Positions 1 through 64,000 of a DNA stretch of 64,000 nt are shown here, one piece after another. Made by a program: the position numbers and the translations under genes. Below the pieces are notes generated by a model. It was not told the origin of the DNA, ran no database searches, and saw only the letters and a list, made by a program, of their open reading frames with translations. Source of the stretch: Climacium dendroides (Eukaryota; Streptophyta; Bryopsida; Hypnales; Climaciaceae); contig OX467086.1 of NCBI GenBank assembly GCA_950106755.1, forward strand, positions 10,310,001 to 10,374,000, written 5' to 3'. The first letter of the stretch is position 1. Each line of letters begins with the position of its first letter.

Positions 1-362
1 TTTGAAAATGACGGCGGAGTTGGGCACTCCTAACAATGATAGAGCTCCTGCAAGGCGTGCATGTATTGGCAATGAGTTTGGATACCTAATACATCATTGC
101 AAAAATTCGGTATCATTGCTTGACGGCTAAGGTTATTAAACTACTCTTAATTTCAAAATTCTAACCTTTACTGGCGGCAATACGGAAAGTAACTCAATTG
201 AGTGGCAATAGAAATTTGTACTAACCTAGACCTCGCTGTCTTCGTGAAAAGTGATGATCACAATGATTGCAAGGAACTCCTCAACAAAGTATAAAATCCT
301 CAACACCCTTCTTGAAAGCCAGTTCTCTCATTTCAAATTCCTACAGTCATCCTACTTATACT
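1..362. other. 5' flank of outer MULE transposase, no gene seen
   Basis: Noncoding flank upstream of the first MULE transposase fragment. No terminal inverted repeat like those at 1687 and 23546 is visible here, so the left end of the outer element should lie before the window. I recognise nothing else. Confidence 0.5.
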
Positions 363-1689
363 ATGGCTTGTATTAGAGTAGACGATCATGAAATACCTTT
401 GGTGTTTCCAATGAATCACGAAGGACATGCTAGAGTACTCAATCACCTTTTGCATATCAGATTCAAGTTCCTAGAGTCTTCAATCTATGTCGAAGAAGAA
501 AGAAAGTCGGAATCAGGGGAATTAGAGCATTCCATTCCAATGGAGAAGAGTGTAGAAGAAGAAGGCCACTGTTGGTATCTGCGGGCAGGAAACTATAGAG
601 CTTTTGGGCTTCCTCTTAGTCTTCTTGGGGCAGTCATTGAGCTAGGTAGTCGGCAATCAAACAATTCTACAGTGGACATGCCTTACATGTCTCCAAGACT
701 TCTAGCTAGTCTATCAAGTGACTGCTTTCCTATACTCCCGAATAATACGATTCTTACGAAGGTGAAGAGGGAGAAAATGGATACCATTGTAGAGTTGTCT
801 AGTGAATCTGAGGGAGAGTCCCCGCAAGTTGCACTTCAAAACGCCACGTTTGCGGTCCACAGTATGTCAGATACAAAAGTCACATCAACCACCCCATCCA
901 ATAGTTTACAGTCTCCTGTGTTTCCATGCCCTCCACTGACAGCAAATCTTGGTACCCAAGTGAGTATTATGGATTGCTTGAAGAGATTGTCCAGTATTCG
1001 TCGCTCTAGAAGTGAATTGTCCACAACAAACTTTGATGTTATAAAGCACCATCGGGTGTAGTACCTTCCCCCTTCCTACAATGGAGATGTGCTATTTGAG
1101 TTACCTCCGTATCGCTCGTCCTCTTCATCATCCGCAGCGAAGAATTTGGAGGGAATGGACAAGCGCTATGATGGACATACATGGTGCAAACTCGTCACTA
1201 CAAACATCCACAACGTCGACAACCTAAAGTTCCGTAAGTCTTTCTGTGCCGGTCACCTTGCTTGTAAGAACCATGAGTGCGAGTACTTGAAGAGGGCTGG
1301 AAAAAGGAATGAGACAGAGTGGAGTGGATCCATAGTCTTCCCGTTTGCAGTAGGGGATGGTCCATCCAAAGACTGTACCCTAGTGTGTAAAGTCTGCAAA
1401 GTGACATCCACTTGCCTTCACACATGCGATGCTAGGATCTACTATTGTTATAGCGACAATCCAAATATGACAAGGGCATCTATTCACTTTGGAGCCCATA
1501 CTCATCCAGTAGGAAAGGGCATGTATAGAGATTCTAAAAAAGAAATTAGCGAACTCCTAGCGGAGTAGGTTGCGAAAACACCGACAGCCACTAACTCTGC
1601 TATAGCATTGTCCGTTAGCAAAGATTTCCTGTCAAACTACTTATTTCACCATAGAGAGGGAGAGAAGAGAATGTTGAAGGGAAAGGGTT
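363..1689 (+). pseudogene. MULE-like transposase, N-terminal part (copy 1), interrupted
   Basis: N-terminal half of a MULE-family transposase. The start (MACIRVDDHEIPL) was chosen because copy 2 starts at the same point (MASIRVDGYDIPV). In order there is a conserved N-terminal region, a Ser/Glu-rich linker (VELSSESEGES), and a Cys/His cluster ending in an H-x-H motif that resembles WRKY/GCM1- or FLYWCH-type zinc fingers of MULEs (inference). Premature TAG codons lie at 1059-1061 and 1566-1568, where copy 2 has sense codons. The frame then runs into the terminal repeat of an inserted element just after MLKG. The rest of the gene resumes at 19555 with LKGEEVDEVMDR, so this is one gene cut in two. 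Confidence 0.75.
1674..1682. repeat. Left 9-bp target-site duplication TTGAAGGGA
   Basis: TTGAAGGGA here is repeated exactly at 19555-19563. Nine bp is the usual MULE duplication length. Similarity continues a few bases with one mismatch, so the exact edge is slightly uncertain. Confidence 0.75.
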
Positions 1690-1734
1690 GCTAGCGTGCG
1701 AGCTTGGGAGCAGGAGCCTGCGAGCCTGTGAGCG
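1687..1734 (+). repeat. Left terminal inverted repeat of the nested element
   Basis: The sequence begins TTGCTAGCGTGCGAGC and continues with repeats of the AGC/TGCGAGC type. Its reverse complement matches 19488-19554 over roughly 45 bp with small indels. Confidence 0.7.
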
Positions 1735-2571
1735 GGAATTTTTTTAAGAAAAATTTTGTGCAAAAATCAAAAGTTGAATAGAGGGTTGGCAACGAACCCA
1801 TGACCGTGTATTTAGGGTGACTGTAGGCTCTATAACCGTGGATTAAAAAAGAAAAAGCAATTTTGGGAATGTAGTGCCATTTGTGGACTATGAAGGATAC
1901 TTCTATATTTAAGGGATTTTTGTTGCACATAAAATAGAGCTAGGGTATCTTATCACACATGGACTATTGGAAGAAGGTGAAAGTACCTAAATGAGTCAAA
2001 GATAGGAAGGCAATGTTATCTACTAGTGATATTTTATTGTTGGGGGTTTAGGTAGAGTGGTTCAATTGTTGAGCTTTGTTTGTCTTCCCATTCAAATCTA
2101 TGTGTTCATTAGAAGGGCAAGTGTGACCTCATTTTATTCACTACTTCATATCATGACTATCGCCGTTTAAAGGTGACAACATTTATTTGCATTCCATTTT
2201 TTTTCCCACTATGTAGGAGTTACCATTGGAAGGAGTTATAATTTCTTTCCATTTTTATTCCAATCACATTTTTTCGCACTACTCACTAATTTGCAATAAA
2301 TAATTTAGTATACCTTGTTTTCTCTATTTTTGCCCCATTACAGAGTACCTAATCCTGCAGTCGTAAATGAACTCCAAATTCTATAATTCCCACACTTGTC
2401 CAATAGACATAGTTTCTCTCTGAGTGTATATTTCATAACATTTTTTAGGACAAGTTTAGTATCAAGCAAGAAGCACATTGCACCTCATTTGTAGCCATAA
2501 GACACACAAATCAAATAAACATAAAAGGAATACACATAGTTCAACTCATAAGATTTGTCAATCTTATGAGT
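1735..2571. other. Subterminal noncoding region
   Basis: AT-rich sequence between the left terminal repeat and the 3' end of the methyltransferase gene. The part around 1800-1830 resembles, in reverse complement, the subterminal CACGGTCAT-containing sequence near 19370 and 23390. It may therefore belong to the conserved ends of these elements. No gene is supported. Confidence 0.5.
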
Positions 2572-5500
2572 CTAAGTTGCGGTGGACTCGGTCATAGAAA
2601 CCTCACTAGAAGACGACTCTGGCGTCTCCTCACCCTTAGAAGCTGAAACGTCTACAAAATGAACCACATTTGCAGCATACTTCGGGATGCGAGGTTTCGG
2701 ATCTCTACAATCATACTGTTCATATTGTGTCGCCATCTTCTCGGCATACACTGGAAGTTCGTAAGACTTCTTCGGACTCAAGATATGTCTTCGAATCTTC
2801 TTCATTGGATGCGTTCCCTTCATTGCTTCGTTCCTTAAAGAACCACACATAGAAGGTTTAGGGCCTTGAAATTCTTTGTATGCAACGTATATTACAAAAC
2901 AAAAAATGTTGTCATTACAAAGCAAAACTTACTTACTAGGTCTAACGGTGCGTGTGAACAACATTGGTTCGACGTGTACGACATCAAGATCAAGGGCTGC
3001 AATAGCTTCCACTGGAACTTGAGTCACTCCTTCTATTGGAGTGGCTTTCTTCATCGGCTTCAGAACAATGTTGAAGATATCGATGTCCTTCTCCAAGGCC
3101 ACAATATGGCGGCCCGTCCCACGACAAGCCATAATGGACGCCCCTGCAATAGAAGCATGTGGTGAACAATGTTTAAGTACATCTTTACAAGAATAAACAA
3201 TTCATTTTAGAACTCTTTCTTGAAACTGAGTAGTATTATACCTGTAGCAGCGGTGCAGTCGAGAACTACATCATCTTCATCGGTACAGCCTTCGATGAAA
3301 AACTGTAGGAACCTCACATCTTTCTCTCGGGGTCCACGCCAAGGTGCTTTGGTTTCCTTGTTTACCATCATGGCCTCCTCAATAATGTAATTGATGACCA
3401 TGTCTTTCTTTTGGAGGTTCCACTTTGCTTTGGTCATGGCTGTGGTCTGCCTAAATTGGAAAAGTGATGCCACTTTTCCACCCACGTCCTTTATGAAAAG
3501 AGTGACTCCGAACTTCAGGGTCTGCATCAAAAAATTAATTATTAAAGAGGGGAATGCCATTGACAATCACACCATATATCAAACCAAGAATCACATCTAA
3601 AAGAAAACCTAATATCACATGAAAAATAAAATAGAGAACTCACTGTTTCGCCAAGGTTTATTCCCGACGTGAGGTCTAATTGGTTGAATGCCAACCACTC
3701 TTTCTTCATCTTCAAGTTCTTGAAAATTTTCATCAACCCTGCAAACATACTTCGAGACTGAACGCTGTAGGAATGAAACACCAGGAGACAACTGTTGTCT
3801 TGTAAATACTCCTCGGCAAATTGGAATGCATTTTACATTCCAGCATATGCTGGGTCCGCGTTCCACGAGGGAATGCGCTTCTCTGAGACAAGAGGCACAG
3901 GCAGGTTCTCTTGGCTATCGAAGATGATTAGATCCACCAAAGGATCTCTGGTGACCCTGCCGTCGAATGAGCGCGGTTTCCCTGCATTCACTTGCGACGA
4001 AGAAGTTTACCATGTCACAAGAGGATTGAACAAGAAACAAGAAACTCATGTAGAAATTGAAAGAGAGGAAAATTCAAATACATTTGAAGGTTCACGATAC
4101 CTTTTGAATGAAGTCCATGACTTCAACATACGGATTTGGTGGTGAATTCTCAGAATCTTCCATAATATCAATGATGGACACGTTTAAGATAAGCTCCTCC
4201 GTTCTGACATCGTCGTCGTCTATCACCAGGACTTGTGTGCCTTGGGTCAGCATATTCTCCGTCCACTCTCGAAGTATGGCCTTCCTCTTCATCCCGGTGT
4301 GGCTTCCTTCCACCAACTGCGAGCTCTGGTCAACTGCTGAAGACAATGGAACCCCGGTATCGCCCTCATCTTTTTTCTTGCCTTTGGCCTTCGTTTTCTC
4401 CTCCTTCTCTTTCAATTTCTCCCTCTCCTTCTGCTTTGCCAAGCAATCTGCCTCCCTCTTTCACTTGATTTCTAGCGCCAAATGTAGCTTAGCCGCCTTC
4501 TTTCTGTCAGCTCTGTCCCTCTTGGCAATTGCCTTCGCCTTTTGAACTGCGTTGAGACCTGCGAACTCATCGACATTTAAGTCAACCCCACTAATTCCCT
4601 CCAGAGATTCCCGGAGGGCTTGCTCCGATGGATGCGTGTATCCAATAGGGCAATCGAGGTACCACACCCCACGGCTGAGATGAGCCGTGGTGTACGTTTG
4701 GAGTTGACTCGAAGTGTATATGCAGGTTGCCGAATGGCGATCAAGAAAACTCCTAAGGAATTCTGGGAAGTCATCCTTTTTTATTGCACCTTTTCCCTCA
4801 AGTTCAAACTTGAAATACCTGAATTGCCCAAAGAAATGTAACATTGAAGGAAAAGTGAGCGACACGTGAAGTTTTAGTCTAGACATTTCCATCACAAATA
4901 CCAAATGAGAGTCAAGATAAAGTGAACCTGAGTTGGAAACAAATTATATGCTACTTTGAAGGCAGGCTATGGAAGTCTTGGAAGATTGAATTGGTTCCCA
5001 ATTAATTAGCATTTTTGAATGAGCCTTACAAAAGTGGTGTAAGACATACCGATATAGCACCCTTCTCACTGCTTGTTCGGACCCCTTATGCTTCTTGAAA
5101 TTGTCGCTCTTTTTGAAATAATTTGATCCCCTGAGGTAGTTCATATATCCATCATCCCAAATTTTCCTCCTCCATCCCTCCAGGTACTCTTGTAAGGTCT
5201 TCGGCTGTAGCGAGACGTTCATATTGATGACAATGCCGTCGTGCCGGACAACATCGTCAAAGTACTTCACCGCTGCATCCTTGATCTGAGAAATCATAGA
5301 ACAATCAGAATTTATCATCCACTGAAAGAAAATGAACTCTAGAAATTTTAAGGAAAGAAAATCCAAATCCAATGACGTCTACAAATTTATACAAAGATTA
5401 TCACTTACCCCAGCATACCATACACAACGGTTCAAGAAGGGACCAAGTAATGTCTCAGAAATTGGCTTAGGCGGGAATCGCCTGGCATGTCGAGATGGTG

Positions 5501-7019
5501 TTGATGAGTTCCACCATTTCAAGAACTTGATCTTGTGCTCTACCGTGGTGTTGCAAGTGGCCACCATTTGTAGCTTCTCCAGAGTCATCTCTAGCACTTC
5601 ATTGGCACTACAATGTCTCTCAATCTGATATTAAAAAACAAAATAAAGTCAGTCACTGTTTCAGACTTCCTAATCGCAATGTCATATGAATGCTATCAAG
5701 GTGATGGAGGTACCTCCTCAATAAACCCTGGCTTGTTCGCCGGATTGGCTACCGCCACCAACTTGGACATCTTAACATTTAGTTTCCCGAGTTTCTCGTT
5801 TGCCCCAGCTCGCATCGCTTGCGCTAGTTCCATGGGGGAACGGTCTTCCTGTGCTGTCACCTCATTGTATTTGCGACCAGCTGCATCTGCAGCCTGCGCA
5901 ACCTCTTGCTACAGAAGCAAGTGAAAAATAGCACCTTTAAATACAAATAAAGCAAGTATAAAATAGAAGAGAATATAACACATCAAATTCCAAAAGCCTG
6001 AGCATCCTCACCCTGAATACAAATGCCGTGAAGACTTGTAGTGGCATAGAATACCACGTTGGCTTCGGTTTCGGTGCCCCACACAGTCGAAGCTCGGAAG
6101 GCCTCAACATCTCTTGAAAACGCTCAATGGGAAGAAGGTCATACTTTTGCACCCTGTAGAGTGTGTGAACCAAGTTGGTTTTGACGTGAGAATCCTCGGT
6201 GGATCTGAAAAACAATTAATCATAGTGAGATTCATCACAGTATCTGCAGCATCCGAAAATCACATAAAAAAAATTAAAATGTAAAGCAAAAGTACATAAG
6301 AAAGGCTTGAAGGTATCAGAAAGCATACTTGTTGATGTCATGCATGACATGCATGACGAGCTCCGTCCTCTTCTTTGTGTCAAGTAAAATGGCATCCACT
6401 ACGTAATGCCATTCAATGTCCTTGGAATGCATTTTGCCAATGTACTTCATCTAAGAGATGAGTCGATGGTTTCCATCGCAAACATAGAACTTCAGGTTTT
6501 TAAAAAACCTGAGTTCGGGCACGGATTCCACGTAGGCATTGAACGCGTCATTCTTTTCCTTCCACAGCAGCCCCCATGCCTCCATCTCCCCTTCAGTGAA
6601 TTGGGAGCTCTCTCCGGCCTCGTCAGTTGTTGTCACGTAGAAAACCGCTGCCCCGTCGCGATAGCCCTTGCTGAACTCGTGTTCTAGGAACTCGAGGTCG
6701 CATGATAAGGTAGGCCTTACCATGGGCATGGACACCATCCAGCAGAGTGGGATGTTCATTCTGAAAAGGTGGTCCAGCTTCATTCAAAGGGACGCTATAG
6801 ACTTCACCGAATCCACCTTGTGGTATTGGCGGAGTTCTTCTTCCAAAAAATCTTTGTCATCTCCCTCCATCACAATGACCGATGCGTCTTCTTCCATCAT
6901 GTCACCCTCGTCTTCCCCTTCTCCGTCCCCTGCAATGGCCGGTTGCGTTGAGTCTCCTGTAGTTGGAGTCTGGAGATTTGTCTCTTGAGGCCACAAGTTT
7001 GATGGAGTGCCATCCATCT
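2572..7019 (-). pseudogene. ParB-like domain + DNA N6/N4-methyltransferase-like gene, multi-exon, decayed
   Basis: About eleven minus-strand exons with plausible GT-AG joins: 7019-6329, 6204-6012, 5908-5714, 5624-5409, 5285-5050, 4818-4101, about 4000-3644, 3521-3242, 3143-2939, 2872-2572. Most joins keep the frame. Exon 1 ends its N-terminal region with FYVCDGNHRL, the DGNHR signature of ParB/sulfiredoxin-like domains. The C-terminal half shows VDLIIFD (motif IV region, with the expected DPPY replaced by DSQE), NSCLLVFHS, then VRFLQFFIEGC...VVLDCTAATG (motif I region) and RGTGRHIVALEKD. That order fits prokaryote-type N6A/N4C DNA methylases. ParB-like plus methylase is a known phage and bacterial pairing. 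In-frame stops lie at 6784-6786, 6451-6453, 4461-4463 and 3833-3835, so this copy is dead. A 5' exon is probably missing, since 7020 is a splice acceptor. The join near 4101/4000 is not clean. Methylation activity is inference, given the altered DPPY. Confidence 0.6.
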
Positions 7020-7222
7020 GCAAGTTTAAAACATGAGAAGTTGTATTACATTTGAAATAGCCATGATAAATGTAGAGACATACTGACATTGAAAAATTGA
7101 TGAAATCCATAATGAAACAATAGATAATACAATCAATCATTCCTGTAATGGGATTTCATGGAAAAAACAATGTCAAGGAAATGCACCTATCTCAAGAACT
7201 ACATCCCTGTATCTCACTAGAG

Positions 7223-7714
7223 TCAGTCAATTTCTACATCATCATTCGAGTCTGAGCTGAAAAGGATGCAAACTGGATCTCTAAAATTCCGGGCACTACT
7301 ACACGCGCAGTCACAGAATTCTATACCCAAGGGATTGCCACAAGTCTCGGATGGTAGGGATTCCGAAAAGGTTTGACAAGGTTGTTTTGGATCGTCCGTC
7401 TCAACTGATGCTAATGGTGGGAAATGGTGGCGTGTACGCTTCTGAGGTCCTTGAACACACGCTTGACTCTGCACAGTGGTCTCAAATGTATCATGGAAGT
7501 TGTTCACAGTGTCTAGGACATCATCAAAAGTAATCAATACCTCTTCGTCTTCTGGTTGATCACCGACAATGTTCTTGTCCTCTGATTCGATTGACACCTC
7601 TATCTCAGTCTCTTGCAACGGTACAAGAGGCTGAGATGATTCTGCCTCAACACTGACTGGCATCTGAATAGGTGTCACTGTGGGTGAAGCTCTTTCTTGG
7701 CCTCGTCTTGTCTG
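7223..7714 (-). CDS. Acidic hypothetical terminal exon
   Basis: An open minus-strand exon begins after a good acceptor (cttcag) at 7714 and ends with a stop at 7223. The product is acidic and low-complexity (VSIESEDKNIVGDQPEDEE, then SSDSNDDVEID at the end). No domain is recognised. It lies about 200 bp upstream of the first supported exon of the ParB/methyltransferase gene. It may be a decayed 5' exon of that gene or the last exon of a separate one. It looks like a disordered protein tail rather than an enzyme. Confidence 0.35.
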   Translation of the reverse strand, partial: QTRRGQERASPTVTPIQMPVSVEAESSQPLVPLQETEIEVSIESEDKNIVGDQPEDEEVLITFDDVLDTVNNFHDTFETTVQSQACVQGPQKRTRHHFPPLASVETDDPKQPCQTFSESLPSETCGNPLGIEFCDCACSSARNFRDPVCILFSSDSNDDVEID

Positions 7715-7771
7715 AAGATAGGCACCAATGATAGAATTAGATATAATTTTTAAACGGGTATAAAAAACCAT

Positions 7772-8181
7772 CTAAACTAGCAAGCCTTAAAACATAATAT
7801 AAATGTGAAGATCATCTCCAACAAAGACAATTAAGATTTTGGACTAGGCATCTCTACGCATGCACATCCATGATATTGTCTTTCATTCAGGATGCCTTAA
7901 TATTTTTGGCAGTACTAGGGTCCTAAATCCTAAACCATGGGAGGTGCCTTGGATCCTTAAATTTTCAGAGGTCATTTAGTGCATTGCTGGACCTACTAAA
8001 GAGCAACAAAAAATGACCTTTTCACTTATTTTGAGAACCCGTGCCACACTGCAATCGCCAGCGCCACTCACGACACGAGCGCTACTGGCGTCACAAACAC
8101 CACTCGCGTCACGAGCACCATGACCGTCACGAGCGCCAAGAAAAACCAGTGACATACTCACATGCATGAAATTAACTTCCA
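7772..8181. other. Noncoding, with a short GC-rich imperfect repeat
   Basis: Mostly AT-rich. Between about 8050 and 8142 there are four or five imperfect copies of a motif like GCGTCACGAGCACCA. The minus-strand reading (GARDASGVCDAS) is a by-product of the repeat, not a gene. Confidence 0.45.
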
Positions 8182-8295
8182 CATTTTTTTATGGGAAATT
8201 TCTGGGGTCCTGGTCAGTCGGCCAAGTGGTGCCTCGGATCCGAGGCACCACTTGGCCAACTGACCAGGACCCTAGAAATTTCCCAAAATAAAATG
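8182..8295. repeat. Foldback palindrome 1 (114 bp)
   Basis: A near-perfect palindrome centred on GGATCC at 8236-8241, with core TGCCTCGGATCCGAGGCA and outer boxes GGGGTCC/GGACCC. As single-stranded DNA or RNA it would fold into a hairpin with about 50-bp arms. Relatives lie at 8576-8688 and 17286-17355. Confidence 0.85.
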
Positions 8296-8575
8296 ACTTG
8301 TCTTGATTTCATTCAAGAAATCGAGTGCATGATGGACGTAAGTGAGAATCTCCTGCTTGTAACTAATCAGAGAATAAGGCCCATTACGATTTAACGCGTA
8401 CTCTTGGAATTTGATCGCCCAGCTAGCTTATATAGGTTTCAAAACCACACATTCTGTTTCAACCCGCGCTACAAATTCGGTCTTATTGTTGGTTGCTTTG
8501 TTGGAAATGTGAGAGCCCATGAGAGCCCGCGCGAGTCAGCTGGCCGATGATCAAGAACCTTGTAGGATTATGTTT

Positions 8576-8688
8576 CATTTTTTTTTTGAAAATTTGGGGG
8601 GTCCAGGTTAGAGTGCCGGGTGGTGCCTCGAATCCGAGGCACCACCCGGCACTCTAACCTGGACCCCCCAAATTTTCAAAAAAAAATG
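8576..8688. repeat. Foldback palindrome 2 (113 bp)
   Basis: A near-perfect palindrome centred at about 8632. The core is GCCTCGAATCCGAGGC, the outer box GGGGGGTCC, and the ends CATTTTTT/AAAAAATG as in palindrome 1. The segment between core and outer box differs from palindrome 1 but is still self-complementary. Confidence 0.85.
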
Positions 8689-9869
8689 TACTTGTCTTCA
8701 AACTCCCCGTTGTCGGCACTGTATCTACACATCCACGCTTCACTGCGGGTGCGGACTCTCTTGACGAACTGGTACATGGAGATACAGGGAGGAGCTCAGA
8801 ATTATAAATTTTTCCCTTTGCGCGCACAAATTCCCCTCCCGTACTGCACGATCCTATTCTCTTGACACTCACGATGGAACGGAATTCTATCTTCCCAACA
8901 GTGTTCAACAAAAGGAAATCAAGCTTCAATCTTTGCTGACTGCGTGAATCTGAAAGGCTGACCCCAGCACTCTCAAGCTACAAGGATCAATGCGCAATTC
9001 GCGAACACACTCAAGCTCCACGTATCACGCGCCACATTCAAGCTTAGTGGAATCGTACTCACGCACCAGACTCACGATTCACATGAAGCAACAGATGTGG
9101 TTCGGTTACCTTTGCTCGAGCCGGCGCAGCGGGTGGACTGGGTTCTTGAATGCCTCCACGGCCACAGCTCCTGGTGCTCCTCATCGACATACTCTGCAAA
9201 TCACAGTCACGACCCCAACGCTCAGTTCACAAACCTACTCACGGACCGACTTCGGTACAATGCAAGAATGTTTGCAAATGGAGGTGCACACCCTCTCAAT
9301 CATGGAGTCCAACTATGATGTGCATGGAAGAGCGTGGAGGACCACGGAATCCAGATAAGGCTTCAAGAACGTGAGGTCATCGCCGGAAATGCAGTGGTTT
9401 CTAATTTTGTCGCCCGCGTTGTGAATCCTTGGCGTGCTTCATCGGTGAAGTCGGCTAATTTCATGCATAGTGGATTCCAAGCCAGACTGAACGACTGAAC
9501 TTATTGCTAAGTGATTCCATATTTGACTGGAGGTTACTTTTGCCGAACTTCAAAAATCGGTTTGACTGCCGCTTACTTTTGCCGAACTTCAGAAATCAGG
9601 ATCCTTATTTCACCAACGTGCAGGGAGATGGCGACCGACCCATAACACCATCCGCTTGTCATGCCCCATGCATGAGCCAGTTGAATAAAAATCTATAGAT
9701 GAATGGGGTCGGTAAACAGAGATTTCTGCATGCGAGCTAGTACCTAATTGATCACATCCACACATTTCCAACAGAGCAACCAACAAGAAGATCGAATTTG
9801 TAGCGCTAGCTACCTCTGTTTTACACATGATAGTACCTCAACAAGCGCGATTGAATGCACAGGTCCTTG
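8689..9869. other. Interior of the inverted-repeat element, no gene seen
   Basis: Short open frames exist on both strands (for example about 8990-9358), but they overlap each other, lack recognisable domains and look like chance. A small tandem repeat of the phrase TTACTTTTGCCGAACTTCA lies at about 9523-9597. Confidence 0.45.
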
Positions 9870-10029
9870 CAATGCTTGAAACAGAATGTCTGGTTTCCAA
9901 ACTTACATAAGCTAGCTAGGAGATCAAATCTATGCATTCACGATCAATACCAAGAGTTCGCGTTAAATCGTAATGGGCCTTGATCTCTAATCAGTTACAA
10001 GCTGGAGATTCTCACTTACGTCCATTATG

Positions 10030-10407
10030 CAAAATAAGATTGAACTGAGTCCAAGAAACTGTGCTCACGACAATATGTTCAAAAACTTTCACATATTGAA
10101 TTTTATTTCAACTGGTGCAAATCCGCTCCTCATCAACAATCCTATTTTCTGTAGTTTACGGTTGTGAAGGTATATTGACTCTTCAAAGTGTAGGGACTAG
10201 TCCCCAAGTCATCCCCATATTAGCACCTTGGATACTGTAAGAGATTTACAAATTTTTTGTTTTCATTACTCTCTATAGAGCTTTAGTGAAGACAGTTGCC
10301 AAAAGAGAACTTCTACATGTTCAAACACTTACCTTGAATGCTATACAAAATTCAAGTCACCTTCCATGTGATATAAGAAACAGGGACAATGAGGGGCATA
10401 AGGAGAA
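10030..10407. other. Noncoding, nothing recognised
   Basis: AT-rich sequence between the inverted-repeat element and the solo LTR. It ends with the 5-bp duplication GAGAA at 10403-10407. No feature is supported. Confidence 0.4.
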
Positions 10408-10690
10408 TGTGACAACTCATATTTTTTTTTTTTATTTGTTTACCCTTTTGAGCGAACCGGAAATTAGAAATAGGTATCCGGATTCATCTAGAAAGAAAAA
10501 TAAATCCAAAAATAGTCACCAAAATTACCTTACGGAACTAATCCGGTTTTAGGTCAAAGCGGAACGGATTAGATGTACAACCGGATAGTATTTCCAACCG
10601 GAACCTTGTTGATCGGATTAGGAGGTAACCGGATGTCAAGAACCAGACCGGATATCCGACCGGTCATAAAGACAGTCCAGGGCGTCAGGA

Positions 10691-10700
10691 CTATATAAAG
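10691..10700 (+). promoter_or_regulatory. TATA box of family-2 LTR copy 1
   Basis: CTATATAAAG lies about 310 bp upstream of the start codon of the internal protein. It is conserved at 46970-46980 and, on the other strand, near 45526-45536, which supports a real core promoter inside the LTR. Confidence 0.65.
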
Positions 10701-11011
10701 CCTGGCCTTGCCCATTTTCAGGTCTCTGGATTTCCACTTGTTATTGTGTCCTGATTTAGCGCCTGACGTTTCTATCATTGACCACGGCCAAGGAGAGGGA
10801 GTACAAGAGGGTACGGAAGTGAGAGAAGGGTGTGAGACGGAGAGATCTCCTCCGGACATGAGTGGGTGAGACCTTGAGTACGAGCGGATACGTGAGAAGC
10901 TGAGAGTGTGAGCACGCCGGTAGGGTAGTTTACAGGCGGAGCGGAACCTCTGAGTGTCGCGCGCTCCCTTTTTAGGATTGTAGAGAGTGAAAACTGGGTA
11001 GAGCTACCCTC

Positions 11012-11477
11012 ATGCCGCGGTTGAACTGGAAGAGAGGTTCTAACACCCCGCCTCCGAGTGAAGTAAAGCTTAGAAAAGTAGTTCCGGTCATGCCGACCAC
11101 AGAACCGGAATAGGGAGAAGCTCCTATCCAAGGCACGGGAGTCAGCGGACCGGATCGTGGAGAGCAGCCAGAAGTTGACAAAAGTTCCGGTCCGACTCTC
11201 AGAAATTTCTCTTCCGGACTTGTTTCCGGAAGACGTAGCTCAGGAGCCGGGAAAGGACAAGACGCCCCAGTCAAGCAGGGCCAAGAAGGATACACCCTCG
11301 ACCGGACATCAGCCAATGGATTTGGACTCCCCGGAAGCTGAAGAAGAACATCCGGTTCTACCTACGGATGGAGAAAGGAACCGGAATCTAAGTGAGGTCT
11401 TCGAGCAGTTGGAGAGACTTGATGAGAGCCCTACCATTGGATCCCAAGTGTATGAGACGGAACAGGAAGGATTGTAA
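11012..11477 (+). pseudogene. LTR-encoded protein, family 2 copy 1, internally deleted
   Basis: It starts MPRLN like the other family-2 copies and keeps the first about 35 codons (STPPPSEVKLRK, then PVMPT). A TAG follows at about 11112. The next sequence matches the C-terminal third of the full copy (RLSEISLPDLFPEDVAQEPG to YETEQEGL). Roughly 1.2 kb of coding sequence, including the whole conserved N-terminal globular region, has been lost. The surviving tail is Pro/Glu/Ser-rich and predicted disordered. No function is known. Confidence 0.7.
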
Positions 11478-12627
11478 AGATAGGACTTATAGATAGGAAC
11501 TGGAATAGAATCCGGTTAGGATAAGGTAGGACCGGATTGACAGCGCCTTCAGAGGCGGAAATCATGTATTCACTTTTTGCTTTTTGCTTTTTGTATATAA
11601 AACAGTCTCTGAGCTGGAGACGAAGAGAGTTCTTTTGGCATTTCCTTGTGTACTTTCCTTTCAACTAACTTTTGTGTATTTTTCCCAAGTATTGGCAAGA
11701 ATGCACTGAGTCAGAATAGGAAGGTGAGTACGGAGGTGTTGGTAGAGATTCTCCCCTTGATGTATGTTTCCGGTTCTAGGTACATGTGAGTAGGTTATGA
11801 AGAGTTAGGAGTGGATTCCAGTGCCTCAGCAGCTACAGAAGTTTAGCATTCCGGGTAAGAAATCCGTTGATCAGGCTAGGCAGATAGAGAGGGATTCCTT
11901 AGCTGCGCTAGAACTCTTGGGTGGGAAATCCGGTTGAGTATCCTGACTCATGTGAGGTCTTGCCACCGTTGTGGGTGAACGGAATAACTTTCGTAGGTGT
12001 TGGAACGGACAGATTCACTTGTAGCCACCGAACTTCGTGCAGGAACGGATCAGTGTCAAGGTCGTTGTAGTATGAGGGGATCGTACGGGGGGTCTTTGCG
12101 TGACCTGTGATTCGGGTTGCTATCCGGATTATTGTGAAGGACCAAACCGGATCCATGTTAGTTAGGAGATCTGTAGATAGGGAAAGTGGGTCTTCAGCCA
12201 CTATAAGTCACGGAAGGAGTGGTGGGCCTACCACTTTCAAAAGCAAGCGGCGAACCCTCTGATGGTAAAACAGAGGTAAAACTAAACCGGGTATGGAAGG
12301 GTGGACCGGATCAGATCCGCCTAGGAGGATACATAAGACCGGAAGTTGTAGGGTCCAGAATTGATAGGTCAGCCCAGAAATCGGGGAACTAGTAAAACCG
12401 GAAGTAGGATACAGTCCGGTTGAAACTTTCCGGGTGGTTTTTGGTTGTTCCGGTCGTTAGAGGTAGAACCGGAAAGGTAGATTTAAGGGGTTTAATTGAG
12501 TTTATCTCCTTGTTAGAGTTAGCTACTTCACAGGATCTCGTGGGTTTGATCTTTAGGGTCATTTTGTTATGCTCTAGAGTGATTTTTGTGAGTATAATAG
12601 GGAAATTGCTTACTCTGTGCTGCGACA

Positions 12628-13202
12628 GAGAACGACATTCAAATTCAAAACGACTCTATTGCCAAAGTTTTTTCGAATTTCACAAGCCATAGTACCCTAA
12701 CCTTTGGTCTTCTGAATTCTAGTACGGAAGTAAGTTTCATTCTTTGGAGTTTTTCCATATAGGAAATAACAACATGAACATTCTCGTATTGACAGAAAGA
12801 GTGCAATACTAATGTGGTTGAAATTTATAAGTGCGTTAGAACTTACAAGCTGCAGATTCTACTTGGATTCTATAGGGTGCACTTACAAGGCTATTTTGAA
12901 ATTGTCATTTGGTCTCTCCTAGAAACCCAATACTGTGTATGTGCGTAAATCCAAGGTCCCTAATTTTAGCATTTAAAATGTACTCTAGAAAAACCTGACA
13001 ATGTTTTCCTTCACGATCGTTGTTTTAGATATTTGAGTTACAGTTGTTTCGAATGAAGTCTCTCTATTCTTGAACTTCTGTAGCACATCCATGAACCCTG
13101 TAGTTACCTCTTCTAAACTATTACTGTGAATTTCATTATACTTGCATGTGATTGCAATCCTTCCAACTTTGTTCCATGAATAAACAAGGAGACCACATGA
13201 CT
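12628..13202. other. Noncoding, AT-rich
   Basis: Begins with the right copy of the GAGAA duplication. No gene, repeat or RNA is recognised. Confidence 0.4.
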
Positions 13203-13685
13203 CTACAAGCTTTCCTTAGAGGAGTAGAGTGAAGACAGTTCTTTCACTGGAAAGAAACCAAGGGAGCTAAGTGGTTTTTTAAGAAAATACAAAGATGATG
13301 TGCTTACATTTGATACGTCGACTGTGTTCTTCCCGCGTCCACAGGTCAAACTGTTTGCTGAAGCCTCTCCAACAAGCTGGACATTTTCACCACGGGCATC
13401 CTCTTGTCCGATGATACTCCCGCTCTCGAATTGCAGAACTCTACGAAGATCTGAAGACGATGTTTCCCCAGACTTTGGCGCTCCTCGTATACCTCTTTTC
13501 ATCCTCGACCGCTTTAGCTCTCTAGCTGAAGAAAAATAAAAGGACCCTCGTCTCTTCCTTCTTTGTATGGGCCTCACACAAACAACCTCACTAACCTCAC
13601 ACCCTAGAAGCATGAAGGAAAAAGAGAGGGCATCACCATCGTCGCTCTCAACTATACCACAGAACAGAAAACAATCGGAAGACAA
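13203..13685 (-). CDS. Hypothetical 160-residue ORF, no known domain
   Basis: An open minus-strand frame inside the nested MULE. The product is Ser-rich with a basic stretch (RRKRRGSF, later KRSRMKRG). No domain, signal peptide or membrane segment is recognised. It may be an exon of a cargo gene or chance. Its length in AT-rich surroundings and its locally higher GC are the only support. Confidence 0.25.
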   Translation of the reverse strand: MSSDCFLFCGIVESDDGDALSFSFMLLGCEVSEVVCVRPIQRRKRRGSFYFSSARELKRSRMKRGIRGAPKSGETSSSDLRRVLQFESGSIIGQEDARGENVQLVGEASANSLTCGRGKNTVDVSNVSTSSLYFLKKPLSSLGFFPVKELSSLYSSKESL

Positions 13686-15109
13686 TGAAAACTAAAGAAG
13701 CACATGAAGCCTTATACGTTTGGCCAGGCATTCCTATCAATAGCCACCAAAATTTGAATCTACAAGTTCAACACACATGCGAATTTGCTTCATTTGTGGG
13801 CGCGTTCGGCTGTGCCGTCGTCGGCCGTCAAATCCTTTTTTAATAGGTTGGCTCTGACCATAATAGGACTGTCAGTACACATGAGGGCACCGCCGATTCC
13901 ATTCAAAATAAAACCCTGACAGGGTGAAACTACTTTCTCAATACACAACATTCACTCTGACAAAGTACTTGTTCTTCCCTCTAATGGTGTGCCAAAAATC
14001 CTTATTAGTATTGCTCTATTCATGAATTGCTCCCCATTTAATTAGCTCTACCAATTATGGTTGCCTAGAATTTGAAGGGCTCTTAAACCATGAATTTTAA
14101 ATTTGGATTTCATTTCATGAAATTTACCCTACAATCTATGAAATAAAGTACCAAGTGCCTTCAATGTTGTTGGATGAATATAAACAAACTTCTTAGTGTA
14201 CCATGTATGCATTTAGTTGCATAGACAATAATCAATATTATAGTATGGGTATTTTAATTGACTAAATCAGAACCTTAAAATGAAGAAGGCGTCCAAGGTG
14301 AAAATGTAGTTTAAAAATTAGCTATGTCATCAAATTATGGTAATAAAAAATTTCTCTATATTGGCAATGTTTTTGTTTAGCAGGTTAGTACCCCGTATTA
14401 TTAGAGACTAAATTTTCTGTATTGCACATCATCACTAATATTTAGCTGTGCCTTACTTGATGACATCTTCCCAAAAGTAAATTTAATAGCATCCTAGCAT
14501 AATTATTAATTTCAACATATGCCATTCATTAATTTAAGGAATAGAATTTGATGGGTGTAATTATGCATATTCATGTCATCCTCCTTATGCAAGTTCTTTT
14601 TTAAGGAGCGGTTTTCATTACAAAACTAATTTCTATTGAGTGGATCCCAGTATATATTGTCACCAAAATTTCTTTGTGATTCAATTTCGCCTCTTCATAT
14701 CAAGCTATATGTGCTAGTGCTTTTGTAAGGAGCATTTCAATTATTAAAGTAATTAATTTTGATTGGATTCCTAAATGTACTGTTCCCAATATTTATTTGG
14801 GAGGCATACTTCTCTGAATCACTATGTTGTTAGAGTGTTCCTTGTGCTTAGTAGTCACATAAGAATTTGAAATGACCTTTGAACTAATTCATTTTCTTCA
14901 AACTCAACTGTCATATCGTTTCAAATTAAATCAAAGATGTTGCAGATAGGTGTTAAGATTTTGCTAATCGGTTTTAATATATGATTGCTATAGTACAAAC
15001 CAAAGATGCACCACTATCATTGAGAACCCATACCTTTTTGCTGTGGAGCTCATCTTCTTGGTTGCTTGGACTTCTCCTTGTTCCTTGACATTCTCCTTTT
15101 GCTGCAAAG
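13686..15109. other. AT-rich noncoding stretch upstream of transposase copy 2
   Basis: Long AT-rich sequence without open frames of note. It separates the cargo side of the nested element from its transposase gene and presumably includes that gene's promoter. No specific site was identified. Confidence 0.4.
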
Positions 15110-18100
15110 ATGGCTTCCATTAGAGTAGACGGTTATGATATACCTGTAGTGTTCCCAATTGTTCATGGTGGTCACGCTAGAGTTCCTAGTCACCTTCTGC
15201 ACGTCCGTTTTAGGTTCGTAGAAACGTCCATCTACGTTGAGGAGGAGAAAATGTCCGAAATTGGCGAAGTGATTCAATCTGTTCCAGTTGTGAGGTCTGA
15301 CGATGATGGGATGCATTGTTGGTATCTTGGTCCAGGAAATTACAGAGCATACGGACTTCCACTCTCCATGCTAGGTGCATCAACAGAAATCTAAAGTCGA
15401 CAGTCAAATAATTCTACCATGAATATGCCAGCCACTGTTCACACTATGTCACCCAGTCCGTCGACAGATGTTCCAAGTGTGCTACATATGCCTTCTAAGC
15501 TTCTTGTTGTGAAAGAGGAGAAGTTAGATCCAATCATAGAGTTGTCAAGTGAATCTGAAGGTGAATCCCCCAATATTAGTGCTCAAAGAGAGGAGGATTC
15601 ATTCTGCATGGCATCTGTCCAGCCCACTATGCTAAAATCCTCATGTAGAATCTTGTCAAGAAGTCTCTCCAATTCCTCATTCTCACTCCCCCCACCGCCC
15701 CATCCTGTTGAAACCAAGAAAAGCATTATGGAGTGTCTGAAGGGACTTGGTAGTATGCAGCGCTCTCGGAACGAGTTGTCCGCTATAGATTTGAGCATAG
15801 TGAAGCACCAAAGAGTTCCATTCCTTCCAATAGTTTACAATGGAGATGTCATCTTCGAATTGCCTCCTTGTGGGGCATCTTCATCTTCGTCGGGAGCGAA
15901 GAACTTGGAGGGAATGGACAAGCACTATGATGGACATCCATGGTGCAAGCTTGTGACTACCAATATCCAGAACTCCGACAACCTAACATTTCGTAAGTCC
16001 TATTGTGCTGGCCATCTTGCTTGTGAGAATGCCAATTGTGAGTACATGAAGAGAGCTTCGAAGAAAAACGAAACTGAGTGGAGTGGCTACACTGTGTTCC
16101 CTTTCGCCCCCGGTGAAGCCCCCCCAAAGGACTCCACTCTAGTGTGCAAGGTTTGCAAGTTGGCTCCCCAGTGTCTAGGCGCATGCAAGGCTAGGATATA
16201 TTTTGTGTATTTTAAAAACCCTGAAATGACGAGGGCGGCTATTCACTTCGGAGAGCATGGCCATCCGGTTGCTACAAGCATGTACAGGGACTCTACCACC
16301 CTAATACACAGACTCATTGCAGAACAAGTGGCAAAAACACCCACGGCCACAAACTTTGCAATCACTCTCTCAGCTAGTAAGGACTTCCTCGGAAGCTATC
16401 TATTCCACAATGGAGATGGAGAGAAGCAGATGCTAAAAGCTGATGAAATGGAAGAGGTCATGGACCGCTTCCAATACTTGAGTAGTCCAAGTATTCGAAA
16501 TGTCATCTCTTCTTTTCGAAGTGCAGGTACAGTTTTGGCGGAGCTTAAACGCGGTTATGCAACGCCACGGAGTACCAAACCCCAACTTCAAGGGATTCAT
16601 GGCAGATAGTGCCATGGCCAATTGGAATGTAGTGCAGATAGAGTATGGCACTGGTTTTGCCAATGTTGAAATGGAGAATCGGGAGCGGACATGCTTATTG
16701 CATTAGAGTACCTCTCTTCACAAGCACACACAAAAGTACATCAAGGAAGTATTTCAACAACAACATTTAACTCTGTGCAAGCAATACAAAGATTCAAAGA
16801 ATATGGATCAAGCAGAGGTCCGTTATCTTGCAATACGGTCTTGGTGGTTGTCATCTGGTGCGGCCAACGAAGAAGGCTTACATCACCTGGACCATTGGCT
16901 TGCTTTCTGGCATTTCAAATATCGTCAATGGGGAGGCTTCATGGACTTGGTGAGTCAATTTTGTCCGCAAATGTGTTTAGGTGCTTAGGAATCTCTGGCT
17001 CACTTTGCATGATGATGTTATTTGTACTTCTTAAAGAACTTTTTCTTAACTTCTTTTTGTTAATTAAGTTGAACATTTTATTTCTATTTATCAAGAAGTT
17101 GGGACGCTTCACACAATAGGAAAACATGCCTTCGATTTGAGACATGAATAGTCCATTAGATGAGGCCTTACCTGTTTTCTAAATGGAAGAGTCTGAATTA
17201 AATTTTAATAGGGGCAACAGTTATAGTTCTCTCAAATTTTTTTGATAAAATATGAGAAATTTTCTCTCTTAGGAAACAAAACTTAGGGGTTCCCTCCCCA
17301 CCTCCAGTACGTGACTCGGATCCGAGGCATGTGTCGGAGGTGGGGAGGGGACCCCCTTGATTCTTTAAACTTGTGTCCCTAAATCTGATTTGATAGTTGC
17401 ATTTCATAATTGTTTTCAGTTATTTTAGGTTTGGGTTTTTAAGTAGGCTAGATGTGTTGTGTTCGGCAGTAGCAGTAGATTTCTACTATCAGAAATCAGT
17501 ACTTGTCTTTCGTCGTATAGAACTATAAAAGTAATGAAAATTATTTATGAAGATGCTACAAGTTACAACGGTGGTGAATATTTGTTATTAACTCTGTTAT
17601 TCCTTTGATTACAAAATTCAGAAATTGAATTTGGAGGAGATGTTGGATTTGCCATCATGCAATCTATCCAAAACGGTGCATAACAAGTGGCTACAAATGT
17701 CTGGGAAGCGAGGCAACAGCTTGTTCGATGCCACATGTGACGACAGTATCCGTGCTTGGATGCAAATGACAAACTACTGTGCATACTTGAAAGGTTCTGC
17801 AGCGGGATCAGGACCATCAAAAGGGGAGTTGAGGTTGAGAGCTGCAAGAAGAAGCGGAGACCCCAAAAAAATTGCACAGGCATTGAACACATTGCCTGGG
17901 GCAGAGGACATGGGAACTAGAGTGCCACACTTGGAAGGAGAAGAAATCTTTGGGAGCACTAAGGGGAAGTTGGATGTGCCCATTGGTGATGAAGGAGACT
18001 CACACAAACCAGACAAGATCAATTTTTCCCAGCCCCGTGTCAAAACACGATCCACCACGAATGCTTCTCAATCTTCTCCAGACAAAGGTAAGCAAATTCA

Positions 18101-19010
18101 AGCAAAGACTTCTGGGCATGTGAATGTAGCATTTGAAAGCGACTGCGATGCATCCAATTGGCACATTACTAGAATCAACCACAAATCCAACGCAAGATGT
18201 CAAGCTTAGCAGTCCAGGTCTAACATCAAGTGCATTAGCAAGATTGCAAAAGGAAAGAAGGGAACTCCAGCTCCTACTTACCGCGGCAGGAAAGAAGAAT
18301 ATGGTAGTAAGCGAGAGGTGGTGGCTGATTTTTGGTTCTGTTGGGATGATATTGAGCGATGCGTGAAGGGAACAAAGCACAAATGGGTTTTAGATTGGCC
18401 AGAGGTGCCAGAGGTTTGGCCTATTCTCTCTGGAACAAACTTAACCCGCGAAGAGACTTTGTTGTTGCAACATGCCGGATTTCACCTCCAAGAACAACCA
18501 ATTCTATCACCACGTCGGCTATTCTACATGTCTAAGCTATTCAAGCCGGTTTTGTATGACAACCCTCCGCCACTAAACTCAGATGTGTATCCAACAGTGA
18601 GGAACAACAGAGCAATTCGAAGGATTGCAAATGCGCCTACTCCCGAGCAACGGAACAAGTAGGAAAGCGCAGGCAATGTTAAAGGACAAATTTTGGGAGT
18701 AACACTGCTCCCTTTTCTAGGCCTTGGTGCAATTGTGGAGTTAGAGACAGGGTCAAACTCTAATAGAAATACATACAGAGTTACGATGGGCCAATTTCCT
18801 ACATGCACATGCCCAGACTTTGTGAATATGGCAGTTTCTGCAATTGGAGGTCGGCAACAGTACGTGAATTGCAAACACTTGTACTATTTGTACAGGTACT
18901 TTTGCAAGATGGATGTCAATGAAGACAAATTTATTCATGCACCAAGTTGTAGCTTCAATGAATTGAAGTTGTTGCTACTTTAGGCTGCCATGATCACACT
19001 TCCAGAATAG
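15110..19010 (+). pseudogene. MULE-like transposase copy 2, catalytic-core deletion
   Basis: Transposase of the nested element. Exon 1 is about 15110-16950 and exon 2 is 17620-19010. The intron has donor GTGAGT-like and acceptor TTCAG, and holds foldback palindrome 3. Visible in order are the N-terminal domain, the Ser/Glu linker, the Cys/His cluster ending HGHPV, FQYLSSPSIRNVISSFRS, NFKGFMADSAMANW, RSWWLSSGA, and a C-terminal SWIM motif CTC...NCKH. Against copy 3, about 360 bp are missing right after SSFRS, including HVYDSQYKKVMTI. That removes much of the RNase-H-like core. There are also stops at 15392-15394 and 18207-18209. It ends at 19008-19010 (TLPE, stop). It cannot be a working transposase. 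Confidence 0.75.
17286..17355. repeat. Foldback palindrome 3 (70 bp, imperfect), inside intron
   Basis: Centred on GGATCC at 17318-17323, with core CTCGGATCCGAG and outer boxes GGGGTTCCCTCCCC/GGGGAGGGGACCCCC. The left arm has drifted near the core, so it is less perfect than copies 1 and 2. It lies in the intron of transposase copy 2. Confidence 0.75.
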
Positions 19011-19487
19011 GCATAGACACGTTTCTGTATGCACTTCAGTTGTAATGAACTCTTCTTTATATATTACAGTTACAAAATTCTCATGCCAAATTATCCCATC
19101 AAAAGTTCCATCTATATTTCCATTGACGTATCAATTTTGGCTAATGCCTTCCCTAAATCCTCTAAAGTTTTTGCCGTTATTTTTAATTGCCCTAAACTTT
19201 GCAATACAAAATGTTTTAAATCCCTGCTCGTACGGCAACGCTGAGTATCATGAATGCTCAAAACGGTAAAGAGTTCCCACAGCAATGTTCACAAGACAAT
19301 ATTGCCCAGTTTTCTACAAAAACAGATTAAAAATTTGCATAAACATCTATACATCCACGGTCATGGGGTACACGGACATAGGTCCCAAATTCACCCTAAA
19401 CAGCCAAAATAAATCAATTTTTTGAATTTTTTTGGCCAAAAAAAAAAAATGGAAAAAAAATTGGGAAATTTTTGGCTCCATGCTCTT
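19011..19487. other. Subterminal noncoding region of nested element
   Basis: AT-rich with long A runs near 19440. The CACGGTCAT-containing stretch at about 19365-19375 resembles the outer element near 23390 and (inverted) the left end near 1800. It may be a transposase-binding subterminal region, which is inference. Confidence 0.45.
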
Positions 19488-19554
19488 CGCTCACAAGCTC
19501 CTTGCTCCCCGCTCACAAGCTCCCCGCTCCAAGCTCGCACGCTAGCGTCGTTGG
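19488..19554 (-). repeat. Right terminal inverted repeat of the nested element
   Basis: The sequence GCTCACAAGCTCC repeats and ends GCTAGCGTCGTTGG. It is the inverted match of 1687-1734 and a direct match of the outer element's right end at 23472-23546. Confidence 0.7.
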
Positions 19555-22500
19555 TTGAAGGGAGAGGAAGTGGATGAAGTGATGGATCGATTCCAATATC
19601 TAAGTAGCCCTAGTATACGCAACGTAATTTCTTCCTTCCGCTCAAATAACCGAGGAGGGGTTATTGACAACATTATGACTATGAAGAGAGAGTCGAAGTT
19701 CGAATTCATACACGATAGCGTCTTTCCAGGACAGGGCAAAGAGAAAGTATACGTTTTTAAAATGCTAACTGAAGGACCAGGAAGCGGAGTGGATATGGTG
19801 AAGCGTATGCAACCAGGAAAGGACCTTGAAAACGCGTGGATGATGTTCGACCACGTGAAGCGCGTAAAAGATTGGACCACCATGGCCTGCCACGTGTACG
19901 ACTCTCAGTACAAGAAGGTGATGACCATCGTAGTATGCGATATGCAGTCTGAAGATACCCAGGTCCAAGTACAATTTTGGAGGAGTTTGAATGCTGTTAT
20001 GGCATGACATAGCGTGCCTGACCTGAACTTCAAAGGCTTCATGGCAGATAGTGCGATGGCTAATTGGAATGCGGTCCGTATAGTATATGGGAGTGGTTCT
20101 GCGAAAGAGGTCATGGAGAACCGGGAGAGAACGTGTTTGCTACATTGGAGCACTTCCCTTCATAAGCACACACAGAAACACATCAAACAGAACTTTCAGC
20201 ACCAACATATTACACTATGCAAGCAATACAAGGAATCGAAGACCATGGATGAAGCTGAGCTTCGATACTTGGCAATCCGGTCATGGTGGTTGTCATCTGG
20301 AGCCGCGAATGAAGAAGCACTTCATCATTTAGATCATTGGCTTGCATTCTAGCACTTTCGATACCTGCAGTGGGGAGGCTTCATGACAATGGTAAGTGAC
20401 CGTGTCATCTCTCTATCTATATGCATGGGGAGGCTTCATGACAATGGTAAGTGACCGTGTCATCTCTCTATCTATATGGCATGGGGAGGCTTCATGACAT
20501 ACACATATGCAAACACCTAAACGTTTACATGCATATGAACATACGTGTATATGGGTGTTTTTGGTAGTGTAGAATTTTTTTTATTCAAGTAGTTTTTTGA
20601 AATCCACGTATTCTTAGGGCACAATTCTGTTTTAGTGCACTACTGTTTTTGTAGTGAATTATTGGTTGCAGCCTAGATTTTTTGAATTTTTTCTCTTATT
20701 TGAATAGTATTTTGTTAGTCTAGACTTCTTTTTAGGATAGTATTTTTTTTTGGCTTGATTTCCTTTATTCCTTTTATTGATAGTCTAGTTTTTTTGTTTT
20801 AGACAAATGTTCTTAGCCTAGTATTTTTTGGTAGTGTGCTAGTCATTTGTTCACTCCTAATTTTTTGTCAATGTAATATTCTTTTGAATATAGAGCTTTT
20901 TTCAGCAAAGTATTTCTTGGGTAGTTCACTAGTCTTCTAAACACTCCATTTTTTTTAATCCATTTAATATTTTGTTGGAAGTCAATTTCTTTACCCTTCT
21001 CATATAAGTGCTATCTTCCAAGGAAACTCTCTACTGACCTCACAGAATGTATCTTTCATTTCCAATTTTCAAAATTCATTGGAACTAGTGGAAGGTAGTC
21101 CTTCCATTTTTTTCCCTGTGACGTTCAAGGACTACAAAAGGAGTACCAATAGAGAACATTTGGACATCCATCGGATCCGACGGAAGTTGGAGTGCTCACT
21201 TCAAATGCTACTATTTGGGATACCTTGCATGAAAATATGTAAATTTTGGTCAAAGGTACAAATCCATAATTGGAGACTGAAGTATTGTAATGGGTGCATT
21301 TGCAGGGTTTGAGTTTGGAGGAGATGGCAGACTTGCCTTCATGTAACTTGTCTGAAACAGTGCACAATAAGTGGCTTCAAATGTCCGGAAATAGAGGGAA
21401 CAATTTATTTGACGCCACTTGTGATGACAGTATTCGTGCTTGGATGCAAATGACAAAGTATCGCGCCTACCTCAGAGGTCATGCAAGTGGATCCAGCCCA
21501 TCTAAGGGGGAACTGAAGCTGAGAGCTGCAAGACGTAGTGGTTGTCCAAAGAAAATTGCCGAGGCCTTGAACACATTACCTGAAGCACATGGTGTGGGAA
21601 GTCGTGTACCACATTTGGAAGGAGAGGAAGTATTTGGAAGCACAAAGAGGAAGTTGGACGTACCTATTGGTGATGCTGGAGACTCCCATAGACCAGATAA
21701 GATCAATTTCTCTCAACCACGTGTCCGGACTAGGTCAACGAAGGCTTCAGAAGAATTGATGGATGGCAAGGGCAATACAATTGAGGGTCGCCCCTTGCAG
21801 TATGTGACCATTGCATTTGAAAGTGACTGTGACACATCGAAGTGGCACATTGCAAGGATTAGCCACAAGTCAAATGCCAGATGTCAAGCTCAACAACGAA
21901 CGTCAAACATCAAGTATAACACAAAAATTGCGAAGGGGAGGAAGGAAACCCCAGCTCCCACTTATCGCGGGAGGAAAGAAGAATATGGGAGTAGGCGCGA
22001 GGTGGTCTCAAACTTTTGGTTCTGTTGGGACGACATTGAAAGGTGCGTGAAAGGCTCAAAGCGGAAATGGGTCATTGATTAGCTTGAGGTGCCGGAGGTT
22101 TGGCCCGTATTGATTGGGACAAATCTCAATTGAGACGAAACTTTATTGCTACAGCATGTGGGCTTCCACCTCCAAGAACGACCCAGCCTGTCGCCTCGTC
22201 GATTGTTCACCATGTCCAAGATTTTTGAAAGTGTTTTGTATGACCAACCATCGCCCAAGAATCCGGATGCTTATCCAACAATCAGGAACAACCGAACCAT
22301 CAAAAGAATTGCAAATGCTCCAAGTACGGAACAACGGAACAAGTGGGAGAGTGTTGGGAACATTAAAGGACAAATTCTAGGAGTGACCCTACTCCCTTTT
22401 CCAAGCCTTGGCGCAATAGTGGAATTGGAGACGGGATCTAACCCTACCAAAAACGTATATCGAATTACGGTGGGTATGTTCCCCTCGTGCACTTGCCCGG

Positions 22501-22694
22501 ATTTTGTGAATATGGCCGTCTCAGTAATTGGAGGAAGGCAGCAGTATGTGAATTGTAAACATCTATATTATTTGTATAGGTATTTTTGCAAGATGGATAT
22601 CCATGATGACAAGTTCATTCATGCACCTAGTTATAGCTTCAATGAGTTGAAGCTACTTCTACTTCGAGCGGGACTCATCACTATCCCTGAGTAG
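19555..22694 (+). pseudogene. MULE-like transposase, C-terminal part (copy 1 continued)
   Basis: Continuation of the gene broken at 1682. It opens with the duplicated codons LKGE and runs through IRNVISSFRSNNRGG, KDWTTMACHVYDSQY, VVCDMQSED, NFKGFMADSAMANW and RERTCLLHW. Exon 1 ends at about 20392, the intron runs to 21304, and exon 2 ends at 22694. Exon 2 has a DNA-binding SWIM zinc motif (CTCPDFVNM...NCKHLYYLY) near its end. The intact MULE core is present here, unlike in copy 2. Stops at 20005-20007, 20350-20352, 22080-22082 and about 22131 replace Arg or Trp codons by single transitions. The gene is inactive both by insertion and by nonsense. Confidence 0.8.
20371..20500 (+). repeat. 55-bp tandem duplication over a 5' splice site
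   Basis: A unit starting TGGGGAGGCTTCATGACA occurs at 20371, 20426 and (partly) 20482. It spans the end of transposase exon 1 and its GTAAGT donor, so the donor site is present twice. Confidence 0.85.
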
Positions 22695-23471
22695 GCACAA
22701 TTGCAATTTTTGATAAATTCATGCATATTGTATTCGTTAGTGTATCTGGCAATAGAAATGATTTCAAGCATGTACCAATCAAAATGTTCCTTCATTTGCA
22801 AAGTGTAGGAGTATGTTTCAGAAGTGTCATTACTAAATTGTGTGAAATGAAATACCAATGCATGGCTAGAACCCTAATCCTATACTCTCGTGCTACCCTA
22901 CACATACGAAGACTAAACTCATATAGATTTTTTGCTTTTCCACCTCTTCCCTACAATCTTAGTTCTTGTCAGGTTGGAAGGCAAAAAATTAGAAATTTAA
23001 AATACATGAAGTAAATCACTTTACGGTCAAAATTAGAAATCTACCACATTTGTTTGTAGTAGTCAACAAACCTTGACCTTTAGCTTGGCTAACTCTTCTA
23101 TACCATTCCTCTTATACTAGCACTTGTTAGAAATAGCAATCATTATGGGATAGTTAGAAGCCCTAGTTCTCCGTGCTCAATTTATCCCCTTCAAACAACA
23201 CTGTAGTGTTCTCCGAAACTCATGATGGTCTATTTTATAAAAAGTGTTATACCCCTACTTTTGTGTAGTAGGATGAATAAGAGTTTCAAATATATACATA
23301 ATTTTACAAGTCCGAGAAGTCAGCAAATGAGAAACCCAAGCCTGAAATTATAAATTCAATGTAGACCACGATAATAGGAGCCACGGTCATAGGTCAAAAA
23401 ATTTACTATAAATAGTAAGTTTTTGGATGAAAAAAAATTGGATGAAAAAAATTTCCAAAAATATACTTTTG
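22695..23471. other. 3' noncoding region of outer MULE
   Basis: AT-rich, no gene. Near its right end it shares the CACGGTCAT subterminal sequence and A/T runs with the nested element. Confidence 0.45.
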
Positions 23472-23546
23472 GTGCTCACCGCTCACAAACTTCATGCTCG
23501 CGGCTCGCAAGCTCCCCGCTCCAAGCTCGCCTGCTAGCATCGTTGG
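23472..23546 (-). repeat. Right terminal repeat of outer MULE-like element
   Basis: GCTCACCGCTCACAAAC...GCTCCAAGCTCG...GCTAGCATCGTTGG, the same type as 19488-19554. The flanking bases TATGATAGC are the candidate duplication, to be matched left of the window. Confidence 0.65.
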
Positions 23547-23776
23547 TATGATAGCCGTTACTGGATTTTTCCAGGAAAACTTCACACCAGATGGATGGGC
23601 CCATATAGGGTACAATAGTTATTCTCTAATGGATCCATTCAACTCGAAGATCTTCAAGGGGTATGGATGGACACAAGGGTGAATAAATCCAGGGTCAAGA
23701 CGTACGCGTAGGAGTCGGATTCCCAAGACGAAGATGAGGATGTTCGTGGGGACTCTCACAGTTGAAAAAGGGGTAA
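23547..23776. other. Short noncoding segment between elements
   Basis: 230 bp between the outer MULE and the next LTR unit. A short open phrase (ITGFFQENFTPDGWAHIG) is present but too small to call. Confidence 0.4.
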
Positions 23777-24204
23777 TGTGGGAATCCGAAATCCGGAAAC
23801 AGAGCAATAACACAAGAAATAGGTGCGAAAAATTAAAAAAAATAAAAAAATAATAGTTAGATTGTGATTTTTGGACCAGATAGCTTAAATTAGAAAATAA
23901 GCGTTCCGGCACAACCCTAAATCGGAACTTATCCGGATCTGGGATCCGGACCCATCTGGAACACAGGAACCTACCGTATAGGTCCCGTAGCTACGGAAGT
24001 AGGATATCGTTGAGACAACGGACCTGTAGCTATTGTCCTTAAGACCGTAGAAAGACGGGTTAGTACTTAAGCTGTCTTCCTAGGGTTTCCTCTTCACTTT
24101 TTCTATTCGGTGTTCCTAAGACTGTTTGTGTGAGTAGTTGAGAGAAAGAGTGGTGAGTTAGCGACTAAGGTAGAACTACTTTTCCTCATTCTCACTTAGA
24201 TCTT

Positions 24205-26147
24205 ATGGCATCCGGACCAGTATGGAAGGTAGCGGTATCCGCCCGGGTTATCTCTCCAGCCATTCCGGATAGCTCGGAACTACACAAGCAATTAGAGGAG
24301 GACTTGATTAGGTTAGGATGTGTCGGTTTACTACACCGACCATAGAACCCCAAGAGTGAAGAGATGATCCAAGAACTACTTCACGGTGTTCCGAATGAGT
24401 ACGAGCTCACTTTGAGAGGACGACCAGTTGCGTGGACCGAGGACATCTGGGCGGACGTCTATCAGTTCCGGAAGAGTGGGAACGGCTTAGCATCAAGGAC
24501 GGACCGTTTTGTAGCTGGGAAGTTCGCGGGGTTTGCAAACCCTAAGGACGGATTTGCTATCAGCGAGTGCAAGGACAAGAGACATAGACGGATCCTAGAG
24601 TTTCTGATTCCGATCTTGTATCCGGAAAAACCAACGCGGGTTACCATTACGGTGGCAAATACCATCTTTGGGGCTATGGAGAACCGGGTAGTGCACTGGG
24701 TTGGGTCATAGCCGGAATAGTGGCTAAATTAGCGGATCACGTGACCCGGGCGAAGGCGAGTCCAGTTAGCACCTATTTGTTTCATCTGTACCATCAGCAG
24801 GAACTTTTGAGTGCGGCGGAAATAATTTAGTATGACACCGGAAAGACGCTCTTGTCATACGGACTTTTCGGGGAAGAAGCGGAAGATCCGGTCGAGTCTG
24901 AGCCGAAGGAGCTTCCCGAGGAACGTCTGACGGATCCAAGGACCAAGAAGAGGAAGTCAACCGATCCGGGTTCAAGAATCAAGCCACCGACAATGGAGAG
25001 GGGGGAGTCCAGCAGAGGACCTGAAATGGAAACAGAATCCGCATTTTTCAATGCGGGGCTCGATTGGATACGTGAAGCCAAGGTACTTCACGACGGGTTG
25101 TTAGACTTGGTGATAGATACCGCGGAAGTGTTGAAGGTGGATCCGGATCAGATCATGGAAGCCGTCAAGCAACTGCCCAAGCCGGAGGATCTGAAGAAGA
25201 GAGAGGATCGGATCCAGGAGTTGGAGGCGGAATGGAACCTACTCCAGACCTGGGTAAATTGGACGGAAGGGGAAATGGTAGCTGCGAAGGAGAAAGAAAA
25301 AGAGGCTCTCGCTCTGGTCAAGAACCTAACTGGAGCAGTCAACATCAAAGTCGACATCATCACGAAAGCTGCCTTGTTTGACTCGAAGATGATATCGGAA
25401 GGCCACATTACTGGAACCAAGGTAGTTACCATCCTCGTGGACTTCACCGCGAGGATAGAGCGAATTTTCAAGGAGATTTAGAAGTTGCTGGCGGCCATTG
25501 ACCCAAACCATGCAATGGACTTCTCCACCTTTCCGGAACTTCCTTTTATCACAGGTACCCCAGGGAAACCAGTGGCGGATCAGGCAACGTGGATGGAGGG
25601 CCTGAGGGGAATACTCACACCAGGCGAACCTTCCGCCAGTAAGATACGGATGACGGAGTTGAATTTGAGGCTAGCCTCGGAACCGGAGTCTAGCGCGAAA
25701 ACGGTTCCGGTGCCATCTAAGTTCTCAACTCCGGAAGTTCCCAAGGCACAAACAATGCCGAATTTGATGACCGGGACATTCAAAGTTCCAGGACAGCAAG
25801 TCAGGGGAGATCTCATCAGCCGGATCGGTGGAATGACCAATCTGGCTCGGTCTAATCCGTAGGGATTTGTGCACATGCAGGAGACCACACGAGAGGAAAG
25901 AAGCAAACCCGCAACCTTGGAGGATACCACACCAAAGAAGGAAGGGGAAATTCAAGTCATCGAAGATTTTGAGGAAGAGAGTGCCTACTCCACTTCCGGA
26001 ACCGAAGACGACAGCGATCCGTCTCCCGCAAGACGTCATATCCAGACTCGGGCCACAGCAAAGACCACACCAGCAAAGAATACAAAGGGGACGCCTACCA
26101 GCCAAGCAGGGAGCCGTTCAAAGAAGGGACGGAAACCAAGACATTAG
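24205..26147 (+). pseudogene. LTR-encoded protein, family 1 copy A
   Basis: It begins MASGPVWKVAVSARV. The start is the same as in three other copies. The conserved N-terminal region (EELLHGVPNEYELTLRG, WADVYQFRKSGNGL, TITVANTIFGAMENR) is followed by a KKRK basic patch, a long helical or coiled-coil segment and a disordered Ser/Thr-rich tail ending in SKKGRKPRH. It is broken by TAG at about 24343, a frame slip near 24705, TAG at about 24828 and 25479, and TAG at about 25859. There is no CCHC knuckle, protease, RT or integrase. Function unknown. Confidence 0.75.
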
Positions 26148-27321
26148 GGTTGGTAGGAAAAGAAGTATAGGGTCCGGAATAGGGTTCCGAGCATGAATCC
26201 GGTTTTCGGATCTTAGGCGAATAGTTAGGAATCCGGTTATCTCGGACGGCAGTTAGCAATCTTTCCGGATATCCCGGGGTTTTCAAGGATTGGTTGCCTG
26301 GATTTCCGGGTTTCCTTTTCAGGCTTTTAGGAGTTGACTTTGGGTTTTTGTGTTAGTATTTTAAGGACAGGCAAGTTAATTGTCTGCCATTCCATTCTAC
26401 TCCATTCGACCTTAGGGCTTTCACGTATGTATTACGATTTCCTTTTCTTAATCTAAGTCAATCAGGGTGCTTCTAGCTGCACTTTGCTTAGACGGAATCT
26501 TTGGCTTAGTGTATGCATGTATGTGTATCCTTGTACTGGAGAAAGAGAAGGGAGGGAGAGGAGGAATCCGGATCTTGAGCTACGGATCTCGGGGTGTTGA
26601 GCTGAGTGGGAGAGATGCGAATTGAGTAAGGGAGTGTAAGTGTGATGTGCCTTTAAATTGCCGGAAAGGCAATCCGGGTAAGAAGGTAGAGGTCCCTACG
26701 AGTCCAGAACCAAGAGGGTTTTGTGCGGAGATAAGCAACCGCCAAAGGAAAGGAACTCCCGCTACTTCGGAAGGTCTACCAACCTCCCCCTTGGTACATT
26801 GTCTTCCCCTTGAAACTCTATTCCTTTGGATCTAGGAGTTCGGATCCGTCGTTGTAGTAAAGAGAGGTGTGAGAATTGCTCTGTGTGACCTGATTCCGGA
26901 TCGGCCAATCCGGAAACTGTGAGAGAATACTCCTCCCTCCTCCTACAACTGTGTTGTCTTGGGTATGTTGTTTAGTAGATTTAGAGTATAGAGAGGATAA
27001 TTGTGCAAGTGGTGAGTCCCCACCCCTTTCTAGATCAAGGGCGGACCCTCTGAGGGTAAAACAGAGGCAACAAAAACTAGTGACAGAAGAGAGACGGAAC
27101 TCAATTCCGGGTGTGTCCGGATCCGGAATGGAATCCGGAATGTACTAAGTTTCCGGAATGAGATAGGGTAAGTGAAAGAGAGAGGATTAAGTGAGTAGTC
27201 ACAATCCGGATGCTTCTAACTCAATCGATATCATACTAGAAGTTCCCTGGACCGATAATTCGTGTCATCTTGCAACCATTTGCCGTTGTTAGGATACTTA
27301 CGGCTAACTACACGTACGACA
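26148..27321 (+). other. 3' noncoding part of family 1 copy A
   Basis: Noncoding LTR tail, matching 59420-60589 and 60595-61500. It contains the conserved hairpin CCTCTG...CAGAGG at about 27050-27067. No protein is supported. Confidence 0.6.
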
Positions 27322-27634
27322 GACGCGCCAAGGCATTTTGCCCGTCCGATCTGGCGGTCGGCCCATCCGCCCATCGGATTTGGGCAGTGATGTCAGCATT
27401 GGCGGACGGTATAAAGAGGGGCGCAGACGGCCCATTCCGCACAGTTGTTTCCCTTGCGGAGTGGGCAGATTGGGCAGCGCCAATTGGTATCTGTGAGCCC
27501 CTTCCGACTTGGAGCGTGAATAATTGTGAATGAATTAACTTAATTTTTTGTAATCTCTTGATCACCTTCTCAATTATAAAAATTGTAAACTTCTCACTCA
27601 AACATTGCATTCGGTGCGGAAAAGAAGGATTACC
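27322..27634 (+). promoter_or_regulatory. GC-rich promoter with TATA box for the zinc-finger gene
   Basis: CGTCCG/CGGACGG-rich sequence with GGTATAAAGAGG at about 27409-27420. The leader (TTCCGCACAGTTGTTTCCC) is closely matched upstream of the second zinc-finger gene, on the minus strand at 41380-41500. The left side is cut exactly at the end of the LTR unit, so the promoter is truncated. Confidence 0.6.
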
Positions 27635-28740
27635 ATGGCTCCAAAAGGATTTCCCAATCCGCTGAAGAAGAGTACAAAGGGAAAATCACAAGACATGGAT
27701 TGGGACGCCTACTTCAACCACTTTTGTGTGGCTGAAGAGGGATGGCAATACGAGCCCAAAGCAGTATGGACTTGCACAACGTGCCGAGAGTATGTGAAAA
27801 TATCACACATTGCGAAACTTTGGCCAGCAGATAACACGGTTGTATTAGAGAGACAAGTGAGACGGTGGGAAGTCCCATGAACACTTGCAAGAGTGAACAT
27901 TTCAAGCAAAGATACGAGGAGATTTGGGCATCTTGCGGTCTAGGTGCTTCCAAACCAAATATCATGAACTATTCCACCATGGCAATGATTTAGGTGGAGA
28001 TTGTACTCCAGAAAGATGTGGATTGGCGTACAGTGCCTGCAAAGGACAAGAAGACCAAATTGAGCTGTGACAAAGTAGTGATAGACACCAATTGGGTTGG
28101 CCCAAGCGATTGCATGCCAGAGTGGTCTAATCAGGGTCAATTTGGATTTCCTCCGGAACCATTGCCAAATGCAGAGGACAATGATGATGATGACGAAGAA
28201 GACTTATCACCTCCACCTCCACTTCCACAAAGGCACGTACGTCGAGAAGAGCGCGAAGACTTGGACTTCCAAAATCAATTGTGAGAGGCAACAAGAAATA
28301 GTATTTTGGATCAAGGTCGCCCGCGTTAACAACGGTCACTACCTCGTCATGATCATGATGTGAGTTGCCAGCAATATGGAGGAGGAAGTTTGCATTTTAG
28401 CCCTGGCCCCCACGATGACTTCCAAAACATACGAGGAAGCCATGGAAGCACAAGGTTCACGGACTACGGTGGATCTCAATATGGTGGGTCGCAATTCTAT
28501 CCGGGGACGGGAGGGCCGGACTCATATGGGCCTCGTGGAAGCTCATACTACACCGGCTCAAGCGAACGAGGGACAAGAGGGGCCGAGGCAAATGCATCAC
28601 CTCCTCCACCTCCACCATTTGGGGGTCCATACTTCTCCGATTACGGACAAGGAGAAGGGTCTGGCGGATATGGGCGATGTGGTGGCTTCGGTCCCACACC
28701 CGAAGGTCGAAATGACGATAGTAGTTTGGATTCAGAATAG
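27635..28740 (+). pseudogene. BED-like zinc-finger protein with Gly/Tyr-rich tail, copy 1
   Basis: It starts MAPKGFPNPLKKSTKGKSQ. The N-terminal half has WTCTTCREYVK followed by HIAKLWP. This Cys-x2-Cys plus His arrangement suggests a BED-like or similar zinc finger (inference). A region containing VEIVLQKDVDWRTV, an acidic run and a Pro run (PPPPLP) follow. The C-terminal about 125 residues are a prion-like tail with repeated YGGSQ, GSSYYT and DYGQG phrases. Frame shifts near 27880 and 28285 and a stop break it. The second copy at 40099-41289 is better preserved. Nothing in it resembles a transposase catalytic domain. A role in a mobile element is inferred from its repetition and context. 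Confidence 0.6.
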
Positions 28741-29579
28741 AGTATAATGTAGTTTAACTATTTAAGGGTAGAGTAGAAGATGTCTTTTGACTTATTCGGA
28801 GGTTATGGATTTACTATTATTGTTTAAATGTATTTTGGTGACCACTTTTGTGACCATTAATGGTCAATGATGTCACTATTTAAAATTTTGAATATGCACA
28901 TCTATTGAACATGTTTAGTTGTAGTATCAAAAATCTCTTCTTGGAAATGCTTGATAGTGTTTTTTCTTTTTTAGATTTAGTGCAAGGGTACCGAATGCAA
29001 TGTTGACTTTCTGTATTCTTTACCTGCTCTTGGAAGTTGGAAATGAGATTGAAATGCAATTAGTTCTGGAAAATAAATTAGAATCCAAATTCATTTGGAA
29101 GAATTGTATAATAGTATTGTGGATTTTTATTAGCCCTAATGTAATTGAGCTTATACACATTAAGCCTTCCAATTTTTTGTGTCACGAAGTTCAATGGTTT
29201 GACTTGCAAGAAATATTTGAATTCTTTTTTGCAATTTGAACACCCTCATAGGTAAACATTATAATTTTTAACTCCATAAGGGATATTGTTGTGCTTTCTT
29301 TTTTACCATAATGTCTAGTATGTCTAGTTTGAATTTGTATAGTTCAAAACTCGAAATTTCAAGAAAATGATAAATGTAATGAAAATATTGACATTTCTTT
29401 AAAAGTAAAAATTTCAAGAAATTGAAGACAGTTGAGAAGAAGCCTTGGGTCTATTTTTTTAATTATTAGGCATTGAAATGCCCAAATGCCTAATTCCTCC
29501 CGAACAAGAAGACCTACATGAAGCTTATTGAATGAAAAGGGGGAAAAATCACCCTAAAAATGAGACAGTAGAAATGAAG
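28741..29579. other. 3' module shared with the kinase-like gene
   Basis: AT-rich sequence after the zinc-finger gene. Its phrases recur in the same order after the kinase-like gene: GCAAGGGTACC (28985/32229), GATATTGTTGTGCTTTCTTTT (29283/32513, shown to 20) and TAGTTTGAATTTGTAT (29323/32556). This indicates a common 3' module of roughly 500 bp. No gene is seen. Confidence 0.5.
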
Positions 29580-30031
29580 TGGACGATCTAAAAATCGCCC
29601 CCTCTGGACCGTCCGATCACGTAAACTGTCCGTCCGCCCGATTGGACGGGCCAGAGGGGGCGCATGGCCACCCCGTCCGCCAGATCAGACGGCCTCTGTT
29701 CGACTGTGCGACCCGGACGAGGCGTCCGCCAACCCTAGAGCGTCCGATCGGACGGCCAGGAAGAGGTGGACGGCGAGTCTGTCCGCCCAATCGGACGGCC
29801 TCCGTCCGCTGTAGGACTGGAATGAGGCCGTCCGCCTCATATAAGACAAGCGGACGGACCGTCCGCTCTCACTTTTGCCTTCCCCCTTGCATGCAAGAGA
29901 GAGAGCGGAGAGCTGGTGGTTTGACCTCCAATGGCTCCTTTCTTTGGGTGGGTAAGAGTCTAATATTTGGGGTAACTCTTGCCAAATTTTTTATAAAACT
30001 TTGATGTTCATCATTCTACCGGGTTATCAAC
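29580..30031 (+). promoter_or_regulatory. GC-rich CGTCCG promoter region of kinase-like gene 1
   Basis: Dense CGTCCG and CGGACGG motifs, many as palindromes (CCGATCGGACGG), then CCTCATATAAGAC as a TATA-like box at about 29835. The leader CTCTCACTTTTGCCTTCCCC is nearly identical before kinase copy 2 at about 36758. The conserved leader and box suggest a promoter rather than random repeat. Confidence 0.55.
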
Positions 30032-31519
30032 ATGCCGAGGTGGAAGAAGGCTTCCAAGGAGCCGAAGGGAAAAGAAGAAGCCCCCTCTATTAAGTGGACA
30101 AGGGAGAATCCTTCGGAGAGTTGCAAAGCATTCTTAATCGAATTGATTATGAAGTTTTATGAGACAGAGACTACAGTGTCTCTTGACACTAAATATGTGC
30201 GATATGAAGAGGACTGCATCGAGAAATTCTTCGTGGATATGAGGAAGAGGATGTTGAACGCCTTGCACGTACCGCAGTGAATTGATGAAATGGAGAAGAA
30301 GAATTTCCCCAAATTTCTTGACAGCAAGGTGCATGATGCATTATGGAATGCTTCGGTCATTTTGGATAAATATTTGAGGAAGAAACACGAAAATGATGAA
30401 GCCTTCGAGCATGTCATTATGAAAGTGGATTTATTCACCAAAAGGTACCAACCATTTAAGAAGAGGCAGAATAGAGCAGGGTCAATTGGTTGGTGGACGA
30501 GCAAGCCTGGAATGGACCAAGTACAAAATACACGTTGCCTTCTAATAGCCCTTCTGGAAACGGCCACGGTGAATCCTGTAAATAACAAAATCATGCGGGG
30601 TGGCTATGCTACAATTCGGAGAGTGCGAATAGAAGGATGTGTGGAGATTCATCCATTATGGGAGTTTGCAGCAAAGATGTCTTTCCAAAAAGGTGAACGA
30701 CCTGCTTTTGCAAAGATGGAACACAATACTGAGACTATGGCAGTAAGGATTCCGCATGCTGGAGTAATACGTTTTTTTACAGTGCATTCGAAAAAGAATG
30801 AAGGATACTCATTCTGGTGGAACGATAGTACATTGCGTGAAATGATGCGTCAGGATGACGACTATCCAGACAATATAGCCCTTCGAGTGTTGTATGAGCC
30901 GCGTATAACAGAAGAAAAAATCATTGCTGCTAAAAATCTAAAGCGATTTAGAGCCAAACGCGTGGAGCTTGCATGGGCATTACTGCACATCATGAATGCG
31001 GTGCACACCGCTGGACATCTCCACAACGACATTTCTCCGGACAACATCATGTTTCATTTTCCTGAAGATGAGTCCCGGGTTTACATTGGAGTTTGTGATT
31101 GGGGGATGACTATAGTGTTGAGTGAGCCTATGAAGTCGTTGTATACATTCACATCAACAACTGAAAAAGACGAAGCTATAAAGAGGAGGTGGTGGGTGGA
31201 TCCCAGTATTACTTATGTACACGGAAGAGATGCGGATGTGCAAAACATCCCTTCTCTTTCCATGCAATCCGAGCAATATGCTGTTGCTAAATTAGCTGAA
31301 CGGATCAATAGGCAGTGCATGTCGAAGGCGTATCACAAGTTGCAGCGTGAATCAAGTAGCTCACATGTCAAGTACCTCCATCCACAATTTGCACAAGTGT
31401 TTGATACTTACTTGAAGCGCGTTCAGAATAAAGAGAGTACTTTGGCACAAGTCATCTTCCGTTTTAGTACTTCATTCAACTGGCCTATTTCGGATGAACA
31501 CTTCCGTGGTTCATATTGA
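30032..31519 (+). pseudogene. Protein-kinase-like gene, copy 1, one nonsense codon
   Basis: A 495-codon frame starting MPRWKKASKEPKG and broken only by TGA at 30278-30280. Copy 2 has Trp there, so a single G-to-A change is enough. The protein-kinase fold is visible: Gly-rich RGGYATIRRVRI (about residue 190), the beta-3 Lys in WEFAAKM (about 215), hinge-like GYSFWW, catalytic loop HLHNDISPDNIM (Asp about 333, Asn about 338), and VCDWGMT in place of DFG (Asp about 356). All core catalytic residues are present. HxDISPxNIM is reminiscent of fungal FunK1-type loops, but family membership is inference. The N-terminal 100 residues are unrecognised. It is a repeated, element-like gene rather than a host kinase. 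Confidence 0.75.
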
Positions 31520-33059
31520 AGTTCAAGAATAGTTCATATAAGTATATAGGCTGGTAGTATGCATAGATGCCAAGTAGTATGTATGCGAATTACATAGTTG
31601 CATAGCATATGTGCACCATTTTGATTTTTTAAGACCAATGAATGCCAATGTAGTTGGACTTTTATGTGCCTTTGTAATTGACGAGGATATTTTAATTGAT
31701 AATGATTTTTAAAGTGTGTGAATTGTCCCTATCTTTTGTCATTGTTGGTTTGCAATTTTGCATAGAAAAGTCTAAAACCCTGCAATTACGGAAATTGTGA
31801 TTTTTTAAGTTGGTATTTGCAAGATTGGGAAGTTTTTGTTTTAAATTGTATGGTCTTCCAATTCTTCAATTTGCCATGTATGGTTGAAGATATTCAATTG
31901 GACAATGTATTATGTATAATTGTAAATTGTCTTCTAGATTCTAGAAGCATGGTTTTTTGTTTGGTATCAATGGTGTGTTGTTAATTTTTTGAATGCAACG
32001 AGTTTGTCGGCTTCATTAAGTTGTTAAAAAAAAATAGTAATTACCCCCTAAATGCTTGAGGACCCAAAATATTAAATATGGTGTTTTCAAGTTCAGTAAA
32101 ACCTAACTATTTTTCATCATTTTAGTGAGGTAATAATTTTGGGAAATTCTTTTTGAAGTCTACTTTTGGCTCCAGAAGTCTGATCTTGCAATTAAAGGAC
32201 AATGATTTTTCTGAAAGAGATATTATGCAAGGGTACCTTGTGCAATCTTGACTTTTCTTTTGTGTTAAGAGCTTTTGGAAATGAACCTCAAATACAGTAG
32301 GTCTTCGAGGAAAATTCATATTGGAAATTCATATTAAAAAATTATAGAGTAAATTTTGGAAAGCTGTAAATTGATTGGGCAAGTTTGGCCCATTAACCTC
32401 ATATTCTTTGGGTCCCCAACATTTTAGATTTGCCTTGCCAAAAAGGCTTCAATTTTTTTTTGTAATTTTAACAGCATCATTGTCAAATGTTATAATCTTT
32501 CACTGTACAAGTGATATTGTTGTGCTTTCTTTTCCTATGCAATCTCTAACAAGTCTAGTTTGAATTTGTATGGTTACAATTCCAAAAAAATTGACACATC
32601 TTACCAAAATGTGGGCTCTTTGTTCAATTTAGAGCAAATTAAAGGAAGTTTAAATTTGAAAATAAGGCTTCGGCATGTAGGGGTTACAACATCCTATGGT
32701 TATTTGGATGATTGAATTTGTTTGAACCATCAACCATTGTTTTCTTAGGCCAATTGAAGGCCCAAATGCCTAAAAAAAATGGACTGCACCAAATCTATAG
32801 GTTAAATTTGAAGAAAAATTGGATGATAATGCCAAATTGCTCGAATTTGAAAGAAAAAAAATTGGATGAAATTGTGCACATCAAATGTAACTCATCTAAA
32901 TATGTCGATGAAAAGATAATTCTATCCAAAATATAAATGTATACTAAAAAATTTAGTAACATTATTTTGTCATATATTGCCACTTTAGCAATTCTCCAAA
33001 AATTGAAAAAAAACCCATGGTTTCATCCCTACACCGAAGTTTACCCCATTTTCCGCCAG
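31520..33059. other. 3' noncoding region of kinase unit
   Basis: The first about 250 bp match the downstream flank of kinase copy 2 (TTTGTAAT, TTTTAATT, AATGATTTT in order). From about 32222 to 32790 it repeats the module found after the zinc-finger gene. AT-rich, no gene. Confidence 0.5.
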
Positions 33060-33475
33060 ATGCCCCGATCGGATGACCCCACACCGATCCGTCTGCCCCG
33101 TCCGCCTTCCCGTCCGCCTCCCCGTCTGCCTCCCGGTCCGCCCTCCCGTCCGCCTCTCGTCCGCCTCCCCGTCCGCCCTCCCCATCCGCCTCCCGGTCCG
33201 CCCTCCCGTCCGCCTCTCGTCCGCCTCCCAGTCCGCCCTCCCCGTCCGCCCTCCCCGTCCGCCCTCCCGTCCGCCCTCCCCGTCCGGCTTCCCGTCCGGC
33301 ACCCCGTCCGCCCTCCCCGTCCGCCCTCCTGTCCGCCTCCCGTCCGACCCGTCCGCCTCCCCGTCCGTTGGACGGTCAGAACGTCCTATGTCGGCGGACG
33401 TTCGGAAACTGGCGGACGTAGACGCTGGACGTGCGTCCGGACGTCCGAACGTCCAGACGTCCATGTAACCCTGAT
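33060..33475. repeat. CGTCCGCC minisatellite array, possible element terminus
   Basis: From 33088 to about 33360 there are irregular tandem units built on CCCGTCCGCC and CCTCCCGTCCG. A less regular part with GGACGT/ACGTCC motifs runs to 33468. In reverse complement the outer part resembles 36290-36400 (GGACGCTGGGACG, CCGGACGTCC). The two arrays may therefore be inverted ends of the same element type. The open frames across it (Arg/Pro repeats) are not genes. Confidence 0.65.
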
Positions 33476-34136
33476 CTACTTGCTCAAATTTCTAGGGATT
33501 TTGTCCAAACATTTTTATACTACTCTAATACAATATTCTACAGTTAGATATGGAAAAAAAATTTGGTTACATACAATATCTAAGAATAATTGAAAAATAA
33601 TTTATCATCTTATTTTCAATTTTAGGGTAGAAAGAGGAGCTCATTATATACATATGAGGTGGTAGGAGGTACAACAACCCACATGAGATATGTTAACTAC
33701 AATTAGTGCTTACGAGTTCCATTGCTCATGGTGAGCTCAAATTAAAGTAGGATTTTAGAGGTTGAAACTTGATGTACTAACCTATTACCAAACCCAAAAC
33801 TGTTGAACTTTTCTGCAAGCAAAAAATGATTGTATTTTACTTCAATTCCAAACATAAGTAGATGTCTAGATTACAATCATCAAAAGAACCACTTAACTTG
33901 AATCCAAAAATAAAACAAATTGTATTCGATTTTTTTCCAAAATAATTATAGTAACTAATTTTTTTTATTTTTAAATACAATCTAAACCCAAAAATAAAAG
34001 AAGAGGTATTTGATTTCAATTCCTAAATCCAAACATTGAAATGAAGCATTGAATGTTTGAACTTGAATCCAAAAAATAAGTAACTTGAAATTGATGACAA
34101 TCCCTAAACCCTTGCACTAGTTTTATCCTTCAATTA
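33476..34136. other. AT-rich noncoding stretch
   Basis: Low-complexity AT-rich DNA with no gene or repeat that I can support. Confidence 0.4.
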
Positions 34137-35475
34137 TGTCGTAGCACAAGAAAGCACAATTACTCCTAATGGCATGAAAATACCACTAAGTGACTCGTGT
34201 ATCGTTCTACAGGGATTTAGTTTGTAACTCCTTTAAACATCCGGATTAGGAATGTATTCCGGTTATCATTCTTTCTTCTTTAATCTACTGAATCTCTCTC
34301 TTATTTTAGTTCAAAATATCTTCCATTGTTATCCGGAATCTAAGAAAGAACAACCAGGACCTGTGTCTAGTCCGTATTCCGGTTCAGTTATACAAAGTAG
34401 TTTAACCTCTTAGGGAAGAAGGTTCCGTGCTTAGATTTAAGGGAGGACACGTAAATCCTACCCTCCGAGTATTTAGGGACTCGGAGAAAACGCTCATTCA
34501 CCCACACCTATACTCTTATACAACCCCAAGAAATATCCGGGTAATGACTTCCTCACAGCTAATCCGGTTTGTTCACTAAATCAGTAGGTCACGCAAGAAG
34601 CCTTACCCTCTTCAATTATTACAATGACAAATCCTAAGCTGACTCAATTCTATAAGGAGATGCTCAAGAGCTTTAAAGGGAGTAGCAGTTATTCAATTAT
34701 TCCAACATACTCCGTAATGCTCACTGGATGGTTTCAGATTTACTCACTTCCTCCGGGGAGATATCCGGATTAGTATCCCGACTACCGCCACTTAACTAAG
34801 TTTTCATACCTACACCCTACTCAAACATATGGAGAAGGACTTCCAAACAATCTTTCCCTATCTTCCTCGCACTCTCAATACTTCAGTGTACAATTCTTAC
34901 TCATAGAATCGGATCTGCTAGAATCCAGGGACTGTTTCCTCTTTCCTTTCTCTCAACCACAGCAGCCTCAGCTACCCGCACAGATCAGTGATAATTCACC
35001 ACTAGGCATACCAACACAAGTACAATACACTAGATACATCAACTTGTGAAGTGGAAATACTGATTTTTACTTCAAATCAAGACGAAATTCTCACAACTGG
35101 AAACTATCCGAGGAAACAATTAATCGTCACCTCCGCAATAACAAACCCAGGGACACAACGGTCCCCAGCTGAGAATCCTAACTAACCACAAGGGAGTGAC
35201 ACGTGCCATCCCAAAGCATATCCTTGACTTTCACTAAAAGACAAGAAATAAAGAGAAGGAATCCAGATCCTAAGAATCCGGATCAAGAAGTCCGGATACA
35301 TCTGCACTTGAAAGTACCTTCCTAACTATTCCTACTTAACAACTCTAGTCTTGACTAACTCTTATGCCTAGCCCCTACTTCTTTGGTCCCTTGGGAGTGT
35401 CTTCCGAATTCTTGGCCCCTCCTTTTCGGGTTGGTTGCTTCCTTCCGATTGCAGTCTTCCCTCCTCGTGATCACT
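34137..35475 (-). mobile_element. Truncated CCGG-rich LTR fragment, minus strand
   Basis: Read on the minus strand it ends GCTACGACA at 34137, like the family-2 LTR ends. It is CCGG-rich like the other LTR units. At its upstream edge it has a short coding tail (35375-35475). Its 5' part is missing. It is probably a third, diverged family of the same kind. Confidence 0.5.
35375..35475 (-). pseudogene. C-terminal tail of an LTR-encoded protein (fragment)
   Basis: An open minus-strand frame ending in the stop at 35375-35377. It encodes a basic disordered tail (GRKQPTRKGGAKNSED, ending KGPKK). Composition and place match the C-terminal tails of the family-1 proteins (SQAGSRSKKGRKPR). Everything upstream is gone. 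Confidence 0.4.
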
Positions 35476-36284
35476 AGAAGAATTCAATGTTTTTTTTAAC
35501 AACGGAAAAAACGTGCCGTGATGTTTAATTTAACAAGGACGGTGCCTGTAGTGATGTCTAAAAAAATCCGTTTAAAAAAACGGGCCAAAAACGGGCCATG
35601 TTATGTGTTAAAACATGCTTAAATTTTTTGTGACATCGAAAACAACAGGGTCACCTAAGAATTTCTGAGAGTGCCATGTGGAGGGGTTTTGGCATCCACA
35701 TAGGATTTTTAACGATGGGCAGGGACATGTTGGACAACTTTTTCATCCAACGACGTTCTGACGTGTCCAATGACGTGGACCCCTAAATATCCGACGTGGA
35801 AAATAATTTTCGGTGCACGCAGCCTACGTGGCACTTTTTTGCGGTACATGCCGATGTTCTGTGTGATGTTCTCTGAGACGTCACATTTGACAAGAGGATG
35901 TTTTAAATGACATCAAAGACAACGAGAATGTGCTTTAGGAAACGAGTTGGGTGGACAATACTGTGAAATTTCTTCTTTGCTAAAATCGCAAACATCGTCC
36001 ACATACACGTCTATTGTGACATTAAATAGAGCAACCCGTGTACTGGGGTATGCATTGCTTTGCACTCAGTGTTCCGTTCGACACGCACAGTGACAACTGC
36101 AATGTTTTCTTGAGCATTTCAAAAGACATACAATGCGAGAGGAAGGATGTTTTCTCGAACGAAATGAACAACGTGAATCATAAACCTCAACATCAAAGAC
36201 AATGTACTCTACAGCCCATATACATGAGTGAATGGAAGATTGAGATATGCCATTAGAAGATGAATTATGTGTCTTTGTAAACAG
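35476..36284. other. Noncoding, unclassified
   Basis: Mixed composition with scattered GACGTG/ACGTCG words. No reading frame has a recognisable domain and no termini are evident. Confidence 0.35.
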
Positions 36285-36908
36285 GATTGCACGGACGCTG
36301 GGACGCCCGGACGTCCAACGTCCGCGTCCACGGGTTTTCGAGCGTCTAGGAACATAGAAATTTTGGACTCGCGTCCGTCCAGTGGACGGGCGGTCGGCCG
36401 GTTCAGTGAGCCGATCGAGCGGTCGGACGGCGAGGACGGGGTAGACGGGGCCGACTGACCGGACGGACGCGGACCACGGGGCGGTCGGGGCCGACCACGC
36501 GGACGGACGGGTCGGACGGGTCGGACAGGGCCAACTGAGCGGACGGACGAGGCAGACGGGGCCAATCAAGTGGACAGGGCCGACTGATCGGTCGGCTGAT
36601 TGGGTGGCCCGTCCGACCGATCGGCAGTCCAATCGGACGGCCAATTGGACGGACCCGACAAGGCGCCCGATCGGTTGTCCGCTAGGGCGGACGGCTGAGA
36701 TTGGGCGGACGGGATGGCCGTCCGCCTCATACAAAAGAGGCGGTCGGGCCATCCGCCTCTCACTTTTACCTTCCCCCTTGCTTGCAAGAGAGAGTGGAGA
36801 AGCTTAATGCCTTTGGGCCCTATTGCCTCCTCTCTCCGGGAGGGTAAAGGTGAAATCTTGGGGGGACCCTTGTTTTTTTTTTTCTCGAATCGTGCGACAT
36901 TCATCAAG
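36285..36908 (+). promoter_or_regulatory. CGGACGG-rich array and promoter of kinase-like gene 2
   Basis: About 440 bp with irregular GGACGG/GGTCGG repeats, then GCCTCATACAAAAGAGG and the leader CTCTCACTTTTACCTTCCCC, as before kinase copy 1. The TATA-like box is weaker (ATACAAAA). Antisense frames across the array are compositional artefacts. Confidence 0.55.
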
Positions 36909-38411
36909 ATGCCAAGGGCGAAGAAGAAAACGAAGTTTGTGGAGGAATCTACTAAGGCCGACATCATGGACAACCCCTCGCACACTTGTACCGCATTTTT
37001 GAGAAAATGCATTGTTGAATTCTATGAGAGAGAAACTACCATGTCTCTTGACTCTAAGTATGTTCGTTATCAAGAGGAGGGCATTGAGAAGTTCAAAGGC
37101 GATATAAAGGACATGATGTATGAAGCGTTGCGGGTGGAAGGGTGGTATGAAGAAATGGAAAAGAAGGATTTCACTAGTTGGTTGGACAAACGGGCGCATG
37201 ATGCACTATGGAATGCGAAAGGGACCGTCGAAAATTTGGTAAGGTTCATCGCATTGATGATGAAGCCTTCACGCACGTGATTACAAAAGTGGACATGTTC
37301 GTGAGTCGGATGAGACCATTTGCTTCAAGACGAAATAGAGGTGGATTTATGAGTTGGTGGACAACTCACGAAGGGAGAGTAAACATGTGAGTTGTATTTC
37401 GCCATTTAATAGCGCTCCCGGGAACCGCAAGGGTGATTCCACAAGATAATATTGTCCTACGCGGAGGCTATGCCACAATTCGTAGGGTGCGAATCGAAGG
37501 GTGCCCTGAATTTCAACCACATTGGGAATTTGCAGCAAAGATGTCTCTCCAAGAGGGTCGACGACCTGAGCTTGCAAAGATGGAACACCAAACTGAATCG
37601 ATGGTGGTGCGGATTCCGCACGATGGAGTCATACGCTTCGTTGCAGTCCACACAAATCGGAACGAAGGCTATTCATTGTGGTGGAATGGTGGTACTTTGC
37701 GTGAAATGTTGAGAATGGATAACGATTATCCAGACAATATTACCATACGCATTATGTGTGACCCCAAAATTAGCGACGAGGAGGTCATTCGTGCTCATCA
37801 TCTAAAGCGATGGAGAGCAAAGCGTACGGAGCTTACTTGGGCACTGCTGCATATTATGAATGCGGTACATGGTACAGGACACCTTCACAACGACATTTCT
37901 CCAGACAACATCATGTTCCATTTCCCGAAAGACGAGTCGTAGGTTTTCATTGGAATTTGCGATTGGGGGATGACCACAACTAGTACAGAGCCCATGAAGT
38001 CATTGTATACATTCACATGAACAATTGATCGGGACGAAGTTCTGAGGAGGAGGTGGTGGATCGATCCAAAGATTACATACGTACATCAAAGAGATGCAGA
38101 TGTGGAGAACATACCCGTACTTACCATTAAGTCCGAAGAATTTGCTATTGGTCAAATAGCGAAGAGAATCAATAGTACATGTATGTCAGAGACATACTAC
38201 GGTTTGTAAGGTCGTGGAAGCAAAAAACATGTGTTGTACTTGCATCACGACTTAGCACAAGTCTTTCAAGTGTATTTGGGGAGACTTTGCGAAGATGGTC
38301 CCGACTCCCGATGGCCATAGTAGTTTGGCGCAAGTGATTTCGCGATTTACTTCTTCGTTTCATTGGCCTATACCGGATGAACACTTTCGCCACTTTGGAG
38401 CTGTAGTTTAA
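36909..38411 (+). pseudogene. Protein-kinase-like gene, copy 2, frameshifted
   Basis: Same protein as 30032-31519, starting MPRAKKKTKFVEEST. Collinear features are GGYATIRRVRIEG, WEFAAKMSLQEG, GYSLWWNGGTLREML, HLHNDISPDNIMFHF and ICDWGMT. A frame shift near 37230 and stops at about 37388, 37940, 38018 and 38206 disable it. The catalytic Lys, Asp, Asn and DWG residues are the same as in copy 1 even though the DNA differs at many silent sites. That suggests the kinase signature was selected before decay. It converges on the zinc-finger gene at 40099-41289. Confidence 0.75.
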
Positions 38412-40098
38412 GTCTTTAATGATATTAATATATCATATGTAAGTAATTAACTATAGCCTATAGGTGTTTATAGTATGCACTATTCATAGAGGCAAAGATA
38501 TATACTAAGTTACATGTCAATTATATGGTAGTATAGTATATACGGATGATATATCTCAGTTTCATCACCAATGAGTGGATTGATTGTGAATGCTGTTTTA
38601 CAGCAAGGTGCATCTTAGCATTTGTAATCAATGAGCATGTTTTAATTCACAATGATTTTGGAGAACTTAGAAGTCTTTACGCCATTTGTCATCGTATGTT
38701 TGGATGGAAAATTGGAAATCTAGAAATCATTATATGAAATAATTTGCAATTCTTTATTCATTCAATTTTTAATTGATGATTTTTGATTCTATGATTCATT
38801 GGTTGTTAGGTTGACAAGTCCTTGTCTTCATTTGTGTGGTATAGTAAATGTGATTGAAGATGTTCATTATAATAATGTCAATGACAATATAAAAAATGGT
38901 AAGCGTTTACTTACCTCTATGTCTCTATAATTGATATGACGATGGAGGGCAACTAAAGGACCGAAGGAAACATCGTGTATGAATGTATAATTGTATGTGA
39001 GTGCCTAATTGAGAGTTGAAGGTTCACTTCTAAAGGGCTTAGGGTCCCTTCGAGGATTTAGGAGTTATTAGGTAGGTACTTACAACTTGAAATTTTGTCG
39101 TGATTTTTTGAAACTTTTTCTGAAGATGGAAAAATTGATAAGCTTATTAAGCTATATGGGATAATGGAGACCTCATTTTTTCCACAATCAGTGACCGGGA
39201 ATAGAAGTTATGACCTAAATTGCTCAAAACAAGGGACGGTGGGGAGTGTAGGCACTACTGCACTAGGTAGTAGCCTAGTAGATCATAGTAGGTAGGAAAA
39301 TAATTGCAACTTGTTTTAATTTTTAATTTTTAATTTTTTACTTGTACATTATATTCTTGCCTATCCAATATCCAGAGAGCTCGAATTCATTTCATCAATG
39401 AATTTCAACAACAAGACATCTTGTTGTTTTTACTCTTCTAGTGTTAAATACCTGAAGAAGAATAAGTCTTGAATTGTTGTCGTGAAGGACTGAAGGTCCA
39501 ATACTTAAAATAGCATTTGGGAGGTACAACATCAAAGCTAATTACATAATGAAATTTCTTTTGGTGCATACCAAATTACCAATTACCAAAAGGTGTTGAG
39601 TTATTCGACAAAGGTTTTATAAAAATGATTTGGTCACACCATTTTGTCTTAAAAAACAACCGTACATTTGCAATTCTATATATAAGCACGTAACTTTCAT
39701 GATTTTCAGTATGCATTCATTACAAATGACCAAAATACGTAACTTCCGATGTTCAAATACATTACACCATATCATTCACATACTCAATACTTGCAACAAT
39801 TAACCATTCATATTGGAGTGATAGTATGGAACTCTACTTACTCTACAAGGTAAAAAGCAAATAATTTGATTATATTATAAAATAGTCTTATAGCCTGTAC
39901 CACTTTCGTTTTGGGGGCTAAAACAAGTTCTTCATACATTTCACGTGTTCAAATATACTTGCATTCCTACAACTATTGCATTGTTTCTAAATGGCAAATG
40001 ACAAATTGACAATGCATTACACTTGAAACCACATTAAAAAACAAAGCCCATAACTACATAATGGCACCTTGTATTTTTCTACAAAATAACACTATACT
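38412..40098. other. AT-rich region between convergent kinase and zinc-finger genes
   Basis: The first 350 bp match the 3' flank of kinase copy 1. The rest is AT-rich. No further gene is supported. Confidence 0.45.
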
Positions 40099-41289
40099 TC
40101 ATTCAGAATTAGAACTACTATCATGATTTTGAATTTGAGGCATAGAACCGGAGCCACCATATGGCCCATATCCGCTTGATTGTCGCCCTTGTCCATAATT
40201 TTCGTAATAAGGACCTCCAAAAGTTGGAGGTGGAACTGAAGCATATTCATGTGAGCCTCCAGTCCCTCCATGGCTTGAACTAGTGTAGTAAGAACTTCCA
40301 TGAGGCCCATACAAATCATGACCTCCTGTTCTCGGATAATTTCGCGAGCCACCTTGTTCCGAACCACCATAGTCTGTATAACTGGTGTTTCCATGAGGTC
40401 CCCTTGTTTCTGGGTAATATTGAGGGCCGCCATGTGAAAGACCACCGTAGTCCGTATAGGTCGTAGTTCTATAGCCTCCTTCTACATTTGGACCACCATC
40501 TCGAGGGTTGTTGCTATAGTGTGAACTACTTCCTCCATGTCGCAAGCCATGTACATCATGTTCACGACGAGGTGAAGTGTGATATCCACGAGGTCGGCCT
40601 TGATCCTCGACACTCCTCCTCAATGCTTCCCGCATTTGATTCTCGTATTCTATGTCTTCGCGTTCTTCTCGGCGTTTGTGCCTCTCCGGAGGTGGAGGTG
40701 GCAACTGTTCAGCAGGTTCTTCATCATCGTCAGCATCACTGTCCTCTGCATCCCGCATAGGCCAACTTGGGCACCCAAATTGACCTCGGTTCGATTAAGC
40801 CGGCATGCAATCACTTTCGCCACGCTAGTTAGTGAACACCACAACTGAGTGACACGTCATCTTCGTCTCTTTATTCGTTCCTATAACTGTACGCCAGTCA
40901 ATGTCTTTCTGGAGTACAATCTCCACCCAAACCATTGCCATGGTAGAATAGTTCATGATGGTAGGCTTCGAGGGACCTAGATTTGAAGCTGCCCAAATTT
41001 CTTCGTATCTCTCTACAAAGTGTCTACTCGTATACGTCTTCATAGGGCCTTTCCATCGTCTCACTTGCTTCTCCAAACTGTCATTTGCTGGCCACAGTTT
41101 GGCTATGTGTGACATGGTCACATATTTCTTGCACATTGTACAAGTCCACACTTTGTTGGACTCGTACTCCCACCCCTCCTTTGCCACATTGAATTCATCG
41201 AAGTAAACATCCCAATCTAGTTCTTGTGGTTTCCCCTTCGAACTTTTCTTCGAAGAACCGGAAAGAAACGGAATTCCTTTGCGAGGCAT
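40099..41289 (-). pseudogene. BED-like zinc-finger protein with Gly/Tyr-rich tail, copy 2
   Basis: About 396 codons starting MPRKGIPFLSGSSKKSSKGK. WTCTMCKKYV then HIAKLWP give the Cys-x2-Cys and His of a likely zinc finger near residues 50-65. Next come RHFVERYEEIW and VEIVLQKDIDWRTV, and an acidic patch (SDADDDEE) with PPPPPER. The C-terminal about 180 residues are low-complexity, with repeats such as TDYGGS, GPHG and SSYYTSSS, of prion-like composition. Only two stops, near 40795 and 40825, interrupt it. Its promoter matches that of copy 1. The function is unknown. Zinc-finger DNA binding and self-association of the tail are inference. Confidence 0.65.
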
Positions 41290-41800
41290 AGTACCCTTCT
41301 CTATAAATTACCTCAACGTTAGAATGATTAATGTGTAGTGGTTTCAGATTATAATAATTAGTGAATACCATTCATTCATTCACAATTGTTCACACACCAA
41401 GGCGGAAGGGGCGCACAGAGACCAATAGCCGCTGGATCACCCACTCCGCAAGGGAAACAATTGTGCGGAATGAGCCGTCCGCTCCGCTTTTTATACCGAC
41501 CGACGAGGCGGACGTCGTTGTCAGCTTGAGGGTCGGACGGCAAGATCGGACGGACAGCGTGAATCCGCATCTCCCATCCCACGGTCGATAGAGACGTACG
41601 GACGGCCGAGTCGGACGGACGCACCGACCGCTTGCCCGTCAGGCCGTCTGCCAAGCGGACGGGTGGATGGGCGGACGGATGGACTTCGTCTGCCCCGACC
41701 GATCGGCCGTCGGCCCGTCCGCTCAGCAAACGGGTCGCTGCTTTCGCCGACCGCTTGGTCGGCGCAGTGTCTGCCGAGCGGACGGCCAGGCAGCCCACGA
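41290..41800 (-). promoter_or_regulatory. GC-rich CGTCCG array and promoter of zinc-finger gene 2
   Basis: On the minus strand there is an array of CGTCCG/CGGACG motifs, then CGGTATAAAAAGCGG (TATA at about 41487-41496), then TTCCGCACAATTGTTTCCC as before copy 1. Together with 36285-36730 it frames a 5.5-kb unit with GC-rich arrays at both outer ends. Confidence 0.6.
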
Positions 41801-41892
41801 CTGTAGATTCTCCAAACTTAGTTATTTCTGAGTGGAGAATCCAAAGGAGTGAACTGGCAACCTATTAGACCATTAGTTTGTCATGAACTTCA

Positions 41893-42268
41893 GGCGAACC
41901 CTCTGATGGTAAAATAGAGGCAAAACTAAACCGGGGTTAGGAAGGACGGACCGGAACAGATCTGCTCCGTAGACACTTAGGACCGGAAGTAGACTGGTCC
42001 AGAATTGAGACGTTGACCAGAGACCGGGGAACTAGTAAAATCGGAAATAGGACACAGTCCGGTCTTAGTTTTCCGGTTGGGTTTTCGACATTCCAGTTTT
42101 CCGAGGTACAACCGGAAATTAGAAGTGAGGGGTTTTATTGGGTTTATCTCCTCAATAGAGTTAGCTACTTCACAGGATCTCCTGGGTTCGATCTTTAGGG
42201 TCATTTTGTTATGCTCTAGGGTGATTTTTGAGGGTATAACAGGGAATTTACTTACTCTATGCTACGAC
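41893..42268 (+). mobile_element. Family-2 LTR 3' fragment, inverted partner of 42392-42768
   Basis: The last 376 bp of a family-2 LTR, from the hairpin region GGCGAACCC to GCTACGACA. It is nearly identical in reverse complement to 42392-42768, and closer to that copy than to the units at 10408 or 46687. The 5' part is absent. Confidence 0.8.
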
Positions 42269-42391
42269 ACCGGGTGTGCCGGAAGATGGCACTAACCGAC
42301 CGGAATGCCATCTTCCAGAGGATAGATGCGTTGGTGGCGGTGGAGCAGCAAAACGGTCTCCTCATCGAAGAACAAATTCCAGATTTTTGCG
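42269..42391. other. 123-bp spacer between inverted LTR ends
   Basis: A unique sequence. The plus frame reads through it (MALTDRNAIFQRIDALVA), so it could be a captured gene fragment or a piece of retroelement interior. No primer-binding site is seen next to either LTR end. Confidence 0.4.
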
Positions 42392-45300
42392 TGTCGTTGC
42401 ATAGAGTAAGTAAATTCCCTGTTATACCCTCAAAAATCACCCTAGAGCATAACAAAATGACCCTAAAGATCGAACCCAGGAGATCCTGTGAAGTAGCTAA
42501 CTCTATTGAGGAGATAAACCCAATAAAACCCCTCACTTCTAATTTCCAGTTGTACCTCGGAAAACCGGAATGTCGAAAACCCAACCGGAAAACTAAGACC
42601 GGACTGTGTCCTATTTCTGATTTTACTAGTTCCCCGGTCTCTGGTCAACGTCTCAATTCTAGACCAGTCTACTTCCGGTCCTAAGTGTCTACGGAGCGGA
42701 TCTGTTCCGGTCCGTCCTTCCTAACCCCGGTTTAGTTTTGCCTCTGTTTTACCATCAGAGGGTTCGCCACTTGATTTTGAAAGTGGTAGGCCCACCACTC
42801 CTTCCGTGACTTATAGTGGCTGAAGACCCACTTCCTATCTTCCTATCCTCCTACTCTAATCTGGATCCGGTTTGGTCCTTCACAGCAATCCGGATGGCGA
42901 TCCGAATCACAGGTCACACAAAGACCCCCCGTACGATCCTCTCATACTACAACGACTTTGATGTTGATCCGTTCCGTACAAGTTTCGGTGGCTACAAGTG
43001 CACCCGTCCGTTCCATCAACTACAGAAGTTCTTCCGTTTTACCCACAACGAGGGCAAGACCTCACAGGAGTCGGGACACTCGACCGGATTTCCCACCCAG
43101 GAGTTCTAGCGCAGCTAAGGAATCCCTCCTTATCCGCCTAGCCTAATCAACGGCTTTCTTATCCGGAATACTAAACTTCTACAGATGTTGAGGCACTAGG
43201 ATCCACTTCTAGCTCTTCATAACCTACTCAGATGTACTTAGAACCGGAAATATTTATCAAAGGGAGAACTCTACCCACACATCCGTGCATACCACCTTAC
43301 TTCAACTTTGTACATTCTTGCCAACACTCGGAAGGAATACACAAAACAAAGTCAATGGAAAATACACAAGGAAATGCCAAAAGAACTCTCCCAGTCTCCA
43401 GCTTAGAGACTGTTTTATATACAAAAAGCAAAAAGCAAAAAGTGAATACATGATTTCTGCCTCTGAAGGCGCTGACAATCCGCTCCTACCTTATCCTAAC
43501 CGGATTCTATTCCGGTTCCTAGTTATAAGTCCTATTTTTTACAATCCTTATTGTTCCGTTTCATACACTCGGGATCCAATGGTTGGGCTCTCATCAGGTC
43601 TCTCCAACTGCTCAAAGACCTCAGTTAGATTCCGGTTCCGTTCCCCATCCGTAGGTAGAACCGGATGTTCTTCCTCAACTTCCGGGGAGTCCAAATCTAT
43701 CGGCTGATGTCCGGTCGAGGGCGTATCCTTCTTTGCCCTACTTGACTGGGGCGTCTTGTCCTTTCCCGGCTCCTGAGCGGCGTCTTCCGGAAACAAGTCC
43801 GGAAGTGAAATCTCAGAGAACCGGATCGGAATCTCCGTCAATTTCTGGCTGCTCTCCACGATCCGGTCCGCCGACTCCCATGCTTTGGATAGGAGCTTCT
43901 CTATCTACTCCTCAAAATCAGTGAGGATGTGCACCACCCTGGTTCCGGATATCTTCTTGTCCTTGTGCACCTCCTCTTCGAACAGGCGCACCTTGGTGAC
44001 TGCTGCTCCGGGTCCTCCAAGCACGTCCTTTACTTCCGCGGCCTACTTCTTCATTTCCTCTGCCATCTCCTTTGTCGCGTTGGCGTTCTCAAGCAACGCG
44101 AATAGTTCGGCCTTGAGGGTGTCCACCTCATCGTGCTGCCGCTTGCTGTCCTCCTTCAACTTCCGGAGCTCTTCCGGATTGATCACACTCTTAGCCACCT
44201 TCTGTGGCAATTGGCTGTCCGGTTCCGCTCCGATTAATTCCGCAATCTCCCCGAGCGTCCGCTTCTTAACTTCCCAATCCGCCCGGATTCCACAGAGGAT
44301 CCCAACCAATTCGTCGAACGGATCTGCAGTTCCGGATTCGGATGCCACATCCGGTCCGATTGGAGTCTCACTTCTGTGCGGCCGCGGATGTCTCGAGGGT
44401 GTTCCTCGATTTCTAGCTGGTGTGGTCTTCTGCCTCTTGGCGGGAACATACGGTTCCTCCTCTTCCTCTTCTTCTTCTTCTTCCTCCTCAGTTTCGTTTC
44501 CAGAATCCGCTTCTTGATCGGACTCAGATTCTCCGTACTTCATGGTCCGCTCTTGGGCCTTCCATACCTTCAACTCCACTTCCGTCAGCAGCTCCTGTTG
44601 CTGATAGAGGTGGTAAACGTAAGGGCACAATGGGGTAGCCCTATTTTTCCCCACTCGTGTAGTAAGCTGGGATACCAAATCAAAGAAGATCCGGCCCTAG
44701 TCTACTTTCCGGGTTCCACTCAACGCTCCGAAAATCGTATTGGCCAAGGTGATAGTCACCCTGGTGGGCTTTTCCGGATGCAAAACCGGAACCAAGAACT
44801 AGAACAAGCGTCGCTCCCGGTCATTGAGGCAGTCTTCGACCGCGTAGCCATCCTTCGGGTTTACTACGCTTCCGAACTTTCCCTGGACAAAATCGTCCTT
44901 CCGGTTGGCTAGTCCGAGTCCTCCTGGCCGGAACCCGTATACGTTCCGCCACAAAGCCTCGGTCCATTGGACCGGATTCCCTCTCAGGATGTTATCGAAC
45001 TGATTCGATACACCACTCAGGATTTCTCTAACCATCCTCTCATCTTTGAAACCCCAAGGTTTCAAAGATAATCCTTGACAACCCATCGATGTTAAGTCCT
45101 CCCTGAGCTCTCCCTTTTCCGGATCCTTGGTCGGCATGACCGGAACCACTTTTCTCAGCCTTACCTCACTCGGGGGCGGGGTGCTAGAGCATGGTCTCTT
45201 CCGGTTCAACCGCGGCATGAGGGTAGCTCTACCCGGTTTTCACTCTACAGTCCTAACAAGGGAGCGCTGACACTCAGATGTTCCGCTCCGCCTGTAAACT

Positions 45301-45819
45301 ATCCTACTGGCATGCTCACATTCCTAGCTTCTCACGTATCCGCTCTCACTCAAGGTCTCACCCACTCATATCCGGAGGAGATCTCTCCATCTCACACCCC
45401 TCTCTCACTTCCGGACCCTCTTGTACTTCCTCTTCTTTGCCGTGGTCAACGATAGAAACGTCAGGCGCTAAATCAAGTCATGACAACACGTGGGAATCCA
45501 GAGACCTGAAAATGGGCAGGGTCAGGCTTTATATAGTCTTGACGCCCTGGACTGCCTTTATGACCGGTTGGATATCCGGTCCGGTTCTTGACATCCGGTT
45601 ATCTCCAATCCGGTCAGCAAGATTCCGGTCGGAAATACATATCCGGTTGTGCATCTAATCCGTTCCGCTTCTACTTAAAACCGGATTAGTTCCGTAAGGT
45701 CCTTTTGTGACTATTTTTGGATTTTATTTTTCTCTCTAGATGAATCCGGATACCTATTTCTAATTTCCGGTTCACTCAAAAAGGTAAACAAATAAAAATC
45801 AAAAACATGAGTTGCCACA
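42392..45819 (-). mobile_element. Family-2 LTR-like unit copy 2, minus strand
   Basis: A 3428-bp unit. On the minus strand it runs from TGTGGCAACT (45819) to a CGACA end (42392). It has the family-2 TATA box near 45526-45536 and the internal protein. The 5-bp flanks differ (TTGCG and AAGTA), which fits rearrangement with the inverted fragment at 41893-42268. Confidence 0.75.
43548..45218 (-). pseudogene. LTR-encoded protein, family 2 copy 2
   Basis: It starts MPRLNRKRP at 45218. Conserved segments are LREDLTSMGCQGLSLKPWGF, NQFDNILRGNPVQW, VYGFRPGGLGLANRKDD, then PYVYHLYQQQELL. An acidic Glu run, a region with SVINPEELRKLKED and a C-terminal tail ending YETEQ follow. It aligns along its length with family-1 proteins (WNLKSEE, LRGQPVAW, VYQFRKSGNGLASR). 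Stops near 44797, 44698, 44044 and 43905 break it. No retroviral-type enzymatic domain is present. Confidence 0.75.
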
Positions 45820-46686
45820 AAGTACTTTGAGTACAAACTATAAATGTATATAGAGGGAGAGAGACTAAATTTTCATTTTTTCATGGTGAATTTTAAAAAT
45901 ATGTAATTGAAGAAAAGTGAAGTTTGTAGTCATTTTCTAATGCATATAATCATAAAATAATGATTCTTTGTGATTTGTGAAATACTTAAAATCTGAACTG
46001 TAAACTTTAGAACTTGTAAAAGCTTGTTTCTAAGAGAGTAAAAGTATTGCTTTCAGTAGGCAAAACTTTAGTAAACTAAAAAAAATCAAGTATGAAAAGT
46101 TATAAAAAAAGACATTGCAACTTGCAAGCACTCAATACATGACTCTAAAATAATATGAGTATTTCTTAAAATCACCCTTCAATTGTGAATAAAATCCAAC
46201 AAAAACTAAGAAAGTATGATTATACAAAGTTACAAACTATGGTAAAATACTCATTCAATCACTTTTCACTATAGTTAAATATAAAATGACCTTATTCCAT
46301 CTCCAACTCCAATTCCATTTCATAAAATTGCATCTAAACAATTAAACAAACTGTCCTTTAAAGTTACAAATCTCAATGCAATAATGCATTAAATAATTCG
46401 GTTTCTATTTATAGGTCATATTTAGGTATTTATGTGAAGTCAACTTGAGGGATTAGAGTTAGAGCCCCTTAAAGTTGTTGTTAGTAATTTAACAAAAGAA
46501 TAATATTCTAAATCTTGTATATTTTTGCTTCTATTCTTTGTGTACATATTGGTTTATTGGTTACCTCCATTTCATCAAATTGGTCATTGAAGGTTTGCAC
46601 TCTCTAGAATCATTTTGGATAAAACATCTTGATTTAGATGAAACATCTTCCTAGTCACTTAGTTCATCATTCCAAATATAGAATTG
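45820..46686. other. AT-rich noncoding, insertion target of LTR copy 3
   Basis: AT-rich and without genes. It ends with the left duplication AATTG at 46682-46686. Confidence 0.45.
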
Positions 46687-46969
46687 TGTGACAACTCATA
46701 TTTTTGATTTTTCTTTGTTTACCTTTTTAAGTAGGACGGAAATTAGAAATAGGGATCCGGATCCATCAAAAAGGAGAAAGATAAATAAAAAATGGTCACA
46801 AAAGTACCTTACGGAGCTAATCCGGTTTTAGGTAGAAGCGGATCGGATTAGATTTCCAACTGGATTAGATTTCCAACCGGATTCTCCTTGACTGGATTAG
46901 AGAAAACCGGATTAGACAGAACCGGACCGGATATCCGACCGGTCATAAAGACAGTCCAGGGAGTCAAGA

Positions 46970-46980
46970 CTATATAAAGC
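46970..46980 (+). promoter_or_regulatory. TATA box of family-2 LTR copy 3
   Basis: CTATATAAAGC lies about 320 bp before the start of the internal protein, in the same place as in copies 1 and 2. Confidence 0.65.
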
Positions 46981-47291
46981 CTGACCCTGCCCATTTTCAG
47001 GTCTCTGATTTTTCACGTGTTGTCGTTTCCTATCTTAACGCCTGACGCTTTTCCGTTTACAGTGGTAGGGAGGGAAAGTACAAGAGGACCCGGTAGTGAG
47101 TGAGGGGTGTGAGACGGAGAGATCGCCTCCGGGCACGAGTGGGTGAGACATAGAGTGAGAGCGGATACGGAATCATGAGGGACTGAGAGTGTGGACACGC
47201 CAAGAGATTGGTTTGCAGGTGGAGCGGAATATCAAAGTGTGAGCGCTCTCTTCTAGGACCGTAGAGAGTGAAACCGGGTAGAGCTACCCTC

Positions 47292-49025
47292 ATGCCGTGG
47301 CTGAACCGGAAGAGACCAGGCTCTAGCACCCCGCCCCCAAGTGAAGTAAAGCTGAGAAAAGTGGTTCCGGTCATGCCGACCAAGGATCCGGAAAAGGAAG
47401 AGCTCAGAGAGGACTTAGCGTCGATGGGCTGTCAGGGATTATCTTTGAAACCTTGGGGTTTCAAGGATGAGAGAATGATTAGGGAAATCCTGAGTGGCGT
47501 ATCGAATCAATTCGATAACACCTTGAGAGGGAATCCGGTCCAATGGACCGAGGCTTTATGGCGGGACGTGTACGGGTTCCAACCAGAAGGACTTGGGCTT
47601 GCCAACCGGAAGGATGACTTTGTCCAGGGCAAGTTCGGAAGCATTGTAAATCTGAAGGATGGCTACGCGGTAGAAGATTGCCTCGATGACCGGGAGCATC
47701 GCTTGCTCCAGTTCCTGGTTCCAGTTTTGCATCCGGAAAAACCCACCAGATTGACCATCACCCTGGCTAACACAATCTTCGGAGCGCTGAGTGGAACCCG
47801 GAAAGTAGACTGGGGCCGGATCTTCTTTGATCTGGTATCGCAGCTTACTACAAGAGTAGGGAAAAGTAGGGCTACCCCACTATGCCCTTATGTGTACCAC
47901 CTCTATCAGCAACAAGAACTGCTGACGGAAGTGGAGCTGAAGGTGTGGAAGGCCCAGGAGCGGACTATGAAGTACGGTGAATCCGAGTTCGACCAAGAAG
48001 CGGATTCCGGAAACGAAACAGAGGAAGAGGACGAAGAAGAAGAAGAGGAAGAGGAGGAACCGCATGTCCCTTCCAAAAGGCAGAAGACCACGCTGATCCG
48101 GAATCGAAAGACGTCTCCGGTTCAACCTCATCCGCGCAAAGGGGAGACTCCACCCGGACCGGATGTGGCATCCGGATTAGGATCCGGAGATCCGTTCGAC
48201 GCGTTGGTCGGGATCCTCTGCGGAATCCGGACAGATTGGGAAGTTAAGAAACGGACGCTCAGGGAGATTGCGGAGTTAATTGGAGCGGAACCGGACAGTT
48301 AGTTGCCGCAGAGGGTAGCTGAGTGTGTCATCAATCCGGATGAGCTCTAGAAGATGAAGGAGGAAAGCAAACGGCAACATGATGAGTTGGACACCCTCAA
48401 GGCCGAACTTTTTGCCTTGCTCGAAAACGCCAACGCAACAAGGGAGATGGCGGAAGAAATGAAGAAGCTGGCCACGGAGGTGAAAGATGTGCTTGGAGAA
48501 CCCGGAGCCGCGGTCACCAAGGCGCACCTATTCGAAGAGGAGGTGCACAAGGACAAGAAGATATTCGGAACCAGGGTGGTGCACATCCTCACTGATTTTG
48601 AGGAGCAGATAGAGAAGCTCTTGTCTAAGGCACAGGAATCAGCGGACCAGATCGTGGAGAGCAGCCAGAAATTGACGGAGATTCCGGTCCGACTCTCTGA
48701 GATTTCACTTCCGGACTTGTTTCCGGAAGAGGCAGCTCGGGAACCGGGGAAGGACAAGACGCCTCAGTCAAGTAGGGCATAGAAGAAGACGCCCTCGACC
48801 GGACTGCAGCCGATCGACTTAGACTCCCCGGAAACTGAGGAAGAACACCCGGCTCCACCTACGGATGGGGAATGGAACCGGAATCTAACGGAAGTGTTTG
48901 AGCAGTTGGAGAGACCTGACAGATTTCTGTCAGATTTTGACCGGATCAACGCGACTGTACTTTCCATTGACTTTATTTTGTGTGTTCCTCTCGAGTGTTG
49001 GCAAGAGTGCACAAAGTTGAAGTAA
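47292..49025 (+). pseudogene. LTR-encoded protein, family 2 copy 3 (best preserved)
   Basis: It starts MPWLNRKRPGSSTPPPSE. This start was preferred over an upstream Met because copies 1 and 2 start here. Residues about 30-210 are the conserved globular region (MGCQGLSLKPWGF, LRGNPVQWTEALW, VYGFQPEGLGLANRKDD, TITLANTIFGAL, YVYHLYQQQELL). Then come an acidic run, a basic patch (KRQKT), and a helical segment (DELDTLKAELFALLENAN) likely to be a coiled coil. A disordered tail ends it. TAG codons at 48300-48302 and 48780-48782 interrupt it. The 3' end is altered by a small deletion, and the frame closes at 49023-49025. It is homologous to family-1 proteins. Role unknown. Confidence 0.8.
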
Positions 49026-49930
49026 GGTGGTATGCACGGATGTGTAGGCAAAGTTCTCCCTTTGATGGATGTTTCCGATTCTAAGTACATATGAGTAGGT
49101 TATGAAGAGTTAGAAGTGGATTCCAGTGCCTCAGCATCTGCAGAAGTTTAGTATTTCGGGTAAGAAATCCGTTGATTAGGCTAGGCGGATAGGGAGGGAT
49201 TCCTTAGCTGCGCTAGAACTCCTGGGTGGGAAATCCGGTCGAGTATCCTAACTCTTGTGAGGTCTTGCCCCCGTTGTAGGTAAAACGGAAGAACTTTTGT
49301 AGTTGTTGGAACGGACAGGTGCACTTGTAGCCACCGAAATTAGTACGGAACGGATCAGCGTCAAAGTTGTTGTAGTATGAGAGGATCGTACGGGAGGTCT
49401 TTGTGTGACTTGTGATCCGGGTTGCTATCCGGATTACTGTGAAGGACCAAATCGGATCCATGTTAGTTAGAGGATCAGTGAATAGGAGAGTGGATCTTCA
49501 GCCACTATAAGTCACGGAAAGAATGGTGGGCCTACCACTTTCAAAAGCAAGTGGTGAACCCTCTGATGGTAAAACAGAGGCAAAACTAAATCGGGTTTAG
49601 GAAGGGTGGACCGGAACGGATCCGCTCCGTAGACACTTAGGACCGGAAATAGCATGGTCCAGAATTTAGAAGTTAGTCCTTAGACCGTGGAACTAGTAAA
49701 ACCGGAAGTAGGATACGGTCCGGTCGTAGTCTTCCGGTTGGGTTTTGAACATTCCGATTTTCAGAGGTATAACCGGAAAGTAGAATTGAAGGGTTTAATT
49801 AGGTTTATCTCCTTAATAGAGTTAGCTACTTCACAGGATCTCGTGGGTTCGATCTTTAGGGTCATTTTGTTATGCTCTAGGGTGATTTTTGTGAGTATAA
49901 TAGGGAAATTGCTTACTCTGTGCTGCGACA

Positions 49931-51522
49931 AATTGGGAGCCTTTTGACATTGAAATGTAAATAAAATACAATGAAAATTCTAAATTTTTTCTAATTTCTA
50001 ATGGATCTAGGTGACTGCAAGAAACATTTGATAATTTTGTTGTGCTTTGTCCAATACTCATGATTTTTTTGTAGAATACTTTCAAAATTTAAAAGAAAAA
50101 TATTCAAAAAACATTGAAGAAATATGTCCAAGTAATGTCCAATGTATTCACTTTCAAGATGAAGGCAATTACCAGAAAAAATACCACCAATAAATTCTAT
50201 AAGTAGGAAAAAGTTCTAGAATAGTTCCAATTTCAAGAAAATATATGCTTTAACGTGTAATTAAAAAAAAAGGAAAAAACTATACAAATATTATAAAAAT
50301 TCCATTTGTAACAATTTTCTGAAGATGGTCATTTATGAAAAGAACCATTCAAAGAACATTACGCGTTTCAAAAGTCATTAATAAAAAAGTTCATTTAGTG
50401 AACTTGTACACCATATAAAATTCAATATTTTTAGGATTCCTTTAAGTTTGCTACAAAATCATCTTTTTCAAATCTCAGATTCAAATTTGTTTATTCGGGT
50501 ACTAAATAGTCCTAAAAATCCCAAATATTAAAATTGCCAAGAAATTAGATAAGCTGTAAAATAGTTATAAATACCTTATTAATAAATCTTGAGTCATGTA
50601 GATCTAAAATGCAGAATTCCTGGCCAACAAACAAATCAATATGCAAGGTGAGATAGTAAATAGTATAGGTGTTTCTTCATTCATTTGAGCTTTCCGGCTT
50701 GGATTAAATATTTTGCGGAACAATTTGGTTGGAGGTTTCAAATTACAAAGAATACAAATGTACTTATGTAAGGATTTCAGATAGAGCTTTCTCTGCTACA
50801 TGGAACCTTGTTTTCATTTAAAACCGATTCCATTTATAGTTTGACCATATAAATATATGCATTGTAATTCTGTAAAGAATGCTACATGGTGACATAGCCG
50901 ACTGGCCGTGAAAAACTGTAGCCCTGAAATTGAAAAATATTTAAGTAAATTACTCTTTGCATTCTCTAGTGGTAGGTTTCATTCAAGATTCGTTGGCACT
51001 TGGCAAGGGCTTTAGCTTTATTATTGTTCATTCCCAAATTATATATAAATGTATAATTTGTACAGTTTGCTAAACCAAATTCCCGCCCCCCCCCAAAAAA
51101 AAAATGTCATGGTAATATGGTATTGACGTTCCCTGAAGGCTAGAAGGGATGATTTTTGCCTTCCGATCAGAGACTTCTAGGTTCTGAATCATAATAGTGA
51201 TACGATAATCTTTGAACGGAATTCAACTTTCACTTCTTCCAACCTTATAGGAACATCTACTTAAGCAAGAGGATCAATTCATTCGTCCAATCATTCCCCC
51301 CCTTTTCCACAAAGAATGAATAGATCACCCATTTTTGAGAAATAGGAATTGGTTGTTGGAAGTTGAAACCAAGCCTCATACCACTGCATGAACTCAAGTG
51401 ATCGAACCTCAGACCTCAGACCTGAAGACAAGAATCACAGTAAGTCCCAGTTTCCCGAATGGAAGATGACCTCTTAATCATTTGGGTCACCTTTATGCGG
51501 CCGCTGCAGTCGGCCGATCCGC
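49931..51522. other. AT-rich noncoding
   Basis: AT-rich sequence starting with the right AATTG duplication. Homopolymer runs occur at about 51090. No gene is recognised. GC rises after 51480 toward the tandem repeat. Confidence 0.45.
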
Positions 51523-51770
51523 GCGGTCGGACAATCCGTTGCGTACCATCGGTCAGCCCCGTCCGGCGCGGTTGGCCCATCCGCGCGGTCCGACAGTCCG
51601 CTGTGGACCATCGGTTGGCCCCGTTTGGCGCGGTCATCCCATTCGCGCGGTAGGACAGTCCGTTGCCAACCATCGGTCGGCCCCGTTTGCTGCGGTTGCC
51701 CGTCGGACCGTTGTTAAACCTGCGGTAGGCCCGGTCGGCCAATTCGCAGCCCTTGCTTCTCTTCTCTTTC
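51523..51770. repeat. 62-bp GC-rich tandem repeat, three full units
   Basis: Units start GCGGTCGGAC, GCGGTCCGAC and GCGGTAGGAC at 51523, 51585 and 51647. Each carries CCATCGGT and GGCCCCGT, and degenerate units follow. The style is similar to the CGTCCG arrays, but the period is regular. Frames across it are not genes. Confidence 0.8.
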
Positions 51771-52265
51771 TCTTGTAGACGGTCCGCTACGGGCCTGTAG
51801 TCGGCCCATCTGCGACCTTCCACGTGGTCGGAGAGTCTGCTGCATTGCTGCCGTTGTGCCCCCCCACCATTCCGCCAACCACGATCTTCAATTTTGTAAT
51901 TTGGTATTTACAGATTTCAGTTTCTATGCAAGCTTTCTTTCTGAGGTTCATTATTTCTAACGCTTCCCAAGAAATTATCTGATTTATTTGTTTTGTACAT
52001 GGAGAATGAATAACCAAAATACACGCAGTGAAGACTTCTTCAATTTCCTATTCAACCATTCAACCAAAGATAATGAATAAAAAAGGTTTATTACATTTTT
52101 CAAAATAAACACGCAAATTCCTATTATAGAGCAATGCGTGTCAAATGTCAAACCTCATTTCTCCTGCGTTCATAAAGTCTTCCAAATTCAAATCATAAAG
52201 ATTTGAAGAACTATCTATGTAACGTATTCTAATCTAACCCATTCTAAGAATGTAAGATTCAATTC
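51771..52265. other. Noncoding 3' flank of the hAT gene
   Basis: AT-rich downstream sequence of the minus-strand hAT gene. The hAT terminal repeat was not found. Confidence 0.4.
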
Positions 52266-54350
52266 CTAAGGATGATAATCACTATCTCCTTTTACCTCTG
52301 CCCCACTACTATAGTCTCTTGATATCCATCCGTCGTCTTCATTGTCGAAAGTATTGTCTTCATCATCTGATGAAGACAATACTTTTTCTTTCTCTTTTCC
52401 TCTGATTTTCGTAGATGTAAAAGCTTTCTTCCCCTTACCTATGTTTAGATCATCCTTCCTCCGTAAGAAATTCTTACCGAGGATGCGTTCTCGAAGACCG
52501 CCGGCCAATCGTCCTTTCTTTGCGAGAAGAGTTGGAAGGGATAGTCATGTATCCAAGGGGGTTCTTCCTCCATGTACTTTCTTCCTTGGGGAGATAGCAA
52601 ATGGCTATCTTCCTCCATCACTTGTTTCTTCTTAGGTTTAGCGGATTCTTCTACCATTGCTTCTTTTGCCTGTTGCCTCCGTTGGCAAGCGACCGCTGTT
52701 ATTTCATTTAGAGATCGCAGTTTCATGTCCTCTAGTCTTTGAGAACATTGTGGTGGGCGACTTGCTATGCTCTTGAACATTGATTCCAGTATCTCATCTT
52801 CCCTATCACTAATACACTCTAAACTAGTGAATTTCCGCTTCACAGTTTCTTCTTGAATGTTGGAAGCTTGCAATGTAGGTAGAAAACTCGCTGAACCCCC
52901 TAGAGTAGTACTACCACTTCCACAGTTCAACAATGAGCGTGGAGCGGGTGGAGGATCGTTATTCGTTGGACGTTGCGACCTCTGCATGTTGTTATTTCTG
53001 CCTTGGCCATTGTGGACCATGTTCGGACTTCTGCACTCTTTCGAACTTGAATCCCCCTTGTCCAATACCTCTAGCGGTTTAAGGCTTAGGAAGCTCGGTC
53101 CCTCGATGCTCTTATCAACCAATTTTTCTTCAAATTCGAAGCTTGTTTTGTCCGCATTCATTTTCTCCCAAAAATGTAGTTTGTCATTTTCTCCAGGTTG
53201 GCCTAATGGTATGGATGGAGACCTTTCACGTTCAATCACTTCATTTGCTTGTAAAGTTTGGCCTCTTGTAACTGATATCCCGTTCTGAACCGCCTTTTCC
53301 ACAATGGTGTCTTCCTTATTTGCCAAAACGGTATGGTTGTTTAGAAGTCGGCTCCCATCTACAAATCTCGCTATAGAAGGTAGATCTTCGTCTTCTAAAA
53401 ATTCAAATTCATCTCGGTTATTTGTATCCAAGTCAATCATGTCATCATCATACTCATTTCGTCTTTGTGATAGTCTACCACGAAAAGCGTACGTGTCGTT
53501 GTTCAGATCCTCTTCTTTATCGGATTTGAGGTTGTCATCACTTGTTTCTGATTCCAATTCCAATTCTCCTCTGTCGTCATTGACCTCCTCATTTCCACGC
53601 CGTGGAAGATGTTCTTCCTCGACATCATGATCACTACTTTCGTCATCCTCCATAAGCCCCTCGGATTCCTCTGACTCCGCATTCTCGCTGTACCACATCT
53701 TCTCATCGTTCTCCTTTGAAACAGCAAGGACTCTGGAATTGGTATACACATACACCAAATCCATGGCTCTCTTTGTTTTCAACTTGTTTCGAGCCTTATT
53801 ATGAACAAAGGAATAGCTACTCCAATTTCGCTCGCATGAAGAGGAAGAGACTGATTGCCCTAAAATTCTCCTTGCAATCGGAGCAATGAGCTTTCCACAA
53901 ACACCTTCAAAATTCCACCAAGCATGTGCCGATAATTTGGACTCGCTTGGGTCCAGCATATTGTGAAAAAGTGGTTCTTTATGTCAAAAGGCCATGAATT
54001 CTTTCACGACGTCAGCGTACTCTCCATGCTTACAAATTCGCATGAGGACACGTTTGCATGCGTCAATCGCCTCACCATTGTTTGCTAGTTCTTTGTCGTG
54101 AAGCAAGTAGGGATTTAGAAGAGCTCCTGCATATTGAATATCGGTCTCCACCATTTCCCATCACTCTTGGAATGCTGCCCTCAATGGCTTTGCAAGTTCC
54201 GAACTTAGTTTAAAAGGCGAATTCTCCAAATCCGCCACGTGCTTCCGTATTTTCCTCATGATATGCAAAACCTTGCTTGTGCATGGCGTCTTTGCATCTA
54301 AATCACGGAGGCCATGTACCACGGGGTCCAGCAACTGAACGAAATTGGTA
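52266..54350 (-). pseudogene. hAT transposase, C-terminal part with long acidic tail
   Basis: It continues the minus-strand hAT gene beyond the LTR insertion. It begins in the stretch reading FVQLLDPVVHGLRDLD and includes the hAT dimerisation region (AHAWWNFEGVCGKLIAPIAR, then SSSSCERNWS and HNKARNKLKTKRA). After this motif come about 430 further residues that are unusually acidic (ESEESEGLMEDDESS, LDTNNRDEFEFLEDED) and finally a Lys-rich end. The dimerisation domain is normally near the C-terminus, so the extension is unusual. Stops lie near 54160 and 53985, and a frame change occurs near 52500. Inactive. Confidence 0.8.
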
Positions 54351-54355
54351 CAACG
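54351..54355. repeat. Left 5-bp target duplication CAACG
   Basis: Repeated at 61501-61505. Removing the insert plus one CAACG restores a continuous hAT reading frame (FWRRCTNFVQLLDPVV). Confidence 0.9.
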
Positions 54356-54787
54356 TGTGGGAATCCGGAATCTGGAAACGGATCAATAATACAAGAAGTA
54401 GGTGCAAAAAAATAAAAAAAAATAAAAAAATAATAGTTAGAGTGTGATTTTTGGACCAGATAAACTTGAATTAGGAAATAAGCGTTCCGGCACCACCCGG
54501 AACCGGAACTTATCCGGACCCGGAATCCGGACTCATCCAGAACAAAAGAACCTACCGTATAGATCTCGTAGCTACGGAAGTAGGATACCGTTGATACAAC
54601 GGACCTGTAGCCGTTGTCTTTAAGACCGTAGAAAGACGGTTTAGTACTTAAGCTGTCTTCCTAGGGTTTCCTCTTCATCTTTTTTTGTTCTGTGTTCCTG
54701 AGACTATTTGTGTAAGTAGTTGAGAGAAAGAGTGGTGAGTTAGCGACTGAGGTAGAACTACTTTTCCCTCATTCTCACTTAGATCTT

Positions 54788-56743
54788 ATGGCATCCGGAT
54801 CAGTACGGAAGGTAGCGGTATCTGCTCGGGTTATCTCTCCGGCCATTCCGGATAGCCCAGAACTACACAAGCAGTTAGAGGAGGACTTGACTAGGTTAGG
54901 ATGTGTCGGTCTACTACACCGACCATGGAACCTCAAGAGTGAAGAGATGATTCAAAAGCTACTTCACGGTGTTCCGAATCAGTATGAGCTCACTTTGAGA
55001 GGACAGCCAGTCGCGTGGACCGAGGACATCTGGGCGGACGTCTATCAGTTCCGGAAGAGTGGGAACGGTTTAGCATCGAGGACGGACCGTTTTGTAGCTG
55101 GGAAGTTCACTGGGTTTGCAAACCCTAAGGATGGATTTGCTATCAGCGAGTGTAAGGACGAGAGACATAGGCGGATACTAGAGTTTCTGATTCCGATCTT
55201 ATATCTGAAAAAGCCAACGCGGGTTACCATTACGGTGGCCAATACTATCTTTGGGGCTATGGAGAACCGGGTAGTGCACTGGGGTAGGGTCATAGTCGGG
55301 ATAGTGGCTAAATTAGCGGATCACGTGACTCGAGCTAAAGCAAGTCTAGTTAGCACCTATTTGTTTCATCTGTACCATCAACAGGAACTTTTGAGTGCGG
55401 CGGAAATAATTCAGTATGACACCGGAAAGACGCTCCTGCCATACGAACTTTCCGGGGAGGAAACGAAAGATCCGGTCGAGTTTGAACCGGAGGAACTTCC
55501 CGAGGAACGTTTGACAGATCCGAGGACTAAGAAGAGGAAGTCAACCGATCCGGGGTCGAGAATCAAGCCACCGACAATGGAGAGGGGGGAGTCCAGCAAA
55601 GGACCTGAGATGGAAACAGAATCCGCATTTTTCAATGCGGGGCTCGAGTGGATACGTGAAGCCAAGGTACTTCACGACGGGTTGTCAGATTTGGTGATAG
55701 ATACCGTGGAATTATTGAAGGTGGATCCGGATCAAATCGTGGAAGTTGTCAAGCGACTGCCCAAGCCAGAGGATCTAAAGAAGAGGGAGGATCGGATCCA
55801 AGAGTTGGAGGCGGAACGGAACCTATTCCAAACTCGGGTGAATTGGGCGGAAGGGGAAATGGTAGCTGCGAAGGAAAAAGAGAAAGAGGCTCTCGCTTTG
55901 GTCAAGAATCTAACCGGAGCAGTCAACATCAAAGCCGACATCATCACGAAAGCTGCCTTGTTTGACTCGAAGATGATATCGGAAGGCCACATTATCGGAA
56001 TCAAGGTAGTTACCATCCTTGTAGACTTCACCGCGAGGATAGAGTGGATTTTCAAGGAGATCCAGAAGTTGTTGGCGGCCATCGACCCAAACCATGCGAT
56101 GGATTTCTCTACCTTTCCGGAACTCCCTTTTGTCGCAGGTACCCTAGGGAAGCTAGTGGCGGATCATGCAACCTGGATGGAGGGCCTGAGGGGGATACTC
56201 ACACCAGCCGAGCCTTCCGCCAATAAGATATGGATGACGGAGTTGAATTTGAGGCCAGCCTCGGAACCAGAACCGGAACTAGAGTCTAGTTCGAAAACGG
56301 TTCCGGTGCCATCTAAGTTCTCAACTTCGGAAGTTCCTAAGGCACAAACAATGCCGAATTTGATGACCGGATCATTCAAGGTTCCGGGATAGTAGGTTAG
56401 GGGAGATCTCATCAACCGGATCGGTGGGATGACCAATCCAGCTCGGACTAATCCGAAAGGATTTGTACACATGCAAGAGACCACACCGGAGAAAGGAAGC
56501 GAACCCGCAATATTGGAGGATACAACACCAGAGAAGGAGAAGGAAGTTCAAGTCATTGAAGATTCTGACGAGGAAAGTGCCCACTCCACTTCTGGAACCG
56601 AAGGAGACAGCGACCCGTCTCCCACAACGCGCCATATCCAAACTCAGGCCACAGCAAAAACTACGCCAGCCAAGAATACGAAGGGGACGCCTACCAGCCA
56701 AGCGGGGAGTCGTTCAAAGAAAGGACGGAAGCCAAGATATTAG
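54788..56743 (+). pseudogene. LTR-encoded protein, family 1 copy B, one nonsense codon
   Basis: 652 codons from MASGSVRKVAVSARV to SKKGRKPRY, interrupted only by TAG at 56390-56392 where copy C has Gln. Residues 25-210 are the conserved globular region (LRGQPVAWTEDIWADVYQF, TITVANTIFGAMENR, FHLYHQQELLSAAE). The KKRK patch is at about 248. Residues 280-430 are mainly helical with a likely coiled coil (EDRIQELEAERN, EKEKEALAL). The rest is disordered and Ser/Thr/Glu-rich. No CCHC knuckle or enzyme motif is present. Many differences from copy C are at third codon positions, which suggests past selection on the protein. It could be a gag-like structural protein or an accessory factor. Unresolved. 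Confidence 0.8.
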
Positions 56744-57015
56744 GGTTGGTAGGAAAAGAAGTATAGGGTCCGGAATGGGGTTTCGAGCATGGATCCGGTT
56801 TCCGGAATCTTAGGCGGATAGTAAGGAAATCCGGTTATCTCGGATGGCAGTTAGCAATCTTTCCGGATATTTTGGGAGGTTCAGGGATTGGTGGCCTGGA
56901 TTTCCGGGTTTCCTTTTCAGGCTTTTAGGAGTTGACTTTGGGTTTTTGTGTTAGTATTTTAAGGGCAGTCAAGTTAGTGTCTGCCATTCCATTCCATCCT
57001 ACTCCACTGGATTTT

Positions 57016-57020
57016 AGTGC
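57016..57020. repeat. Left 5-bp target duplication AGTGC
   Basis: Repeated at 60590-60594. It marks the insertion of unit C into unit B/D. Confidence 0.9.
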
Positions 57021-57457
57021 TGTGGGAATCCGGAATCCGGAAACAGAGCAATAACACAAGAAGTAGGTGCGAAAAAGAGTAAAAAAATAAAAAAATAAAA
57101 AAATAATAGTTAGATTGTGATTTTTGGACCAGATAGCTTAAATTAGAAAAGAAGCGTTCTGGCACAACCCTAAATCGGAACTTATCCGGATCTGGGATCC
57201 GGACTCATCCGGAACACAGGAACCTACCGTATAGGTCCCGTAGCTACGGAAGTAGGATACCGTTGAGACAACGGACCTGTAGCCGTTGTCCTTAAGACCG
57301 TAGAAAGACGGGTTAGTACTTAAGCTGTCTTCTTAGGGTTTCCTCTTCACTTTTTCTGTTCAGTGTTCCTGAGACTGTTTTTGTGAGTAGTTGAGAGAAA
57401 GAGTGGTGAGTTAGCGACTGAGGTAGAACTACTTTTTCTCGTTCTCACGTAGATCTT

Positions 57458-59419
57458 ATGGCATCCGGACCAGTACGGAAGGTAGCGGTATCCGCCCGAG
57501 TGATCTCTCCGGCCATTCCGGATAGCTCGGAACTGCACAAACAATTGGAGGAGGACTTGACTAGGTTAGAATGTGTCGGTTTACTACATCGACCGTGGAA
57601 CCTCAAGAGTGAAGAAATGATCCAAGAACTACTTCACGGTTTTCTGAACCAGTACGAGCTCACTTTGAGAGGACGGCCAGTTGCGTGGACCGAGGACATC
57701 TGGGCGAACGTATACCAGTTCCGGAAGAGTGGGAACGGCTTGGCATCAAGGACGGATCGTTTCGTAGCGGGGAAATTCGCAGGGTCTGCTAACCCTAAGG
57801 ACGGATTTGCTATCAGCGAGTGTAAGGACGAGAGACATAGGTGGATACTGGAGTTTCTGATTCCGATCCTATATCCGGAGAAGCCAACGCGAGTTACCAT
57901 TACGGTGGCCAATACCATCTTTGGAGCTATGGAGAACCGGGTAGTGCACTAGGGCAGGGTCATAGCCAGAATAGTGGCTAAACTAGCGGATCACGTGACC
58001 CGAGCGAAGGTGTGTCCAGTTAGCACCTATCTGTTTCATCTGTACCATCAGCAGGAACTTTTGAGTGCGGCGGAAATAATTCAGTACGACACCGGAAAGA
58101 CGCTCTTGTCATATGGACTTTCCGGGGAGGAAGCGGAAGATCCGGTCAAGTCTGAGCCGGAGGAGCTTCCCGAGGAACGGCTGACGGATCCAAGGACCAA
58201 GAAGAGGAAGTCAACCGATCCGGGTTCAAGAATCAAGCCTCTAACAATGGAGAGGGGGGAGTCCAGTAGAGGACCTGAAACGGAAACAAAATCCGCATTT
58301 TTCAATGCAGGGTTCGATTGGATACGTGAAGCCAAGGTACTTCACGACGGGTTGTCGGACTTGGTGATAGATACCGTAGAAGTGTTGAAGGTGGATCCGG
58401 ATCAGATCGTGGAAGCCGTCAAGCGACTGCCCAAGCCGGAGGACTTGAAGAAGAGGGACGAGCAGATCCAGGAGTTGGAGGTGGAACAGAACCTACTCCA
58501 GACCCGGGTGAATTGGGCAGAAGGGGAAATGGTGGCTACGAAGGAGAAAGAGAAAGAGGCTCTTGCTCTGGTCAAGAATCTAACCGGAGCAGTCAACATC
58601 AAAGCCGACATCATCACGAAAGCTGCCTTGTTTGACTCGAAGATGATCTCGGAAGGCCACATTACTGGAACCAAGGTAGTTACCATTCTCGTGGACTTCA
58701 CCGCGAGGATAGAGTGGATTTTCAAGGAAATTCAGAAGTTGCTGGCGGCCATCGACCCAAACCATGCAATGGACTTTTCCACCTTTCCGGAACATCTTTT
58801 TGTCGCAGGTACCCCAGGGAAACCAGTGGCGGATCAGGCAATGCGAATGGAGGGCCTGAGGGGGATACTCACACCAGCTGAGCCTTCCGCTAGTAAGATA
58901 CGGATGACAGAGTTGAATTTGAGACCAACCTCGGAACCGACACCAGAGCCGAAACCGGAGCATAGCGCGAAATTGGTTCCGGTGCCATCCAAGTTCTCAA
59001 CTTCGGAAGTTCCCAAGGCACAAACAATGCCGAACTTGATGACCGGGACGTTCAAGGTTCTAGGGCAGCAAGTCAGGGGAGATCTCATCAGCTGGATCGG
59101 TGGAATGACCAATCCGGCTCGATCTAATCCACAGGGATTTGTGCATATGCAGGAGACCACACCGGAAGAGAGAAGCAAACCCGCAACGTTGGAGGACACC
59201 ACACCGAAGAAGGAAGGGGAAATTCAAGTCATCGAAGATTCTGAGGAAGAGAGTGCCCACTCCACTTTTGGAACCGAAGACGACAGCGATCCGTCCCCTA
59301 CAACGCGTCATATCCAGACTCGAGCCACAGCAAAGACCACGCCAGCAAGGAGTACAAAGGGGACGCCTTCCAGCCAAGCGGGGAGCTGTTCAAAGAAGGG
59401 ACGGAAGCCAAGACATTAG
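57458..59419 (+). pseudogene. LTR-encoded protein, family 1 copy C, one nonsense codon
   Basis: A 653-residue frame starting MASGPVRKVAVSARV and ending SKKGRKPRH. The single break is TAG at 57950-57952, where copy B has TGG (Trp, VVHWGR). Layout is as for copy B: conserved region 25-210, KKRK patch, coiled-coil stretch (DEQIQELEVEQNLLQTRV), disordered tail with EPTPEPKPE. This is the most nearly intact family-1 protein and the best query for searches. It lies 437 bp after the start of the unit, so it would be the first frame on a transcript starting in the LTR leader. Confidence 0.85.
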
Positions 59420-60589
59420 GGTTAGTAGGAAGTATAGGGTCCGGAATTGGGTTCCGAGCATGGATCCGGTTTCCGGGATCTTAGGTGGATAGTAAGGATC
59501 CGGTTATCTAAGGCGGCGGTTAGGAATCTTTCCGGATATCTCGGGGTTTGTAGTGATTGGTTGCCTGGATTTCCGGGTTTCCTTTTTAGGCTGTTAGGAG
59601 TTGACTTTGGATTTTTGTGTCAGTATTTTAAGGGCAGGCAAGTTAATTGTCTGCCATTCCATTCTACTCCATTCGACCTTAGTGCTTTCACGTATGTATT
59701 TTGATCTCCTTTTTCTTAATCTAAGTTAGTCAGGGTGCCTCTAGCTGCACTTTGCTTAGACGGAATCTTTGGCTCAGTGTTGCATATGTGTGTATCCGTG
59801 TACTGGAGAAAGAGAAGGGAGGGAGAGGAGGAATCCGGATCTTGAGCTACGGGATCTCTTGGTGTTGAGTTGAGTGGGAGAGATGTGAATTGAGTGAGGG
59901 AGTGTAAGTGTGATGTGCCTTTAAACTGCCGGAACGGCAATCCGGGTAAGAAGGTAGAGGTCCCTACGAGTCCGGAACCAGGAGGGTTCTGTGCGGAAAT
60001 AAGCAACCGCCAAAGGAAAGGAACTCCCGCTACTTCGGAAGGTCTACCAACCTCCCCCTTGGTACATTGTCTTCCCCTTGAAACTCTGTCCCTTTGATCT
60101 ATGAGTTCGGATCCGTCGTTGTAGTAAAGGGAGGTGTGAGAATTGCTCTGTGTGACTTGATTCCGGATCGGCCAATCCGAAAACTGTGAGAGAATACTCC
60201 TTCCTCCTCCTCCAACTTTGTTGTCTTGGGTGTGTTGTTTTAGTAGATTTAGAGTACAGAGAGGATAATTGCACAAGTGGTGAGTCCCCACCCCTTTCTA
60301 GATCAAGGGCGGACCCTCTGAGGGTAAAACAGAGGCAACAAAAACTAGTGACGGAAGAGAGACGGAACTCAGTTCCGGGTGTGTCCGGATCTGGAACGGA
60401 ATCCGAAATGTACTAAGTTTCTGGAATGAGGTAGGGTAAGTGAAAGAAAGAGGATTAAGTGAGTAGTCACAATCCGGATGCTTCTAAGTCAATCAATATC
60501 ACACTAGAAGTTCCGTGGACCGATAATTCGTGTCGTCTTGCAACAATTTGTGGTTGTAAGGATACTTACGGCTAACTACGCGTACGACA
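59420..60589 (+). other. 3' noncoding part of unit C with conserved hairpin
   Basis: No plausible sense-strand gene. It includes the CCTCTG...CAGAGG hairpin at about 60316-60333. The hairpin is also found in copies A and D and in all family-2 units. A 191-codon minus-strand frame at 59716-60291 is not conserved as protein and is not called. Confidence 0.55.
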
Positions 60590-60594
60590 AGTGC

Positions 60595-61500
60595 TTTCAC
60601 TTATGTATTACAATTTTCTTTTCTTAATCTAAGTCAGCCAGGATACCTTTAGCTGCACTTTTTCTTAGACAGGGTCCTTTGGGCTGAGTGTATGCATGGG
60701 TGTGTGATCTGGGACTGGAGAAAGAGAAGGGAGGGAGAGAAGGAATCCGGATTCTAAGCTACGGATCATCTAGGGGTGGAGCTAGTAAGAAGGAATGCAA
60801 AGCTGAGTAAGGGAGTGTAAGTGCAACGTGCTTTTAAACTGCCGGAACGGCAATCCGAATAAGACGGTAGAGGTCCCTGCGAGTCCAGAACCAGGAGGGT
60901 TCCGTGCGGAGATAAGCAACCGCCAAAGGAAAGGATCTCCCGCTACTTCAGAAAGTCTACCAACCTCCCCCTTGGTAAATTGTCTTCTCCTTGAGATTCT
61001 ATTCTTTGGGGTCTATAAGTTCTGATCCGTCGTTGTAGTAAGAGAGGTGTGAAAAAAACTCTGTGTGACCTGATTCCGAGTCGGCCAATCCGGAAACTGT
61101 AAGAGAATACTCCTCCCTCCTCCTACAACTGTGTTGTCTTGGATGTGTTGTTTAGTAGATTTAGAGTACAGAGAGGATAATTGTACAAGTGGTGAGTCCC
61201 CACCCCTTTCTAGATCAAGGGCGGACCCTCTGAGGGTAAAACAGAGGCAACAAAAACTAGTGACGGAGGAGAGACGAAACTTAGTCCCGGGTGTGTCCGG
61301 ATCCGGAACGGAATTCGGAATGTACTAAGTTTCCGGAATAAGGTAGTGAAGTGAAATAAGGGAGATTAAGTGAGTAGTCATGATCCGGATACTTCTAATT
61401 CAATTGATATCATACTAGAAGTTCCCTGGAACGATAATTCGTGTCATCTCGCAACCATTTGTCGTTGTAAGGATACTTACGGCTAACTACGCGTACGACA
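60595..61500 (+). repeat. 3' part of unit B/D (segment D)
   Basis: The displaced 3' end of unit B after insertion of C. It starts with the duplicated AGTGC context and matches 59680-60589 and 26410-27321. The hairpin lies at about 61226-61243. Confidence 0.8.
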
Positions 61501-61505
61501 CAACG

Positions 61506-63078
61506 CCTCCAAAAGTGGTCATCATTAATTATCTTTGTCGCATTTGTAGACTCCTCGCCACCATTCTTCTTCTTCCTCAATGTCCTCGCATATTTTCGCC
61601 AACGAGGGTCTGTTACACACTATTTTAAAGCACCCTTTTCCTTCAACAATCGATGAAGCGCCATGTAATTGGAGGCGAATCTTGTTTCCCTCGGCATCAA
61701 CAAGTTGTACTCTTTCTCGTAACTCCGGAATATTGCAAGTAGCATGTGTCGCTTTCTAAAGAAGTTAAGAACTACTCAGGCGTCTGTTACTACCGTCTCC
61801 ACCCATGCTTCTTTTCCCCAATCTTTGAGCAACAAATTTAAGGCGTGAACTACACAACCTTGGAAAAAAATGTGAGGATATTTGTCAGTTATAATCTCAC
61901 ACGCTCTGGGATTCACAGGAGCATTGTCCGTTGTTATTTGCACCACATTTTGAGGCCCCACCTTCTGTATGAATTCATCCAAAATAGAAGCCAAGTACTC
62001 TGCATTCTTTTCATGTCCACTTGTGTCCACTGATCCCAGAAATTTCTCCCTTGCAGAAGATACAAGCATGACATTTACCAATGATGGCCTTATTCGTTAA
62101 AATGAGACAATTTGCACATTTTGAGACTACAACCCTAAAACAGTTATAGTGATTTATCCTCGAGTCGAGGATAAGATGAGCCTGCAACCTTTGGAAAATC
62201 AAAGGTTTTTATATATATTAATACATTGAAATCTCAACTTACCAAATAGTCTTAAAATTGAATAGTTATTATGATTTATCTTCGACTCGAGGATAAAAAT
62301 GAGACTACCAAAAGTCTCAATATAACGAATATGGCCTTAATGGCCGATTCGTAACCGAGGACCACCCGTCAATAGACAATGTTGCACCAAACTTTCAGAT
62401 ACTATCCTCGGTCCTCTTATGCAACTTCACCTCAAGATCTGCCTTTGCTTCGTCTAGCAATTTAGTTCGTAGAGCTTGATACGATGGAGGACTATATGGC
62501 CTTTTGAAGTCAGCCGTTCTCATGACGGCTTCTTTGAATGCTGCAGTCCGAGCTACCGCGAATGGTATGTTTGCCGAATAGAAGACATTAGCCCACAACA
62601 TATTCAACTTCCGTCTTTCGGCTTCTTCAAATCCACCTGCTAATCGGCTTTGTTTTTGAGGCCTAGTTACAGAAGAAGGTGTAGGTCGTTGGTCACTTGA
62701 TGTTTGGGCACTAGGAATCACCCTTGAATCTGAAAGAACTTCTTGTTCCGGTGCTGTGCACGAGTCTTCTTGTGTTGAACATGGCGACTCCCTTCCATTT
62801 GAGGTATTGCCTAGAACCATCAGTGCATTCCGACCATCTACATTTTCAATGATTGATTTGGATGGAAACATCCCATCACAACGAAGGAAAAGAGACTTGA
62901 CATCCGATGTCAATCGTGGACATAGGCTTATTCCTGAGTCGCGCCTACCATTTTTGCCTTCATATCCCAAGTGGCTCAACATGCGACATTTCCGATTTAC
63001 GAACTCTAGCCCACATGCCTTACACTTCACTTTGCCGGGGGATGGAATGGTATACCAAAGATGAGAATTTGTACTCAT
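61506..63078 (-). pseudogene. hAT transposase, N-terminal part
   Basis: Start chosen at 63078 (MSTNSHLWYTIPSPG). A BED-type zinc finger is visible (W8, C19-x2-C22, H36, later Cys in ISLCPRL). Next come a Ser/Gln-rich linker, LNMLWANVFYSANIPFAVAR, TLSIDGW, and the DUF659-type region (KFLGSVDTSGHEKNAEYL, VVQITTDNAPV, GCVVHALNLLLKD). This order is typical of plant hAT transposases. A 238-bp MITE interrupts it at 62093-62330. Stops at about 62395 and elsewhere fit CGA-to-TGA changes. It continues at 54350 beyond the LTR insertion. Inactive. Confidence 0.85.
62093..62330. mobile_element. 238-bp MITE with 9-bp duplication ATGGCCTTA
   Basis: It lies between ATGGCCTTA at 62084-62092 and 62331-62339. 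The inverted ends are TTCGTTAAAATGAGAC and GTCTCAATATAACGAA. Near-palindromic CCTCGAGTCGAGG-type motifs occur at about 62158 and 62281. The 9-bp duplication suggests a MULE-mobilised MITE. The hAT frame reads through once the insert is discounted. Confidence 0.75.
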
Positions 63079-63445
63079 TTTAAAAAATGAATAGCTTGTG
63101 GATTCAATTTGAAACTTCAAATATCGGCCTTCGATTTCAAACACATAGTACGTTCATTCCTGCACCCAATCACATGTACGAAATTTTTTTTGTGTATGAA
63201 GCCTTGTAAACCAAAGCCCCCTTGTCTACTGAACTATACATTACCAAGCAACGGATACAAATTTTTCAATTTGCAACTCGTAGCCCTTGCGAATCTTAGT
63301 GTTCAGCTTCTCAGGAGTGCTTGCAAATGACCTGAACCTTGCTCTTATACTCTGCCCAGTCTGCACTTTGCTTTTGAAATAAGAATTGACCGTTGCACAG
63401 TCCGTAGGTTGAGTACAACGGTCGTGAGAAATCAGCGGACGCCGC
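63079..63445. other. 5' flank of hAT gene
   Basis: Presumed promoter side of the hAT gene (minus strand), cut by the LTR unit at 63446. No terminal repeat is visible. No other feature. Confidence 0.4.
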
Positions 63446-64000
63446 TGTGGGAATCCTTAATCCGGAAACGGATCAATAATACAAGAAGTAGTTACGAAAA
63501 ATAGGAAAAAATTAAAAAAATTATAGTTAGAGTGTGATTTTTTTGACCAGGTAACTTGAATTAAGGAAATAAGCGTTCCGGCACCACCCGGAACCGGAAC
63601 TTATCCGGACCCGGAATCCGGTCTCATCCGGAACACAAGAACCTACCGTATAGGTCCCGTAGCTATGGAAGTAGGATACCGTTGATACAATGGACCTATA
63701 GCCGTTGTCTTTAAGACCGTAGAAAGACGGTTTAGTACTTAAGTTGTCTTCCTAGGGTTTCCTCTTCATTTTTTTCTGTTCTGTGTTCCTGAGATTATTT
63801 GTGTAAGTAGTTGAGAGAAAGAGTGGTGAGTTAGCGACTGAGGTAGAACTACTTTTCCCTCGTTCTTACTTAGATCTTATGGCATCCGGACCAATATGGA
63901 AGGTAGCGGTATCTGCTCGGGTTATCTCTCCGGCCATTCTGGATAGCCCAGAACTACACAAGCAGTTAGAGGAGGACTTGACTAGGTTAGGATGTGTCGG
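63446..64000 (+). mobile_element. Family-1 LTR-like unit E, 5' part, runs off window
   Basis: It starts TGTGGGAATCC and follows the family-1 leader (CCTACCGTATAGG, CTAGGGTTTCCTCTTC). The left flank GCCGC (63441-63445) is the predicted duplication, to be found at its right end. Confidence 0.8.
63879..64000 (+). CDS. LTR-encoded protein, family 1 copy E, partial
   Basis: First 40 codons (MASGPIWKVAVSARV, then LHKQLEEDLTRLGCV), open to the window edge. Whether it is intact cannot be seen here. Confidence 0.75.
   Translation, partial: MASGPIWKVAVSARVISPAILDSPELHKQLEEDLTRLGCV

Follow-up and report, generated by a model that had tools for sequence, protein, structure and literature searches.

Is the product of the ParB-methyltransferase gene carried by a moss transposon a true methyltransferase, or does it clamp onto DNA and recognise the repeats of the element that encodes it? 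This question is raised by a stretch of 64,000 nucleotides from Climacium dendroides (GenBank assembly GCA_950106755.1, contig OX467086.1, positions 10,310,001 to 10,374,000 of the forward strand), hereafter the window, to which all coordinates refer (Table 1). A first-pass annotation had placed there a multi-exon gene, inside a MULE-type transposon, in which a ParB-like motif is combined with signatures of adenine and cytosine DNA methylases.

Table 1. Features of the element copy and its surroundings in the window (a dot marks features given without a strand).
Feature	Position	Strand	Remarks
Older related element, transposase 5' part	363..1682	+	67-70% identical to 15110-16426
Left target-site duplication	1673..1682	.	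GTTGAAGGGA
Whole element copy	1683..19553	.	enlarged here by the 2.2-kb insertion
Left terminal inverted repeat	1683..1730	+	
Exon 10	2572..2873	-	C-terminal tail and stop
Exon 9	2937..3143	-	ACRGTGRHIVALEKD
Exon 8	3242..3521	-	motif X and motif I (DVVLDCTAATG)
Exon 7	3644..3991	-	motif IV region of methyltransferase-like domain; stop 3930-3928
Exon 6	4101..4818	-	middle region and charged stretch; stop 4463-4461
Exon 5	5050..5285	-	
Exon 4	5409..5624	-	
Exon 3	5714..5908	-	
Exon 2	6012..6204	-	GT-AG, frame preserved
Exon 1	6329..7017	-	acidic N-terminus and ParB-like domain; in-frame stops 6786-6784, 6453-6451
Acidic ORF, conserved, upstream of ParB-methyltransferase gene	7223..7771	-	exon or small separate gene
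Iteron-like array	9522..9599	+	two 39-bp units
Later insertion of another repeat	10408..12627	.	2.2 kb; absent here from other copies
Mutator-like transposase gene, decayed	15110..19010	+	lacks 318 bp at 16517/16518 and has in-frame stops
Right terminal inverted repeat	19506..19553	-	
Right target-site duplication	19554..19563	.	GTTGAAGGGA
Older related element, transposase 3' part	19554..22697	+	SWIM-like CxC..CxH motif

The multi-exon gene was confirmed: it comprises ten exons on the minus strand (7017-2572), with a predicted protein of about 1129 amino acids, and the DGNHR motif and the VVLDCTAATG and RGTGRHIVALE stretches previously recorded are all present in it. The window copy, with four in-frame stops (two in exon 1 and one each in exons 6 and 7) and AA in place of the splice acceptor of exon 7 (3992-3993), is dead and cannot make the protein. 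The exon 7 junction was set by alignment with ten copies from the same genome (c2 to c11), the acceptor being AG in c3 to c11 and AA in c2. As for the acidic ORF upstream of the gene, each of the 11 copies carries it, with an identity of 90-100%; in five of them it is interrupted by a stop at residue 7, and in 9/11 it is open from residue 26.

A 16-kb DNA transposon, Mutator-like in its ends, harbours the gene as a resident accessory gene. The idea of a bounded mobile element stood, given the inverted ends and the 10-bp duplication; its span did not, the element (1683-19553) being much larger than the interval 2572-7019 first assigned to it. The terminal inverted repeats match at 20 of the 25 outer bases in the window (21 in c5) and continue patchily to about 48 bp, and the left end CAGGGTTGCTAGCGTGCGAGC recurs inverted at the right end (19553) with its outer bases changed. 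In each of the ten fetched copies, resemblance to the window sets in at position 1684, the left end of c2 having been split off by an insertion; right ends were fetched for six copies and found in five. The five copies with both ends measure 16,039-16,163 bp (about 16.0-16.2 kb). Target duplications of 9-10 bp flank five of the six copies in which both ends were read (the window copy, with 10 bp, and c5, c6, c8 and c11), a length in line with the 9-11 bp of the Mutator superfamily, and none was present in c3. The window element had inserted into an older, related element, whose transposase gene it interrupts (363-1682 and 19554-22697). In the ten kb upstream of that interrupted element (L035), no gene match was obtained (best E 1.6), the window serving as a working control.

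The accessory gene is divergent from the transposase gene, as had been stated (minus strand, 7017-2572, and plus strand, 15110-19010, respectively). Nine of the ten copies fetched likewise contain transposase sequence, the stretch obtained for c7 breaking off at the first bases of the transposase. The window gene has a C-terminal zinc-finger-like CxC..CxH motif (18804-18878) and, behind the second D, a C..H signature (TCLLH); such a signature and WRKY/SWIM-like zinc fingers are features of Mutator transposases. No Pfam transposase model matched the pieces scanned (up to E 1 and up to E 10), and SWIM reached only 11.6 bits (E 0.21), in the neighbouring paralogue at 22134-22694. Because of this lack of a Pfam match, the MULE-type label rests on the inverted ends and the 9-10-bp duplications, which suggest a Mutator-like element rather than a proven member of the group. 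When two other gene families, as single 3.5-4-kb stretches (L044 and L048), were compared with the same transposase, no clear match emerged, the best having an E of 0.041 over 23 residues.

Regarding the abundance of the gene, an 860-bp stretch over exons 7-8 has 172 candidates in the 412.6-Mb genome. Forty scored places, the window included, cover the whole stretch (one of them to 859/860), the 39 others being 96-98% identical; those fetched were the top ten of these 39 and, as such, lean towards the subfamily of the window. The ParB half, for its part, found 117 related proteins (best E 3.6e-97). Since the stretch is whole in 40 places and the ParB half has 117 relatives, the gene is not a product of chance. 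A full-length search with the broken window protein returned nothing at E <= 0.01, and alignments of an intact copy with relatives succeeded. With the ParB-half alignment, viral contigs yielded seven pattern stretches and no relatives, and prokaryote genome contigs 36 stretches and one relative (L047), which bears introns and looks like eukaryotic contamination.

When nine copies were compared (all but c2 and c7), C>T and G>A accounted for most of the changes. Per site and copy, C>T amounts to 5.2% in CHG, 3.8% in CG and 1.0% in CHH contexts (A>G/T>C: 0.4%), a pattern which, at the level of sequence, is the mark of plant-type cytosine methylation. Raw dN/dS values (0.16-0.41 among c4, c5, c8, c10 and c11, and 0.34-0.45 when the window copy is the reference) were discarded as evidence, because the C>T scars hit synonymous sites; a context model corrects for this. 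Under this model, the nonsynonymous/synonymous ratio relative to neutrality is (i) 0.53 for residues 1-300; (ii) 0.71 for the middle; (iii) 1.00 for the methyltransferase part; and (iv) 0.44 for the short tail, based on small numbers of distinct changes (69, 120, 69 and 25, respectively), with stops left out and decay after insertion included. Similarly, nonsynonymous changes make up 34/69 in the ParB half vs. 46/69 in the methyltransferase half (stops left out), which points to a weak difference in constraint that includes neutral decay after insertion.

These data bear on whether the gene was simply picked up, as in Pack-MULEs, and carried without function. Passive carriage would agree with the broken window copy, with the internal stops of five of the ten fetched copies (c3, c6, c7, c8 and c9) and with c2, where part of the gene was lost in a large deletion. 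Nevertheless, an entire ten-exon gene is carried, with the full 1129-aa frame and all nine introns GT-AG in c10 and c11 (2/10 fetched); c4 and c5, in each of which a single splice site is altered, also keep an open frame; synonymous change is in excess in the ParB half; and relatives of the same architecture exist at 24-60% identity, including L047 on an unrelated contig. Passive carriage is thus very unlikely.

The ParB-like domain lies in exon 1 (residues ~70-229), with DGNHR at residues 181-185. This GxHR-like motif is present in 36 of the 45 aligned rows; in the ParB/Srx superfamily, the GxHR-like box binds nucleotide. An AlphaFold model combined with structure matching gave a ParB N-domain fold for the N-terminal part, the 14 best matches all being ParB, Noc, KorB or PadC. 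Pfam ParBc, in turn, matched neither the window protein nor one relative nor any of the 45 aligned members, among which the weak rows were CB_ParB_C in one member (E 0.2) and DUF1015 in two (best E 0.053); the remaining families appeared in single members only, the best (E 0.0047) being an unrelated one. PDB sequence profiles gave no ParB either, so that the domain is seen by structure only.

With respect to the second domain, PF01555 (N6_N4_Mtase) scored 25.7 bits for the intact copy c10, just under the cut-off of 26.7, and 29.7 and 37.5 bits for F2 and F3 (the latter a piece from L042), two related families in the same genome. The Pfam check advised for the exons thus gave no ParBc and, for N6_N4_Mtase, a score below the cut-off in the intact copy and above it in relatives. 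Structure prediction, also advised, gave the ParB fold for the N-terminal model and, for the C-terminal part, the fold of the beta-class amino-methyltransferases (order IV-X-I), as modelled on the relative L047 (24-27% identical; pLDDT 67.8), for which the best structural rows were MboIIA, M1.HpyAVI and CcrM in a loose fit (rmsd 5.0-5.6). According to these models, a ParB-type N-domain fold is joined to a beta-class amino-methyltransferase fold. Both domains are real, the former by structure and the latter by PF01555, and the claim that a single gene with introns, located within a bounded mobile element, combines them is upheld.

Motif IV of the methyltransferase-like domain was said to be altered to DSQE, and so it is in the window copy; this change, however, is family-wide, not copy-specific. 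Ten of the 11 element copies have DSQE (window) or DCQE (c3 to c11), the region being unrecovered in c2. In the 30 covered aligned rows (seven clusters at 70% identity, one of them with 17 rows, and thus many close relatives), [DNS]PP[YFWH] is found in none, DPPY included, and DVPE in 22. Consequently, the missing DPPY is, as far as these alignments tell, not decay, and ordinary adenine or cytosine amino-methylation by the cargo protein appears doubtful. Still, D-x-P-E preserves the leading acid of the motif and, in many cases, its second proline, and hence some catalysis by this half is possible.

An active N6-adenine/N4-cytosine methyltransferase, directed to element DNA by its ParB domain so as to label this DNA for the transposase or as protection from silencing, would agree with the fold and the PF01555 match, with the first D of motif IV (kept in 30/30 covered rows) and with the acidic residue behind motif I (conserved across the three aligned families); it has also been proposed for an Ectocarpus gene (PMC12477816). 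On the other hand, DPP[YFWH] is absent from all covered rows, motif I is near D-x-T-A-[AST]-T-G instead of DPFxGxG, and the methyltransferase part has no detectable constraint within the element family. Such an enzyme is unlikely, and marking of element DNA by methylation, as first suggested for this gene, becomes the less likely function with DPPY in 0/30 covered rows.

Between the two genes, all 11 copies contain 39-40-bp units (TTTGACTGCCGGTTACTTTTGCCGAACTTCAGAAATCGG), which number two in the window and up to 12 in other copies; an extra unit-like match occurs in 8/11 copies about 1.6 kb further on (3.7 kb in c7). Units were chosen by core similarity, so that some of the core's conservation follows from the choice itself. 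A palindromic operator within the unit was considered and dropped, since its dyad was no better than shuffles (232/500 and 49/500). The array is a candidate ParB binding site; given the dyad result, it may also be a neutral minisatellite.

The VANDAL elements of Arabidopsis are Mutator-like, and their VANC proteins are not known to have a ParB or methyltransferase domain. By analogy with VANC, the cargo protein might be an anti-silencing factor that attaches to the element's repeats and there strips off, or prevents, the cytosine methylation imposed by the host: a non-transposase gene and a tandem-repeat array are present on a Mutator-like element, the copies are methylation targets (as the CHG, CG and CHH changes indicate), and the targets of VANC are in many cases arranged as tandem repeats (Hosaka et al., 2017, PMC5735166). 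But the deamination scars show that the copies were methylated and, being heavy at CG and CHG, that the gene failed to protect them from cytosine methylation. The suggestion that the gene counters silencing is therefore unsupported at the level of sequence and a VANC-like role improbable; brief anti-silencing could possibly coexist with the scars.

Taken together, the repeat array, a fold of ParB type and the alteration of motif IV lead us to infer tentatively, at somewhat less than even chance, that the cargo protein is a self-recognition factor which binds DNA rather than methylating it. Such a factor would act as follows: (i) the ParB domain would load on the element's own DNA, the iteron array being the most likely candidate; (ii) once loaded, it may spread or bridge like CTP-bound ParB clamps; (iii) bridging would join the element's ends, transposase or promoter, or keep the element accessible; and (iv) the methyltransferase-fold half, with its D-x-P-E (here D-C-Q-E), would mainly be a second DNA-binding or flipping module, or have a changed chemistry. 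The more specific version of self-recognition by DNA binding, a eukaryotic ParB-parS-like system with a clamp on iterons fused to a methyltransferase fold that, throughout a large eukaryotic family, has swapped DPPY for DxPE and turned into a base-reading or differently acting module, must be considered unlikely.

How does the moss element compare with known systems? Bacterial ParB/Noc/KorB CTP-binding domains are only ~9-15% identical to its ParB-like domain, which has no Pfam ParB match and carries DGNHR where bacterial ParB has the GERR box. MboIIA, M1.HpyAVI, CcrM and the rotifer N4CMT share with its second domain the fold and the motif order IV, X, I; however, beta-class amino-methyltransferases have DPPY where the moss-element family has DVPE/DCQE, along with an altered motif I.

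ParB-methyltransferase cargo on transposons is already a known kind: Dinatale et al. (2025, PMC12477816) describe a 1104-aa ParB + N4C/N6A-methyltransferase gene in the Ectocarpus Sola1-1_Ec32 element, a giant DNA transposon in which it lies on the strand opposite to the transposase, and suggest that proteins of this type could attach to the transposon that encodes them and modify it. The same paper cites transposon ParB-methyltransferase genes of green and red algae (Iyer 2011; Petroll 2025) and assigns to red algae giant EnSpm elements that bear accessory genes. The remark that a described MULE with this cargo was not known must thus be corrected as to the cargo and stands as to the carrier: in the open-licence literature searched, PMC12477816 was the only paper found to describe such cargo, and no description of a Mutator-like carrier, the family-wide motif change or the iteron array was found.

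By description, then, the moss gene resembles that of Sola1-1_Ec32 in length (1129 vs. 1104 aa), domain pair and orientation opposite to the transposase, but its carrier has Mutator-like ends and 9-10-bp duplications instead of being a Sola1 element; the green and red algal genes, as characterized in the citing text, present the same pairing on transposons of other hosts. If the algal genes are homologous, the Mutator-like-ended carrier suggests that this cargo moves between transposon superfamilies. The function of the genes reported from brown, green and red algae has so far been a guess, which the moss family, high-copy and with intact genes, a candidate binding site and a methylation motif lost family-wide, makes directly testable. 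VANC and the moss protein are both transposon-encoded non-transposase proteins, the former with targets that are often repeated in tandem. Finally, the retrotransposon-borne DNMTs of dinoflagellates and charophytes, as reported in PMC5890265, are transposon-encoded methyltransferase domains too, but C5-cytosine enzymes on retrotransposons.

Within the transposon, the start of the ParB-methyltransferase-like gene is adjoined by an acidic ORF conserved in all 11 copies (the window copy and the ten fetched from the same genome). Three near-perfect palindromes (70-120 bp), which are perhaps small foldback elements, resemble one another at the centre, where each reads CTCGGATCCGAG or nearly so. A long imperfect inverted repeat lies on either side of the middle of the intergenic region.

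Features in the transposon copy and elsewhere in the window
Feature	Position	Strand	Remark
Acidic ORF	7223-7771	-	C-terminal end DVEID
Palindrome	8182-8304		
Palindrome	8576-8698		
Palindrome	17286-17355		
Inverted repeat, arms	8326-8511; 9761-10031		imperfect
Repeated block, ~2.7 kb	23777-27321		single occurrence
Repeated blocks, ~2.7 kb	54356-61500		head-to-tail
Kinase/APH-like ORF	30281-31519		Pkinase E 3e-5, below cut-off
Kinase/APH-like ORF	36699-37942		
hAT transposase C-terminal dimerisation domain	52445-53983	-	27.9 bits (cut-off 21.4)

Elsewhere in the window, the ~2.7-kb blocks share ~87-92% identity and contain long gag-like ORFs. The kinase/APH-like ORFs (of which the first was scanned) are a related pair, both with HNDISPDNIMFHF, in repeated surroundings.

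The same genome holds at least two more divergent families of the ParB-methyltransferase-like gene (fetched stretches L036-L043, L045 and L046). In one of them (L038-L043) methyltransferase motif I reads DCFASTG, and a two-exon piece taken from L042 scored well above the cut-off of PF01555 (N6_N4_Mtase). A further relative (L047; CADCWO010000058.1, 1-4691) lies on a contig that binning had assigned to an uncultured cyanobacterium of the Synechococcales; since this gene bears introns, the contig is probably eukaryotic contamination. Finally, the L036 family gene is preceded, at a distance of some 7 kb, by an ORF (L044:1459-2352) which resembles by eye plant En/Spm-type transposon proteins; Pfam gave no confirmation of this likeness.
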